From NCBI GenBank assembly GCA_018340375.1, contig JAFFJZ010000016.1, forward strand, positions 6,951,372 to 7,015,371: a DNA stretch of 64,000 nucleotides. The letters are read 5' to 3'. Below are positions 1 through 64,000 of the stretch, in pieces; position 1 is the first letter of the stretch, and every line of letters starts with the position of its first letter. The position numbers and the translations under genes are program-made. Origin of the DNA: Gonatopus flavifemur. Its lineage: Eukaryota > Arthropoda > Insecta > Hymenoptera > Dryinidae. The notes below the pieces were generated by a model. The model had not been told where the DNA came from. It saw only the letters and a list, made by a program, of their open reading frames with translations, and made no database searches.

Positions 1-125
1 GACAATTTTGTTGGCACGGTCCTGAAAATTTACCAAATGTGACTGAAAATTCACACCTCGTCTATCTTTTTGTGTATTCTAAATATGGAACATACGTGGA
101 CTTCCAAGGTGGCTATCCAGCATGT

Positions 126-205
126 CGCGCCATAGCTCAGCGGTTAGGTCTTAGGTTCCAGTCGGTAGGCAGGTAGGAATGTAGGTTCGAATCCCGCTAG
201 GTAGG
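126..205 (+). repeat. tRNA-like segment, possible SINE head
   Basis: The segment has a good pol III A box (tagctcagcggttagg, near 133) and a perfect B box (ggttcgaatcc, near 183) at tRNA-like spacing. The sequences flanking the two arms do not form a convincing acceptor stem, so it is more likely a tRNA-derived SINE head or tRNA pseudogene than a working tRNA. No poly-A tail or target duplication was found, so its 3' limit is uncertain. Confidence 0.4.
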
Positions 206-323
206 TATGATTTCCTTTTCATCTAGATGAGTGATCAAGTTCCTCAGTGATGTTGAAACGCAAGGAATATGCGCAGTGACTGGGTGAGAGATTGTCTGTT
301 TTTCTTCAACTGACACGGAACAG

Positions 324-358
324 AGGATAAGAGGCGGGAAAATCCCGCCTCTTATCCT
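324..358. repeat. Perfect GC-rich hairpin
   Basis: Arms 324-339 and 343-358 are exact reverse complements (16 bp, beginning aggataagaggcggga) with a 3-nt AAA loop. Function is unknown. In a eukaryote this is more likely a minimal foldback or MITE remnant than a terminator. Confidence 0.7.
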
Positions 359-577
359 TGTTTCCACGCGAATTGAAAGAGGATAGGAATGTTCTCACCA
401 CGCTACTGAATATGCGGAATCAGTTCGCGTAATGGAGATGTTTTTGAATTTTTATGAATATTTTGAGCAATAATTTTCCAGTACATGTAAATTGTGATAC
501 AAAACTGCAGAAAATTCACGAATTTCGGTAATTTCACCATCTCATTTCGGCAATTTTGAGCCATTCGATTCCATATC

Positions 578-780
578 TGTTAGTGTGAGTGATGTTTGAT
601 GTAACGACCGCTAGAGGCGTGAATGAAGAAGGCAAGATGGCGAGAAACGCTATAACGATCGGTGTACGCAGTCACGGTGTCCAGACCATCTTTTGAATAA
701 AACTATGATAGTATAGAATAAAAAGTACTCATTTCTTTTCATAAGATAACCATCACCCCCTGTAGTATTTGGTGATAACA
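578..780 (+). repeat. 5' LTR of BEL-1
   Basis: This is a 203-bp LTR starting TGTTAG and ending ATAACA. It carries AATAAA-type motifs in its second half (near 694 and 717) that could serve as polyadenylation signals. It matches 6868-7071 almost throughout. Confidence 0.93.
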
Positions 781-1668
781 TTTGGTCCTTCGGAACGGAT
801 TGAGCTGGACCTTGGAATTATAACCGTGGCGTTCATTGGACTTCGGAAAAAGTCTTGTGTCTTGACAAACTGTGTGCCTGCTAAAATTGATAACAAGACG
901 ACGTGAATTGTTATTCTCCAATAGTATTTACGGCACATTGGAGTGACAGTGTCTATTGTGCAATATTCAGGAGATAGACTGTGTTAATGATATTAACGTA
1001 TTGCTGTCTTTCATTGATGCACAAGTTGTGACGTCACCTTTTCGTTGATTCTAAGGAAGCTGCCATCTTGCAAGGTGCAAGAAACGAGCCTTCATATACG
1101 TGTCGCGTCGTAGTGTCATTTTTTTGCACACCACTCAGAGTACGGCCTCTCGTTTCATATGATTTATTGCCGTTTACTCGATTTACGAGCGACTCCAAGT
1201 TACCGTTTTTAAACAGTTCTAAACAATATTATACGGAGTTTCATTGTGGTGCCGTATATGTCCTTATTGTTTATGTACGAGACGTGGCGACGATTCGAAG
1301 ACTGCTGCCATCTATGTATAGCGAGCTCAACAAACTTTGCATACGTAGTGCCACCTAGTGTCATCTGCTTGTACGACGTTCAACATACGGCCTTTCATGC
1401 GACTCATTGTCGTCTGCTAGAACGACAAACAACAGGGCCCATAATCGTTTCGAAAGATAAACAAACCATTCATCGACTGAATATTTACAAGTTTGTTGAG
1501 AGAAAAAATGTAAAGTATCGATGTCAGCGAATGATTAAAATTATTCTATTTTGTTAATCTTCAAATATAGATGTAAGTATTTAGTATAACATTTACAAGA
1601 AGAATAGTTCAAGGTTAATTTGCATACACTTGATTGCATTGTTGATTGTATTCCTTCAAGTGGACATC
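781..1668 (+). other. Untranslated leader of BEL-1
   Basis: About 0.9 kb separates the LTR from the first gag ATG. Short open frames near 1068-1557 have no recognisable domain and no initiator support. I read the stretch as leader RNA that would contain the packaging signal. Confidence 0.5.
782..800 (+). promoter_or_regulatory. Primer binding site of BEL-1
   Basis: Immediately after the 5' LTR the sequence reads tttggtccttcggaacgg. TGG is the complement of a tRNA CCA end. The same tggtccttcg core follows the LTR of the second BEL element at 8784, which supports the assignment. I cannot name the tRNA with confidence. Confidence 0.65.
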
Positions 1669-4600
1669 ATGAGTGATTTGGCTAAACTTATTGCTACTCG
1701 AGGTCGCATCAAATCTAGATTAACACTATTCTCTACTTGTTTAGAAAAAGCCACTGCGGAAGTTAATAAACGTATTGAATTGCCAAGTCGTATAGAGAAG
1801 TTAGAAGAATTGTGGCACGAATTTGATAAAATTCAAAATGAAATAGAGGAGTTGGATGAATCTGGGAAACAAGTGGGAGAAAGAGAATTATTTGAAAACT
1901 CTTTTCATGCTGCAATAGCTTCAGCAAGATCGTTGCTTCGAACTATCAATCGAGCGCCTGCTGATAATCAAGGCGTTCAAGCAGTAGTACAACCCGCACC
2001 AATAAATGTTAAATTGCCTAATATTGAATCACCCAAGTTCGATGGTAGTTATGATAATTGGATATCTTTTGAAGATATATTCGAATCATTATTAGATGAC
2101 AATCCAAATTTATCAAATGTGCAACGATTGCATTATTTCAAATCTAGTGTGTCGGGGGGAGCAGTTAACATAATAAAATCTTTGGAATCATCTAACGACA
2201 ATTATACTATTGCATGGGATCTGTTAGAACAAAGATACGAGAATAAGAAATTGATCGTATAACATCATATCCAACTTTTGCTTGATTTTCCCGCGATGAA
2301 TAAAGAATCATATAGTTCGCTTAGACAATTGGTAGATGATATATCTCGACATACTCAAACGTTGATCAAATTAGGACAACCAGTAAATGCTTGGGATACG
2401 ATACTGATTCATCTGCTTCTTCCTAAGATTGATAAAGCTTCTCGTAGAGAATGAGAATTGATGCGTTCAACAATAGAAGTATTCCCAACCTTGCAGGATT
2501 TTATAAAATTTCTTCAAGACAGGAGTACTTTTCTTGAATCTTTGGCACATTCTAATAATTCAGCTCCAAATGTGTATAATGACCAAAAAACAAATAAGAA
2601 ACCATTTAAAAAAGTTAAGGGTGTCTCACATACTTACGTTTCTTCAGTACAATCCCTTTGTGTTTTTTGTTCGGGTAATCACAAATTGTCAGATTGTATA
2701 GCGTTTCGAAATTTACCAGCTGGAACAAAGATTCCAGCTCTTAAAGAAAAACGAATATGTATTAAATGTTTAAAAAGTTATCACGGACGTAATTGTAAAG
2801 CCTCTGGTTGTAAAAAATGTAACGGTTACCATCATGTGCTTTTACATATTGATAAAGCTCGTAGTGACGAGATTACTAATAATATATCTAAATCAAATTC
2901 GAATAGTGCGACAGCCTGTGCAACTAACGTTGATAGTCTAGCTTTATCAGAACAACCTAATAATCACGTTGCATTCTCATCTTCGAATCATTGTGCAACG
3001 ATTGGTCTATCCCAAGTTTTGTTGTCAACGGCTATTATTATTGTGTATGGTGGGGCTGGGGTTCCGCATGAATGTCGAGTTCTATTAGATAGCGGATCAC
3101 AGTCTAACTTTATGACAAATGAATTGAGTGAAAAACTGAAATTAAAAAAGGATAGGGTTAACAATACAATATTGAGCATTGATGAAATCCCACTACAAAC
3201 TAATCATCAAGTTAAAGCCACTATTGAATCTCGCTTCAATGCTTTCAAGGCTGATCTACCTTTCACAACTATTGATAAAATAACAGGAAATTTGCCTGCA
3301 GTGAAAATGAATGTTCAACATATGAAGATACCTCCTAATATAAAATTAGCAGATCCTTTCTACCATGTGCCTAAAAGCATTGATTTGTTATTGGGAGCCT
3401 CTATCTTTTGGGATTTATTGTGCGTTGGCCAAATAAAGGTATGTAACAGTCAACCTACGTTTCAAAAAACACATTTAGGATGGGTTATTTCAGGTACATT
3501 GCATTTGAATTCTTCGTTCAATCAAAACCGGAAATCTTATTGCTGTTTCACGTCGAATTCCAATATTGATGTCCAGCTTGAAAGGTTTTGGAGCGTGGGA
3601 GAAGTTGAAAACCTCATTCATTTTTCTAATGAGCACATTCAATGTGAAGAACATTTTAAAATCACCCACACACGAGACGAGGAAGGAAGATTTGTCGTTA
3701 AACTCCCTTTGGAGGGTAATCCTAAGGAATTAGGGGATTCCCGAACAGCTGCAGAGAGACGCCTTAGAGCAGTTGAGAAAAAGCTAAAAAATCAGCCTGA
3801 ATTAAGGAACCAATATCATGAGTTTATGACAGAGTATATACAGTTGGGTCATATGTCCGAAATTGATGAGTTGAACGATTCAGTGATGACCAGATACTAT
3901 CTTCCACATCACGCGGTGATAAAGGAATCCAGTACTACTACGAGATTACGGGTGGTATTTGATGCCTCCTGTACTACTACATCTGGAAAATCTTTGAACG
4001 ACTTACTTATGGTCGGTCCGACTATTCAGGATGAGTTATTCTCAATAATATTACGTTTCCGTCAACACAAATATGTTCTGACTGCAGATATTGCCAAAAT
4101 GTATAGGCGAATAATTGTGAATCAGGAAGATCGTAATTTACAATGTATCCTCTGGAGATGGAATACTGAAGAAAATATTCGAACGTTTCAATTGAATACC
4201 GTAAAATATGGTATGTCAAGCTCACCATTTTCGGCTATACAATGTCTGCATGAGTTAGCAAAGGAGAACCAATCCACTTTCCCAGATGCCAGCGAAGTGA
4301 TTTCGAGGGGTTTTCTATGTGGACGATTTATTGACTGGAGCAGATGAGCTGTCCACTCTTCGCAACTTGAAAAACGATATCATCCACATTTTGGAAAAGG
4401 GTAAATTTGAGCTCAGGAAGTGGCATTCAAATTCATCAAAGTGTTTGAGTACCTACCAAGACGATCCACACGTGAATATTGGCGAAACTGCTAACGCATT
4501 GGGCTTGCACTGGAATACCATGACAGATACGTTGGAATACCGTGCAAACCTGGGAATTGAGAATATCAAACCGACTGAGCGTGGAATTCTTTCAAGTATT

Positions 4601-6441
4601 GCCCAAATCTATGACCCCCTGGGTTTGCTTGGTCCGATTGTTGTGCAATCAAAGATTCTTTTACAAAAACTGTGGCAGTTGGAGACGAGTTGGGATGAAT
4701 CACTCCCAATTGAAATATATTCATTGTGGACACGTTTAATGAAAAAATTGCGCAATATCAATAGTATTACAATACCAAGAAGAAGCATCTGTGATAATCC
4801 AAATGAAATCGGAATTCACGGTTTTTGTGATGCGTCAGAAAATGCCTATGGCGCTTATGTTCACCTTCGTAGTTGCAGCATGGAAGGTGAATATACAGTG
4901 CAACTTTTATGCGCCAAATCGAGGGTTGCGCCATTGAAGAAGTTATCGTTACCGAGACTTGAGTTATGCGGTGCAGTTTTATTGGCCAAGTTAGGAAAAA
5001 AGGTAACTGACGCATTAACCATAAGCATTAGCAATGTGTACTACTGGAGTGATTCTCAAATAACGCTGGCATGGATTGCTGGTGAATCATATCAATGGGG
5101 AACCTTTGTGGCCAATAGGGTCTCTGAGATTCAAACGTTGTCCGACAAAGTCCAATGGCATCATGTACGATCAGCAGATAATCCTGCTGATTTGATTTCA
5201 CGAGGAGTAGATCCTGACAAACTGCAAACTACGAGTATTTGGTGGCATGGTCCTAATATTCTGCAACGCCATGTTTCTCTATCACCTTTCAAGCTGGAAG
5301 ACGTTGTGATACCTATACCCGAATCTCGTAAAACAACCCTAATCGCTTGTACCAATTCAGTTCCCGAAGCAGGAATGGATATAATCAAAAGGTTTTCATC
5401 ATTATCAAGACTGACGCATGTTATTGCTCATTGTCACAGATTCAAAACTAATACTCTGAGTCAGAAAAAAGAAATTGAAAGTCAAAGCGGAAAATTAACA
5501 GTAAAGGAATTAGACGATGCTCTCCTCACAGTTATTAGGATTGTGCAAAGCTACGAATTTCCCACTGAACTTCAACAACTTCAATTTCAATCTCAAGTCC
5601 TATCCAGGAGTAAGTTAGTTAATTTGCACCCTTTTATCGATTCACAAGGTATAATTCGAGTGGGAGGCCGACTTGATCATGCACCTATTGATTATTCACG
5701 TAAACATCCTATAGTTCTCCCTGCTAAAAATCATTTTACAGAGCTCATCATCAGGGATACTCATTATCGACAACTTCATGCGGGATCTGAAGCCGTATTG
5801 GCAATTATTCGTACTAAGTATTGGCCGTTGATGGGAAGACAGAGTGTCCGACGAGTTTTGCGTAAATGCATTTTATGTTTTCGATCTCGTCCTGTGAGCA
5901 TGGAACCATTGATGGGAAAGCTTCCGTCTGCTCGTGTCACACAAAGTAAACCTTTTCTCAATACGGGTGTTGATTATGCTGGACCCTTTAATATTAAGAT
6001 TTCAAGAAACGTTACAGGAAAAGCTCATCTATGTATATTTATATGTTTTGCCACTAAAGCGGTCCATTTAGAATTAGTGTCCGACCTAACTACTTATGGG
6101 TTTTTGAATGCCTTGAAGAGATTTTTAGCGCGTAGAGGCAGATTAATTAATTACTCAAATGAAACAACACTTTTGGAACAGGTGGTCCCAAGAGTACATT
6201 TCCCAACTACAACAACGCCACAAGTGGTAACGAGAGAGCTCCAAACCCGTGTCGCCTGGTACTATGGTACTATTGAGAAACGAGAATACTCCTTCTCTTG
6301 ACTCGCCGTTAGGCAGAGTTACTGAAATTCATCCCGGAAAAGATGGAGAGACTCGTTCCTATACGTACCAAACATGGTTACACTCAAAGAGCTCTAACTA
6401 GAATTTGTTTATTACCAATCGATGATAATCTAGAAAAATAA
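1669..6441 (+). pseudogene. BEL-1 gag-pol polyprotein, disrupted
   Basis: Gag starts at the ATG at 1669. In-frame stops interrupt it at 2260 (TAA) and 2452 (TGA), both explicable as C-to-T changes. Downstream come Cys/His-rich zinc-binding clusters (about 2660-2850), an aspartic protease with DSGSQ (3088), and the reverse transcriptase, whose YVDD box (4316-4327) lies just after a one-base frameshift near 4306. RNase H follows (FCDAS near 4828, SDSQI near 5051), then the integrase zinc region (5761-5895) and the first integrase Asp in VDYAGP (about 5968). Around 6150-6290 the integrase core is scrambled or deleted, so the second Asp and the Glu are missing. A C-terminal tail (GRVTEIHPGKDG, near 6310) survives. 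RT and RNase H look well preserved, but the protein as a whole cannot be made. Confidence 0.9.
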
Positions 6442-6867
6442 TCTGATGCAATCACGATACGATTTATTGAATTACAATTTTGAATTGTTCTCACCATTTG
6501 TTTTTCATTTCTTTCAACATTATTGTTTCTATTCCTTGTTTCACTACGCACTCATTATACTCATGATGTATTAATTATCCAAACTTTAAGTATGCACTAT
6601 ATATATTAATTAAGAAATAATTCATTTACATTTAAGTGAACAATTGTAGCAGTCATCAACCATGTAATCACTAAACATTGTACTTATTTCTGCACCAAAC
6701 TGCAATCGTCGCTAATTGTGACTTGCGTAAAGTTGGCCTTGATCGTTCATTATGTGCTATAGACTTGCCTATTTGATTGTTTATGAAGCCGCTAATACGG
6801 ACGTTAAAATATTGTCAATTTACTTCAGTGATCATTTGTGAATCTCTGCTTTTCAAGGGGGGCGGAA
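6442..6867 (+). other. BEL-1 3' untranslated region and polypurine tract
   Basis: This AT-rich region after the pol stop has no ORF. It ends in a purine-rich run (caaggggggcggaa, about 6854-6867) directly abutting the 3' LTR. That is the expected position of the polypurine tract that primes plus-strand DNA. Confidence 0.75.
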
Positions 6868-7071
6868 TGTTAGTGTGAGTGATGTTTGATGTAACGACCG
6901 CTAGAGGCGTAAATGAAGAAGGCAAGATGGCGAGAAACGCTATAACGATCGGTGTACGCAGTCACGGTGTCCAGACCATTTTTTGAATAAAACTATGATA
7001 GGATAGAATAAAAAGTACTTATTTCTTTTCATAAGATAACCATCACCCTCCCGTAGTATTTGGTGATAACA
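6868..7071 (+). repeat. 3' LTR of BEL-1
   Basis: Copy of the 5' LTR, TGTTAG to ATAACA. Differences from the 5' copy include single substitutions near 6911, 6980, 6999 and 7020 and a small change near 7048. The duplication atatc follows at 7072-7076. Confidence 0.93.
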
Positions 7072-7275
7072 ATATCTCTCCCGAGGATAACCGGTAAAAT
7101 CACCATCCTATTTAGGTAATTTCGAATTACTCGAGTTCATATCATTCCCGAAAGTAATCGGTGAAATTATTAAATACATTCAAAATTATTCCCGATACCA
7201 ATTTGCAATTTTACCGAAAGTTCGGGTTAATTGCTTCCCGAATATTTTCGGTAAATTTACCGAAATTTTTTTCGT
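7072..7275. other. Degenerate cggtaaaatcacc-type repeats
   Basis: Short blocks resembling ccgaaagtaatcggtgaaat recur several times (7081, 7148, 7215, 7245). They continue the sequence interrupted by BEL-1 at 577. This looks like an old low-copy tandem or simple repeat. No gene is visible. Confidence 0.45.
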
Positions 7276-8355
7276 AGTGAGAAAGACTTGGGAATGGAGA
7301 GTAGATGGACAAATATGAGGGGGAACATAGAGCAATGTGCAGATGAATTTTGAAAAACGATGGAATAGAGCCTAAGAAACTATGAATAACGGAAGAAATT
7401 CTCGATTGTATTAATGAAAGGAGGAAATACAAGAATAAGATTAGTGAACAAGACCGGCAGACATACAAGGCACTGAGGAATAAAATAATCAGAGAATCCA
7501 GGGAAGCGAAAGAACAATGGTTGGATGGAAAATGTCAAGATATGGAAGTGAGATTACATTTAGGGAAGATTGATGAGGCATATAGGATTGTGAGGAGATT
7601 TTTTGGACAAATGGAATATAGAAGCAGTGAGATAAAGAATTCTCTAGGGAGACAATTGATAAGAACGGAGGAAAAAATAGAACAATGGATCAATCATTCG
7701 GAAGATCTGTATAAAGGGAGCGATAATATAGAATTTTTAGAGAGGGAGGAAGATGTCGATCAAGAAGAATTGGGAGATTCAATTTTGAGATCATAATTCG
7801 GCAGGGCTTTAAAAGAATTGAAAAATAATGAAGAGCCAGGAATTGATGGCATAAGTGCGGACCTCATCAAAGCCTCCAGTCAGAGAATTCGTGACGCACT
7901 GTTTGAATTGGTCAGAGATATGTACGAAATAGGCGAAGTACCGGAAGATTTCCAGAAGAACAAACTTGTCACCATTCCAAAAGGAACAAGGAGCAGACAA
8001 ATGCGAGAACTACAGAACGATTAGTTCAACTCCACATGCCTCGAAAATACTGACAAAAATCATATACAGGAGAATAGAAAATGAAATAGAGAGTAGATTA
8101 GCAGAAGATCAGTTCGGTTTTAGGAAAAATAGGGGAACGCGGGAAGCAATATAAGCACTCAGCACAGTGGTAGAGAAAAGTCTGGAGTTAGAAAAGTCTG
8201 TGTATATAGGTTTTGTAGATATACAAAAAGCATTCGGTAATGTTGATTGGGAGAAGGTGTTTACGATTTTGAAAAAGGTAGGAATTAATTTCAGGGATGG
8301 GAGAATAATATATGAATTATATAAAAATCAAACCGCAATAATAGAAATAGAGCAT
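7276..8355 (+). pseudogene. LINE (non-LTR) reverse transcriptase fragment
   Basis: Three frames together encode the N-terminal half of a LINE reverse transcriptase. There is a charged linker (7400-7790), the fingers motif with PGIDGISADLIK (about 7840-7875), a DYRTIS-like block reading ENYRTISSTPHASKIL (8010-8055), QFGFRKNRGTREAI (8110-8150) and the first catalytic Asp in FVDIQKAF (8210-8235). Stops at 7794, 8022 and 8152 and at least one frameshift kill it. The palm YxDD box is absent because the sequence is cut at 8355 by the LTR of the second BEL element. The LINE was already there when that element inserted. Confidence 0.85.
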
Positions 8356-8783
8356 TGTTGAAATTACTCACGGAAATGTTCCGTCCAACAACAACATTTT
8401 TTCCTTCTTACCTTTATTGATAATTCTTCACTTATGTTCCTATACGTTTTTCGCATGTCCTTCTCTAACCATATACTTTTGCGTTGACATGTAAATCTTT
8501 CTTCTCCGCTACTATGTATCACGCACACATGTATAAATTAATGTTTCTATTGATCGTATGCGCTAACACATTGACAGACCAGTCGAATCTCTGCCTGTAC
8601 ACTGCCTGGCAACTAGAACTGCTTCAACCCTCGATCGATGAGGGCAAGTTTGTACGTGAATTTGAATTATAAAGTAATTACTCGTCAGTCAATCTTAGAA
8701 GCAGTGTAGTTGCATATTCCTCACCTTTGAGCCATCCTCCCACGATCTCTCTATTCCCTTTTTTCTTATCTCCATCCAAAACA
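8356..8783 (+). repeat. Probable 5' LTR of BEL-2
   Basis: The boundary is inferred. LINE homology ends at about 8355, the new sequence begins TGTTGA, and it ends with CCAAAACA at 8783, immediately before a BEL-type primer binding site. A possible TATA-like run (tataaatt) lies near 8531. With no 3' LTR present the boundaries cannot be confirmed by comparison. Confidence 0.6.
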
Positions 8784-8809
8784 TGGTCCTTCGAGCCGGA
8801 TGGCTCGAA
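8784..8809 (+). promoter_or_regulatory. Primer binding site of BEL-2 with overlapping stem-loop
   Basis: The sequence tggtccttcgagccgg shares its first ten bases with the BEL-1 site. The segment ttcgagcc-ggat-ggctcgaa (8790-8809) is a perfect 8-bp stem with a 4-nt loop overlapping the site. Confidence 0.6.
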
Positions 8810-10710
8810 TTCCTTCTCATCCTTGTTTTTCAATCATCGCATTCCAAGGTCCCCACCGTCATTATCGTGAGTTAAAAGTGTAACTATGTTCGGTGTGCCA
8901 ATCATTTATCATATCATAGTTAAAGATATGAGTGATATTCGTTAACCAAGGATCGAGTTTGAACTGATATCGTGAGATTTGTGCGAAAATCATACCTTTA
9001 AGCGGCCACACACCTTCCGACGAGTTTGCCGTGGCCTACCTCATTTCTTCTTCTCCGCTCCTGGGTACCTGCGGCATCGGTGTGAGTCACATCTTCAACG
9101 CACTACGGGAAAGTAAGGGTACCACGCAGCACTCACACCGATCGACGAATCTATCACTGAACTCATCAATTCTGCTTCACGACTCCAAGTTGAGAGACGA
9201 CGGTGTGAACGATCCTTTCTGCGCGTACGAGTATCGGTGATCGTACACAAGCCCTTACTTGAACTTTTTTATAGTTACAATTCATTTCAATTTCCTTGCA
9301 GATCCTTCTGATGTTGCATATGATCTTCATCAATGTTCTAATTCTTTATGATTAGAACACAATTTAATTCTCCGATCTCATTCGTGCTCGTTCGATCAAA
9401 TGCAATCATATCAATGAATTCTTTCAATCATTGAATTTGGAATTTATCGAACGAACGAAACATCGAGACATCTTGCGTATTCAGAGCCTTGTCCGTTGAA
9501 CCATCTATATTCTATCATCACATATGTCATATCATTATCGCTTATGATCTCGTACATTATTAAATTTCATTATTTTCTGAGATTATTATGCACTTCCAAG
9601 ATTCGTTTCATTTTTTGGAGTTCATCAGTCACTTGTTAACATATCAATCAATTATTATACGTCAACATGTCAAGTCCTTAGTTCGTGATTCGCTGAGTCC
9701 TTTGTCGTGATTCTCATCATGAATTGACGCCTTGCTCATTTGATGATTGTCTTTTCTCTTGTGCAATCATTACCGGACAAACATTCAAATCTTCAATAAC
9801 CTAGTGTTCGACAGATTCTTCAGCGAATTCGAATTTATTTCGGTTCATGTTGTTTTTTGAAACTACTGAGTTCTCGAACGTTTATCTGGTAACTTGAGAC
9901 TGTGATGTTCCTTGTCTTCCTCTCTCAAAGATTATGATTGCAACTAACGAATCCCTATACATCAATCATCATTACGCGATTATCGTCGAAATCGTTATCG
10001 AGCGACAACTCAGTAATTTCACCATTCATTCCTCACTCATGAGTTCTAACATTCTAATTCAACTATTTCATGAAACTTGTATGTTCCGTATACGGGTTCT
10101 GGATATTTTCTCCAAACCGTTGCAAGGTTAACAACATGCGAAAGCTGTCGTTGTTTCTATGAGGAGAATAATGTTGTTTACTGTTCCCGTTTTCTTCCTC
10201 AAGTTGCATATTCCAACGACAATTTATTCTCCTGTTCAATTTTATACTGCACATTGTGCTTGATTTCAACGAGTTATATTCGAACGTTCATTCCTTCGCT
10301 GCACTGAGAAAAGGTGTTCCGTAGAATTGGCAATAGGTGGATTGTTGAAAATTTATTGTTGGATATACAATAATTTTTGTTCTGATAGCAACACATAGTT
10401 GTCTTGTTGACAATAAAATTGTCAATTCAGCAACATACACGTCGCATTCCAAATTCAATAGCTTATAATTAAAATCCGACGATGAGACGGTATACCAATT
10501 CTTGTAACTCGACTCGTGCGGACAGTCATTGAAGAGATTCAGAGTTGATTATCGCGTTGAATCATCGTTTTTTCTGCTTCATTTGAATTTGAGTTGGATC
10601 TGGGCTGCTTGCTGGTTATTTAAGAACCTCAGACACTAATTCATCCACCGTGTACTAGATTTTCTATCCCTTTCTGTTATTTCTTCGCCCTTGAACGATA
10701 CTAAGCGATA
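8810..10710 (+). other. Long leader of BEL-2
   Basis: About 1.9 kb lies between the primer binding site and the gag ATG, unusually long beside the 0.9 kb in BEL-1. It may contain a later insertion. A TG/TTG-rich block near 10310-10440 differs in texture from its surroundings. No conserved coding sequence was recognised in the short ORFs (for example 9031-9240). Confidence 0.4.
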
Positions 10711-13700
10711 ATGGTCCCTAGCCAAAGGAAAGAATTATGTTCGAGCCAGGAACAACTCTTCGGGCTGATTTCTCGAGCCTATATTAATTTCACAAAGCGA
10801 GGAGGAACTCAGATGACTAAAGGCAGTTGTAAAGCCCGTTCCGATTCTCTTTAGGAGAAATGGTCAAAATTTGTGGCACAGCACGAAATGCTTATGGACC
10901 AATATGATGAGGACCAGCAGAAGGAAATCTCCTACTTCAAGGACGATGTGTTTGGGGGAGCGGAGGAAAACTACCTTGCCGACAAGGGCAAGTTCCTCGA
11001 TAGGTTAGGTACATACGCGGTTCCTGATTCCTCTCCTGCCGTGAGTCAGCTGAATACTAGCGTACATACTGGAAATCAAGTCCGTCATCAGCTCCCCCGA
11101 ATTGCTACTCCGGAATTTGATGGTGGTTATCAGAATTGGACTTCCTTCCGGGATCTGTTTACCTCTCTTATTGTTTCTAATAGTTCCCTCACGAATATCG
11201 AGCGTATTCACTATCTTAAAACCAGCCTCACGGGCGAACCTGCCCAGCTTCTTCGCAATATCCCTACGACCGTCGAAAATTTTGCTAGAGCTTGGAAAAT
11301 TCTGAACGACCGATACCAAAACACGTGCGTGCTAGTGAATGTTCAACTATCAGCCCTGAGTTCTTTGAAAGCCATGAGGGTCGAGTCCGCGGACGAGCTT
11401 GAGCGATTGCTTAACTGAACTACCGATGCGGTCGGTACACTAGAAGTTCTAGGTAGGCTGACGAACCAGTGGGATGATTGTCTGGTGCACATGACAACTC
11501 GTAGATTAGATCTGCAAACTCACCGCGATTGGGAAGACCAGCTAGAGCCCCAACAAGTCCCTCCATTATTCAAGGACCTACAAGAATCTCTCAACACGCG
11601 CTTAAGGACCTTAGAGTCATTAGAACCCCCCGGGAAACGTCAAACTAGTTATCATGCTACGCCTTCAGTTAGGCAGAGCACACTCTTCCCCTATCCACCT
11701 GAATTCTCGAATGCAGTGAGAGCACACGCCGTTATGAAAACTGCTGATCTCAAAGAAGGTAAAACTAGCGCACCAACCGCACGAAAATGCCCTTGCTGTC
11801 CATCATATCACTATATAGGTGCGTGCACATCGTTCAAGGACAGATCGCTAGCCCAACGGCGTGAATTCGTGCAGGCTAACGGCCTGTGCTTCAACTCCTT
11901 GGGGTTCCACCAAGTTCAAGAGTGTCGGTCGCAAACAGTTCGCCGACATTGCTTTCAAAGGCACCATTCTTTGCTACATGATACACAAATACTACGCGGG
12001 CGATAGCCTCGTCTTCTCATTTGGGGGAATCAGCTCAAGCTATTCCGCCAAATGGTGCGCCTGCGCCCCGCGATACACCCACTGTCAACACATTGGTTAG
12101 CAAAACCGTATTCCCTTCTACTTCCTCTGTTTTACTGGCCACTGCTGTGGTGGTTATTCATGGGAGAAACGGATATTTCTCACGCGCACGTGCGCTCATT
12201 GATCCTTGTGCAGAGACTAATTTCATATCCGAAGCGCTTATACAATCTTTGCACATGCCTTGACGCTCAGCTGCAGTACGTATCTCAGGGATTGCGGGGA
12301 AAGCATCCGAGGTTCCGCGCGGTGCAGTCGATTTCACCCTCGCTACAAACAATCCAGACTCTCAATTCAGCTTACAAATGACCGCTCTAGTTCTACCTCG
12401 GCTCACGGAATATGTTCCACCGCGTAGAACACAGGCATCCGCTTGGCCACATTCAGACGGCCTCCCCTCAGCAGATTCAGCGCTTGGTTCATCTCGGCCT
12501 ATTGACTTATTACTTGGGAGCCAAGTCTACGCGCTTTTACTGGAACCTGGATTAAGGACAGGCCCTATTGGTACACCCCTGGCGCAAGAAACCATTTTGG
12601 GCTGGATCCTTACCGGGCCCAGCTCGCAAACTCCTAGCTCTCCGAGTGTGGAGTCCTCTGTTGTCGGCTTCCCATGCACTATCGAGGATCCACTTCCGCA
12701 ACTACTCGACAGATTTTGGATTCAAGAAGAGATTCTGACTCCTGCTACACCAGTGCTCACAGCAGCCGAACAGCGCTGTGAAGGCCACTTCGCCGCCACG
12801 GCTTTCTGATGGCCGATACATTGTGCGGCTGCCGTTCACCGACGATCCTATAGATCTAGGCGAGTCAAAAAGCCATGCCTTCCGCACTCTCCAAAGCATG
12901 GAAAGGCGATTCCAGAGAAACCCCACGCTACCCTCCTCGTACTCAGCGTTTCTTAAGGAGTATCTACACCTCGGTCACATGGAAGAGGCCTTAACTGAGC
13001 GACCATCCGATTCATGTTTCTACCTTCCTCATCACGGAGTGGTGAGAGAATCAAGCTTTACCATCAAATTGAGGGTGCTCTTCAATGGCTCGCAAAAATC
13101 AGCCCCCGGATTCACCTTGAACGATTTCCTATCGACCGGTCTTAAGCTGCAAGCCGAGCTTTCTGGAACCTTGGCTCGTTGGAGGCTCTATAAAATAGTG
13201 TTCTCCGTCGATATCGAGAAAATGTTCCGCCAGATACTCGTGCATCCAGAGGACCGGGACTTTCAGCGAATCTTATGGCGAGAACATTCTCATCAAACCC
13301 CTCTAGTCTACCGCGTCAACACTGTCACTTACGGCTTGAGATGCGCTCCGTAAATAGCCTTACAAACGGTCAGGCAGCTTGCTCAGGACGAATCAGTTAG
13401 TTATCCTAACGCTGCATTGGCCATAGGAAACAACACCTACGTAGATGATATCTTCACTCGTGCCGCCGAAGTAGATTCCGCTTCAGCCCTCCATAAGGAA
13501 TTGATCAGTCTCCTCGCGGCGAGTGGATTTCCCCTGAAAAAGTGGATATCCAATTCCCCTCAACTACTCTCTTCCCTTCCGGAAGATTGGGTTGCTACGA
13601 AGCCTGGACTCTCGTGGCAAACAGAGCTCGCTTATCCCGCTTTGGGGCTCCAGTGGCATCCGAATTCTGCCGAGTTCTCGTTTCGCTCCAGTCCGCTCGA

Positions 13701-13766
13701 CTTTTCCACTGCGATTACTAAGCGTTCGGTGTTGACAAACATCTCCAAAGTCTTCGACCCTCTGGG
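10711..13766 (+). pseudogene. BEL-2 gag-pol, multiply disrupted and truncated
   Basis: The best start is the ATG at 10711, upstream of the longest open stretch, because the frame continues through a TAG at 10852. Gag carries the FDGGYQNWTSFRDLF block (about 11118-11160) that aligns with the equivalent FDGSYDNW block of BEL-1. It is stopped by TGA at 11416. A Cys/His zinc region lies near 11790-11850. A frameshift near 12000 is followed by the protease region, whose active-site stretch reads ALIDPCAE (near 12195) rather than D-S/T-G. More stops occur at 12261 (TGA) and 13351 (TAA), with a frameshift near 12795. The RT region retains the YVDD box (13439-13450). Homology ends at DPLG near 13763. 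Confidence 0.85.
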
Positions 13767-14215
13767 TTCCCAGTATCCCATCTTCGAAAAAAAATGAAAC
13801 TGTGGGAGGGGTATTGGTTTTGCATTTTGAAGGATTCTGAAACGATTGCAATGAACCGGAATCAGAAGGAACCCGTTTTTTCACTACTAAAGTTTACTAC
13901 ACAACACACATTTCCATTTTCATTTATTCTACACGTCCACTCATGAATACAAAAGAAAACAATATCAAACCGTTCTGCACTAATTTGCACATGGGAATTG
14001 GCCAGGATTCAAGTTGAGACGTGTATTACAAATTCCTGTTCGCAAAATATTACCGCAATATTTCAGTGTGATTCATGATACATCATCGACACTGTAATAT
14101 TGCAGTGATATTACATCGAAATATATAATATCGTAATATTGCTGCAATATTACATTAGGATTTGTAATATTACGTCAATATTGTAATATCGATGCAATAT
14201 TATGTGCTGTGTGGG
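13767..14215. repeat. AT-rich block of degenerate palindromes, likely MITE
   Basis: From about 14040 the motif gTAATATTgc-gcAATATTAC recurs at least six times in alternating orientation, giving a strongly self-complementary stretch. Its right edge (gtgctgtgtgggg, 14203-14215) resembles the end of the foldback element near 39144 (gtgctgtatgggt) and abuts the truncated LINE at 14216. A matching left end was not located. The segment 13767-14040 shows no gene. Confidence 0.5.
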
Positions 14216-14810
14216 GACCCTCAGCTAGCCAGAACCCCTGTTCGATCTCATCTCCTACCCTGATCCTAACCTTCGTTTCTCTATACATACCTTTAATCCT
14301 GCTAACGAATCCCTCACTCATAACTTTTTTCCCCATATTGTCCCATGACTTTCCTCTATCTATTGTGTCAAACGCTGATCTCAGATCCACAAACGAACCT
14401 ACCATTCCTCCCTCCTCCTTCGCGACTTCTCTTCCTATCAGATAATTGATAACATCAATATTGTCCATTGTACCCATATCCTTCATAGAACCTGTTTGGT
14501 TATCTAGAATGATCCCTTTGTTCTTCATCTCCTCTCTCAATCTATTCGTCAATATTGTTGCATATATCCTATATAAAGAGGTCATCATTGTCACCCCTCT
14601 GTGATTTTCAACTCCATCTCCCTTTCCCTTTTTTCACAGGAACGACTAACCCTCCTCTCCAATCATCCAGCATCTTTTGTCTCTTCCAAACCTCACTACA
14701 TATTCCGAACACAGCTCTTGTCACTCCTCTCCCTCCCCATAACCATACCTCATTCGGCAGGTTATCAATTTCCGCCGCCTTATTTTTCTCAAGTTCTCGC
14801 ATCACCCTAT
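14216..14810 (-). pseudogene. LINE reverse transcriptase, partial
   Basis: Two frames read in order on the minus strand. The first covers 14805-14608 (EIDNLPNEVW, then a DWRGGLVVP fingers motif). The second covers 14594-14216 (SLYRIYATILTNRLREEM, SFVDLRSAFDTIDR with the first catalytic Asp). A frameshift lies near 14600. The sequence ends at the point where GVRQG-type and YxDD motifs should follow. Confidence 0.85.
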
Positions 14811-15462
14811 TTACCTCTCTCTCGCTAATTTCTTCTTCGATCCACTCCCTCTATCTCTTCCCCTCTTAATTTCTTCTCCCTCACTCTTGACAAACCTGCT
14901 CCTAATCTCTCTCCTACCCCTCCTAATAACTTCTGGAAATGATTTTTCCATTCATCCATACTATCCCTCTTCATCCCATGCTCTCATCCACCCCCCTTTC
15001 TCACTTCTTTCTTTATTGACAATTCTCCATACTTCTCCTTGTGATTCCGCCTTTCCCACCTCTTTGATATGATTCTTCCTCTCTTCTTCTTCTTTCCTTC
15101 ACATTCATCCTTTCATATTTTCAATTCCTCTCTAAATTCTGTCCTTGTCCCCTTATTCTTTCTCTATGTTCTCATGGCTCTTCTCGCTTCCTTTTGGAAG
15201 TTTCTACATCCCTCATCCCACCATTTACATCTCATGATACCTTTTTCTCCTTATTCTTCCATTTAAGTGATTTTTCATTCTCTCTTCCAAGTTCCTCAAC
15301 ATCTTTCCTATGCAACCCTCTCCCATCCCTTCATTCCATTGATATCTTATTTCACCTCTCATTCATCCATTGAAGTGATTTTTTAATTCCCTGTTCCAAG
15401 TTCCTCAACATCTTTTCGATGCAACCCTTTTCCATCCTTCATCCCTCCATTCCATTGATATA

Positions 15463-16203
15463 TTATTTCACTCCTTCCTCTGACCGGTCCATAATCTTTC
15501 TCACGGTCTTCTCCTCTCTCACTCTTCTCTGTAGTCCTTTCTCTCCCAGGAATACCGTCAATGATCTATGATCCGACTCTATCTTCTCTCTATCCCCTAT
15601 TACATAGTCTATCACCGTATCCCCTCTCGCCCCATTATATGTGTATTCTCCTTCACCATCCCCTTTTTCCGCCCCATCCATGATCCCCCATCCCCCCTCC
15701 TCTATAGCCTTTAACAGAATTCTTCTTTCACTATTTATCTTTTGCTCTCTTAATCTCCTCTTCTGGAATATTCCTCTCCCTTCTAGCCCACCTCTTTCTC
15801 CGGTTCTCGCGTTGGAGTCCCAACTCACTATGTTCCTCTCCTCTCTTCCTATTCCCTCAAACATTTCTTCCATTTTCTTAATTTTCTTTTCTACGCATTG
15901 ATTCACGTATACTCCCACTATGCTCCATTCCTCACCCTGCCATTTCATTCTTCTCATCATCATCCCTCCTTCATAAGATTCCTTTGTATTATCTGACACC
16001 TCTTCTATCTCCTTTCTGATTCCCATCATTATCCCTCCTATCGCTCTTCCTTTTTTCTCTGTTCTACTGGCCATTTGTATCTTCCAATTAAAATCTTCTG
16101 ATAAATTCCTCTGCACTTCCACCCAATCTTTTTCCTCGACCCAAGTTTCCACCACGTCCCATCTTTCTATATTCCCATTCAAATCCCCTTTTTTTCCTCT
16201 CAA
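15463..16203 (-). pseudogene. LINE endonuclease domain, partial
   Basis: A 246-residue open frame matches the second half of an exonuclease-endonuclease-phosphatase fold. Recognisable motifs are VETWVEE (near residue 20), WDSNARTG in the position of the usual GDFNAR (residues about 128-135), a TYNGARGDTVIDYVI block and SDHRSLTV near the C-terminus. The first residue of the GD box reads W-D. Upstream endonuclease sequence continues in another frame (16297-16088), so it is frameshifted. Confidence 0.8.
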
Positions 16204-16303
16204 TCACGCCACGTCCCGAAGTCCTATCTTCAACTCCAGCTCCGTCTACTTCCGCTATCACCTCTAATCTCCTCTTTTTTCCTCTGTTTTCCATCATTCT
16301 TCC

Positions 16304-17690
16304 TCAAAAATTCATCCCGTTCAGTTTTTCCCACCTAACAGCTCTTCCGTTCACCCTTAGTTTCCTACATTTCACAATCACATTGTCTCTCTTCTCCGCT
16401 GTCTCTCTGCGCGCCTCTTGCACTCCTCTTTCTTCCACTGTCAAATCTTCATCTAAAAATATCCTCGTCCCCTTCAGAGCTGCCCTTCTCCCCACTGTCT
16501 CACTCTCATCCCCAATGCTCTCCATCTCCAGTATAACTATTCTACTTCCTTCCTGCCCCGGAAATGTTGCATTTTTGATCCCGTTCGGCATCCTTAATCG
16601 CTCTCTTAGCACCTCAGTAGGCACTTCCGTTGCTGTTTTTTCATTTCCAATACCCCTGATTACAATATTCTCCTTTCCCTCTCCTGCCTTTCCAAATTCT
16701 TCCCCATGACTCTAATTCCTTTTATCATTCTTATAATCCCCCTCTGCTCTTCACATCTCACAGCACCTCCCTCCCCACTCCCGGTCGGGATTTCCTGTAA
16801 TCCAATTTTCTTATCAATTCCCTCTAATTCTTCATTTCACTTCTTCTCTAATTCTCCCCCCTCATCATTCCTCACTCCCTCGCCTTTCTTAATCCACTCC
16901 TCCATCCTCTTTTCTATCTCCCCTGCTCTATCGTCAATCCTCAACTGCATGATCTCTATCAACATTTCCCTAATATCTCCTCTCCGCCTTCGCGTTTCTT
17001 CTTTCATTTTCTTTCTTTCTTTCTCTCTCTCTCTCTCTGTCTCTCTATTGCATTGATCTCCTCAAATTCCTCCACCATCTCCCTCTTCATTCTACTCATT
17101 TCTTCTCTTATATTTTCCCAGTCTCTCCCTACCTTCTGTGAAGATCTGCTCACATTCGCACTTTTATTGAATGCTTTTGATTCTTCCGAATCCTCTTCCC
17201 TTTTCCCCTCTCAAATCTCTTCTTTTCACTAGTTGAACCATATCTCTCTCTCATAATGCTTTCCATTTTGCCTTCAGGCGTGAGAAACTTCTCCATTCCC
17301 TCTTGATCCCCCATTTCCCATCAATTTTCCTCGACCTTTGAAACCTGCAACACCCTAACTTTCACTGTCAACTCTCTCTCTTTTGCCTCGCCTGCTCTTA
17401 CCTGAGCTCCTTTATCAGCCCTTCTGCTCACCTCCCAATGTGTTCCTCTGTTTCTCTACCTACCCATTGCCTTTTATAGATTTCGCTAGTTGTGTCAATG
17501 AACAACTATATAGCCTTCCCCTCCAGAATATTTTTTCCAGAATATTAATCACCCACAATTTCAAACTCTGCTATTGTGCTTCTATTCCTGCACTGAAAAT
17601 TTCACCTTCACTCTCACACTCCCCTAGCCTCTTCGATAATCTCTTCCACTCATTGCTTCCCCTATATTGCACTTTTCTCTAATCACAATT
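16304..17690 (-). pseudogene. LINE N-terminal (ORF1-like) region
   Basis: The clearest part is 16624-16304, which encodes RIVILEMESIG and LKGTRIFLDEDLTVEERGV. This RNA-binding-like block precedes the endonuclease in many insect LINEs. Upstream, fragmented charged frames extend to about 17690 and would form coiled coils. Several stops are present. The 5' boundary is estimated from where the purine-rich coding texture ends. Confidence 0.6.
17010..17047. repeat. Pyrimidine microsatellite (ttctttc/ct)n
   Basis: A short (ttct)n run leads into (ct)n and tctgtc within the LINE N-terminal region. It is consistent with slippage in repetitive Glu/Arg codons on the minus strand. Confidence 0.8.
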
Positions 17691-18057
17691 CAGTTTTTCA
17701 TTTGGATCTAATCAATACCTATTCTCTATGCTACTTTCCGACCGGAAGTCTCCCACTAGTCAATAGTATTGAGAAAAATTGTGCGAAATTTGATGGAGGT
17801 CGGATGGTTAGTCTTTGAGAAATCGTGACTACTGACCTCAAAAAAGTGATTTCGAGGAAAACGCGCTCAAAGTTTCAGGTACATATAAAACGTACACACG
17901 TTCAATCTCAACAAAAATTTGTGAATCAATAAATATATATTCTGTAAGAGCCCCATTAGCACAACAAACAATAAGAACGTAGGAAGTTTTGTTAGGGTAG
18001 ACGATATAGCGATACCGACGCAGATACTGTATATATACCGCAACGCTCTCTATAGTG
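17691..18057. other. Unassigned spacer
   Basis: This AT-rich spacer lies between the LINE 5' side and the Transib-type end. No ORF, inverted repeat or pol III box was recognised. Confidence 0.4.
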
Positions 18058-18505
18058 CACAGTGGGCCAGGTTACACTAAACACTGGTCAAAATTCAGAA
18101 TGTCGGCAGAATCGTTTGAAACCTGGTGTAAAAGTTTTTGGGGTCGCTGATCACGAATCTGGAATCAAATTTTGGAAATTCGAGATGGCGGATCCAATAT
18201 GGTGGATTGAGATTCCAAAATACACCAAATTTCCTCGGAACTCTCCACTCAGTGGTTTTTTGGGGTCGCTGATCACGAATCTGCAATCAGATTTTGGAAA
18301 TTCGAAATGGCCGATCCAATATGGCAGATTCAAATTTCAAAATACACAAAATTCCTTCGAAACTCTCAAATCAGGGGTTTTTTGGGGTCGCTGATCACGG
18401 ATCTGGTGTCAGATTCCAAAAATTCAAAATACTCAATCCAATGGTAAGGGCTCAAATTTCAGAAATTTACGAAGTTACCTTCAAATATTCGTTGAAAGCG
18501 CTCAA
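18058..18505 (+). mobile_element. Lone Transib-type end with subterminal repeats
   Basis: The segment begins cacagtgggccagg, close to the termini of the complete Transib element at 49810-55335, and 23 bp after the heptamer it has an A-rich run (tcaaaatt). It is followed by three copies of the 121-122-bp repeat (ggggtcgctgat at 18140, 18262 and 18384), the same family found inside that element. No transposase and no second end were found nearby, so this is a terminal remnant or a single-ended derivative. Host DNA resumes somewhere near 18500. Confidence 0.65.
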
Positions 18506-18865
18506 ATCTAGATAATATTTCTGCGCGAGAATCAATTGGATTTGATCATCATCAAGCCTTCATTGTAGGACAGTTTCACTCTCAAAAAGTAGACGATGTC
18601 ATCGAAAACAGATGAGAATAGGAGTGAAAGTCGATAAATAGCAGAAGATCCTACTATAACATTTGGGAACCTCAATTCAATATTGCAAAAAACCATCTCC
18701 AAAAAGTGATATATACATGTACCACTGTGACGCGAAGCGTCCAAAACTTCACGAGAAATTCTGAAATAAATCGGAGTATATTCTCTGATGATTTTTATGC
18801 ATTTTTTGTTCTTCGCAGTTCTCTGCAAAAGGTTGTGGTTTTTGATGAGAAAACCTGGAATGGTA
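18506..18865. other. Unassigned spacer left of mariner-1
   Basis: Minus-strand and plus-strand ORFs of 80-100 residues exist here but show no domain or motif I recognise. The stretch ends at the TA (18864-18865) flanking the DD41D element. Confidence 0.4.
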
Positions 18866-19475
18866 TAAAGGGTGTCCCATTACAATATTCAAATGAAAAT
18901 ATCTCAAAAACATGCATCTTAAACCAAAAGTACATCATACCAAAGTTATGATACAAAGAGGGGGCCACAAAACTTCGATATCAGTTTCATCATAGATGAC
19001 GTTATGATCGATTAAAATTGGGGCCAACATCATTTTTTTCAACGGGAACCCCCACTTTCTATTGCATATCTTGATTCTACGCGAAAAACTGGGTAACTTT
19101 TGCTCGGAACGTTTCTCTAAATCTTCGAAGATGGCGCCACAATCGATGAAAAATAAAGTCCATGAAACAATATGCGGATATCTTGTGGAATGCATCGAAG
19201 AGCCGAAATATCTCATTCGAATGTTGTTGTTAAGAGAGGGGACGACACAATGGCGATATCAGTCCCATAGTAGATGGCGCTGTGGTCGGTAAAAATGAGG
19301 TCAACTTCGATTTACCAAATGGAAACTCTCACTTTTTGTCGCATATCATGATTCTACGCGAGAAAAAGAGGAAGTTTTGTTTGAAACATTTTTCCTAAAT
19401 TCTTCAAGATGGAAACGGTGGGAAATGAGGTTGATGAAAAAGTTTTACTGCATTATGTGTGAAGCAACGCTCAAC
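18866..19475. repeat. Left inverted repeat of Mar-1
   Basis: Pairs with 21014-21622 over its whole length with scattered mismatches. Internally it consists of two diverged copies of one block (about 18962-19132 and 19238-19411). Each copy contains a gatatcag, an atgattctacgcga-like and a ttcttcaagatgg-like segment, so the arm itself arose by tandem duplication. Confidence 0.9.
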
Positions 19476-19670
19476 TCTTGAAGGTTTTGTTTTCATCTTC
19501 CGAGAATTGCGGTGTGACAAATTCCCATATTACCTCCTCCCCTTCCTCCCCCGCTCATCAGTAGGTCGTGGGCATCAGCGTCACCCAATGTGCACCCCGA
19601 GGAGGTTGCGCGATCGGAATTTGCACATCATTATCGCCCTAAGAAGGGCGGATTGTCTAGAATGGATTGC

Positions 19671-20759
19671 CTAGGTTTGCCTTCGAGACTTCACAAGATG
19701 TTCAAAATGACCACCGTTTTGCTGATGACAAAATCCAATTTTTTTATGAAAGTTGAGCACAGTTGTTTACAACACACCAGGTGTTATTGCTGCGCATGCT
19801 CTTCTTCTTCGAATTTTCATGTCATCGCGTGTTGTAGGAAGTTCGCGGAATACAGCATCTTTTATGTAACCCCACAAAAAAAAACCCGGCGACGTCAAGT
19901 CTGGCGAACTGGGTGGCCATCAAACAGGTCCTCCATGGCCAATCCATTTCCTTGGGAATTTCTGATCCACAAAATTCCGTACATTCCGCGCGAAATGAGG
20001 AGGTGCTCCATCCAGTTGAAACCACATTGTTAAACTTGGGTCGAGGCTTAAGTCTCCCATCAGAGGAGAAAGTTCATGCTGTGAGAAGCGAATATATCCC
20101 ACGCTACTAAGGTTTCCTTCAAAAAAATATAGTCCTATGATTTTGGAATCTACAATTCCACACCAAACGTTGACACTCCAACAGTGCTGATGGTTTACCG
20201 TACGAACCCAGTGAGGGTTCTGAGCACCCCCATTATGACTATTGTGACTATTCACAATTCCTACACTTTGAAATGTTGTCTCGTCAGAGAACATAACGCG
20301 TTGAAAGAAAGTAGGGTCTTCCCCAATTTTACCCTGGGCCCATGTGCAGAAGTTCATCCTTGCTACAGAATCCTCAGCTGTCAACGATTGCACTGAACAG
20401 ATGTGGTACGGATGATATTGAACTGATGGTGTTAACATGTGGTGAACTGTGGATCGGGGAATCCCGGTTGCTTTCTCAATATCCCGAACACTGGTATGAG
20501 GATTGATGTGGATTAATCCCAGCACAAGAAGCAATCTCTCATCAGGCTCATTGTTATCATCACAAACTTTATTGTCTCTTTTTCGTTCCATAGAACCTCG
20601 ACGCGCACGTTGTTCGACAGATTGGATAGTGACATGAGATGGACACCTTCGATTCGGGAAACGTCGTTCAAAAATTCGTACAGCTCTGAGATAGTTTCCC
20701 TGCGCTTCACCGAGGCACAATAGAATATCAACAATATCGTTTAGGGTGTGATCTGACAT
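19671..20759 (-). pseudogene. Mar-1 transposase, inactivated
   Basis: The start is the ATG at 20759. An N-terminal helix-turn-helix region with FPNRRCPSHVTI is followed by the first catalytic Asp in MFSDETTF (near 20280) and the second in QLDGAPPHF. A premature TGA at 19920-19922 interrupts the last third. Reading past it, the third catalytic position reads SPG instead of SPD, so that Asp has become Gly. A second stop is at 19767-19769, and the typical C-terminal GGHFEHL block ends near 19680. The protein is therefore doubly inactivated. Confidence 0.88.
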
Positions 20760-21013
20760 GATATTTAGTCGTCAAATAATGTGTTTCTTCCAAATAGCGA
20801 CAGAGAACTGGATGATTTTGAAATGCATATTTTGTACGGGATTCCAATGGAAATCAAAACAATAATGATTTCAGAGGGGAAATCGAACGCAAAACACTAT
20901 GAATGTCGTTCCCAAAACATTGAATTAAAGTCATTTACAATGTTTTGGACATGACATTTGTTCTGTTTTGTGTTCGATTTCTTCTCTGAAATTATTTTTG
21001 TTCTGATTTGTTT

Positions 21014-21622
21014 GTTGAGCGTTGCTCCACACATAATGCAGTAGAACTATGCCATCAACCTCATTTTCCACTGTTTGAACTTCGAGAATTTAGGAAAAAT
21101 GTTTGAAACAAAACTTCCTCATTTTTCCGCGTGGAATCATGATATGCGATAAGTAGTAGGAGTTTCCATTGGAAAAATTGAAGTTCACCTCAGTTGCACT
21201 GACCACAGCGCCATCTACTATGGAACTGATATCGCCACTGTGCCGTCCCCTGTCTCAACAACAACATTCGAATGAGATATTTCGGCTCTTCGATGCATTC
21301 CACAAGATATCCGCATATTGTTTCATGGACTTTATTTTTCATCGATTGTGGCGCCATCTTCGAAGATTTAGAGAAACGTTCCGAGCAAAAGTTACCCAGT
21401 TTTCCGCGTAGAATCAAGATATGCAATAGAAAGTGGGGGTTCTCGTTGAAAAAAATGATGTTGGCCCCAATTTTAATCGATCATAACGTCATCTATGATG
21501 AAACTGATATCGAAGTTTTGTGGCCCCCTCTTTGTATCATAACTTTGGTATGATGTACTTTTGGTTTAAGATGCATGTTTTTGAGATATTTTCATTTGAA
21601 GATTGTAATGGGACACCCTGTA
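21014..21622. repeat. Right inverted repeat of Mar-1
   Basis: Reverse complement of the left arm. The pairing starts at gttgagcgttgctccacac (21014) and runs to gggacaccctgta (21622). Confidence 0.9.
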
Positions 21623-21655
21623 TATACAAGGGGATTTGAAATTCCCGTAACTTTT

Positions 21656-21793
21656 GGATGGGGGCCGAATCAACGAGAGGACAAATCAACGTAACCATTG
21701 GTTAAAAAGGAAGAGATATGTAATGTATGATGTCTCATTCTTCCCAACTAATGGTTCCGTTGATTTGGTTTTTCGTTGATTTGGCCCCCATCC
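21656..21793. mobile_element. hAT-type MITE, copy A
   Basis: The ends are ggatgggggccgaatcaacg and its near-complement cgttgatttggcccccatcc. The 8-bp target duplication is taactttt (21648-21655) and taactttc (21794-21801). At 138 bp it cannot code. The same element occurs at 45485-45595, also with an 8-bp duplication, which is diagnostic for hAT-type insertion. Confidence 0.85.
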
Positions 21794-21961
21794 TAACTTT
21801 CTTGGGAGCAGATCCCTGATGAAATTCATAAACCGATTCGTCCTTGCGCACAATGCTCTCCGACATATAATTTCAGAGATATAATCAATTGGAGTTGACT
21901 AATCATGAAGTGGATCCATTGGTCATCCAAGAGCGGCATAACAGGACAAGAGAGGAAGCTA

Positions 21962-23251
21962 CTTGAAGAGAGCACTCATACGATGGCTGATTGATACCCT
22001 GCTTTAAAACTCCGATTCAAACCTATTATTCGTCAATCAGTTTGAATCAGATTCTTTTCCGAGCATGTCCATATTTGATCGTATCCAAATCCAATCGGTT
22101 TGGATAAGACCAAGATGGAAATGATCACCGAATTAAATATCATCAGAAAATTAGGATTGACACGATCCGGATTGTCTGATTATATCCCATTGAGTGAAAA
22201 TTTCTATTTCAGCCCCATTCGAACCGATTATGTTTGAATGAGATCGAATGGGAAAATTCTCGAACCAAAATCTGATTCCATCTGATTGACGAGTATAACC
22301 AGTTTGAATCAGGTTCAATCGGATCTTCGAAGCAAGATTCACTCAATACGATTCACCAACATACGAATTGATGATGAATGTCCTAAGTAGATCCATTGAA
22401 TTCGTCGACAATGTGGAAAGATTGATTACTGTCATGAATTCTTATCACGATATGCTGTAGGTGAGAGTTGTACTTTCATCAATGATTTTTATTACACGGA
22501 GAAATGTAAAGAAGTCTTATTTTGTGGGGATAGGGATTCAAGTGGAAGAAGAAAGTGTTACTACTCGTTTTCAATCAGAATTTTCATGTAGAAAAGAGAA
22601 CATGAGAATTTTCATTCATCCGATACCCAATTTGAACGGTTTGATCAGTAAGTTCAACACAAGAGATTGGATTCCGAATCCTGTATTCCGATTGGTCCGG
22701 AATCAATGTATGTCAGACCAATCCTCGGCCGTGTCAAATGATCCTCCCGAAGAATGTGTTTTCTTGAATTATCTCAACCACAACATCGAAAAATGATGAA
22801 TTCATTTGAATTCACCCTTTCCACATCAACCGGAGATTATATAGGGTTCATTGAACGTTGATACCTTACTTGAGATCACTCAAGATCATTCATGTTTGAA
22901 ACACAATCTAATTCGAATTGTATGGAAGTTCAAGCTTGTTTCCACGTTGAGAAAATGTATTCGTCCTGAAAAGGACGGATTTGGTTTATCTTCAAAGACA
23001 ATTCGTTTCCCAATTGAAATAACAATATGACTTTGGTGTAATATGTGCTGGGTATTATGGAGTAATATGTATTGGGTCGTTCCCGATGTCACACCTTGTT
23101 TTTCCGTCAAAATTCATGGATTCTGCAAGTTGACGGAGGAATCAACCCTTCACAAAGCTAGGAAGTAGTTATATTAATCACGGAACACGTTTTGTTTTCA
23201 AAGTATTGAACATTGACTAAGAGTCGTAATCTAATTGATCGAAACGTTTCC
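21962..23251. repeat. Giant element, outer part of left arm
   Basis: Pairs with about 36165-37170. Good stretches include 22410-22460 (gattactgtcatgaattcttatcacg and onward) against 37010-37060, and 22780-22920 against 36560-36720. A MITE (about 21997-22340) interrupts it, and the Gypsy element starts at 23252. Confidence 0.8.
21997..22340. mobile_element. Foldback MITE inside the giant left arm
   Basis: The arm alignment breaks at about 21997 and resumes near 22340. Within the gap, the sequence near 22011 (tccgattcaaacctattattc, then cgtcaatcagtttgaatcag) is the approximate complement of 22270-22326. The element is therefore about 340 bp with inverted repeats of around 50 bp. No target duplication was resolved. 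Confidence 0.55.
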
Positions 23252-23413
23252 TGTGATGTTTAAATGTGATACATTTGGTCACCATGTATACGTCATTATA
23301 AGGCAGTCGTAGCATGAACTCTGTGAGTCAGTCGATGTGGAACTGTACAACAAGGAGTAAATAAACACGTCTCTTTTCTAACTTGTGTCTCTTTGATAAC
23401 CGTATACCTAACA
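23252..23413 (+). repeat. 5' LTR of Gypsy element
   Basis: 162 bp with TG and CA ends. It contains gtaaataaacacg near 23359, a likely polyadenylation signal. It is immediately followed by ttggtgacgag (23415), a primer-binding-site-like sequence beginning with the complement of CCA. Confidence 0.93.
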
Positions 23414-23432
23414 ATTGGTGACGAGTAAATTC
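23414..23432 (+). promoter_or_regulatory. Gypsy primer binding site
   Basis: attggtgacgagtaaattc follows the LTR directly. TGGTGACG is the complement of a tRNA 3' end. The tRNA identity is not certain. Confidence 0.6.
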
Positions 23433-23458
23433 GACACACGCGATTGCATATTATTCAT

Positions 23459-24895
23459 ATGTCTCAAACTAAAGAGGAAAGTGACGAACAAGTAAAAGTT
23501 TCGTGGATTTACGAGTTACGTAAAGATGAAGTGATTGAATGTCTCAGTGAAAATAGAGTTCAATTCGATAGTGAGGACACATTAGAAAATTTAAGAAAAT
23601 TGTTGAGAGCAAAAGTAAAGGAAGGAGTCATTGAAAGATAGCTAGAGAAAGAAAGTGCTCAACAATCGACAATGGTAGAAATCGCAGCTCAACTCGAGTT
23701 TGATGTCAATAAAGATGATTGGGAGACATTCCAAGAAAGATTGGAGCTGTATTCCCTAGCAAACGGAATAACCGACGAAAATAAGCAAAAAGTGATTATG
23801 CTGACAAAAGTGAGTGCAAACACATATACACTTATACGCGATTCATGTCATCCTACTAAACCAAAGGATAAAACTTTAGTAGAATTGAACAAATTGATAA
23901 CCGATCATGTTAATCCAAAACCATCCGAGACAGTAGAAAGGTACAAATTCAATCAAGCGGTACAAAGTACCGATGAAAAAATATCAGAATTTGTCGTGAG
24001 ATTGAGAAAATGAGCTATCTATTGCAATTTTGCAGATCTCAATACGATGTTACGGGATCGTTTGACTTGTGGTATATGTGATCAAGACACTCGTGTACTT
24101 TCATTCAGAGAACAAAATCTGACGTTCGAAAGAGCTTACAGTATTGCGGTAAGCCAAGAAAAAGCAAAAGCAGATGCGAGTATATCAAGCAAAATGATGT
24201 CGGAATCGACAGAAATACAATATATAAAATCGAAACCAAGTACATCAACGGGCTACAAAGGTAGTAAAAGTAAATCTATTACTTGTTTTTGTTGCGGACG
24301 TTGTTGTCGTTTCCGAAATTTCAACTGTAACACATGCGGAAGAAGGGGACATCTTGAGAAAATGTGCAGAAACAAAGGAAAACCGATAACGAGGAGCAAC
24401 CGAAAAGTACAGTATCTGCAAGAAGATGAGAAAAGGCGATATAACGAACGAGAGGAAGAAGAGGAAGAGAAGAGCACAGAAAGCGACGAAGATTGTTATC
24501 ATTTAGAAGTCAACACATTGAGACAAAGCGAGGAACAGAAGCCAATGTACATGAGTGTAAGCATTGAAAATGTGAACGTAAGTATGGAAGTCGATACAGG
24601 CACTTTTGTTGCTGCCATTCCAAGATCAAAATATTTAGAATATTTCTCAAACATAACGTTATACAAAATCAATCTCATTCTCAACGCTTACGGTAATATT
24701 CCGATCGCTCCTATTGGATTGATAAAAGTTGATGTGAAATATGAAAATATAATGAGAAATCTTGAATTACACATAATGCCAACGGAGGGACCAATACTAA
24801 TAGGGATACAATGGCTGCATGCATTCGGATTATGGCCGCTAGAGTTTAGAAATAACGGCAATGTAAATAAAATTCAATTACATGATATGGAAAGA
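23459..24895 (+). pseudogene. Gypsy gag and protease region, disrupted
   Basis: One frame runs from the ATG at 23459 with stops at 23639 (TAG) and 24011 (TGA). It encodes a retrotransposon gag with the LRDSCHPTKP and DHVNPKPSETVERYKF blocks. It then has one Cys-rich run and a canonical knuckle CNTCGRRGHLEKMC (near 24328-24370), an acidic linker and an aspartic protease with VDTGTFVAAIP (near 24590). The frame is lost by a one-base shift in the A-rich stretch around 24890. Confidence 0.9.
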
Positions 24896-27568
24896 AAATT
24901 TAATAAAATTATTCCCAGATTTATTCAGTAATAAAAAAGGTGTCTATAATAGGGATACTATAAAGTTAATGGTGAAACCGAATACGCAGCCAAAAGCTCT
25001 CAAACCAAGTAGTTTATCATTCTCCATGAAAGAGAAGATTGAAAAAGAATTGGACCGTCTTGCGCATGAAGGGCATATCGAAGAGGTGCAGGATAGTGAA
25101 TGGGCTACGCCAATCGTACCTGTGCAAGAGTCGAATGGAGAAATCCGTATCTGTGGAAATTTTAAATGAACTGTGAATCCTTGTTTGATTGTGAATAAAC
25201 ATCCATTGCCCACTATTGATGATATTTTAATCAGCTTACAGGGGGGTGAATTATTTTCCGAAATTGATTTATATCATGCTTACATGCAAATATTAGTCCA
25301 TGAAGAAAGCCGCCAATATTTGACTGTCATAACACACAAAGGCCTATATAGGTACAAGAAATTGCTGGAAGGAATAGCTTCAGGGCCAGGTGATTTCCAA
25401 CAAAAGATGGAAGATTGTTTACGAGGAATTATTAACGTAGCAATTTATTCAGATAATATTTACGTCACGGGGAAAAATACGGCCGAACACTACGAAACCC
25501 TGAAGAAAGTTTTTCAGAGACTTCAAGAGTCAGGACTGAGAATGAACCTAAAAAAATGTGATTTTCTTAAAGAAAAGCTTGAAGTATTAGGATTCGTAAT
25601 CGATAAAAATGGGTTGCACAAATCTCCTGATAAAGTAAAGGCCATGATTGAAGCGCCAAGACCTATAGATTCAAAGCAACTAGCTTCTTTTATAGGACTA
25701 ATCACATACTATGGAAGATTTTTACCTAATACAGTGAAGAAATTAAAGCCACTCCACGATTGCGCAGCGAATGAAAAATTTGAATGGACCGAAAAATGCG
25801 AAGAAGCATTCACATGGGTAAAAACTGAACTTTCTTCAGAGAGGGTGCTAGCTCATTATGATAGGAATGAGGAATTGATTTCGGCATGTGATGCTTCCTC
25901 GTACGGTCTTGCGGCAATATTGTCACATAAATATAAAGATGGTACCGAACGACCTATTGAATTTGCTTCTAAAATTATACCAGAAAAAGAGGAAAATCGA
26001 GCGATTATTGACAAAGAAGCTAGTGCTATAGTCCTTGGTTCAAAAAATTTTACAGATATATAGCGGGTCAAGAAATAATTTTGAGAACCGACCACAAACC
26101 ACTATTGTATATATTCGGGCCAAATAAAGGTATTCCAGTAACAACAGCGAATCGATTGCAAAGATGGTGCTATTATTTAGCTGGGTTCAAATACAAAATA
26201 GAATATGTTAATACTAAGGCCAACGGGAATTGCGACGCTTTGTCAAGGTTACCGATTGCCGACAGAACGAAAATTTTTTCGATCTCCTACAACTCAATCA
26301 ACTATATTCCCGAAAACATGACAATTATTAATCGGAAGCAAATAAAGCGTGAAAGTGAAAAATGCCCGGAAATAAGAAATATCATTAAGTACGTACAAAG
26401 TGGTTGGGCACCAAAAGATAGGCTCTCAAGTGCGGAAAAGCAGTATCTCAATGTTAAAGACGAATTCTTCATCAAAGACGGATGTTTATTACGTGGAAAT
26501 CGAATTGTGGTACCCGTGAATTTACGATCCTCAGTAATCCAAAATGTCCATGAATCGCATCCGGGCATAGTGAAGATGAAACCGCTAACGAGAACTTATA
26601 TTTGGTGGCCAAACCTAGATAGCGATATAGAAACTGTAGTTAAGAGTTACAAAATTTGTATAGAAGAAGCGCGTCAACCGGAAAAAACGCGACTTACACC
26701 ATGGCCTTGGCCCGATAAGCCATGGGTTCGGGTACACAGTGATTTCTTAGGTCCGTTTTGTGGTAAAATGTTTATGATCGTAATAGATGCACACTCCAAG
26801 TGGCCGGAGGTGGTGGATATGGGACAAAACACTAGATCAACTCGAGTTATAGAAGCATTCAATTCTATATTCGTTCGCCATGGATATCCAAAATTACTGG
26901 TAACCGACTGCGGACCACAATATACAAATAAGGATTTTATGGAGTTTTGTAGAAAAAGAGGAATAAAACAATCGTTTTCGCCTCCCTATCATCCAGCTAC
27001 CAACGGAGCTGCAGAAAACTTTGTCAAAATTTTCAAAACTGAAGTCACCAAGATTATGAAAAGCGGGAAAATATTGAAAGAAGCGGTTAATTTATTCCTC
27101 TCAGACTATAGAAATACTCCGCATAGTACAACAAATAGAACACCAGCTTTCATGTTATATCGCCGAGAATCACGAACACGTTTTGATCTACTTAAGCCTG
27201 ATGTGGAGAACATTGTAATTGCTAAACAGGAAAAGCAAATTCTTCACAGAAGAGGGAGGAGGGAAGTGCACTTTAGGGTGGGCGATCACGTAATGGTGGA
27301 TGATCGACGAATCAATAGCAATAAGCGTGTCGAAGCAATAATAAAAAAACAATTATCTCCAGCTACATATTTAGTTGAAGTTGATCCAAAAACTGTTTGG
27401 AAAAGACACGTAGACCAAATAATTGCAATTGGTCCAAACACAGATTCTCATATACGATCGCCTTCACTAAGTGAAAACATCAATAGCAATCCCGCAAATG
27501 AGTTACGTCGCTCCTCGAGATTACAAATAAACCAAAACAAAAAAACAAATATATATATATATAATTAA
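24896..27568 (+). pseudogene. Gypsy reverse transcriptase, RNase H and integrase, disrupted
   Basis: The RT starts after the frameshift near 24890 and is stopped by TGA at 25167. The catalytic box that should be YxDD reads YSDN (about 25447), so the second Asp is lost. RNase H motifs (FEWTEKCEEAF, SACDASSYGL) follow, with a frameshift near 26045. The integrase is open from 26081 to 27568. It has the catalytic Asp in HSDFLGPF, a second Asp in VTDCGPQYT and Glu 36 positions later in GAAENFVK, the normal D,D35E layout. The zinc region has lost its first Cys (KSYKIC). Overall the element cannot reverse-transcribe on its own. Confidence 0.9.
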
Positions 27569-27631
27569 ATACATAAATAGGAAAGAAATAACTACTTATG
27601 TTACTCATACTTTTCAAGATGGAGAGGAGAT

Positions 27632-27793
27632 TGTGATGTATAAATGTAATACATTTGGCCACCATGTATACGTCATTATAAGGCAGTCGTAGCATGAACT
27701 CTGTGAGTCAGTCAGTGTGGAACTGTACAACAAGGAGTAAATAAACACGTCTCTTTCCTAACTTGTGTCTCTTTGATAACCGTATACCTAACA
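27632..27793 (+). repeat. 3' LTR of Gypsy element
   Basis: Preceded by a purine-rich tract (agatggagaggagat, about 27617-27631). Matches the 5' LTR at all but about six positions. The duplication tttcc follows at 27794-27798. Confidence 0.93.
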
Positions 27794-28821
27794 TTTCCGG
27801 AGAGTGCATGCATCACTTAGGATATGGTGCAATGTGTCATCTTATTCGTTACAATTCCTGATGAGAATTATGATTTTATTATCCCTCCATATTCCAATGG
27901 ATTTTACAAAAATTCGTTCTTCGAATAATGAGGTATAACATGAGGAATTCCTCTGTATAATATCTCAATACTTACCCTCTCGTTGGAGGAACAGATGATT
28001 TTTGAACAGATCACATCCTGAATGGATCACAAAATGACTCAAAAATCAGTGATCGAGAGGGAAGTGGAACCTGTTGAGGTTGATTGAAATGAGCACTCGT
28101 GAACGTGAGATAGGAGGAGAGATATATCTCAACTTCTGAATTACAAGAACATTTTTCCTTCCAGCATTGTTCCTCCTCACTTGGCGGTGGATGATTCAAC
28201 ATCGCCTGTAACAGATAACCAACAATTTTCTTGACAATCAAAGATTCACATTCGTGTACGCGACAATGTTTCCATATATTCTAATTCCTAATTTCATCTA
28301 GTCAGAACGTGAGGAACATCTCTTACTTCACGTAGACCACCCGAGACACAACTTGCAATAAGTGTTGTGTGGGTTTGTCTAGGTAAGGTTATCAAATGAA
28401 ATGATGGTTTGCAACAGCTCTATACATCAATGTTACAATGACAAAGAGTCAAGAGTATTCGCTGTAAGAGAAAGGAACTATGAGGTTCTACTACTCTTGA
28501 TTTAGCATTCGATCAAGTCGAAGCGAGAATTGAATACACAAGAAAATTATCGAGATGCAATTCAGTTCGACGTTTTGTCGATTTTGACCCCTGACCAAAA
28601 TATTGGAAGTTTATTATGGATCATGTGCGAATCGAGCACCTGCCGGATTTGTTGATGAGTTTTTGTATCGAATGATCTTATCGAAGAGATCAATTGCATA
28701 AATGATTCGAAAACACCTCGTGTTATTATTGGCTTATTCTTCGTGCCTTTCGATATCTCAGTTTGAATCCAAATCAAACTGTGATTTGATTTTCATTCCA
28801 ATAAGGAGAGGTTTGATTATA

Positions 28822-29268
28822 TACAGGGTGGGGCATTTAAAGTGTCGCGGGCGTTTTTTCCAAAAATAAAATGAGATACGAGAAAATTTTTCGGACAAAA
28901 ATTGTAGGGTATCGAGGGGGACATCCGATGGTGGCCTTGGCTTTGACCTAAAATCTCATCTTCAAGGGCATTCTGAGGTCAACTCTTGTTTTTTAAATAG
29001 CATCTCATATTTTTCACTGCAGATTTGGATTCTAGGTCAAAAACCAAGAAACTTTTGTCTGAACCATTTTCCCGAAATCCGCAAAGATGGCGCTCTAATC
29101 GATATTGTTCCATACTGAATCTGACATTGGAATAACTCGAAAACAAAGGGTCTTGGAGGAAAATGTTTCGGACAAAAGTTGTCTGATTCCAAGGGGGACC
29201 CCTTGAACTGAAACGGAGGTGATGGGGTATAACAGACAAAACACAACACATTTCAATCGTTTACATCA
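28822..29268. repeat. Left inverted repeat of Mar-2
   Basis: Pairs with 30465-30857. Long matching segments include the terminal 30 bp, tttttcactgcagatttgga and the adjoining ttctaggtcaaaaaccaag, and acacatttcaatcgtttac near the inner edge. Confidence 0.9.
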
Positions 29269-29279
29269 CTTGGATAATT

Positions 29280-30344
29280 TTAATGCAGTAGATGCTCAAA
29301 ATGATGGCCTTCGACTTCAATACACATTTCAAAACGTTTTACAAAAGATTGCTGAACTCGTGCTAAAATATCTTCATTGATGCTCGCGCATGCATTGATG
29401 ATTCGTTGACGCATATTCTCAGGTGTAGTCGGTGCTTGTTGATAAACTGTATCTTTTATGTATCCCCATAAAAAAAATCTGGAGAAGTAAGATCCGGAGA
29501 ACGGGCAGGCCAATGAACTGGTCCACGACGTCCTATCCATCGTCCAGGATAATCTCTGTCCAATATTTCTCGAGCTGTGACTGCATAATGGGATGGACAA
29601 ACATCGTCTTGATACCACATATTCAATCGTTCCTGAATAGGTATGTCTTCAAGTAATGTTGGAAGTACTTGATCTAAGAAATGTCTGTACTTCTCTCCAT
29701 TTAGCGTATCTGCAATGAAGTACGGTCCAATTACTCGAGATCGAAAAATACCACACCAAACATTCACAGCCCATTGTCTTTGATGCTCTACTTGACGTAA
29801 CCATCTTGGATTTTCTGTCGCCCAGTAATGCATATTATGTCGATTTACTTGACCATGATTGGTGAACGTCGACTCATCAGAAAATAATATGTTGATGAAG
29901 TTGTTATTGTGCATTTGCGCTAGACCCCATCGACAAAACTGTACACGATTTTCGAAATCATCACCGTGAAGGTCTCGATGCAAACAAATGTGATACGGAT
30001 GGAATTTGTGACGTTTCAGTATTCGAAGAACACTTCTTCGAGAAATTCCCGAATGGAGTTCAATTTCACGAGAGCTCACGTGTGGATTATTGGCTACTGC
30101 AGCTAGTACATTAACTTCCGCCTTTTTTTCCGCTAACAGTTCTCATTCGATGTCGTTTTTCCCTTGTAACACTTCCCGTTTCTGAGAATAATTTTGTAAT
30201 GCGTTGAAAATACCTAATGGATGGCGTTGTTCTTTCAGGAAATCGTTCTGCATACAAGTCATATGCTTGTCTGGGGTTCTTATGCACTTCACCGTGAATG
30301 TAGATCATATCGATCTTTTCAGAAACCGTGTATCGGATATCCAT
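29280..30344 (-). pseudogene. Mar-2 transposase, two frameshifts, catalytic triad intact
   Basis: The probable start is the ATG at 30344 (MDIRYTVSEK). A helix-turn-helix block with PRQAYDLYAERFPERTTP is followed by a one-base shift in an A7 run near 30120. The main frame (30079-29456) has the first Asp in LFSDESTF, the second in YQDDVCPSH and the third in LTSPDFF, with 41 residues between the last two. A missing T in the T8 run near 29470 shifts the frame again, and the tail (29450-29280) ends EVEGHHFEHLLH. Both lesions are in homopolymers, so assembly error is a real alternative to genuine decay. Confidence 0.88.
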
Positions 30345-30464
30345 GATTTTCAATTTGTCATAAACCAAGTAATAATCAAATGTAACTGACAAACTGACTT
30401 TCAAAATCGTGAATTTTCACTGAACCCCGTCGTTTGTTTACATCGCGTGAGCTCTGAATGGTGG

Positions 30465-30857
30465 TAATGTAGACGATTGAAATGTGTTGTGTATTGACAA
30501 CTTTTGTACGAAACATTCTTTTGCAAGACCCTTCGTTTCCGAGTTGTTCGAATGTCAGATTCAAAATGGAACAATATCGATTAGAGCGCCATTCTTGAGG
30601 ATTTCAGGAAAATGGTTCAGACAAAAGTTTCTTGGTTTTTGACCTAGAATCCAAATCTGCAGTGAAAAATGTGAGATGTTATTTAAAAAACAAGAGTTGA
30701 TCTCAGGATGCCCTTGGAGATGAGGTTTGAGGTCAAAGCCAAGACCATCATCGGATGTCCCCCTCGGTACCCTACAACTTTTGTCCGAAAAATTTTCTCG
30801 TATCTCACTTTATTTTTGGAAAAAACACCCGTGACACTTGAAATGCCCCACCCTGTA
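30465..30857. repeat. Right inverted repeat of Mar-2
   Basis: Reverse complement of the left arm, about 50 bp shorter because of one indel. It ends ccaccctgta at 30857. Confidence 0.9.
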
Positions 30858-31114
30858 TACTGACTTTTTGAACTTTCTCTTGATTGCAAATTATTATTTT
30901 GACGCGTTCTTTTCCTTTTGCTTTGAAATCCGGCTAATTCACTCATATACGATTCTCTTCCCGTAGTTTCATCGATCGAACTCTCTTATGTCATCGTCGC
31001 ATACATTCGATGAGTGTCTGTGTGGTTCAACACACACGACGTCCGTGCGTACTGTGTGTTGGGGTTTTTCCTATACATGCTTGATCGACGATACTCCTAT
31101 GTACAATCTAACTA

Positions 31115-31559
31115 CAGTCCGCTCTCTCAACAGTGCCGGTGATGGGAGAGTAGGGGAGTATTTTTCTTAGAACTCATGTACCCCCAACATTGGCGTACGC
31201 GTATTTTCTCAACATTCGTAAGCCACTCTCGCACTAGTGCCACACGCTTGTGTATGCAAAATTACTCTCTTCCACATTCCTGTATACATACTTGATGTTT
31301 GAATTTATTTGTATCATTTTTCGGTTATTCCTTCTTGATTAATTTCAAAGTAATTACACCAATTTTCTATTCTTCATCTCGACACATTCGCCATGATGGA
31401 ACATGGATCAAAGTCATTGAACATCAGTTATGAAGAGTTCTTGATCATATTTGTGGGTGGCACTATTGCGAAAGACGGTTTCAAATGTGGGGGTAGTGTT
31501 CGAGCACAGATGAGGAGAATCGGCACTATTCAGAGTGGCACTGTTGAGAGAGCAGACTG
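31115..31559. mobile_element. TA-flanked MITE
   Basis: The left end cagtccgctctctcaacagt is the complement of the right end actgttgagagagcagactg, with one mismatch. TA lies on both sides (31113-31114 and 31560-31561). At 445 bp it is non-coding. The CAGT start and TA target suggest a pogo/Tigger-like member of the Tc1/mariner superfamily, by inference. Confidence 0.75.
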
Positions 31560-31612
31560 TATCGATATGTGATTTTAGAATTTCGATGTATGAATTTTGG
31601 CGATCGCACGGC

Positions 31613-31656
31613 GTTGTAACCGTACGAATATCTCATCATATTCGTACCGTTACAAT
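31613..31656. repeat. Hairpin
   Basis: gttgtaaccgtacgaatat and atattcgtaccgttacaat pair with two mismatches around a 6-nt loop (ctcatc). It lies just inside the right edge of the composite insert. Confidence 0.75.
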
Positions 31657-31658
31657 CG

Positions 31659-32587
31659 ATGCCAGCCAATGGCATGGATGTCGCATTACGGAAAATCCGC
31701 TCTGTTCAGAGCGGTAAGATGAATGTTCACCGGGAATAACTTCTCAATCAATTCCCATTCAATGAGATGTATGGAATTACAATGTCTCAGTGAGTCACTG
31801 TCGAAGTGAGTATTTCGTCTATCCATTCTCCTTGTTGCTTCGTCGTTTTTTCGACTGTGTTGCTCGGTGTGTTTTGATCGGACCAACTTGCATTTCCGTG
31901 AAAAATCATGAAGTCTCCACTCTGAGAAGGAAATTCGCTCTCTTCAGAGCGACAGGGTAGTTCCTCACTACAGAATATGTTTCAAATCCAATTCATCTTA
32001 TGGATATTCAACGTTGGCCAAGATTTGTGACCTGATTGGTCAAAACGTATCCGAGACATTCATACGAGCAGAGAACCGCTTCAGATATTATCATCGTCAT
32101 CAACTGCACCCATTCCACGTTATCAGAAATCGGGCCTTCGCAGAGCGATGGAATGAATTTTCATTTGAGACGATGTCTCATTGAATTCGGCATCTGAATG
32201 ATGTTGAATGAAATCTGCAGAATAGTTCTGTCTCAACGTGGATACCTATGTTCATCCGTTGTTCTTGTGATTTGCATCGGAGTATGTCGTTCTGTCCGTA
32301 CAAAAACAGGATAACAAAGAATCAACCCGCGATAACAGGAGGTCAACCTGGAATATGATTAGGAAGAAAGTTTCTCCAGGAAAATGAGGTTGTTCATAAA
32401 TATTGAAATATTTCGGCGTCCTTTAAAGAACGGATCTATCATGTGTCACTCATCACCTGTAATATTAGGATGGAAGATAGAGTTTGTTTGGGTGAATGAG
32501 CTTGTTTTTGCGTATTGATATATTTGGTCGTTCTTAAAAGAACGGATTCACGTTTTAGTGAATATAAACACATCAAGATGTTTAGTG
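31659..32587. repeat. Giant element, inner part of left arm
   Basis: Pairs with about 35334-36165. It contains a series of short palindromes (31697-31714, 31935-31952, a degenerate one near 32131, 32417-32432, 32529-32544). The last two belong to a local duplication of about 110 bp that is single in the right arm. Confidence 0.82.
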
Positions 32588-33822
32588 GGGTTGGCTTGTG
32601 AAGACTTCCAGTCCGGAGAACGTTCAATTTTCAACTGCTGCTGGTTGTTTGAATGTGTCATCCTCCCATGTTGACATTTCCAGATGATAAAGATGTTGGA
32701 AATGTGTTTAGATTGGACCAGTGTCCATATATTCTCATGTTTCAACGGTGGATGTCCCCACTGTCAATTTCGTACGGCAGCTTCCGGACGCGTAGAGCAT
32801 CATATATCCAGCCACGGGGCTATCTCCGGTGACAGCAATGTCTTGACAGCGCGTGCGTGACGTGTTGCTTTTTCGACGACTTGATGATTCATGGGGGTGC
32901 GACCGCTCCTCCACTCTTATTCATAAATCTTTGTGAAGGAATCGATTGGCCAATCAGCACATAGCTGGATTCGGAGAATCGTAGATGAACGGAATTGTAC
33001 ATTTTTCACGGTCAAATCTTGATGCACCGGATCCTTGTTACAGGTTGGTGTTTAGCAAATATCGATAGAACAAAACATGGAACTTCATTGTCCGTATTAG
33101 AAACTATCGGATATCATGAATACCATGAAAGAAACAGGAAACAATATGAACTGTGGAGTTTTGCAAGACATCCAGGAAGTTGAGTATATTTTTCGCCTAC
33201 ATAAATGAGTCCGATGTTTCGTACTATCGATGTTTAATGAACGGTAGTACAGGTCAATCACATTTCTCCTCGGAAATACTGAAGTTTTCCACACGTATTG
33301 AATAGATAGGTCGTTTTTGAAGGAACGGATGGCTGTTTACAAAAGGGAACAAAATTGTTTTCAGTGGAATCGAACTCGGGTCTCCGAATGTATGAATTGA
33401 CGCCGCTACCGCTGACCCATTCACCTGTACGGATATAGCTGTTCTTTCAGGTTCATATTAACTTCATTTGATTGAAAATCAGGAACAGATGGAAAAATCG
33501 GTTCAACATACTCATTTTTGCTCAATCAATCAATTTCGTATATGAAGATAAAATGTTCATGATAGGGAAATGATATGAAATTCCCTTCATGCATCTGAAA
33601 TTGAATGATTGTTTCGATCAAAGGGCTGAAAGAAGGTCATGATTATATGATCCGTGATTATGGAAATATTATCGTCTGAATTTGATAAGAAGATTTTTTG
33701 TTTAGGAATTCATAGTCCAAAATGTTTTGAACTCATACGAACAAGTTAGGTTGAAGCTTCTTGGGGAATTTTTTGGTTTTCCTGAAAAGGACGGATTGTT
33801 CTCCTTCCGTTGGTAGATCCCT
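32588..33822. other. Unpaired internal region of the giant element
   Basis: This stretch, between the left arm and the transposase C-terminus, has no counterpart in the right half. It holds a tRNA-like segment (33362-33430) and two more palindromes of the arm type (33312-33327, about 33779-33793). Small ORFs near 32995-33183 and elsewhere carry no recognisable domain. Confidence 0.5.
33362..33430 (-). repeat. tRNA-like segment, possible SINE head
   Basis: On the minus strand there is a good A box (tgggtcagcggtagcgg) and a B box (gagttcgattcc) at tRNA-like spacing. The outer arms do not pair well, so a tRNA pseudogene or SINE head is more likely than a working tRNA. No poly-A tail or target duplication was seen. 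Confidence 0.45.
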
Positions 33823-34590
33823 CTACAAGAGGTGTTCGATATGTCCACCTTCCATCTCGATATCGACCTCAATTTTCTTCCGGAAACTCCTTTGTGTGTT
33901 CCGCAACATCTCTTTCGTCACTGTTGCAACCGCAACATGGAGATCCAGGTTCAATTCCTTTATATTTTGAAGGACTGTTTTATAAACGATTTCCCTTGAA
34001 TGTCCTCATAAGAAAAAATCCAATGGATTGAGATCCGGAGATGTCAGTGCCCATCGGATTCGACCGGAGCACGCCATCCATCGGTCGGGGAAATTCCGAT
34101 TCAAATAATTTGTGACGACTCAATTGTTGTGTAGTACCGCAGCATCTTGCTGGAATATCAGTCTCTCTCGGGTTTCGATGAGAACATCTCCCAAAAATCA
34201 CGGGAGATTCTTACGGAGGGATCGCACGTATGCGTTTTCGGTCAAAATGTCTGAAAGAATGTGAGGACCAAGAGGTTCTTTCCCTAAGATGCCGGCCCAC
34301 AGGCTCATCTTCCATCTCACTCAATTATTCCTTGTTTTTCCGTACGCGGATTGTCGTAACTCCAGACATGCAGGATCAGTCCGTGGAGATGATCGACGGG
34401 GAGAAATCTCCTCGTCTTCTCATTTCTCCTCAGATCCATTCGCAGAATTTGACTCGATGAAGAGAATCGCTTTCGCGTGAGTATTGCACCCTTGTATGAT
34501 GGAAATCGTGCATCCCTTCTTCCTCCAAAGTTCGCTGCATCGTCGAATATAAAAGGTCAGATCGGCAAGTATACCAACGTCCTTCGGAAA
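33823..34590 (-). pseudogene. Giant element transposase, core and C-terminal part
   Basis: Reading right to left over several frames, the block before the catalytic domain is followed by a position for the first Asp that is broken by a stop (34390 region). Then come LWAGILGKEPLGPHIL (about 34300), the second catalytic Asp in FQQDAAVLH (about 34137) and the third in LNPLDFFL (about 34010), 41 residues on. The C-terminal block GGHIEHLL ends at TAG (33823-33825). At least four stops are present. It lacks the N-terminal DNA-binding region, which lies next to it in the opposite orientation. Confidence 0.8.
34226..34590. repeat. Left copy of the inverted transposase-core repeat
   Basis: Pairs with 34990-35330 around a 400-bp unpaired centre. 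Both copies encode the same transposase segment, so the centre of the element is a head-to-head inverted duplication. Confidence 0.85.
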
Positions 34591-34732
34591 ATGACGTTTG
34601 ACAATGAGTGGATCAACGCTCATGATTTGTCGTGACTTTGATAATTCAGAATATATCAATGTGGACGCTGTTTTTGATCTCAAATCATTCGGCATCTCGA
34701 GCTTTCCGGAATCCCCTGCGATTAGGAGTGAA

Positions 34733-35330
34733 TATACGTCCTCAGAATATAACGATATGTTAATCACCTACAGTGAATCGTCAGCTGCAGAACGGTGGTA
34801 TCGCGAGGAATACCCCAATCGACGGCATCCCTTCAGAGATGTCATTCTGAGAACGGCACAACGACTGAGGAGGACCGGAAGTGTTGTCGTTCGACCGGGT
34901 GCGGGTAGAGCCCGCGTAGTCAGAAATGTTCGGAACAAGGACAGCTTCAACGTCCTGTTGGGAGAAAACCTGAAATCAGCATTAGAGAAGTTGCGCACTG
35001 ATTTGACCTCTCATATTCGACGGTGCAGCGAACTTGGAAAGAAGAAGGGATGCACGATTTCCATGATACGAGGGTGCAACACTGACGTGAGAGGGATAAT
35101 CCCCGTCGAGTCGAATTCTGCGCATGGATCTTAGGGGAAATGAGTTGACAAGAAGATTTCTTCCCGCCGATCATCTTCACGGACGAAACCGGCATGTCTG
35201 GAATTACGATAATCCGCATGCGAAAAGAACAAGTAATGATCAAGTGAGATGGAAGATGAACCTCTGGGCCAACATCTTAGGAAAAGAACTCCTTGGTCCT
35301 CACATTCTTCCAGAGACTTGGACTGGAGAT
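34733..35330 (+). pseudogene. Giant element transposase, N-terminal and first core part
   Basis: On the plus strand a helix-turn-helix region (YTSSEYNDML, REEYPNRRHPF, RTAQRLRRTGS, 34733-34870) is followed, after a frameshift near 34985, by STVQRTWKEEGMHDFH and RRVEFCAW. The first catalytic Asp is in IIFTDETG (about 35175) and LWANILGKELLGPHIL follows (about 35265-35312). Homology stops at about 35325, where the right arm begins, so the second and third Asp are missing. Two in-frame stops also occur (about 35082 and 35138). Confidence 0.8.
34990..35330. repeat. Right copy of the inverted transposase-core repeat
   Basis: Complement of 34226-34590 with many long exact stretches, for example gaagaagggatgcacgattt near 35040 against 34500-34519. 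Confidence 0.85.
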
Positions 35331-35333
35331 TTG

Positions 35334-37170
35334 ACACTAAACATCTTGATGTGTTTATATTCACTGAGACATGAATCCGTTCTTTTAAGAACGCCAAAAT
35401 ATTCCAATATGTATGAACAACCTCATTTTCCTGAGGAAACTTTCTTTCTATTCTTGTTCCAGGTTAATCTTCTGCCATCGCGGGATGATTCTCTGTCATT
35501 TTTTTTTTCGTACAGACAGAACGACATACTCCAATTCAAATAACAAGAACAACGGATGAAATAGGTATTCACGTTAAGAATGAACAATTTTGCAGATTTC
35601 ATTCAACATCATTTGAGTGCTGAATTCAATGAGACGTCGTCTCAAATGAAAATTCATTCCATCGCTCTGCGGAGGCCCGATTTTTGATGACGTGGAATGA
35701 GTGCAGTTGATTCACATGAATATCTGAAGCGGTTCTCTGCTCGTATGAATGTCTCGTATACGTTTTGACCAATCAGGTAACAAATCTTGGCCAACGTTGA
35801 ATATTCAAAAGATGAATCGGATTTGAAACATGTTCTTCAGTGAGGAACTACCCCATCGCTCTGAGAAGAGCGAATTTCCTTCTCAGCGTGGAGAATTCAT
35901 GAATTTTTACGGAAATGCGAGTTGATCCGATCCAAACACACCGAGCAACACAGTCGAAAGAACGACGAAGCAACAAGGAGAATGGATCGACGGAATACTC
36001 ACTTCGACAGCGACTCACTGAGACATTGTAATTCCATATATTTTATTGAATGGAAATTGACTGAGAAGTTATTCCCGGCGAAGATTCGTTTTATCCCTCT
36101 GAAAATAGCGGATTCTTTCTAATGCAAGACCGACGCAATTGATTGGCATGCATTCTTCGAAAATGTTTCCACCAATCAGATTACGATTCTCACCAATGTT
36201 GAATACTATGAAAACGAGACGTGTTTCGTGATCAATATAACTATTTCCCTGCTTTGTGAAGGGTTGATTCCTCCGGCAACTTGCAGAATCCATGGATTTT
36301 GACGAAAATACGAGGTATGACATCGGGAACAACCCAATCGTCAGACTTGATTGCCGTTGTAATCACATACGATTTGTTCAGCTCAGATCAACCATTTGTG
36401 ATACGGATCAACCAATCAAGTGACAGCTTGAAACGGTTTCATTCAGGGCACATATCACTCCAAAGTCATATTGTGATTCCAATTGAAAAACGGATTGTCT
36501 GTTGAGATAAACTGAATCTGTCTTTTTTGGGACGAATACCTTTCCTAAACGTAAAAACGCGCTCGAACTAGATTGTGTTTCAAACATGAATGATCTTGAG
36601 TAATCCCAAGTTAATCATCAACGTTCAATAACCCCTTTATAATCCCCGATTGATGTGAGAGGGGTAAATTCAAATGAATTCATCATTTTTCGATGTTGTG
36701 TTGGGGATAATTCGAGAAAACACATTCTTCGGGGGGATTATTTGACACGGCCGAGGATTGATCTGGCATACAATAATTCTAGACCATTTACAATACAGGA
36801 TTCGGAATCCAATCTTTTGTGTTGGAGTCACTAATCAAACCGTTCAAACTGGGTATCGGATGGATGAAAATTCTTATGTTCCCTTTTTTACATGGAAATT
36901 CTGATCAAAAACGAGTAGTAATACTTTCTTCTCCAACTTGAATCCCTATCCCCACGAAATAGCACTATTCCACATTTGTCTGTGTAATAAAAACCATTAA
37001 TGAAATCACAATTTTCACCTACAGCATATTGTGATAAGAATTCATGACAGTAATCAATTTTTCCACATTGTCGACGAATTAATCGATCTACATAGGGCGT
37101 TTACCAATTTGGATGTTGGTGAATTGTATCGATTATACCGATCAGCTAATCGTATGAGCGCCCTCTGCAA
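35334..37170. repeat. Giant element, right arm
   Basis: A continuous 1.84-kb arm, uninterrupted, that pairs with 31659-32587 and then 21962-23251. It carries the mirrored palindromes (35378-35393, 35856-35873, degenerate forms near 36090 and 36490). Confidence 0.82.
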
Positions 37171-37215
37171 TAGGGTGGGCCGAAAAACCAAAATTTATGA
37201 AATCCGGAACGTAAC

Positions 37216-37322
37216 CCCAAAAGAACACAAACCTCCAAATACATCCAACGGAGGTACTTGAACGTCTATTGGATGTCCAGTACGTCTATTAGACGTTCTT
37301 GGAGTTCGTGTTCTCTTGGGGA
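37216..37322. repeat. Foldback MITE
   Basis: ccccaaaagaacacaaacct (from about 37216) pairs with the complement of ttggagttcgtgttctcttgggg (about 37299-37321) with few mismatches. The loop contains smaller palindromes (acgtctattagacgt). Confidence 0.65.
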
Positions 37323-37555
37323 ATAGTGCGGAAAAGACGGTCTGGAGGAACACAAATCGAATGAAAGAAAGATCATTCAAATCGGTCAACATTTGACCCT
37401 CGCGCATCAAGCTTGAAGTTCTTCAGTTTTTACAATTCTTGGCGAATGCAATATATTTTCTCAAAAAAGTTTATATTTCATTATTCAGTGTCAGAAAATG
37501 ATTGTCAAGCATACAAACATAGTTAATAGTGTTGGATCATAGTATAAATAAATAA

Positions 37556-37578
37556 ATATATATATATATATATATATA
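37556..37578. repeat. (ta)n microsatellite
   Basis: A run of alternating TA inside a wider AT-rich stretch with tacata variants. Confidence 0.9.
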
Positions 37579-37596
37579 CATATAATATACATACAT

Positions 37597-38115
37597 TCAT
37601 ACATATACGCAATATAGAAGTTTTGCGTGTGCACCGTATGCGTAAGTTTTCGTATTCGTTGTGGACACGCTGATCAGAAGTGTACTGCTCAGATATTCGG
37701 GTCGACTGCTTACCTCACTCACGTGACGCGAACGGCACAGAAATATACGAGCACAGCAGAGGCGTTGCATTCTTTCCAGCAAGTACTTCATTTGTTTCAG
37801 CAAGCGGTCATACTGGCGGTTGCTGATTTTCTTTCGTAGAGATCCAGAAATTACTCCCTCAACAACTTCGTTATTTTTCCACTGATATTCATGGTATTTA
37901 GAGCGTAGTAGGCCTTCATTCCATTGGATTATATTGGGTACATTTCGTAGTTCCAAGACTTTCCCATCATTGAAAGATGGAAGCGCCGAAGAAACACATG
38001 GGTCGGAAAGTATTTTCTTGTCCAATTTTCGGGAGTCCAAAGGACCTACCAACTTCCCAACTTCCAACTTTCCAACCTGTTCTGAAGAACGATTTAAGCT
38101 GGCTTCAGAAATCAA
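37597..38115 (-). CDS. Unclassified 172-residue ORF
   Basis: This is the longest unassigned ORF of the region. It is charged and soluble-looking, with a Cys/Arg-rich patch near residues 115-135 (RLCCARIFLCRSR). No domain, signal peptide or membrane segment was recognised. A plus-strand ORF of 132 residues (37934-38332) overlaps it, and I cannot say which strand, if either, is coded. Its length is only mildly above what chance gives in this composition. Confidence 0.2.
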   Translation of the reverse strand: MISEASLNRSSEQVGKLEVGKLVGPLDSRKLDKKILSDPCVSSALPSFNDGKVLELRNVPNIIQWNEGLLRSKYHEYQWKNNEVVEGVISGSLRKKISNRQYDRLLKQMKYLLERMQRLCCARIFLCRSRHVSEVSSRPEYLSSTLLISVSTTNTKTYAYGAHAKLLYCVYV

Positions 38116-38529
38116 TTACGAAACAGTTAGTTTTTCCATTGTAGCTCAAGCAGTTGCACGAAAAATTATGGCTCAGTACGATTTACGGGTGCCAGTTTCA
38201 GTTTCATTTATAAGTCAGATTCCATTTCAAAAGACAAATCTTATTATCGAAAATCTACATCTAACAATGAGTATTTCCGTCATTCATACTTCTAATACCA
38301 ATAATTGCGTCTATTTCTTTTTGCGGAGCTAGCGAATGTTGCGTAATTGTCGAAAGCATGAAATTTTCATCGGTAAATCAATTCAACAAGTACGAGTGTA
38401 GTAGGGATCAAAAATATTACTTTTTCAAATATTTCCAAGTTGAAATGATCTAGGGATTCGCGAGTTTCGTAACGCTTGACTAGCCTCAAACTAGACACTT
38501 GCAAGTGCTTCGTACATTGAAAAAAATGA

Positions 38530-39253
38530 TAGAGTGTCGCAGTTCCGAAGGTCCATTTTCCCGAAAGTCCGATATACCGAAATATTCCTAGATGTTACTA
38601 GCCATCCAACTATTATTTTTTAAGGTACTGAAATTTTGTCGCGACATTGTAGCTTCCACCGTGTGTTCAATACCTATTATGAAAACAATGAATTTCTAAA
38701 AATAAGATTCGGGGTGTTCCAAGCGATTTAGGCATCGTTGGTTTCACTACCCAGACAGCACAGAAAGTTCTCTCAACGTTTAGAAAACATGCACTTGGTT
38801 TCGCGTGTTTTGGTCCCCGAGGAGTAACTTTTTTAAATATTTAGAGTACCTGCATTTTGAGGGCCCCTGAATACGTTCTTAACTCGTTCTTTTCATCTAC
38901 TACGGGCCGTTCTCATAATGTTTTCCCAACATACTATCATGAAAACTAACCCTCAAAAACATATGCGCAGCTTCGCACAACGTAATGGAAACCTTTATTG
39001 AACACGTTCCCAGAACGTCGCACGGTGCAAACGAATAGAACGAACCGGGACATACATGTGACGTTCTTAGAACATCCCGAAACGTTATTTCCACGTTCTC
39101 TGTGTAATCAAGCACGTTTTTTGAACATTCGAAAGACCTCCCGGTGCTGTATGGGTAATACCAGGATTTGTAGATGTTCAACACACAACAGGATTTTGCA
39201 TTTCGGTGTATCGGACTTTCGGGAAAATTGACCTTTGGGACTGAAACACTCTA
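38530..39253. mobile_element. Non-autonomous inverted-repeat element with nested MITE
   Basis: The left end tagagtgtcgcag and the following block (ttttcccgaaagtccgatat) are the complement of the right end, atatcggactttcggg-like sequence to ctgaaacactcta, giving inverted repeats of about 55 bp. No transposase is present. A second foldback (38748-39157) sits inside. No clear target duplication was resolved. Confidence 0.7.
38748..39157. mobile_element. Nested MITE, ends tacccagacagcac
   Basis: tacccagacagcac at 38748 is the complement of gtgctgtatgggta ending at 39157, with one mismatch. The interior has several acgttc motifs in both orientations. The end sequence resembles the edge of the AT-rich block at 14203-14215 and the ends of 39859-40177. 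Confidence 0.6.
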
Positions 39254-39858
39254 CCGGAAAAAGTGTGTGGTTATCCGAACGATCTGAAGTATGGATTTTC
39301 CTATGAATTCAAATTAGAGTATTTCGGTAGAAAGAAAGCATGCTCGGATGGTAACATTCGTATTCTTCAGGGTGTCTATCGGCTGGAAATTCTGTGCGTC
39401 ATTGGTTATTCTATTCAACGTGAATTTCTGGTGAGTTGTTTCCGTTAGAAATTTGGTTTGACTGAAATTGAGGACTAGACATGTGACCCATGAACAGATT
39501 TGAGCAACGCTGTTGAAATAAAAATGAATTCATGATGAATGAATATAAACCATCAATCTCATATCAATTTATATCAACAAATGTCATGACAGGAACATTT
39601 CAAATTGAAGATGTATAAAAGCTTGTGAATACTAATCATATAACATACATAAGCTTGAGTGATATCTATGGAAAATGTCTTGATTTTATATTTTTACAAA
39701 CAAAAATGTATGAATAGTTAATAGAATATGATGATAAGAAAAATAACAATAACAACAGCAATAATAATAATACACGATCAATAATAATGTTCACAATCAA
39801 GGATTTTTTTTAGAGTATTTTTCTTTCTAATAGAACAAAGTACAAAGTAATGAAATTA
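39254..39858. other. No gene seen
   Basis: AT-rich spacer with simple ataata/aacaat runs near 39730-39790. No coding or repeat structure is supported. Confidence 0.4.
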
Positions 39859-40177
39859 TACCCAGCCAGCAAAGTGCTTCCAAATTCACGTTTCCGCTAC
39901 TAGCAGTGCTGGTGGTAGCAACTCAGTAGCTTTCCCATTACCGTGAGACTGCATGCTACCATAACATATATATGATTCAATTGATAACGTAGCACTACCT
40001 CAGCGCTACCAGTATTATCAGGAAGCGCTACCAAGTAGTGCTCCTAGTAAAAATACTACCAAGTCGCTCCTATTTCCATACATAAATGAAGCCATATATG
40101 TACAGAAGATTTTTAACTGTATAAGCGAATGGTAGCACCACTGCCAGAAGCGCTGCCTTGATTTTGTTGACTGGGTA
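39859..40177. mobile_element. MITE with tacccag ends
   Basis: tacccagccagcaaag at 39859 pairs imperfectly with ttgttgactgggta ending at 40177. The interior is dominated by variants of agcgctacc and agtgctacc in both orientations (gctaccagt, gtagcac), so it could fold extensively. No coding capacity. Confidence 0.6.
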
Positions 40178-40216
40178 GTTGAATTTTGGAGGTAAGCTGT
40201 CTTCTGACCAAAAAAG

Positions 40217-40313
40217 TTTTTGGCCGAATGGACATGATTTGACAATCGCTAGTCATTCTTTAGTGTCTCTGAAATCGATTAGTGATTGTCAAATCATGTC
40301 GATTCGGCCAAAA
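40217..40313. mobile_element. Near-perfect 97-bp hairpin MITE
   Basis: ttttggccgaatggacatga and the next 20 bases (40217-40256) are the complement of 40274-40313, with only a few mismatches and a short loop. Confidence 0.8.
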
Positions 40314-40385
40314 GACCCCCTACCAATTTTGTAATATCTTGAATATAAAATTTGCTACAATATATTCGGGAACTATAGTGGATCA

Positions 40386-40414
40386 TGCATACATACATAC
40401 ATACATACATACAT
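40386..40414. repeat. (cata)n microsatellite
   Basis: Seven or so tandem CATA units, followed by looser tacat-rich sequence to 40470. Confidence 0.9.
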
Positions 40415-40519
40415 GTACATTTACATATACAAATATACAAATATATACACGTAAATTCATTCGTACATCTATTCACACATATACATACCCATATCCATGT
40501 TTACATCTATATACCGGGG

Positions 40520-41174
40520 GTTTCATAGTTCACTGAAAGAATTTCACAGGCGTATTTCCGGTCTGAACAATTTTTGTTGAGTCTTAAGGTGAAATTACAT
40601 GCGTGCGTTTGTCGCATGCGATATCATTAGATGAAAAGAGAAGTCCTAGGGAAAAATAGTTCACCTCCCCTTTCATCTAATGATGTCGCATGCGACAAAC
40701 GCATGCAGGTAATAGAAGCTTTAGTTTTTGAGATAGGAGCATTTTTAGAATTTTTTTCAAAAGCACTGTGTGTTACATACTTGAGCTTGACACGATTCGT
40801 CAGGTTGGAAAATGGCGGATCTCTGAGAAAAAAATCAAAGTATCCAGTCATTCCATGTTTTGCAGCTATAATAACTCAAAGTTGCTGGATTCTGATCGGC
40901 TGGAAGCCAAAGAATTTCAAATTGCTATAATCTCAAATCGAAAAATGACAGAATAGTACATTTTTTCCAGAGATCCGCCGTTTCCTACTTAGCCAATGGT
41001 GTCAAGCTCAAGTATGTAGCACACAGTGCTTTTGAATGATGTGGATTCAAAAAAAAAATATAAACATTCTAATATCTCAAAAACCAAACCTCGAACAAAT
41101 TTTGCCAAATAGGAAATGATTACATTTTGACTGCAGAATAACGCCTGTGAAGTTATTTCAGTGAATTATGAAAC
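40520..41174. mobile_element. Long-inverted-repeat element with nested MITE
   Basis: gtttcatagttcactgaaag at 40520 is the complement of the right end at 41155-41174, and pairing continues inward. The best inner match is about 40757-40850 against 40950-41035 (agcactgtgtgttacatac and onward). The left arm is interrupted by a smaller hairpin (40598-40708). No transposase ORF is present. Confidence 0.75.
40598..40708. mobile_element. Hairpin MITE nested in 40520-41174
   Basis: gcgtttgtcgcatgcgatat followed by cattagatgaaaag (about 40605-40638) pairs with its complement at about 40669-40703. It is absent from the opposite arm of the host element, so it inserted later. Confidence 0.75.
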
Positions 41175-42249
41175 ATCTAACTCGACTCATACTCCAGAGA
41201 GTTGAAATAACCTCCCTCTTCTTTCGGAAAAAATAGAATTGATTGTTTATGAATCAATCGACTACATCTGCTTCGATGATATTCGAGAATTTGAAGTAAT
41301 TTCAAGATTCATTCATCAATTATGTTAGCTAGGACACTATATTTGGTTGTAAGATGACTTTCATGGGCCTGACTGTACCCTCATGGGCACCTGATTAGGA
41401 CCTGATCGTTTATGCGTCACATTTCACATCGATTCCTCACTTGGCCCTGATTTGTTTGGATTGGGCCCTGATTGAATCCTGATCAATTTTTCCACACGGG
41501 TCCCTCTGTTCCTCTGTTGTTCATAGACCACATGTCCTGTTACAACTGCCAATCCAGAGTGAGCGATATTCAAGTTGACGTGACATAGAGTGCAATAAGC
41601 CTCAGCATTACATTCGCAATCCTTCAGCTGAGAATACATGTCTCCTCACTTTTTTGGATAAGTAAATAGCCTTTTCTTTGGGACAGAAATTGATTTATCT
41701 GTTGGATTTTCTCTCCGTTGTTTCGTTTTCCATGTTTACTGCAAGTGATTGGAAATATCACCGGAACTTGGAGTACATTGGAGGAAACAATTGCAGTTCA
41801 AGTAGCAACGGAAGTTCAAACGTATATATGGTACAAAATAGAGACGTTCGTAGAATCTACAATTGAAATATGAGAAACATATAGTGAATATTCATAGAAT
41901 GTTCGAATGAGACTGTGTTGAGTATACTCAGCACAGGGTGGTGATACCCGGGAATTTTTCTCTCCCCGACAGGTTATTCTATTCAATAGGGATTATTATT
42001 GATCAATTCCGTTAGAATTTCCTGGCCTGTCTCCACCCTATAGTAACAATATGAGTACATTCGAAATGTACGGTATCCATTCAATCGACGTTTGATTGAT
42101 GCACGGTCTTATATTCAATCGCGTGTGTTTGATGAATGCACATGGCACTTATGAGATGATTTCACTGGATTATGCATAGAATATACTCCGAACATTCGAA
42201 GAACGGTCATAGTATTGAAACGCAAAATTCCCTCATCCACAAATATTAT
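41175..42249. other. No gene seen
   Basis: Only short ORFs without domains are present. A weak foldback with cagggtggtgat and caccctata (about 41933-42043) could be a degraded mariner-type MITE but is not well supported. Confidence 0.4.
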
Positions 42250-42420
42250 GTTTCCTCTTATTATATCCAGAATGAAGACACAGAAAAAAACCCGATTCGA
42301 GAAGAATGGATGAGGATTTCAGATCAAGAGACAAAAACCCTTATCAACACCATGCCTAAGAGAATTTTTGAGGTAATCAAGAACAATGGAAGTGTAACAA
42401 AGTTTCAGAGACATTTATGA
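42250..42420 (+). pseudogene. Tc1-like transposase, C-terminal remnant
   Basis: The ORF end encodes NPIREEWMRISDQE followed by LINTMPKRIFEVIKNNG and a TKF-like tail. This is the characteristic C-terminus of Tc1-type (DD34E) transposases, with the SMPxR-like block as TMPKR. The catalytic region is missing upstream. The AT-rich DNA after it (42421-42700) may be the adjoining terminal region. Confidence 0.72.
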
Positions 42421-43338
42421 AGCTATTCATTATTCTTATTTGTTACTGATTTTGTGTAAACAACAAATGCCTTTATACCGATTTCCATCAAAAATACAAA
42501 AAGTTCTGTTTCTCCCTGTGATATTCTCAAAATAACATGAAATGATATCACTTTATTATATTTTTTATTCGATAACACTTGAAAGTTGTTAAATATATGA
42601 CATAAACGTTGTTTGAGAGAGATAAGTTTGTTATTGATGCAGAAAACTCAGTGCCTTTATATCAATTCCCACTACTGCACACTGAGAGGAATGATCACTA
42701 ATACCAAGGAAACATATTCTTGAATATTTTCAAGAACACATATTCTTGATCACAGCCGATATGTTGCAAGCTCAAGTGGAATTCCCTTGGATCAAGAAAA
42801 TATTCTTTCAATTCCAGAAATACATCTCAGTTCTAAAAAAACTTTCTTGTATCAAGAGTACAGATTTTTTGAGAAATGGATTTCTTGGAACATCACAATA
42901 TGTTATTGGTGAAAGTAATCATATGTCTCAGTGTACATGGAGATTCAAACTCGCCACCACTGCCAACGTGTTACCTTCACGCATACACGCAATGAATCTA
43001 TGTATACATATGCATATATATATACATTGAATGATAGAACCGATCAGCTGATCTTTGACAGTTTTTAATTTTCTGATATACACGGTCTTTTTCTGATAGA
43101 TTATTCTTCTGTTTCATGCGGACGGTCCTTCCTCCGCGGCGCTTACCGCGGTCTCCCGTCTTACCTATCAAAAATAAAAATCCATTCTTTCAAAGTGTCT
43201 ACTGCTGTGACATGGAATAACATTATCAAAATGAACTGCTCAGTGCAGCAATGAATCAACCTTCTTTTTGTCCGTGTTCGCAAATTTTTTTTCTTTCCTA
43301 AGGTTTTCGTTTGTAGTATCTCACCGATAACGACAACG
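42421..43338. other. No gene seen
   Basis: AT-rich. Two imperfect direct copies of a tgcctttata-cca-tttcc-like block occur near 42470 and 42650. No ORF with a recognisable domain. Confidence 0.4.
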
Positions 43339-43641
43339 TTTTTTTTTATTTAACCCGGCCTCTTCACCGTGCAAGGGCCAATTGGACCAGGGGAAGCGTA
43401 CTTCCCACCTAACCTACGTGGCAGGGGTAAGATTCCCTGACTTATCAACCGTCGTTCCCCTATTACGGTGATAGCCGCTTTCGGGATAAACTTTGGTTGA
43501 CGCACCAACCGCCATTTTCCCTTTCGCAGCATTACCGTTAGGGAGAAAGGCGGATTGATTAGTCAGGGATTCGAACCCCCGGCCTGCCGGACATCCATGT
43601 CTGAAAGTTAGCGCGTTAATCATTCAGACATGGAGCCGGTT
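43339..43641 (-). mobile_element. tRNA-derived SINE with intact target duplication
   Basis: On the minus strand the head (43641 toward 43560) has a degenerate A box (gattaacgcgct) and a perfect B box (gggttcgaatccc). A body of about 220 bp follows and ends in an A-rich tail (the T run at 43339-43348). The 14-bp duplication cgataacgacaacg flanks it exactly (43325-43338 and 43642-43655), typical of LINE-mediated retrotransposition. Confidence 0.93.
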
Positions 43642-43669
43642 CGATAACGACAACGCAACATGTATATTA

Positions 43670-43739
43670 GGGTGGCGTCACATGGAGCTATAAAACGGCG
43701 GAATGCGGAACCCTTCTTCAGCTCCATGTGACGCCAGCC
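43670..43739. mobile_element. 70-bp PIF/Harbinger-type MITE
   Basis: gggtggcgtcacatggagct (43670-43689) is the complement of agctccatgtgacgccagcc (43720-43739) with one mismatch. The 3-bp duplication tta lies at 43667-43669 and 43740-43742. A TTA target is typical of PIF/Harbinger elements. It inserted 12 bp outside the SINE duplication. Confidence 0.82.
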
Positions 43740-43847
43740 TTAAACCCTGTACCCTCTATCATCGCAAGTCTAACTCCTCTCCTAATCGTCGATATTCCGT
43801 TTTCCGATGAAGGAGAGCGAAACAAGATACGCTATTGTATCTCAGGA

Positions 43848-43870
<23 letters not shown>
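43848..43870. repeat. (ct)n microsatellite
   Basis: About eleven CT units. No associated gene. Confidence 0.95.
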
Positions 43871-43878
<8 letters not shown>

Positions 43879-44110
43879 AGAACAGAATAGCACGGAATTC
43901 ATCAAAATCACCCCGGACGCTACACGCAATCATGCGACAAGGTCTTGTCCTTGATAAATTTCTAATTAATACAGGACCAAGATTTTCTAATGAAATTTCA
44001 GCGGTCCATTGGTTCGTAAATTTTCGCAGCTCAAAGTTCACTCCGTTGCTGAACTGAGCTCCGGCCAAAAATCGACACGAAAGTACCCACGGTGGATTTT
44101 AACTCGTATA

Positions 44111-44396
44111 TACAGGGTGGACCATTTTAAATGATATAGTCAAATATCTCGGAAACTAGTGGGAATGGGGAAAAATGTTTCAATTAAAAGATTCAGGGTT
44201 CCAAGGGTGAAGTATGATGCTGGCCTTGAAAAATCCTTCAGAGGTCATTTTGAAGGTGATTTCAGGATCAAGATGGTCTTTTTAAATTGGACACCCATTT
44301 TTTTTTCATGTCATGTGGAAGCTGATTTCAAACCCTTCACGGAACACTGGTCATGGACTCCCTTCCGCCTGTTGGGGTGTGAGTTATGGACCATCG
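44111..44396. repeat. Left inverted repeat of Mar-3
   Basis: Pairs with 46366-46639. The matching includes tgatatagtcaaatatctcg near the tip and ttatggaccatcg at the inner edge. Confidence 0.9.
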
Positions 44397-45013
44397 AAGT
44401 TATTGGTGACCACGCATGCGGTCTGGGGCCACCGAGGAGGTGATTGCGTGGATGGGCATGATGATCCCAGCAGGGAGACGAAGATTAGTGATAGCCACCC
44501 CCATCCCTTCGGTGAATTATCTGGAAGCTCGAAGGATGTTTGTGTCTGTTCGAATGCGCATCTCAATCAACGTTATGTGGTATTGTCAATACTTTGAATG
44601 ATTCAAGGAACCCTTCAACAATTCCTGAGGGTCGATACTCATTCAGCCCTGATTTAATCGAATGGATTACCTCAAGGGATTCCAAATGCAATAGCGAACC
44701 GTAATCAACCAAACACATAACTGCCTTTCATGATAATCTGGGACTCGGTGTTCCCGTTTTTTTCATTTTTACATTTTTTCTCCAATGGAATTAACTGTAA
44801 TCTCTATTGGAACCAGTTGAACACTTCGAAGAATTCATACACAAACAGGAACATCGAATCTTGGTTCTTTATGGTTGATTATTATGTGGATGTTCACGAA
44901 AATACATGATCTTTCAAACACTGGTCCTGAATTCGGGCCATCACGATCGTTATTTTTCCTTGTGTATTCAATCACCTAAATCCGTTAATTCATTCTATTA
45001 TTCAATCGAAGAA

Positions 45014-46142
45014 ATGGACTATCAACCCTCTGAAATAGTTGATATGTTGCTTGTGCTAGGCGAATGTCAGACTAATAACAACGAAGCCGCAAAAGTTCAC
45101 CCGGATCGGTATCCCAACCGCCGCTTCGTGAATCCCACGACTATCGACTCGAATTGAGGGCTCGGCGAGGAGTATTAATGCGTGATAGAAGACATCAACA
45201 GCACGATGAGAATGATATCCGTGCACTCACCATATTGGGAATAATTCACTTGGACCCTCATATTAGGAGCAGATCATCGACACAAGTGACTGGTATACCC
45301 CAGACAACTATTTTGAGATCCCTGAAGTATGTCAAGTATCGACCATACCACATTACGTTAACCCAAGCTCTCACCTTGAACGACATGAGACTTCGGATTA
45401 GATTCTGCGAATGGGCACAGGCAAGGCTAGTTGACGATCCTCAGTTCTTCGACTATGTAATGTTCTGTGATGAGGCGTGTTTCCGGATGGGGGCCAAATC
45501 AACGGAATCAGTGTTTGAAAAGAGAGAGTGTGACGTACCTCTCTTTTCAACCCACTTTCCGTTGATTTGGTTTTTCGTTAATTTGGCCCCCATCCGTGTT
45601 TTCAGAGCACTGGGCATTTAAATAGACACAATTCCCATTACTGGTCAGATGTAAATCCACATTGGTACCGAACAATCGACAACCAACATCGCTGGATCGT
45701 GAATATGTGGTGCGGGATTGTCGATGTTTATTCAGTCGGTCTACATTTTTTCAATGGCACTTTGGAAGATCCCATGTTCCTAGAATTTCTGACAGATCAT
45801 TGACCAGGCTTGCTTGAAGATGTGGATCTGCAAACAAGACAGAGGATGTGGATCCAACTGGATGGGGTGCCACCCCACTACGCATTGATTGTGAGAGAAT
45901 ACCTTGACCACCTAATCCCGGACAGGTGAATCGGGTGAGGTGGGCCAGTTGCGTGGCCTTCACGTTCGACCGACTTGACATCTCCCGACTTTTTCTTGTG
46001 AAGATTCCTGAAAGATGGAGTGTACAAAGCCCAACCAACAACGAGGGAAGATATGTTAGATCGTAACCGCACTGTTTGTGCGAACATACATTGCAAATTT
46101 TCGGCGGAGACTGGGATTGTGTATCCAAGTAGAGGGAAATAA
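45014..46142 (+). pseudogene. Mar-3 transposase, multiply broken
   Basis: The start is the ATG at 45014 (MDYQPSEIVDML). A frameshift lies near 45155 after the RYPNRRF helix-turn-helix block. The first Asp is in MFCDEACF (about 45468), directly before the MITE insertion (45485-45595). After it the frame resumes with GHLNRHNSHYWSD. The second Asp is in IQLDGVPPHY (about 45862) and the third in LTSPDFFL (about 45985), 41 residues apart. In-frame TGA codons occur near 45801, 45926, 45935 and 46000. It is dead by several independent lesions. Confidence 0.9.
45485..45595. mobile_element. hAT-type MITE, copy B, inside Mar-3 transposase
   Basis: 111 bp, ends ggatgggggccaaatcaacg and the complementary ggcccccatcc. 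The 8-bp target duplication is gtgtttcc (45477-45484) and gtgttttc (45596-45603). It is the same family as 21656-21793 and splits the Mar-3 reading frame just after the first catalytic Asp. Confidence 0.9.
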
Positions 46143-46166
46143 TTTCGAACAATTCTTGTAACACCA

Positions 46167-46305
46167 TCAAGCACCCCTCACGTGAGAGGCAAGGGGACTC
46201 ACAACAATCAAGCGCCTCACATGTGAAAGGCGAGGGAACTCACAATAATCAAGCATCCCACATCTGAGAAACGAGGGGACTCACAATAATCAAGCATCCC
46301 GGTGG
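46167..46305. repeat. Three-copy 43-46-bp tandem repeat in Mar-3
   Basis: Three diverged units each read roughly atcaagc, then a cctcacgtgagagg-like imperfect palindrome, then aggggactcacaa. The palindromic core suggests a protein-binding site, by inference only. Confidence 0.8.
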
Positions 46306-46365
46306 GGACTACCACGTCGAGTTTGTTGTTCCTGGGTAACGCTAAGAGTGGTTCATTAATAAATT

Positions 46366-46639
46366 CGATGGTCCATAATTCGCACTCCAGCAGGCGGGAG
46401 GAGGTCTATGACCAGTGTTTCGTAAAGGGTTTGAAACCAGCTTCCACATGCCATGGTAAAAAAATGGGGGTCTGATTCAAAAAATCCATCTTGACCCCTA
46501 AATGACCTCTGACGGATTTTTCAAGGTCGGCATCATACTTCCCCCCTGGAACCCTAAACTTTTTATTTGTAACATTTTTCTCCATCTCCACTAGTTTTCG
46601 AGATATTTGACTATATCATTTGAAATCGTCCACCCTGTA
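46366..46639. repeat. Right inverted repeat of Mar-3
   Basis: Complement of the left arm with scattered mismatches and small indels. Confidence 0.9.
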
Positions 46640-46739
46640 TATGTCACCGATTCTCACCGTTCCTTGGTTCTATTTCAAGTTCGAACATCGACACGTACTT
46701 TGCTGAGTAAGGAACAAAGAAACATTCAAAAGTTGATCT

Positions 46740-47069
46740 TCCGTTCACACACACCGCAATCCAAGTCTTCCATCCATCTCATTTTTCCTCATTCGGAGCG
46801 ATATCTTCAAGGATTCCACGAAAATGTGTTGGATAAATTCCCTCAGTTCTCAGTGTAGAACCATAACATGAAATAAGGAATGGGAAGTCCTATATGAAAC
46901 AATGAAGTCGACCTCATTTTGACCGATTACAGCGCCATCTACACTGGGATTGTTGTCACTATTTTGTTGTCCCCTCTCGCTGCAACGAGTTTCATACGGG
47001 GTACTTTTGCCCTAGGATCCATGTTCCTCGAGATATTCGCCCGAACAGATTAAAATGGACTACTCTGTA
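46740..47069. mobile_element. Degraded terminal repeat of another DD41D element
   Basis: The sequence parallels the right arm of Mar-1: a cctcatttt segment, cagcgccatctac at 46930, gttgtcccctctc, then an end that reads tactctgta before TA (47070-47071). Its own transposase and opposite arm were not found. Confidence 0.55.
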
Positions 47070-47071
47070 TA

Positions 47072-47484
47072 TGGCGGAACATTTCATCGTTTGGTTGACA
47101 AAAACAGTATACTGAAAACGAGGGACTCTTAGTGCATTCGAAGGAATTTATCGTTTTGGCTCTTTGTCCCAGACGATGTGGGTGATGCGTTTTGTGCCCT
47201 GATTGAAGCTCATTCCCATTCTTGAAGTGGAAGGGGTTGGCGCAATTTATCGGCTGAATATACTGGTGAAGAGAGGTGGAGTCAATCTTGAAGCCAGTTT
47301 GAATACAGCGAATTTCGCAGCGAAGTCGGATGAATGGAAGAAAATACTTATTCGGTCATTTCAATTGATATTCAGTTGTCTCTACTTCACGGCGAGGCTT
47401 GCCGTCTTCAAACTCGCCACGAGGTGGTTCCACTATTGTTTTTTGAATATGTTTCCCTACTAATTGAATCGAATTTATTCGACG
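47072..47484. other. No gene assigned
   Basis: An 86-residue plus ORF (47203-47463) has no recognisable domain. Confidence 0.35.
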
Positions 47485-47859
47485 TCAACGTGTAATCGAG
47501 GTGCAGGGCAAAATAACTCGCTCAGCGCTCGTGAAGCCGTAGAAGTATTGTCCAAACCATTGACTGTGCTCAGTTTTTCTCACAACTTCATCACCTTGCA
47601 CACGCACCCTCCCGGGACAACACATAGGATCATAGTCAATGCACTTCCACACTGTTCTCCCTTTGTATACTTTTTCTTCCCGATACACAAATTCCTGGTA
47701 ACACAACAAAGGTTTCCCCTCCGTACTGGTAAGATACTCCAAAACCATGACAGATACGAACGCTTCATTTCCCGACACTACTTGACGATAAACTGATGGA
47801 ATTCGAAATAATTGTATACGGGCAGGTACTAAGCGACACACACACACACACTCAGACAC
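47485..47859 (-). pseudogene. FLYWCH-type zinc-finger fragment
   Basis: The minus ORF has, from about residue 41, the layout of a FLYWCH finger: YLTSTEGKPLLCYQEFVYR, then a W-K-C block (TVWKCIDYD), CCPGRV and TEH near residues 90-106. The final His of the H-x-H pair reads Gln (EHSQ). FLYWCH domains occur in Mutator-like transposases and in some insect transcription factors. The rest of the ORF does not decide between them. Sequence before residue 40 is low-complexity and probably not coding. Confidence 0.5.
47833..47851. repeat. (ac)n microsatellite
   Basis: About eight CA units at the 5' side of the FLYWCH ORF. Confidence 0.9.
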
Positions 47860-48940
47860 TATATCAATGGTGACATATACTCGTGTGTGTCAATGAACAC
47901 ACGTAAGACATTTAACATTCAAATCTACTCTTCGAACATCGAAACAAACATATGAGGAGACTTCAATTCAGAAACACAACAAACGCATAGACACACCACC
48001 CACACAGACAAAAAGAGCTCTTTTAGATATCTAAAAGATGTCTTTGGAAACGGCAAGAGCTCTTAGCAAGACCTTCCCAAAAGATCTCTCTTCGCGAGCG
48101 AAAGTAGTAGCGTTCGCGAGCACGACTATCCCAGAGACATAAAAAAACAGCAATATTTCGTATATCCTTGCTGCATTCCACATAACAGGCCCATTACTCT
48201 TAAATCAGAACAAACTTTCCAACCGTGTTCTCCATATTTTACGTTTTCCAACAATTTGACCATTGTTTCATACGATTCTTCAGCGTTCACAGCATGTGCG
48301 ATGGGTATCGACGGTTTTCCGTTCCTGTTATGTAAGAGGACTGCTCTCAAACTTATTTTACTGCTGTCAACGAATAACCGCCACTCTTCTGCATCGTTAG
48401 GTTGTTCAAGTTCCTTGAACAAACCAGGAATATTTTCGCACAAGCATATTGGCTCTCTCATAGTATAATACTTTGATTAAGCCCTATCACGGTCTCTGTA
48501 GTATATTACTCTAACATTCGCAGCTGAAGAGTCGTACTGTTTCATTCGAGGTGCATGTAATCCTGCTGCTCCGTTTGAAAGCTCCAAATCCCTCACCCAA
48601 TCATCTAATCCAGCCTGAGTTGAAAGATGGTGCTCTTCTGTAGCATTGGAATCGTTATCATCATCTGCTTCCAGACCAGCCAGTAAATCGTCACATTTTT
48701 CGGGGTTACATGAATTGGGCCACTCAGGAATTGGAAGTGTTCTTGAGTGAGGTAGTGGAAATGTCACAGGTTGTACATTTGCATGAGCCCATCGCATACT
48801 TTCTCCGAACCCCGTGTAGGTGCTTGAACGAAAAAAAGGAGTCGGGAACGTGACAGAATGGTTTCCTCCACATCATTGGTACACCGAATGGTGAGGTAGA
48901 AAATTTTGTGTATTTTTAACAAACGCGCAAGTCCCAAATG

Positions 48941-49341
48941 GTCCATTCAAAATTCGTGCTTAATATTGACACAACCTTGGGAAAAATTCCGGACAAACCG
49001 ATTAGAAAAATTCATTTCAAATGGTTATTTCGATTGGAAGCGTATGAGAAAAACATTTGATCAATCGTGATCAATGGCATATTTATTTCCAGTGTAAAAT
49101 TACAATTCTCACGAATTCATCTGTTTATGGTCATGGAGTTTTCTGAACCTAACCAAATATCGTGATTCATCTACTCAATTGTGAATTCACGATGCAAATA
49201 TCCGATTCGTGGCAATTGAGAGTTTTTTCTTGTACAGGGAAAGCATTTGAGAAATCAACACAAGAGTGTTAAGTTTACAATAAAAACTTGACAGTTTGAT
49301 ACTCTTTTGTGTTGATTTCGAACACAAATTTTGAGTGGACC
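48941..49341. mobile_element. MITE inside the zinc-protein pseudogene
   Basis: ggtccattcaaaattcgtg (48941-48959) is the complement of cacaaattttgagtggacc (49323-49341) with two mismatches. It contains a smaller hairpin (49251-49319). No target duplication was clear. Confidence 0.55.
49251..49319. repeat. Hairpin
   Basis: gaaatcaacacaagagt pairs with the complement actcttttgtgttgatttc with one extra base. Confidence 0.7.
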
Positions 49342-49809
49342 TTTATTCACACAAAATTTTGAACTGTGTATGGATTTGACATTTACTGATCACCCAATAC
49401 ATACTCTGTTGAACCGGAAGCCCATCCTACAAGATTCATATGACATGAAAGGCATACGATACTTGGTGTCCATCCTTCATTGAGATTATCAGGCATTATT
49501 CGGAAGTATTGAAGATAATGTTCTTGAAGAGAGTTGGTTAATTGACGATGATTCCTCTTCGCCACATAATTACCACACATATAGCAAAAATTATCTGGAT
49601 GGTTTGTGGACTCAAAACTTCGTTTCCTTTTATTCATTGTGTGTCGGATGAATCGAAAGAAGGGCTCTGATTTAATCAAAAGGCAGAATATCGAATCAAC
49701 CAATTCCATAACACCTGATAAGAGACGTATGTGGAATGTCAGAGGAACAAAGGATGCAAAAAAAAACAGAAGACAAGCGATGAGCTGGAATTATTTCTAA
49801 TCACGGCCG

Positions 49810-49844
49810 CACAGTGGGGCCAAATGCCAAAAAGCTGGACAAAA
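49810..49844 (+). repeat. Left terminal inverted repeat of Transib, RSS-like
   Basis: Reads cacagtggggccaaatgcc and onward. The first seven bases equal the consensus V(D)J signal heptamer. After a 22-bp spacer comes acaaaatta, an A-rich run in the position where a 23-spacer signal has its nonamer. The nonamer comparison is inference. Confidence 0.92.
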
Positions 49845-49894
49845 TTATAAGGGGCTCTTAAATTCGCTTGCGACTTCGTACTCGGGAAGTTTAT

Positions 49895-50810
49895 GGGGTC
49901 ACTGATTACGAATCCGTTGTCAGAATTTCAAAATTCAAAATGGCGGATCCAATATGGCGGACGAAAATTGAAAGAAACCATCGGATTTTCTTCAAACTTG
50001 GTGATCAGGGGTTTTTGGGGTCGCTGATTACGAATCTGCTGTTTGAGTTCCAAAATTCAAAATGGCGAATCCAATATGGCGGACCAAAATTTTAAAAATC
50101 ATCGGATTCTCCTCAAATTGGGTACCCAACGGTTTTTGGGGTCGCTGATTACGGATCCGTTGTTCTCATTTCGAAATTCGAAATGGCGGATACGATATGG
50201 TGGACGAAAATTGGAAGAAATCATCGGATTTTTTTCAAATTTGGTGATCAGGGGTTTTCGAGGTCGCTGATTACGAATCCGCTGTCTGAGTTCCCAAATT
50301 CAGAATGGCGAATCCAATATGGCGGACGAAAATTGAAAAAATTATCGGATTCTTTTCAAATTGGGTACCCAGGGATTTTTGGGGTCGCTGATTACAAATC
50401 CGTTGTCTGCATTTCGAAATTCAAAATGGCGGATCCAATATGGTGGAATAAAATCGAGAAGATCATCGGATTTTCTTCAAACTCGGCATCCAGGAGTTTT
50501 TGGGGTCACCAATTACGAATCCGTTGTCAAAATTTTGAAATTCAGAATGGCGGATCCAATATGGTGGACAAAAATTAAGAAAATCATCGCATTTTCTTCA
50601 AACTCGGTACTCAGGGGTTTCTGTGGTCGCTGATTACGAATCCACGGTCTGAAATCCAAAATTCAAAAGAACGGACCCAATATAGCGGACGAAAATCCTA
50701 AAAATCATCGGATTTCCTTCAAACTCGGTACCCAGGGGTTTTCGGGATCGCTGATCACGAATCCGTTGTCAGAATTCCGAAATTCAGGATCGCGGATGCC
50801 AAAAATCAAA
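49895..50810 (+). repeat. Subterminal array of eight 121-bp repeats (left)
   Basis: The marker ggggtcgctgattacg, or a close variant, starts at 49895, 50017, 50138, 50260, 50381, 50502, about 50623 and about 50743, a period of 121-122 bp. Each unit also contains aaatggcggatccaatatgg or a variant. Units near 50017 and 50260 share gtgatcagggg while those near 50138 and 50381 share gggtaccca, an alternating two-unit pattern. Short ORFs across it are by-products of the repeat. Confidence 0.93.
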
Positions 50811-51275
50811 ACTTCATTCATAACTTAATATTAAACAAGAACTAAACGGCCCATTTTGTTGTTCCTATTATGATCAATATAATTATTATTTCCAACATTG
50901 AATCATCATTAATATAATTATCGAATGATATTAACACACCAAATATGTTAAATCGAAAGATATATACATTCACAATATATACAATAACATAAAAAACTGA
51001 AATCGTAATGGTTTTTACTTTTGCCACACTTTTGTTACTCAGATCAGTCTTCTTCTTTACTCTCAGAGGAAGATAATGGGAAAGTTACGTTGTCTTTATC
51101 GAGTATATCCGGAGTTTTGATCAGGCTTAACACGTCTCTAGGGAGAAACTTTAGTTTTTTCTTGGGGAACTGTCTTTTACTCGATAACATTGGATCAGAA
51201 CTGAAAAGGAACCATTTAAAAATGTCTTCATTCGTTTTTTCTCTACTGCATTCCCTGGAGTGATGCTCTCGGTAC

Positions 51276-51751
51276 CTTTGGAAATGAATGTTGTTAAGAT
51301 ATTTGAATATAATTATGTATTCATCGACACCGTTAAAGCTTTCGATCTCAACATGACAAGCAACATCAAGGAAAAACAAAAAGCAGCTGCACTTTGGGGT
51401 CATCAGTATAAAGTTTTGAATAAATCCTCTAATTCATAAGTTTACTTGATTCTCAAAATTGTTTTCTAGTCTATGAATTTATGTTTCCAGAGGATGAACA
51501 ATGTGGCTTATTAATAAACAAAAGTATATGAATATTCATAATTCCCCGAATCCCTTACCAGGACAAAACAATCTTCGCGAACATATATTCTCGTGGTTAC
51601 CATAAATATATAGTTTGCCTAGTAGTCAAAAACGTATTATGCAATGTATCAAACTGATTGCAGTACTTGAGAAGTCAAATTTTTCCCTGCAAAGTGTCGA
51701 GTCCACTGTGACAAATATAGACTATTATTAAGTGATATACATCATTTTCAC
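51276..51751 (-). other. Intron in the Transib transposase gene
   Basis: The donor is AAAAG/gtgaaaatg and the acceptor is catttccaaag/GTACC. Splicing joins the codon series AAA AG-G TAC CGA, so the NKDFKR block runs directly into YREHHSR, a continuation expected from the family. Reading through the intron meets a stop at once (TGA at 51750-51748). Confidence 0.85.
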
Positions 51752-53554
51752 CTTTTAAAATCTTTGTTACGAGCCTCTTGTGCTTCCTCAGTCAATTGGC
51801 CTATAGGTAGAAGAGCAGATGCAATGATTTCAGGTCCGTGGATCAAAAACTTGTGCATCGTAGGTGACATTGGGTACCACGGATATTTTGTCGCGTAGTA
51901 GCGTGCCGTGTCTAAAGCGTAACTCCGAAACTTTTCAACGTCTATTTCATGGCCACTTGAAACGGTAGCTAATACTACATGAAGTCGTTGTATTAGGTTG
52001 ACATCCACCCCTGTGATTTCGGCAGAAACTCCGGGTTGTGCGAAAAATCGCCTAGCGGTATTCCCATCATTTGAGTTCCCAAACCCTGGCTTAGGAACAT
52101 CGACAATGAGGCCACATTTTTCTTTAAAACTTTTCTGTACAACCTTTTTTCGTTCTTCCACCAAAGCTTTATCTTGTTTTCGTGCTTGCCACTTCTGAAT
52201 AGGTAGCTTATAAGACAAATGCAGGAGGCCCTCCAAAAATCGTATCCAGCCGCGTAGACAAGACAAACCAAACTGGAGGTTTTCGGTTTTGACCGGCCTG
52301 GATACTATATCATCAATTTTGTTGAATTCCTTAGATGTGGCACCACATATATAGCACTTCTGGGTATAGGTTGTCTCAGTTATGGCATTGCATACCTTCC
52401 CGTCCACCATAGAAAAAATCATCTCATGTTTCACTGAAACATGTTTTTCATCAGTTCTGAAAGAAGTAGCCCTCAGATTTTCTATTTCATTATCAACCCG
52501 TAGCTTCTCTGCAACCGAAACTTCAGTTGATTCTTTCACAAACTCTATTTTGATTGGCCTACAAAATCTGGTTGATGATGGCCTTGGATTCTGCCAAATT
52601 ATTTTTGAATTGCAGTGTAGGCGGAGAGGCACAAGTGAAGTAATGAACACAGCGGAATCACTAGCTTCCGAACTTTGATATGCTTGTTTGTATGAGGAGT
52701 GGCCAGAGCTCCCATCAAACCCCCATTTGGAAATAAGTACCAGGTTTTGTAACTCTTCATCAGATAAAGTTGACAAAACCGAATTCTGTAGCTTTAAAAT
52801 ACGTGTAGCTGTGTGATCAAGAAGTGCTTGTAGTTGCACAACAGCGCAGGTTTCTGTTATTTGAATAAATTCCTTGTCAGGGAAACACATGCGTTTGGCC
52901 AGTTGAATTTTTTTATAAGGTGGAAATTTCTGCGGATCAGCTTCACGCAATAAGCAGTACTGATGTTTTGAGAGCTCGGCATCTACTAGGAGAGCTAGAG
53001 CATCTTCATCATTCAACATCTTTGGCTCATTTCGCTTGAAAGTTTGATAACCTTCCATATACATCTTGGCAAGCTCAGGATCAGAAGATGTAACATCCTT
53101 TACAATTTTTGCGGCTTCGATCTGTCCAGACGCTCTCAAACACATTTGTGTGGCGTAAGACAGCTCTGAGATAGGAGTATTTACTCTGATATTCTCCGTT
53201 TTCCTACGTTTCGTTCTTTCTGAACATTCGTTGAATTCAACAAGAGGTCTTCCCACTTGCGTGTGAACAGTTACAGAATGGGGATTCCTGAAAGTACAAA
53301 ACACTACCTCTTGTTTTAACCATTCTTCATTATTTTTAAGAAATCGTTCTTCGGTCCTTTGAGAAGATTCCCATCTCTTTTTAAATACACATTCAAAAGT
53401 AGATAAAAGGTAGTTTTGTTATCCGGACAACACGTTATCTCGATGATTTTTCCTTGAAGGAAAGTGAACTTTTCATCCAACGTAGGTAGAGGGCTGCTCC
53501 TTAAAATATTGTACATCTCTCTCCGAGTCATAGATATTGAATCATCTTTGAAAT

Positions 53555-53719
53555 CTACAAACGTTGTAGAGTTCGATAAAATTCGCTACAGAAACCCCAT
53601 GTGTTTCTAAAAATTTTCCTAATTTTCTTCGGTTGGATTCAACCCTCTTAAGCTAATTTTTTTGCAGTCAACTGTTCAAATTAAACTACTAAGAAAATAT
53701 AGGTTGTTGAAACACTCAC
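53555..53719 (-). other. Possible first intron of the Transib gene
   Basis: A strong donor (AG/GTGAGTG at 53719) follows a 19-nt coding start, and a tttgtag acceptor ends at 53555. The joined frame continues into the second exon without a stop. Support is from splice-site quality and frame only. Confidence 0.5.
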
Positions 53720-53738
53720 CTATGGCAGCGGAATCCAT

Positions 53739-54379
53739 CTCATTTGGAATTGTATGTTAACATTGAATGATTTTAAAAAACGAAAAATATTCACCAAGCT
53801 CCAAACTTGCACGCGGAAAAAAGTTTACGGTAACGATTACTAGCAAGAGTAAGAATTCGGTGACAGCTGTTGCACAATTGTGATAAGCACTATTTGAAAT
53901 CAGACCGATTACAACCAACTATTTACGTTGCCATGGAAACGATAGGTTAACATAAGAACAATCACCAAATCGCGAGTCATGATTCAGTTCACGAAAAGAG
54001 AAGAGATATCAATACTTGAATAACATTTATAAACATTTAGGAAAATGACGGTTACTTTAGGGAAAAAGAGCATCGCTAAAGAATGTTAGCAGTGAAGTTA
54101 CCAAAAATTCGTAGTAATAATACTAAATGTTGGTAGTTTTATTGTCATTTCCCATAGTGAATTCATCAACTCATAGTAAATTCACTACGAATATTCTCCA
54201 GCAATACTGTTTTTCTCTCAATGGTCCATCATCTTCCTGAATATCAATGATTTCTGGCTTTTGTGTACCCCAAGCCCGCGATGAGAAGAAAAACGAATGG
54301 TAATCAATCTCATACAGTTTTCCTTGTGCAGCGAATGTACACTGGAAATAAAACACATACTAACGTTGAGATAAAATTC
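53739..54379. other. Transib 5' non-coding region
   Basis: AT-rich with no supported ORF. It would contain the promoter, but no TATA box or initiator can be assigned with confidence. Confidence 0.4.
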
Positions 54380-54780
54380 AAAGCGAATCTACTGAATTTT
54401 GAGTTTTGTGTCCACCATATTAGATACGCTATCTTTGATTCTTGGAATTTGACAACTGATTCGTAATCAATGACCCCACAAAACCCTGGATACCGAGTTT
54501 GAAGGAAATCTGATGATTTTTTCAATTTTTTTCTGCCAAACTGGATCCGCCATTCTGAATTCCGGAATTCAGACACCGGATTCGGAATCAGCGACCTTAA
54601 AAACCTCAGGGTACCGAGTTTGAAGGCAATCCGATGATTTTTTCAATTTTCATCCGCCATATTGGATCCGCCATTTTGAATTTTGAAATTCAAACAACGG
54701 ATTCATAATCAGCGACCCCACAAACTTCTGCATATCAAGTTTCAGACGGATCTAAGGACTCCTCATCACTCCGTCTAATT
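54380..54780 (-). repeat. Subterminal 121-bp repeats (right), inverted
   Basis: About three units with the markers reversed: gattcgtaatcaatgacc at about 54458, the equivalent at about 54578 (ttcggaatcagcgacc) and at about 54700 (ttcataatcagcgacc), period about 121 bp. They are the complement of the left array, so the arrays extend the inverted-repeat character of the element. Confidence 0.88.
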
Positions 54781-55300
54781 TTTTGTGATTTCCTGCACAA
54801 AAACATGGCGGAATTGCTTAGGGGCAGACATGGGCAGCCGTTTTTTTTTCTGATGTTCAGGTAAGAGTCCCATCTACCACCTCCAATAAGTTAAACGACG
54901 TAATTTTGCGTAATTCTCTACTATTCCTTCAAAAACCAAACACATTTTCTCATTTATAGATATAGAAAGTACATCCAATCATTGCTCTGTCAGTATTTTC
55001 CACTGATCAAATTGATATTCTCTTAATTTTTAGTGTATTCTACATAGTTTCAGTAATAGACTCCAATTTGAAAAAGTTAAATCGGTTCATTTTTCGAGAC
55101 ACAGCGTCTTTTTGAACATGCTCGTTATTTTACTGTCTTTCAATCACGCGGATTATACTTCGAGGAGGGTATTTTGCAACTGGTACACAAGGGCAGGGGG
55201 AGGGGATCAGATCTTTTTATATCAGAATTCCAATACTTGGGACATCACCTTACTCATCCCAAGGGTCAAATATCCCCAACTACAAACTTCATTTTTGGGG
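54781..55300. other. Transib right subterminal spacer
   Basis: About 520 bp between the right array and the right inverted repeat. The left side has only about 50 bp in the same place, so the two ends are asymmetric. No gene. Confidence 0.5.
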
Positions 55301-55335
55301 TTTTGGCCAGCTTTTTGGCATTTGGCCCCACTGTG
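55301..55335 (-). repeat. Right terminal inverted repeat of Transib, RSS-like
   Basis: Complement of the left end, with one mismatch in 35 bp. On the minus strand the heptamer CACAGTG is followed after 22 bp by ccaaaaccc. Confidence 0.92.
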
Positions 55336-55340
55336 GGCCG

Positions 55341-56454
55341 TATACACAGTACGAGCGAGTCAGCCCCATCAAAGAGGATCAGATAGAGTAGGAGCGCTGT
55401 GTATTCGACTAAGTAGGCCATCTGCAGTCTCAGTGGCAAACTACTCCTATCCATCATGTGTATCTCTTCGAAATACTCAGCCACTGAGATGCGAGGAGGC
55501 GCTGAAACTCGCCACGGAAAGTTGTACTGTTCTCCTATGACCGTTTCCACTCCATCTGATGCTCTTTGGCCCCACCATCGGAAATTACAAGAGCTTCCAG
55601 GCCAGTATATGCGACCGTGTTCGTAATACACCCATCTTGTATCAACATATTACAATCAGAATAAATCAAATCAATTACACTCAAGTATAGGCTATGCATA
55701 AGGTGAAACTTGAGGAATTGAAAAAACGTTGGATTTTGGCACTTGTACATAAATGATCGTAACTTCTGTAATTTTGCATAGATTCCATCTCAAAAATACA
55801 TCATTCTCTCCGTAAGAGAGCGCACTTTACGTAGAAGATTTGATACGGGGTATATTCCACGTGTTCTATTTTTCTTTGGCAAAAATGTAACCTTTTCACC
55901 TCCATTTTTGTCGAAAAACAGTAGTTTCCTCACATATTTCGATCCATTGCACTCAAACTACTTGAGTAATCAACAATAGTGACGGTGATATCCGTTGGCA
56001 GTTCGGTTATGACCATTTCGACACCTGCCACGATTAGATTGATTGATTCTGACTTGAGATATACCTTTAAGAGTGAAACTTCGATAGAAAAAAATTTTTT
56101 TCAACTTGAAAAATTCATGTCTCGGAAACTTATCCATGAAAAAAGTTTTTACTGTGATTTTTGAGTTCAGGAAGCCAAAATGCTTCAGCAAAAGATAGTC
56201 TCATCAAATGTACAAAAAATTTTTTTTGTTTTGTAAACTTGTGTTATAAATCATTGATAATATATATCATGATGAGTATCATTATTGATTTATTGTGTGC
56301 ATATTCCAAATTTCATAAAATTACCATGAATCATCACGAAAGTACACATGGAATTGTGGGATTTCCATGATTTATTATTAAATATTGTAATAATTAATAC
56401 AATTAATAAAATAACGCGAGAAAAGTCACAATGAAAATGGAATTATTCCAATAA
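55341..56454. other. No gene seen
   Basis: DNA right of the Transib duplication. Overlapping short ORFs (for example 55112-55540 across the element end) have no domain and cross the transposon boundary, which argues against them. Confidence 0.4.
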
Positions 56455-56885
56455 ATTTCAATTTTGATATAAAAACACTAAAGCGTCAACAATTGCGTTT
56501 GGCACTGACCAAATTACCAGCTGTTTGAAATACCTCCTCAGATGGCGTCGAAGTTGCTGCTGATGCTAAATATTTCTTAGCCAACTTCGCTATATGAGGA
56601 TACATAGATTCATGTTCTTTCCACCACCTCAGAGGATTCATATTGAAATTGATAGGAGATTCTGATAAGTACCCTTGAACTTCCGTTAACCTCACATCCT
56701 CAGAAATTTCATCATTGGAACTTCGTTCGTTAAATAAATAATCCCAATCGGTCTGCTTTGGTTCCGGCTCGTCAATCTCTCTTGTTATCTCCTCTACCAA
56801 TCCTGACAATTTTCCTTCTATCATCAATTTCGCATCACACTCTTCTCCAAGTAAATTTCTGTATCTAGGATTTATAAAGGGAATT
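56455..56885 (-). pseudogene. hAT transposase, C-terminal dimerisation domain
   Basis: The minus strand encodes FINPRYRNLL, a charged linker, then NPLRWWKEHESMYPHIAKLA, KYLASAATSTPSEEVFQTAG and NLVSAKRNC, the classic hAT C-terminal block. After a frameshift or small deletion near 56490 a short IVDALVFLYQN tail ends at about 56455. The catalytic half is not present. A GT donor-like site near 56984 suggests a possible upstream exon, not confirmed. Confidence 0.85.
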
Positions 56886-58154
56886 GGAAGGAGTAAAATG
56901 ATGAATATGTCATATGAGGGATGGAGAGTACATGTTTGATTGAAGTATTGATATGTTTTGTGAAATCGTGTAAATTTAGATTTACCTGGAACTGTGGCCA
57001 GTTGAATCGAGTTAACTTCGCCTTCTTGACAGCTTATATTTAGAAATCCTTCTCGTAATCCTGTAGTAACAATGGCCTTGAATTCTTTAGTGAATACACT
57101 ATCGTTCTCTTGTCACATCCCAAGTATTCCAAGGAATGGAATATTCAGGAAGAGCACGGTCCAAATAATTTCCCTATTCAGCAGGCTTAGCAAGGAAGGG
57201 ATAGGGTCAGTTTTTCGGTGTGGAGTTGAAAAGGTTCTCAGATTGATCACGATGAATTTCAAGGTGAAATCATAATTTATTTCGAAAAAAAAACACATGT
57301 TTTATCTGCTGAAATTCCTCCTAATATTGATTTCAATCACTTCGTCAAACCTAATTATATCAATTCACTCTCTGAATAAGACCTATAAATACTCTCAAAT
57401 TTCTTACACAATTCACAATTATAGAAGGAAATTTGGAATTTGATACAGTTTTCGCACCGTTCAGGTGGAGGTGTAGGTGTAACTTACCAATACAATACTT
57501 TTAGGAGATTCCTATATTTCCCCCAATTCTTTTTGTCCTTAATATGATCACGCTTTAAACCTTCGTAATGGGGGTGTAGCAAGGCCCCAGGTCGAGAGGA
57601 GATTTTGCGTCATTTCTTCAATCACCCCCCTGCTTAGGCAATTTTTAACAAAATCATCTCGATCTGGTTCACTAAGTTAGAAGAAAAAAAAATTCTTAGG
57701 AGTTGGTCACAAGCAAATTGAATATAATGATGCAAATTGAAGATAGGATCTCGAAATTCTTAGAAGTGATTCAGGGTTTGATTTTATAAAACTTTGAGCG
57801 AATTGGAAGAATAAGAAAAGTAAAAGAATCATGGTTATCGAATAAATAAAAGGTACTTGGGGTATGCCTTGTTAATCAAGGATTCCCAAGCATTGACGAG
57901 GGAAGAAGGGTGCCATGTATGACATGTGCACTCAACTTCAGGGCTTGTGTATGGCACAAGTATGATAATGTAATACTCACTTTTGAAATTGAAGATAGTT
58001 GACTTTGTATGTTGTGTTCCGGTGAGTTGTATGGAGGAAAAACGTTCCTTCCATCCTCCTTGGTTGGGATGCGTTTGCCTTGCCTGTGCTCGTCCAATCT
58101 CAGTCGGGTTGGCAGATAAATCTGACGATCTTATCCTGGACGTTGGTTTTCAAT
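56886..58154. other. No gene seen
   Basis: AT-rich. Several 60-80-residue ORFs on both strands without motifs. Confidence 0.4.
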
Positions 58155-58385
58155 CGAAGGATTTTAAGATCACTTTCCGTGTCGTCCAGAATAGGAAAAG
58201 TGTCTCAGATCATCCGTGTTATTGAATTTACACAGGAATCAAACCGTTGTCCTTTGAATTCTCGTTCTGTCGATGGATTTTAAGATCACCGTCCGTGTCG
58301 TTCAAAATAGGAAAAGAGTCTCAAATCGTTCGTGTAGTTAGATTTGCACAGGAATCTGAAATCCCGTTCAGTTGATGGATTTTAT
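58155..58385. repeat. Imperfect tandem duplication, about 117-bp unit
   Basis: ggattttaagatcac, tccgtgtcgt and aataggaaaag recur at 58158 and 58275 with the same spacing, followed by acacaggaatc-like ends. A partial third unit starts near 58376. No function suggested. Confidence 0.75.
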
Positions 58386-58455
58386 GTTAACCTTCCGGCG
58401 GGCGCGTCAATTTCTGTAACACGAGCAGTCGCGTGGTGGACTTTGTTCACCATTA

Positions 58456-59345
58456 GGATTATTCAATGAAATGACACTGAAAAAGTACCCGAATGGACTT
58501 GAACCCTCGTCTCAAAGGGTTTTTGAGGGCGCTGAATCCGAATCTGAAGTCAAAGTTTCAAAATTCAAAATGGCGGATCCAATATGGTGGACTTGAATTC
58601 GAAAATCACTCGAATTCGCTTAAAAATGATTACTCGGGGGTTTTTGGGGTCGCTGAATTCGAATCCGAACTCCAAATTTCGAAATTCGGAATGGCGGATC
58701 TGAAATGGCGGACGTGAATTTGAAATTAGGATTATTAGAGATTATATTAGAAATTAGGATATACCACCAGGATTATTCAATGGAATGACACTGAAGAAGT
58801 ACTCGACTGGACTCAAACCTGTGTATTGAGGGGTTTTTGGAGTTTCTGGATCCGAATCTGGAGTCAAAGTTTCAAAATTCAAAATGGCGGATCCAATATG
58901 GCGGACGTGAATTTCAAAATCACTCGGATTTGCTCGAAAATGGTTACCTGAGGGTTCTCGGGGTCGCTGAATCCGAATCTGGAGTCCAAGTTTCAAAATT
59001 CACAATGGCGGATCCAATATGGCGGACGTGAATTCCAAAATCACTCGGATTTGCTCGAAAATGATTACTCGGGGGTTTTTCGGGTCGCTGAATCCGAATC
59101 TGGAGTCCAAAATTTAAAATGGCAGATCCAATATGGCGGACGTGAATTTCAAAATCACTCGGATTTGCTCGAAAATGGTTGTCCGGGGGTTTTCGGGGTC
59201 GCTGAATCCGAATCCGAAGTCCAAAATCCAGAACTCGGAATGAAAGATCCAATATGGTGGTCGTTAATTTCAGAATCACTTGGAGTAGTCCGGAACCCAT
59301 CACTCGGGAGTTTTCGGGGTCGCTGAACCTGAATCTGAAGTCAAA
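58456..59345 (+). repeat. Array of about seven 121-bp repeats
   Basis: The marker ggggtcgctgaatccg, or a variant, occurs near 58525, 58646, 58839, 58960, 59082, 59195 and 59316. Each unit has the aaatggcggatccaatatgg core. A higher-order copy begins ggattattcaatg at 58458 and again at 58770. It is the same family as the Transib subterminal repeats, but no CACAGTG end was found beside it. Short spurious ORFs result from the repeat. Confidence 0.9.
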
Positions 59346-60853
59346 ATCCCAAAATTTTGGATCTACAAATTCAGCAGTTCCGACGAAATTTCCAACTCAG
59401 CTAAATCTGCTGAGGAATATTCATTAAGTAATTTCCAAGGCTGCTGAATCTATTTTCGAATTCGGAATTGAAAAGACGAGAATGGGGAATTCGGAGTGAG
59501 ATACCCAACGTGTCAACAATTCACTGACTGTGTACACAATAAAGAATATATGAAGATGACCAGATATTTTAAACCTGCTCAGATGCAGGATCATGGAACA
59601 TACATTTATCCCTTGTTTACAAAGTTTATTTGATCTGCAGTATGAACGGGTGATTGTAAATTTCTCCAGGTGTACGAAAGGACACTAGAGTATTTCGAAA
59701 TCAGTGCCAAGATGGCATTGAGTACGAATGCACTCGGAAATCAGTACCCTGGACCTAGTTGGAAAGTGCTTTTTTGGGAAGTCCAAAAAAAAGTCCTTAT
59801 TTGGAATTTTTTTATTACGCATTGGAATAAATAATATCAAATGTTTCTCTACATGAAAGATATTATATGTATTGGAAGGTTTGCATTGTATATAAATTTT
59901 CCATCACTCCATGTTGAGAAATACTTGGGATGCAGTCAATCTGCGAGAGGTCCAAAAGAAAATCGGTGATCTCTATAACTTGAAAATGGCTTTACCGACC
60001 AGTTGGAAATTATTCATCTATTCTGTATATGCTTGTCTTCCGGATAAACGGAAGAATCTGAAAAATGTTGATTTTTTACAAAATGACGGATGTTTGGAAT
60101 TCAAAATTGTTTATTTGGCCAAAATTTCATTCACATTTTCGAGTATGAAAAAAAATAATCGTCAAAATGAAATTTCTTCGACCATCTTGAGGGCAATTAG
60201 ATGAAGGATCAGTAGCTCCGTTCGTTGCAACGTATTCTCAGTCACTCTAACTTGCTCCAGATATTTTTAATTCGCTTTTTTAATTATAAAAATGATTTGT
60301 TCTGTTTGGTGCAGATTGGGGCAACTCAGGTCACTTTGGAACGAACGAAGCTAGTGAGGATAATTCCAAACTGATCAGTAAAGCCATTCTCAAGCTACAA
60401 TGATCACCGCCTTCTTTTTCAATTCCTCGCAGATTTGATGTATCCCACGTATTCCTCAATATCGAGTTATGAGGAATTTCAAATTCTTCTCCAAATGCGT
60501 ATATTTCATGTGGAGAAACATTTATTATTGATTATGTTCGAGTATGGCAAAAATATCCTGAATGAGCGCTTTTTTAGACCTTCCAACTAGATCTGCTCCT
60601 ACGCGTTTGATTTTAACAAGAGAATTTCTCACAATGCATAATCATGGATCATAAACTGGAATTGTAAGCATGCGCACTCTCATATTCAGTTCATCCGAAG
60701 TGAAATATTCCTCTGACCAAGGATGGACAGCTTCAATTACTTTTTGTGCTTGTAATACTATTTCTCATCAAGATGTCATTGAAGTTTATTAAAACGAATT
60801 AGTGATCGGATAACGGAATACTCAGCTGTTGGAGACCCAAAATTCTGCAGTAC
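59346..60853. other. Mostly unassigned
   Basis: A 97-residue plus ORF (59911-60204) is the only notable frame. It has no recognisable domain and no evidence of expression. Confidence 0.35.
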
Positions 60854-60943
60854 CCCTATGAGAACAGCCTGTCAAAATGACATCATACTGACATCAAAAT
60901 GATATCATCCTGACGTCATTTTGACTAAGTTGTTCTCATAGGG
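60854..60943. mobile_element. 90-bp hairpin MITE
   Basis: ccctatgagaac (60854) is the complement of gttctcataggg (ending 60943). Inside, tcaaaatgac occurs with its complement gtcattttga. Target duplication is unclear. Confidence 0.7.
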
Positions 60944-63262
60944 ACATTCTTGAAATTATATTTCTCGTTTCAAAAAGTCAATTCAAAGGAATAAGTAAAT
61001 GAAGATTAGTTAGATTTTATGAGTTTGAATTTTCGTTTTGGTTCTGTAAACGATTTAAACTTCAGCGATATTCATCAAGTACCTCTCAATTTGACGTTCA
61101 AACCTTTATATTTTGTAAATAAACAAGTACTCAACAGGAAAAAAGTATTTGAAGGACAAAGAATGATTGACGCTCTCCATACCTGCTTCCGACTACATAT
61201 AACAATAATGTGAGGGATGCTCCATTGGTGGACGCTTTCGATCACATTCGCACATCCTACCATCTTCGACATTACGTTTTTTCCTCGATATTTCAACATT
61301 GCGGAAACAAAAGTAGCAACGCTCTCCGGACTTACGGGTGTAGCACTACCCCCACTTCTAGGTGGCGCAAGCGCACACTTTGCCTCTTGATACCATAGCC
61401 AGCTACTGATTCAGTCGTGCTTGTGCCGCAAAGGAGAGATCTGCTTGTAATATTAAACTTCTTTGGAGAGACGTGCTTCGATCTTTGATTTTCATATCGG
61501 TGAGTTATAATTCACACTCTTATGAAGTGATTACAAGTGAGGATCAACAATATGACCGTTCTGGAAAATCTCAACAATCTAATTGAATTATGGGTTTTAA
61601 GAATCATATATATGTATATATGTATGTACACTGGTTGATTACGTACCAACTCAATAGGTATTGGGTTACTATCAGTACGTACACACAAAGAAGCGAATTT
61701 CATTCCATTGAATGTCTCCAAGTATATCCTGTGAAAGATATTCCATTACATGCAATTGACAATCACACTTATGTGTAAGATTTTTGTACATGTGATCGTT
61801 AAAAACATTCAATGTGAATATCTTTCAATTCCAATGTTTCCCAATTCCTTCTTGAAGATTCAAATTATCGTTTGTGAATTATCCTTAGTCATCAATTCCT
61901 TTGAAATTCTTCTGAAACATTTTTATTTGAATTCCTGTCAATTCCTAACCTCTTTCACAATTACATTGGAATTTCATTTCGTATCACTTGATTTTCATGT
62001 GATTGCTTGAGAAAGTTATATTGCTTCAAATTCAAATTACTGAATCTTTTGGTTCGCCTGAATGTAAAGAACTCTCAAGTTACGTTTTTAATCAGAATAA
62101 CTGCATTTAAAGATTCATTTTTATAATTAGTATTCTTTTGGAGGAATTGGAGAATCATATTTGTTCTAATAGTTTCGAATGAATCATTTTTCACAGGGTG
62201 TTCCCAATAACGCTTCGTTAACGTACTAGTATTGATTGTTGTTTTCCGTCTTATCACCAAAAAGAACCCTGTCTTGTCATCAGACGGGTTCCGTTTGACT
62301 AACAGAATGAATTGTTGGTTGATGAATCGGAATCGTTGAAGACGATTCCCGTCTTGTGATAAAACAGCTCAAAGCATTTATCAAACAGAGCATTTTTCAA
62401 AGTACTTTGGAACGAGATTGTTTTATGATTATGCAGTCTCGTCTTGCCATCACACGGTATTTTTCTGAGTGCACTTCATATCACTTCACGCTTTGTTATA
62501 TGACGTGTCGAACACCATAAACTAATTCTTAAACATATCTCAGATATATTCAGGAAAACACGAACAACCGAAGTTCAATTCCTTCTGGTACCAATATTGG
62601 AACTCCTCATTTTTGTGTGGGACTTTGGACCCGAGATTTTCCAGTGAACGTGGTTTAGTCCAGTCGAAAATAACAAAACTTGATCATGCAAGTGCCATGA
62701 TCAATTCCTCTGGAATATCGTAGGTGGAGTTCAAGAGACGTCTTCCAAAAAAGTTGACACCTGCACCAGTGCCATTTCAAAAATATCTGCCATAAACTTG
62801 TTAGATCGCTAGTACCCCAGAAACTGCCAAACTGATAGAAACATTTTCGAGTAAAAGTGTTCAGAATGATCTAACATAAAGGAGACCTCGTTCATGAGCA
62901 ATACACTCAGAATAATAGTATACTTGAATAATGAACTCATTAGACATTTCATTGAATCCAATAAAATTCTACTGCATTCAAGAAAATTTTTGAAACTAAC
63001 TTGAACTCTATGACGTTCATATTCAAATAGGAATTCATTTGATTCGAATAAATTGAGTTGGTATAACTTTCTTGGGTGCAAGACGAATAGTGTACGCTTA
63101 TTACATACAGTGGTGACGCGCGACAAAAAAAATATCACCGTTCGAGTGACCTCAAAAACTCACCATGATACTTACATTAAAAAATTTTACTATTCTCGAC
63201 TGAACTGGAAACTGAAATGTTACATTCAGTTATCAAGAAATTTTCATTGCAGTGGATTGAAG
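60944..63262. other. No gene seen before the piggyBac start
   Basis: AT-rich with short ORFs only. Near 62240-62460 variants of ccgtcttatcacc recur (about 62248, 62270, 62353, 62440) in both orientations, which might be a degraded terminal repeat. The open frame from 63053 upstream of the piggyBac ATG is probably untranslated leader. Confidence 0.4.
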
Positions 63263-64000
63263 ATGTCAAAGCGCGTGCATCTTGGTAATATATCATCGGT
63301 CCTTCAAGACATATCAAATGATGACAATGATTGTGATGTTTTCAATTTTATTGAAAGTGATGCTGATTTGAGTGACGAAAATGTAGAGGTTGAAGAACAC
63401 AGCAGTGATTCTGAAACGGAGGCAGTGGATGATGATGGTGTTACTTCGGATATTGATGGGGATGATTGTTCTATTGGTAAAGACAATACCACAAAATGGG
63501 CCAAATCTGCCTTGGTGAAAAGTTCGAAAACAAAGACGAGGAATATAGTAAGACAGCCTTCCGGGCCAAAACAGCGTGCTAGAGATGTTTCCACAGGAAT
63601 GGATGCCTTTTTGAAAATCATTGACCTCGATATGATAGATGATATTGTAAAGTACACCAACGGATATATTGAAGGTATTCAGCAGAAGTACTCGAGAGAA
63701 AGAGATTGTTCAAAAGCATCAAGGAGCGAAATAATGGCTGTAATTGGGATGCTTTTCCTAATTGGGACGAAAAAAGGGCATCATGCTAACGTGAAAGAGC
63801 TATGGACATCAGACGGCACAGGAATACAAATTCTCCAAGCAGTAATGATTTACAAACGTTTTTTGTTTTTGTTAAGATGCATACGTTTCGACGATTTAAC
63901 CACTAGACAAGAAAGGAGATAAATTGATAAATTAGCTGCTGTTCGCTCAATTCTTGATCCATTTGTGGAAAACTGCAAAAATTGTTACAATTTGAGTGGA
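63263..64000 (+). pseudogene. piggyBac-type transposase, N-terminal part, one stop
   Basis: The ATG at 63263 is preferred over the upstream frame start because the protein then begins with the acidic N-terminus typical of piggyBac transposases (DDNDCDVFNF, ESDADLSDENVE). The conserved DDE_Tnp_1_7 region follows: SRSEIMAVIGMLFLIG, ELWTSDGTGI, YKRFLFLLRCIRFDD (63855-63898). A TAA at 63920-63922 replaces what should be a Lys codon, and the frame then continues (KLAAVRSILDPF and onward) to the window edge. The catalytic Asp residues lie beyond the window. The left terminus was not located. Confidence 0.88.

Follow-up and report, generated by a model that had tools for sequence, protein, structure and literature searches.

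Does the stretch from 49810 to 55335 of the window (the whole 64-kb piece of DNA analysed here) hold a complete member of Transib, a lineage of transposons that shares kinship with the RAG recombinase, and is it a mobile element rather than a host gene? We find that 49810-55335 is a complete Transib element in the form of a slightly damaged copy. In particular, we put at about 0.97 the probability that this copy belongs to a Transib cut-and-paste transposon that has amplified recently in the genome of an animal. The animal is probably an insect, to judge by the named homologues, which come from insects.

Element ends and genomic copies

The element is bounded by 35-bp terminal inverted repeats at 49810-49844 (plus strand) and 55301-55335 (minus strand), each of which begins with CACAGTG on its own strand. 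These repeats are paired at 34 of 35 positions (97% complementary), and immediately outside them lie the two copies of a perfect 5-bp target-site duplication, GGCCG, at 49805-49809 and 55336-55340 (no strand assigned); an earlier note on this DNA had described the ends, their one mismatch and the duplication correctly. The bare heptamer, which equals the RSS consensus heptamer, is weak evidence by itself because the window contains 10 occurrences where 5.0 are expected. When the window was searched with the 17 outermost bases of the ends, up to three mismatches being allowed, exactly two places came up, both of them element termini, whereas the same search in 100 shuffles gave a mean of 0.08, and only one of the 100 shuffles reached two. 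(At gathering scores, Rfam matched nothing in the window.)

At least 78 places in the 636-Mb genome encode the transposase frame at 97-100% identity, a figure that is a floor set by scoring, out of 2127 first-look candidates, and 60 of these 78 scored matches contain no internal stop. Among the copies in which both ends could be read (n = 25), the 5-bp duplication is perfect in 21 and carries one mismatch in two, and the flanks are unmatched in the remaining two. In the 21 perfect cases the duplications sit directly outside CACAGTG, and the first seven bases of the ends are constant in 17 copies, save for one base at the left end of one copy. The earlier note had singled out the boundaries of other copies as a point on which its reading could fail; these copies end at the same bases as the window element. 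Moreover, 19 of the 21 perfect duplications lie within one mismatch of CGNCG, which the excerpted text of PMC4735498 reports as the Transib target site, compared with 2.4% of the 5-mers in the window.

The 17 complete copies, a set selected for its likeness to the window copy, lie 0.41-1.03% from their consensus, and their mean pairwise divergence outside the arrays described below is 1.54%. These small distances support the view that the family amplified in a recent burst, consistent with the youth that the earlier note had claimed for the element. We considered whether segmental duplication or satellite amplification might instead account for the copies. In two of the 25 copies the flanks indeed do not match, which is what recombination between copies would produce, and the arrays vary in unit number; however, the flanks of the 17 complete copies (up to 600 bp per side) are not duplicated blocks of one another, and the few flank matches that were found are to other repeats. 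The duplications, too, vary from copy to copy, and for two other copies the window contains empty-site counterparts in which the target is uninterrupted and continuous across the join. Spread by any route other than transposition is, on this evidence, very improbable.

If it works as its homologues HzTransib and RAG do, the transposase would pair both CACAGTG ends and nick at the heptamer border, the element would be cut out with hairpins left on the flanking DNA, and the excised element would then be joined to a 5-bp staggered, CGNCG-like site. When the genome was searched for exact signal joints, in which two ends are fused head to head with 0-5 bases between them, none was found, although diverged joints would escape such a search.

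The transposase gene

The minus-strand frame 51748-53418 (556 aa) holds FDGSSGHSSYK, DGNTARRFF, HKFLIHGPEII and the fourth block that the earlier note had quoted, so the minus-strand gene proposed there stands. Its extent, given as 51044-53738, is likely to need correction in two respects. The most probable translation start is the ATG at 53531 (MTRREMYN) and not 53738, because, of the 14 complete copies in which a 616-codon frame is preserved, 13 have it as the first ATG of that frame, and because the homologue P0010 begins MTRREL at the equivalent place. From this probable ATG the main exon would occupy 51752-53531 on the minus strand. In addition, the gene probably contains a 476-bp GT...AG intron at 51276-51751 (minus strand), predicted from homologues and open frames rather than from RNA, ahead of a putative last coding exon of 76 codons plus stop at 51044-51275 (minus strand).

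The main exon of the window copy is broken near 53,410, where the N-terminal frame (53316-53585) overlaps the main frame (from 53418) in a different register; this is the single frameshift that had been noticed before. As judged from its sequence, the window copy is unable to encode the full protein in one frame. Sister copies with an unbroken frame are present in the genome: the 616-codon frame survives in 14 of the 17 complete copies, and 8 of the 17 additionally have a last exon of 76-77 codons. The window copy has ends that look intact, and transposase supplied by such sister copies could still move it. The catalytic residues of HzTransib, identified as D126, D225 and E436 in the portion of PMC6941560 consulted, map to D235, D339 and E548 (minus-strand codons 52714-52716, 52402-52404 and 51775-51777, respectively). 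All three are intact in the window protein and invariant in 17 aligned proteins.

Might this be a Transib that the host has turned into a gene of its own, as happened with RAG1, and no longer a mobile element? The large share of matches that lack an internal stop would fit such a history. So would a selection test on the 17 copies, in which non-synonymous changes stood at 0.57 of the neutral level among changes seen in a single copy and at 0.33 among those shared between copies; we set these ratios aside, since choosing the copies by protein similarity in itself depresses them. Against domestication stand the many near-identical dispersed copies, each with its own duplication, and the broken frame of the window copy, and we consider it extremely unlikely.

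Subterminal 121-bp arrays

A less expected feature of the element, which the earlier note passes over, is a pair of facing arrays of a 121-bp unit inside both ends. The left array, of about 7.5 units, occupies 49889-50802 on the plus strand, and the right array, of about 2.7 units, occupies 54411-54742 on the minus strand and faces the left one. The number of units varies among copies. The unit also occurs at a second CACAGTG end in the window, a diverged one at 18058, where it lies 77 bp in from that end, and its register relative to CACAGTG is 77-79 bp. (A search of viral contigs for the unit with two exact patterns gave no match.)

The arrays could serve as accessory binding sites, or they could simply be repeats whose unit number grows and shrinks. 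Because the unit recurs in the same register beside the second, diverged end, one might suppose that the facing arrays are functional in this Transib lineage, binding transposase or a host factor that controls end pairing, and that they were kept while the rest diverged; we regard this as rather unlikely. If this is true, the ends of this Transib would have an architecture extended by arrays, in contrast to the compact RSS. The arrays also make one ask in what way Transib ends are recognised differently from those of RSS-based recombination.

Relationship to Transib and RAG systems

The earlier note had claimed kinship with Transib and RAG1 and had put it as a profile test. The window protein matches HzTransib at E 5.5e-114 over query residues 135-556, compared with 0.019 for RAG1L in the same search, and a profile of 17 relatives reaches HzTransib at 1.9e-175, RAG1L at 1.5e-10 and RAG1 from 1.9e-06. 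With a structure model of middling confidence (pLDDT 73.8, pTM 0.58), the best fold match is HzTransib (6pqx, E 2.1e-32) with RAG1 next, and all 49 matches at E up to 0.001 are HzTransib, RAG1 or RAG1L. Similarity to Transib is strong, and that to RAG1 is significant by both profile and fold, so that neither of the two refuting outcomes named in the earlier note was observed. (The window protein escapes the Pfam RAG1 model even at E 1, and three homologues match that model only below its curated cut-off.) In IMG/VR viral contigs 55 stretches, and in GTDB genomes 34, fit a peptide pattern, and tblastn confirmed none of either set as relatives.

The RSS-like heptamer ends, the 5-bp duplication and the similarity to RAG1 and RAG1L would also suit a RAG-like (ProtoRAG/RAGL) transposon, with RAG1L and RAG2L between such ends. 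HzTransib is nevertheless far closer than RAG1L, and no RAG2-like gene was seen among the frames scanned inside or overlapping the element. (Pfam gave no family at the E limits used in 3 of 3 and 10 of 10 element frames, the first set including the transposase frame, in a scan that covered part of the frames of 60 aa or more.) We hold out almost no prospect of a RAGL identity, and the element is better read as Transib.

Transib elements with a single gene, RSS-like ends, 5-bp duplications and a CGNCG target have already been described, as the excerpted texts of PMC7204232 and PMC4735498 attest, and the importance implied in the earlier note is too high. The element is an additional member of the known Transib family, a good example rather than a new kind. 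The genome offers nearly identical copies by the dozen, many of them with an open transposase frame and a precise target duplication. They are well suited to work on RAG-type cutting, on the repair of hairpins and on the pairing of ends in an animal that, if it is an insect, has no V(D)J recombination.

A scan of the ends of the window element for a 12/23 nonamer arrangement like that of the RSS, made without a chance control, gave no convincing candidate: the best 9-base matches were 7/9, with a spacing of 10 at both ends and of 21-22 at the right end, and spacings of 12 or 23 were absent among the best five matches per end. ProtoRAG/RAGL and vertebrate RAG1 have their fold family in common with the window protein, at 12-18% identity in structural alignments, and ProtoRAG/RAGL also has RSS-like heptamer ends and 5-bp duplications (PMC7204232, in the part consulted); the window element differs from both in having no RAG2 partner among the frames scanned. 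Insect Transib-like proteins, known here as proteins, share the start region and last exon with the window gene, the best being Sitophilus oryzae LOC115890777 (P0001; 60% identity over 99% of the query). HzTransib (PDB 6pqn, 6pqr, 6pqu, 6pqx, 6pqy and 6pr5), compared at the protein level and a separate family by identity, has the catalytic triad in common with the window protein and aligns with it structurally at 40-44% identity.

Ends and target sites

The element occupies 49810-55335 and is bounded by two 35-bp terminal inverted repeats (49810-49844 and 55301-55335) that each start with CACAGTG and are complementary at 34 of 35 places. GGCCG is duplicated immediately outside both ends (49805-49809 and 55336-55340). 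An earlier note, made from the sequence alone, had likened the terminal CACAGTG to the V(D)J recombination-signal heptamer, and this is a real match, borne out by our analysis. When up to three mismatches were allowed, the first 17 bases of the end occurred at two places in the 64 kb, both of them the known ends, compared with a mean of 0.08 in shuffled sequence. Ends of this kind are a property already described for Transib in PMC7204232. Beside the ends we found no convincing nonamer at 12/23 spacing, and an exact search of the genome returned no fused ends (signal joints).

To the complete copies in the genome we added end pieces from ten further copies, with both ends obtained in eight. 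(Note that the copies at C176:1481286 and C392:18531438 each lacked one recognisable end and were left out of the count.) The 5-bp duplication was perfect in 21 of the 25 copies with both ends and carried one mismatch in copies L020 and L021; the flanks were unmatched, despite complete ends, in L018 and in the copy at C302:1372843 (L052/L048), and in both cases recombination between copies could be the source. Within one mismatch, CGNCG accounted for 19 of the 21 perfect duplications as against 2.4% of the 5-mers in the window; it is the known preferred Transib site, as stated in PMC4735498.

Empty sites were sought with the joined flanks of L020 and of L026, one copy of the duplication having been removed. 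The L020 query aligned to a repeat in the window at 46609-45599 (79%) and the L026 query to one at 8065-7279 (80%), each without a gap at the join. One base differs between the two duplication copies of L020, and the empty counterpart matches the left one; in the L026 counterpart two of the five duplication bases differ. Although both counterparts are paralogous repeats rather than alleles, they support CACAGTG as the boundary and a 5-bp duplication that arose at insertion.

Genomic copies and the transposase gene

In the genome (636,049,841 bases, 402 contigs) at least 78 places match the window protein at 97-100% identity (all 78 were scored, out of 2127 first-look candidates), and 60 of these 78 contain no internal stop. 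We fetched the 20 best-scoring places other than the window's own and found both ends in 16, which together with the window copy gave 17 complete copies. Among the remainder, L012 (about 0.9 kb) and L028 (about 0.8 kb) each carry an insertion and showed no right end within the fetched stretch, L025 lacks its left part, and the alignment of L024 stops about 80 bases before the right end. With the arrays excluded, the complete copies diverge pairwise by 0.45-1.99% (mean 1.54%) and lie 0.41-1.03% from their consensus; of 436 variable sites, 347 are changed in one copy only. This star-like pattern is that of a recent burst, among copies in which older ones are under-represented because they were picked by similarity to the window protein.

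The minus-strand frame at 51748-53418 codes for 556 residues and contains all four protein blocks that the earlier note had quoted. When eight homologues were aligned by tblastn, the main frame stopped near 51751; a last exon was matched from 51286-51295 downward. From a donor GT (51751-51750) and an acceptor AG (51277-51276) we infer a 476-bp intron and a 76-codon last exon from 51275. Translation probably initiates at the ATG at 53529-53531 (MTRREMYN); homologue P0010 begins MTRREL at this position, and of the 14 complete copies, out of 17, in which a 616-codon frame is open, 13 have no earlier ATG in that frame. The window copy has a frame change near 53,410, and L017 and L022, both complete copies, likewise lack the full frame. 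In 8 of the 17, the 616-codon frame is accompanied by a 76-77-codon last exon. The last exon is shorter in L009, L019 and L020; an exact-string search did not locate it in L011, L015, L017 or L027, which is not proof of breakage, and gave no exact match to the donor string in L016, L022 or L027.

Arrays and surroundings

Each end has, on its inner side, an array of 121-bp units, roughly 7.5 of them at the left (49889-50802) and, in the opposite orientation, roughly 2.7 at the right (54411-54742); by motif count the 17 copies have 5-10 units on the left and 3-4 on the right. A further array of this unit family lies within 58455-59363, with no recognisable CACAGTG end adjoining. More of these units, here 121/122 bp (18135-18466), start 77 bp on from a second CACAGTG end at 18058, CACAGTGGGCC...CTGGTCAAAA (also given as CACAGTGGGCCAGG...CTGGTCAAAA), which resembles the element's ends in having CTGG, one base and CAAAA at almost equal distance. 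It probably marks the left terminus of a Transib that has diverged; no right end to pair with it was identified. The case depends on the pattern together with the adjoining array, because the loose end pattern also arises in randomised sequences (four occurrences in total in 20 of these, against three in the real sequence, two being the known ends).

Elsewhere, Pao-type retrotransposon frames (1585-6301) have DUF1759, Peptidase_A17 and integrase zinc domains, and retroelement frames at 24014-27568 end in one with RNase H-like and integrase domains. Two successive 2-kb steps (14001-18000) show extreme skew (GC -0.58 and -0.55, AT about -0.3) unlike the rest of the window. On the minus strand, a frame at 56486-57112 has a hAT C-terminal dimerisation domain, and one immediately left of the element (49383-49790) has a CxxC...CLSC-like pattern, its sole Pfam match being sub-threshold (zf-CGNR, E 0.12).

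Relationship to known Transib and RAG1 proteins

The window protein matched the known Transib transposase HzTransib (6pqn) at 5.5e-114 and the RAG1-like protein RAG1L (6b40) at 0.019; a profile of 17 proteins gave 1.9e-175 and 1.5e-10, respectively, and RAG1 chains from 1.9e-06. In a fold search with an AlphaFold model (pLDDT 73.8, pTM 0.58), HzTransib ranked first and RAG1 second, and all 49 matches at E <=0.001 were HzTransib, RAG1 or RAG1L. Counting against the assignment, the Pfam RAG1 model did not match the window protein even at E 1; the three homologues tried matched it, all below the curated cut-off. (Note that several homologues, P0007, P0012 and P0020 among them, come with a precomputed Pfam accession, PF26100.1, which our Pfam scan did not return for P0007 or P0020.) No RAG2-like gene was found among the element frames scanned.

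The HzTransib triad is given as D126, D225 and E436 in a 2014 review (PMC6941560). With an offset of 17 between numbering and chain, taken from the sequence alignment, D126 falls on the D of WGFDG, D225 on that of MIDGK and E436 on the final E of EEASE; their window counterparts, D235, D339 and E548, are invariant across the 17-sequence alignment. A search of 5.8 billion proteins yielded 1046 matches at E <=0.001 among 7991 scored candidates. Among the 120 of these listed, the closest was from Sitophilus oryzae (60% identity) and the organisms named were insects, with the name absent from most.

The element is a complete, recently multiplied Transib, of which this copy has one damaged frame. 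It belongs, as a new member, to the already known Transib family, and is of interest for its copy number, for relatives that are unbroken and for the arrays at its ends.
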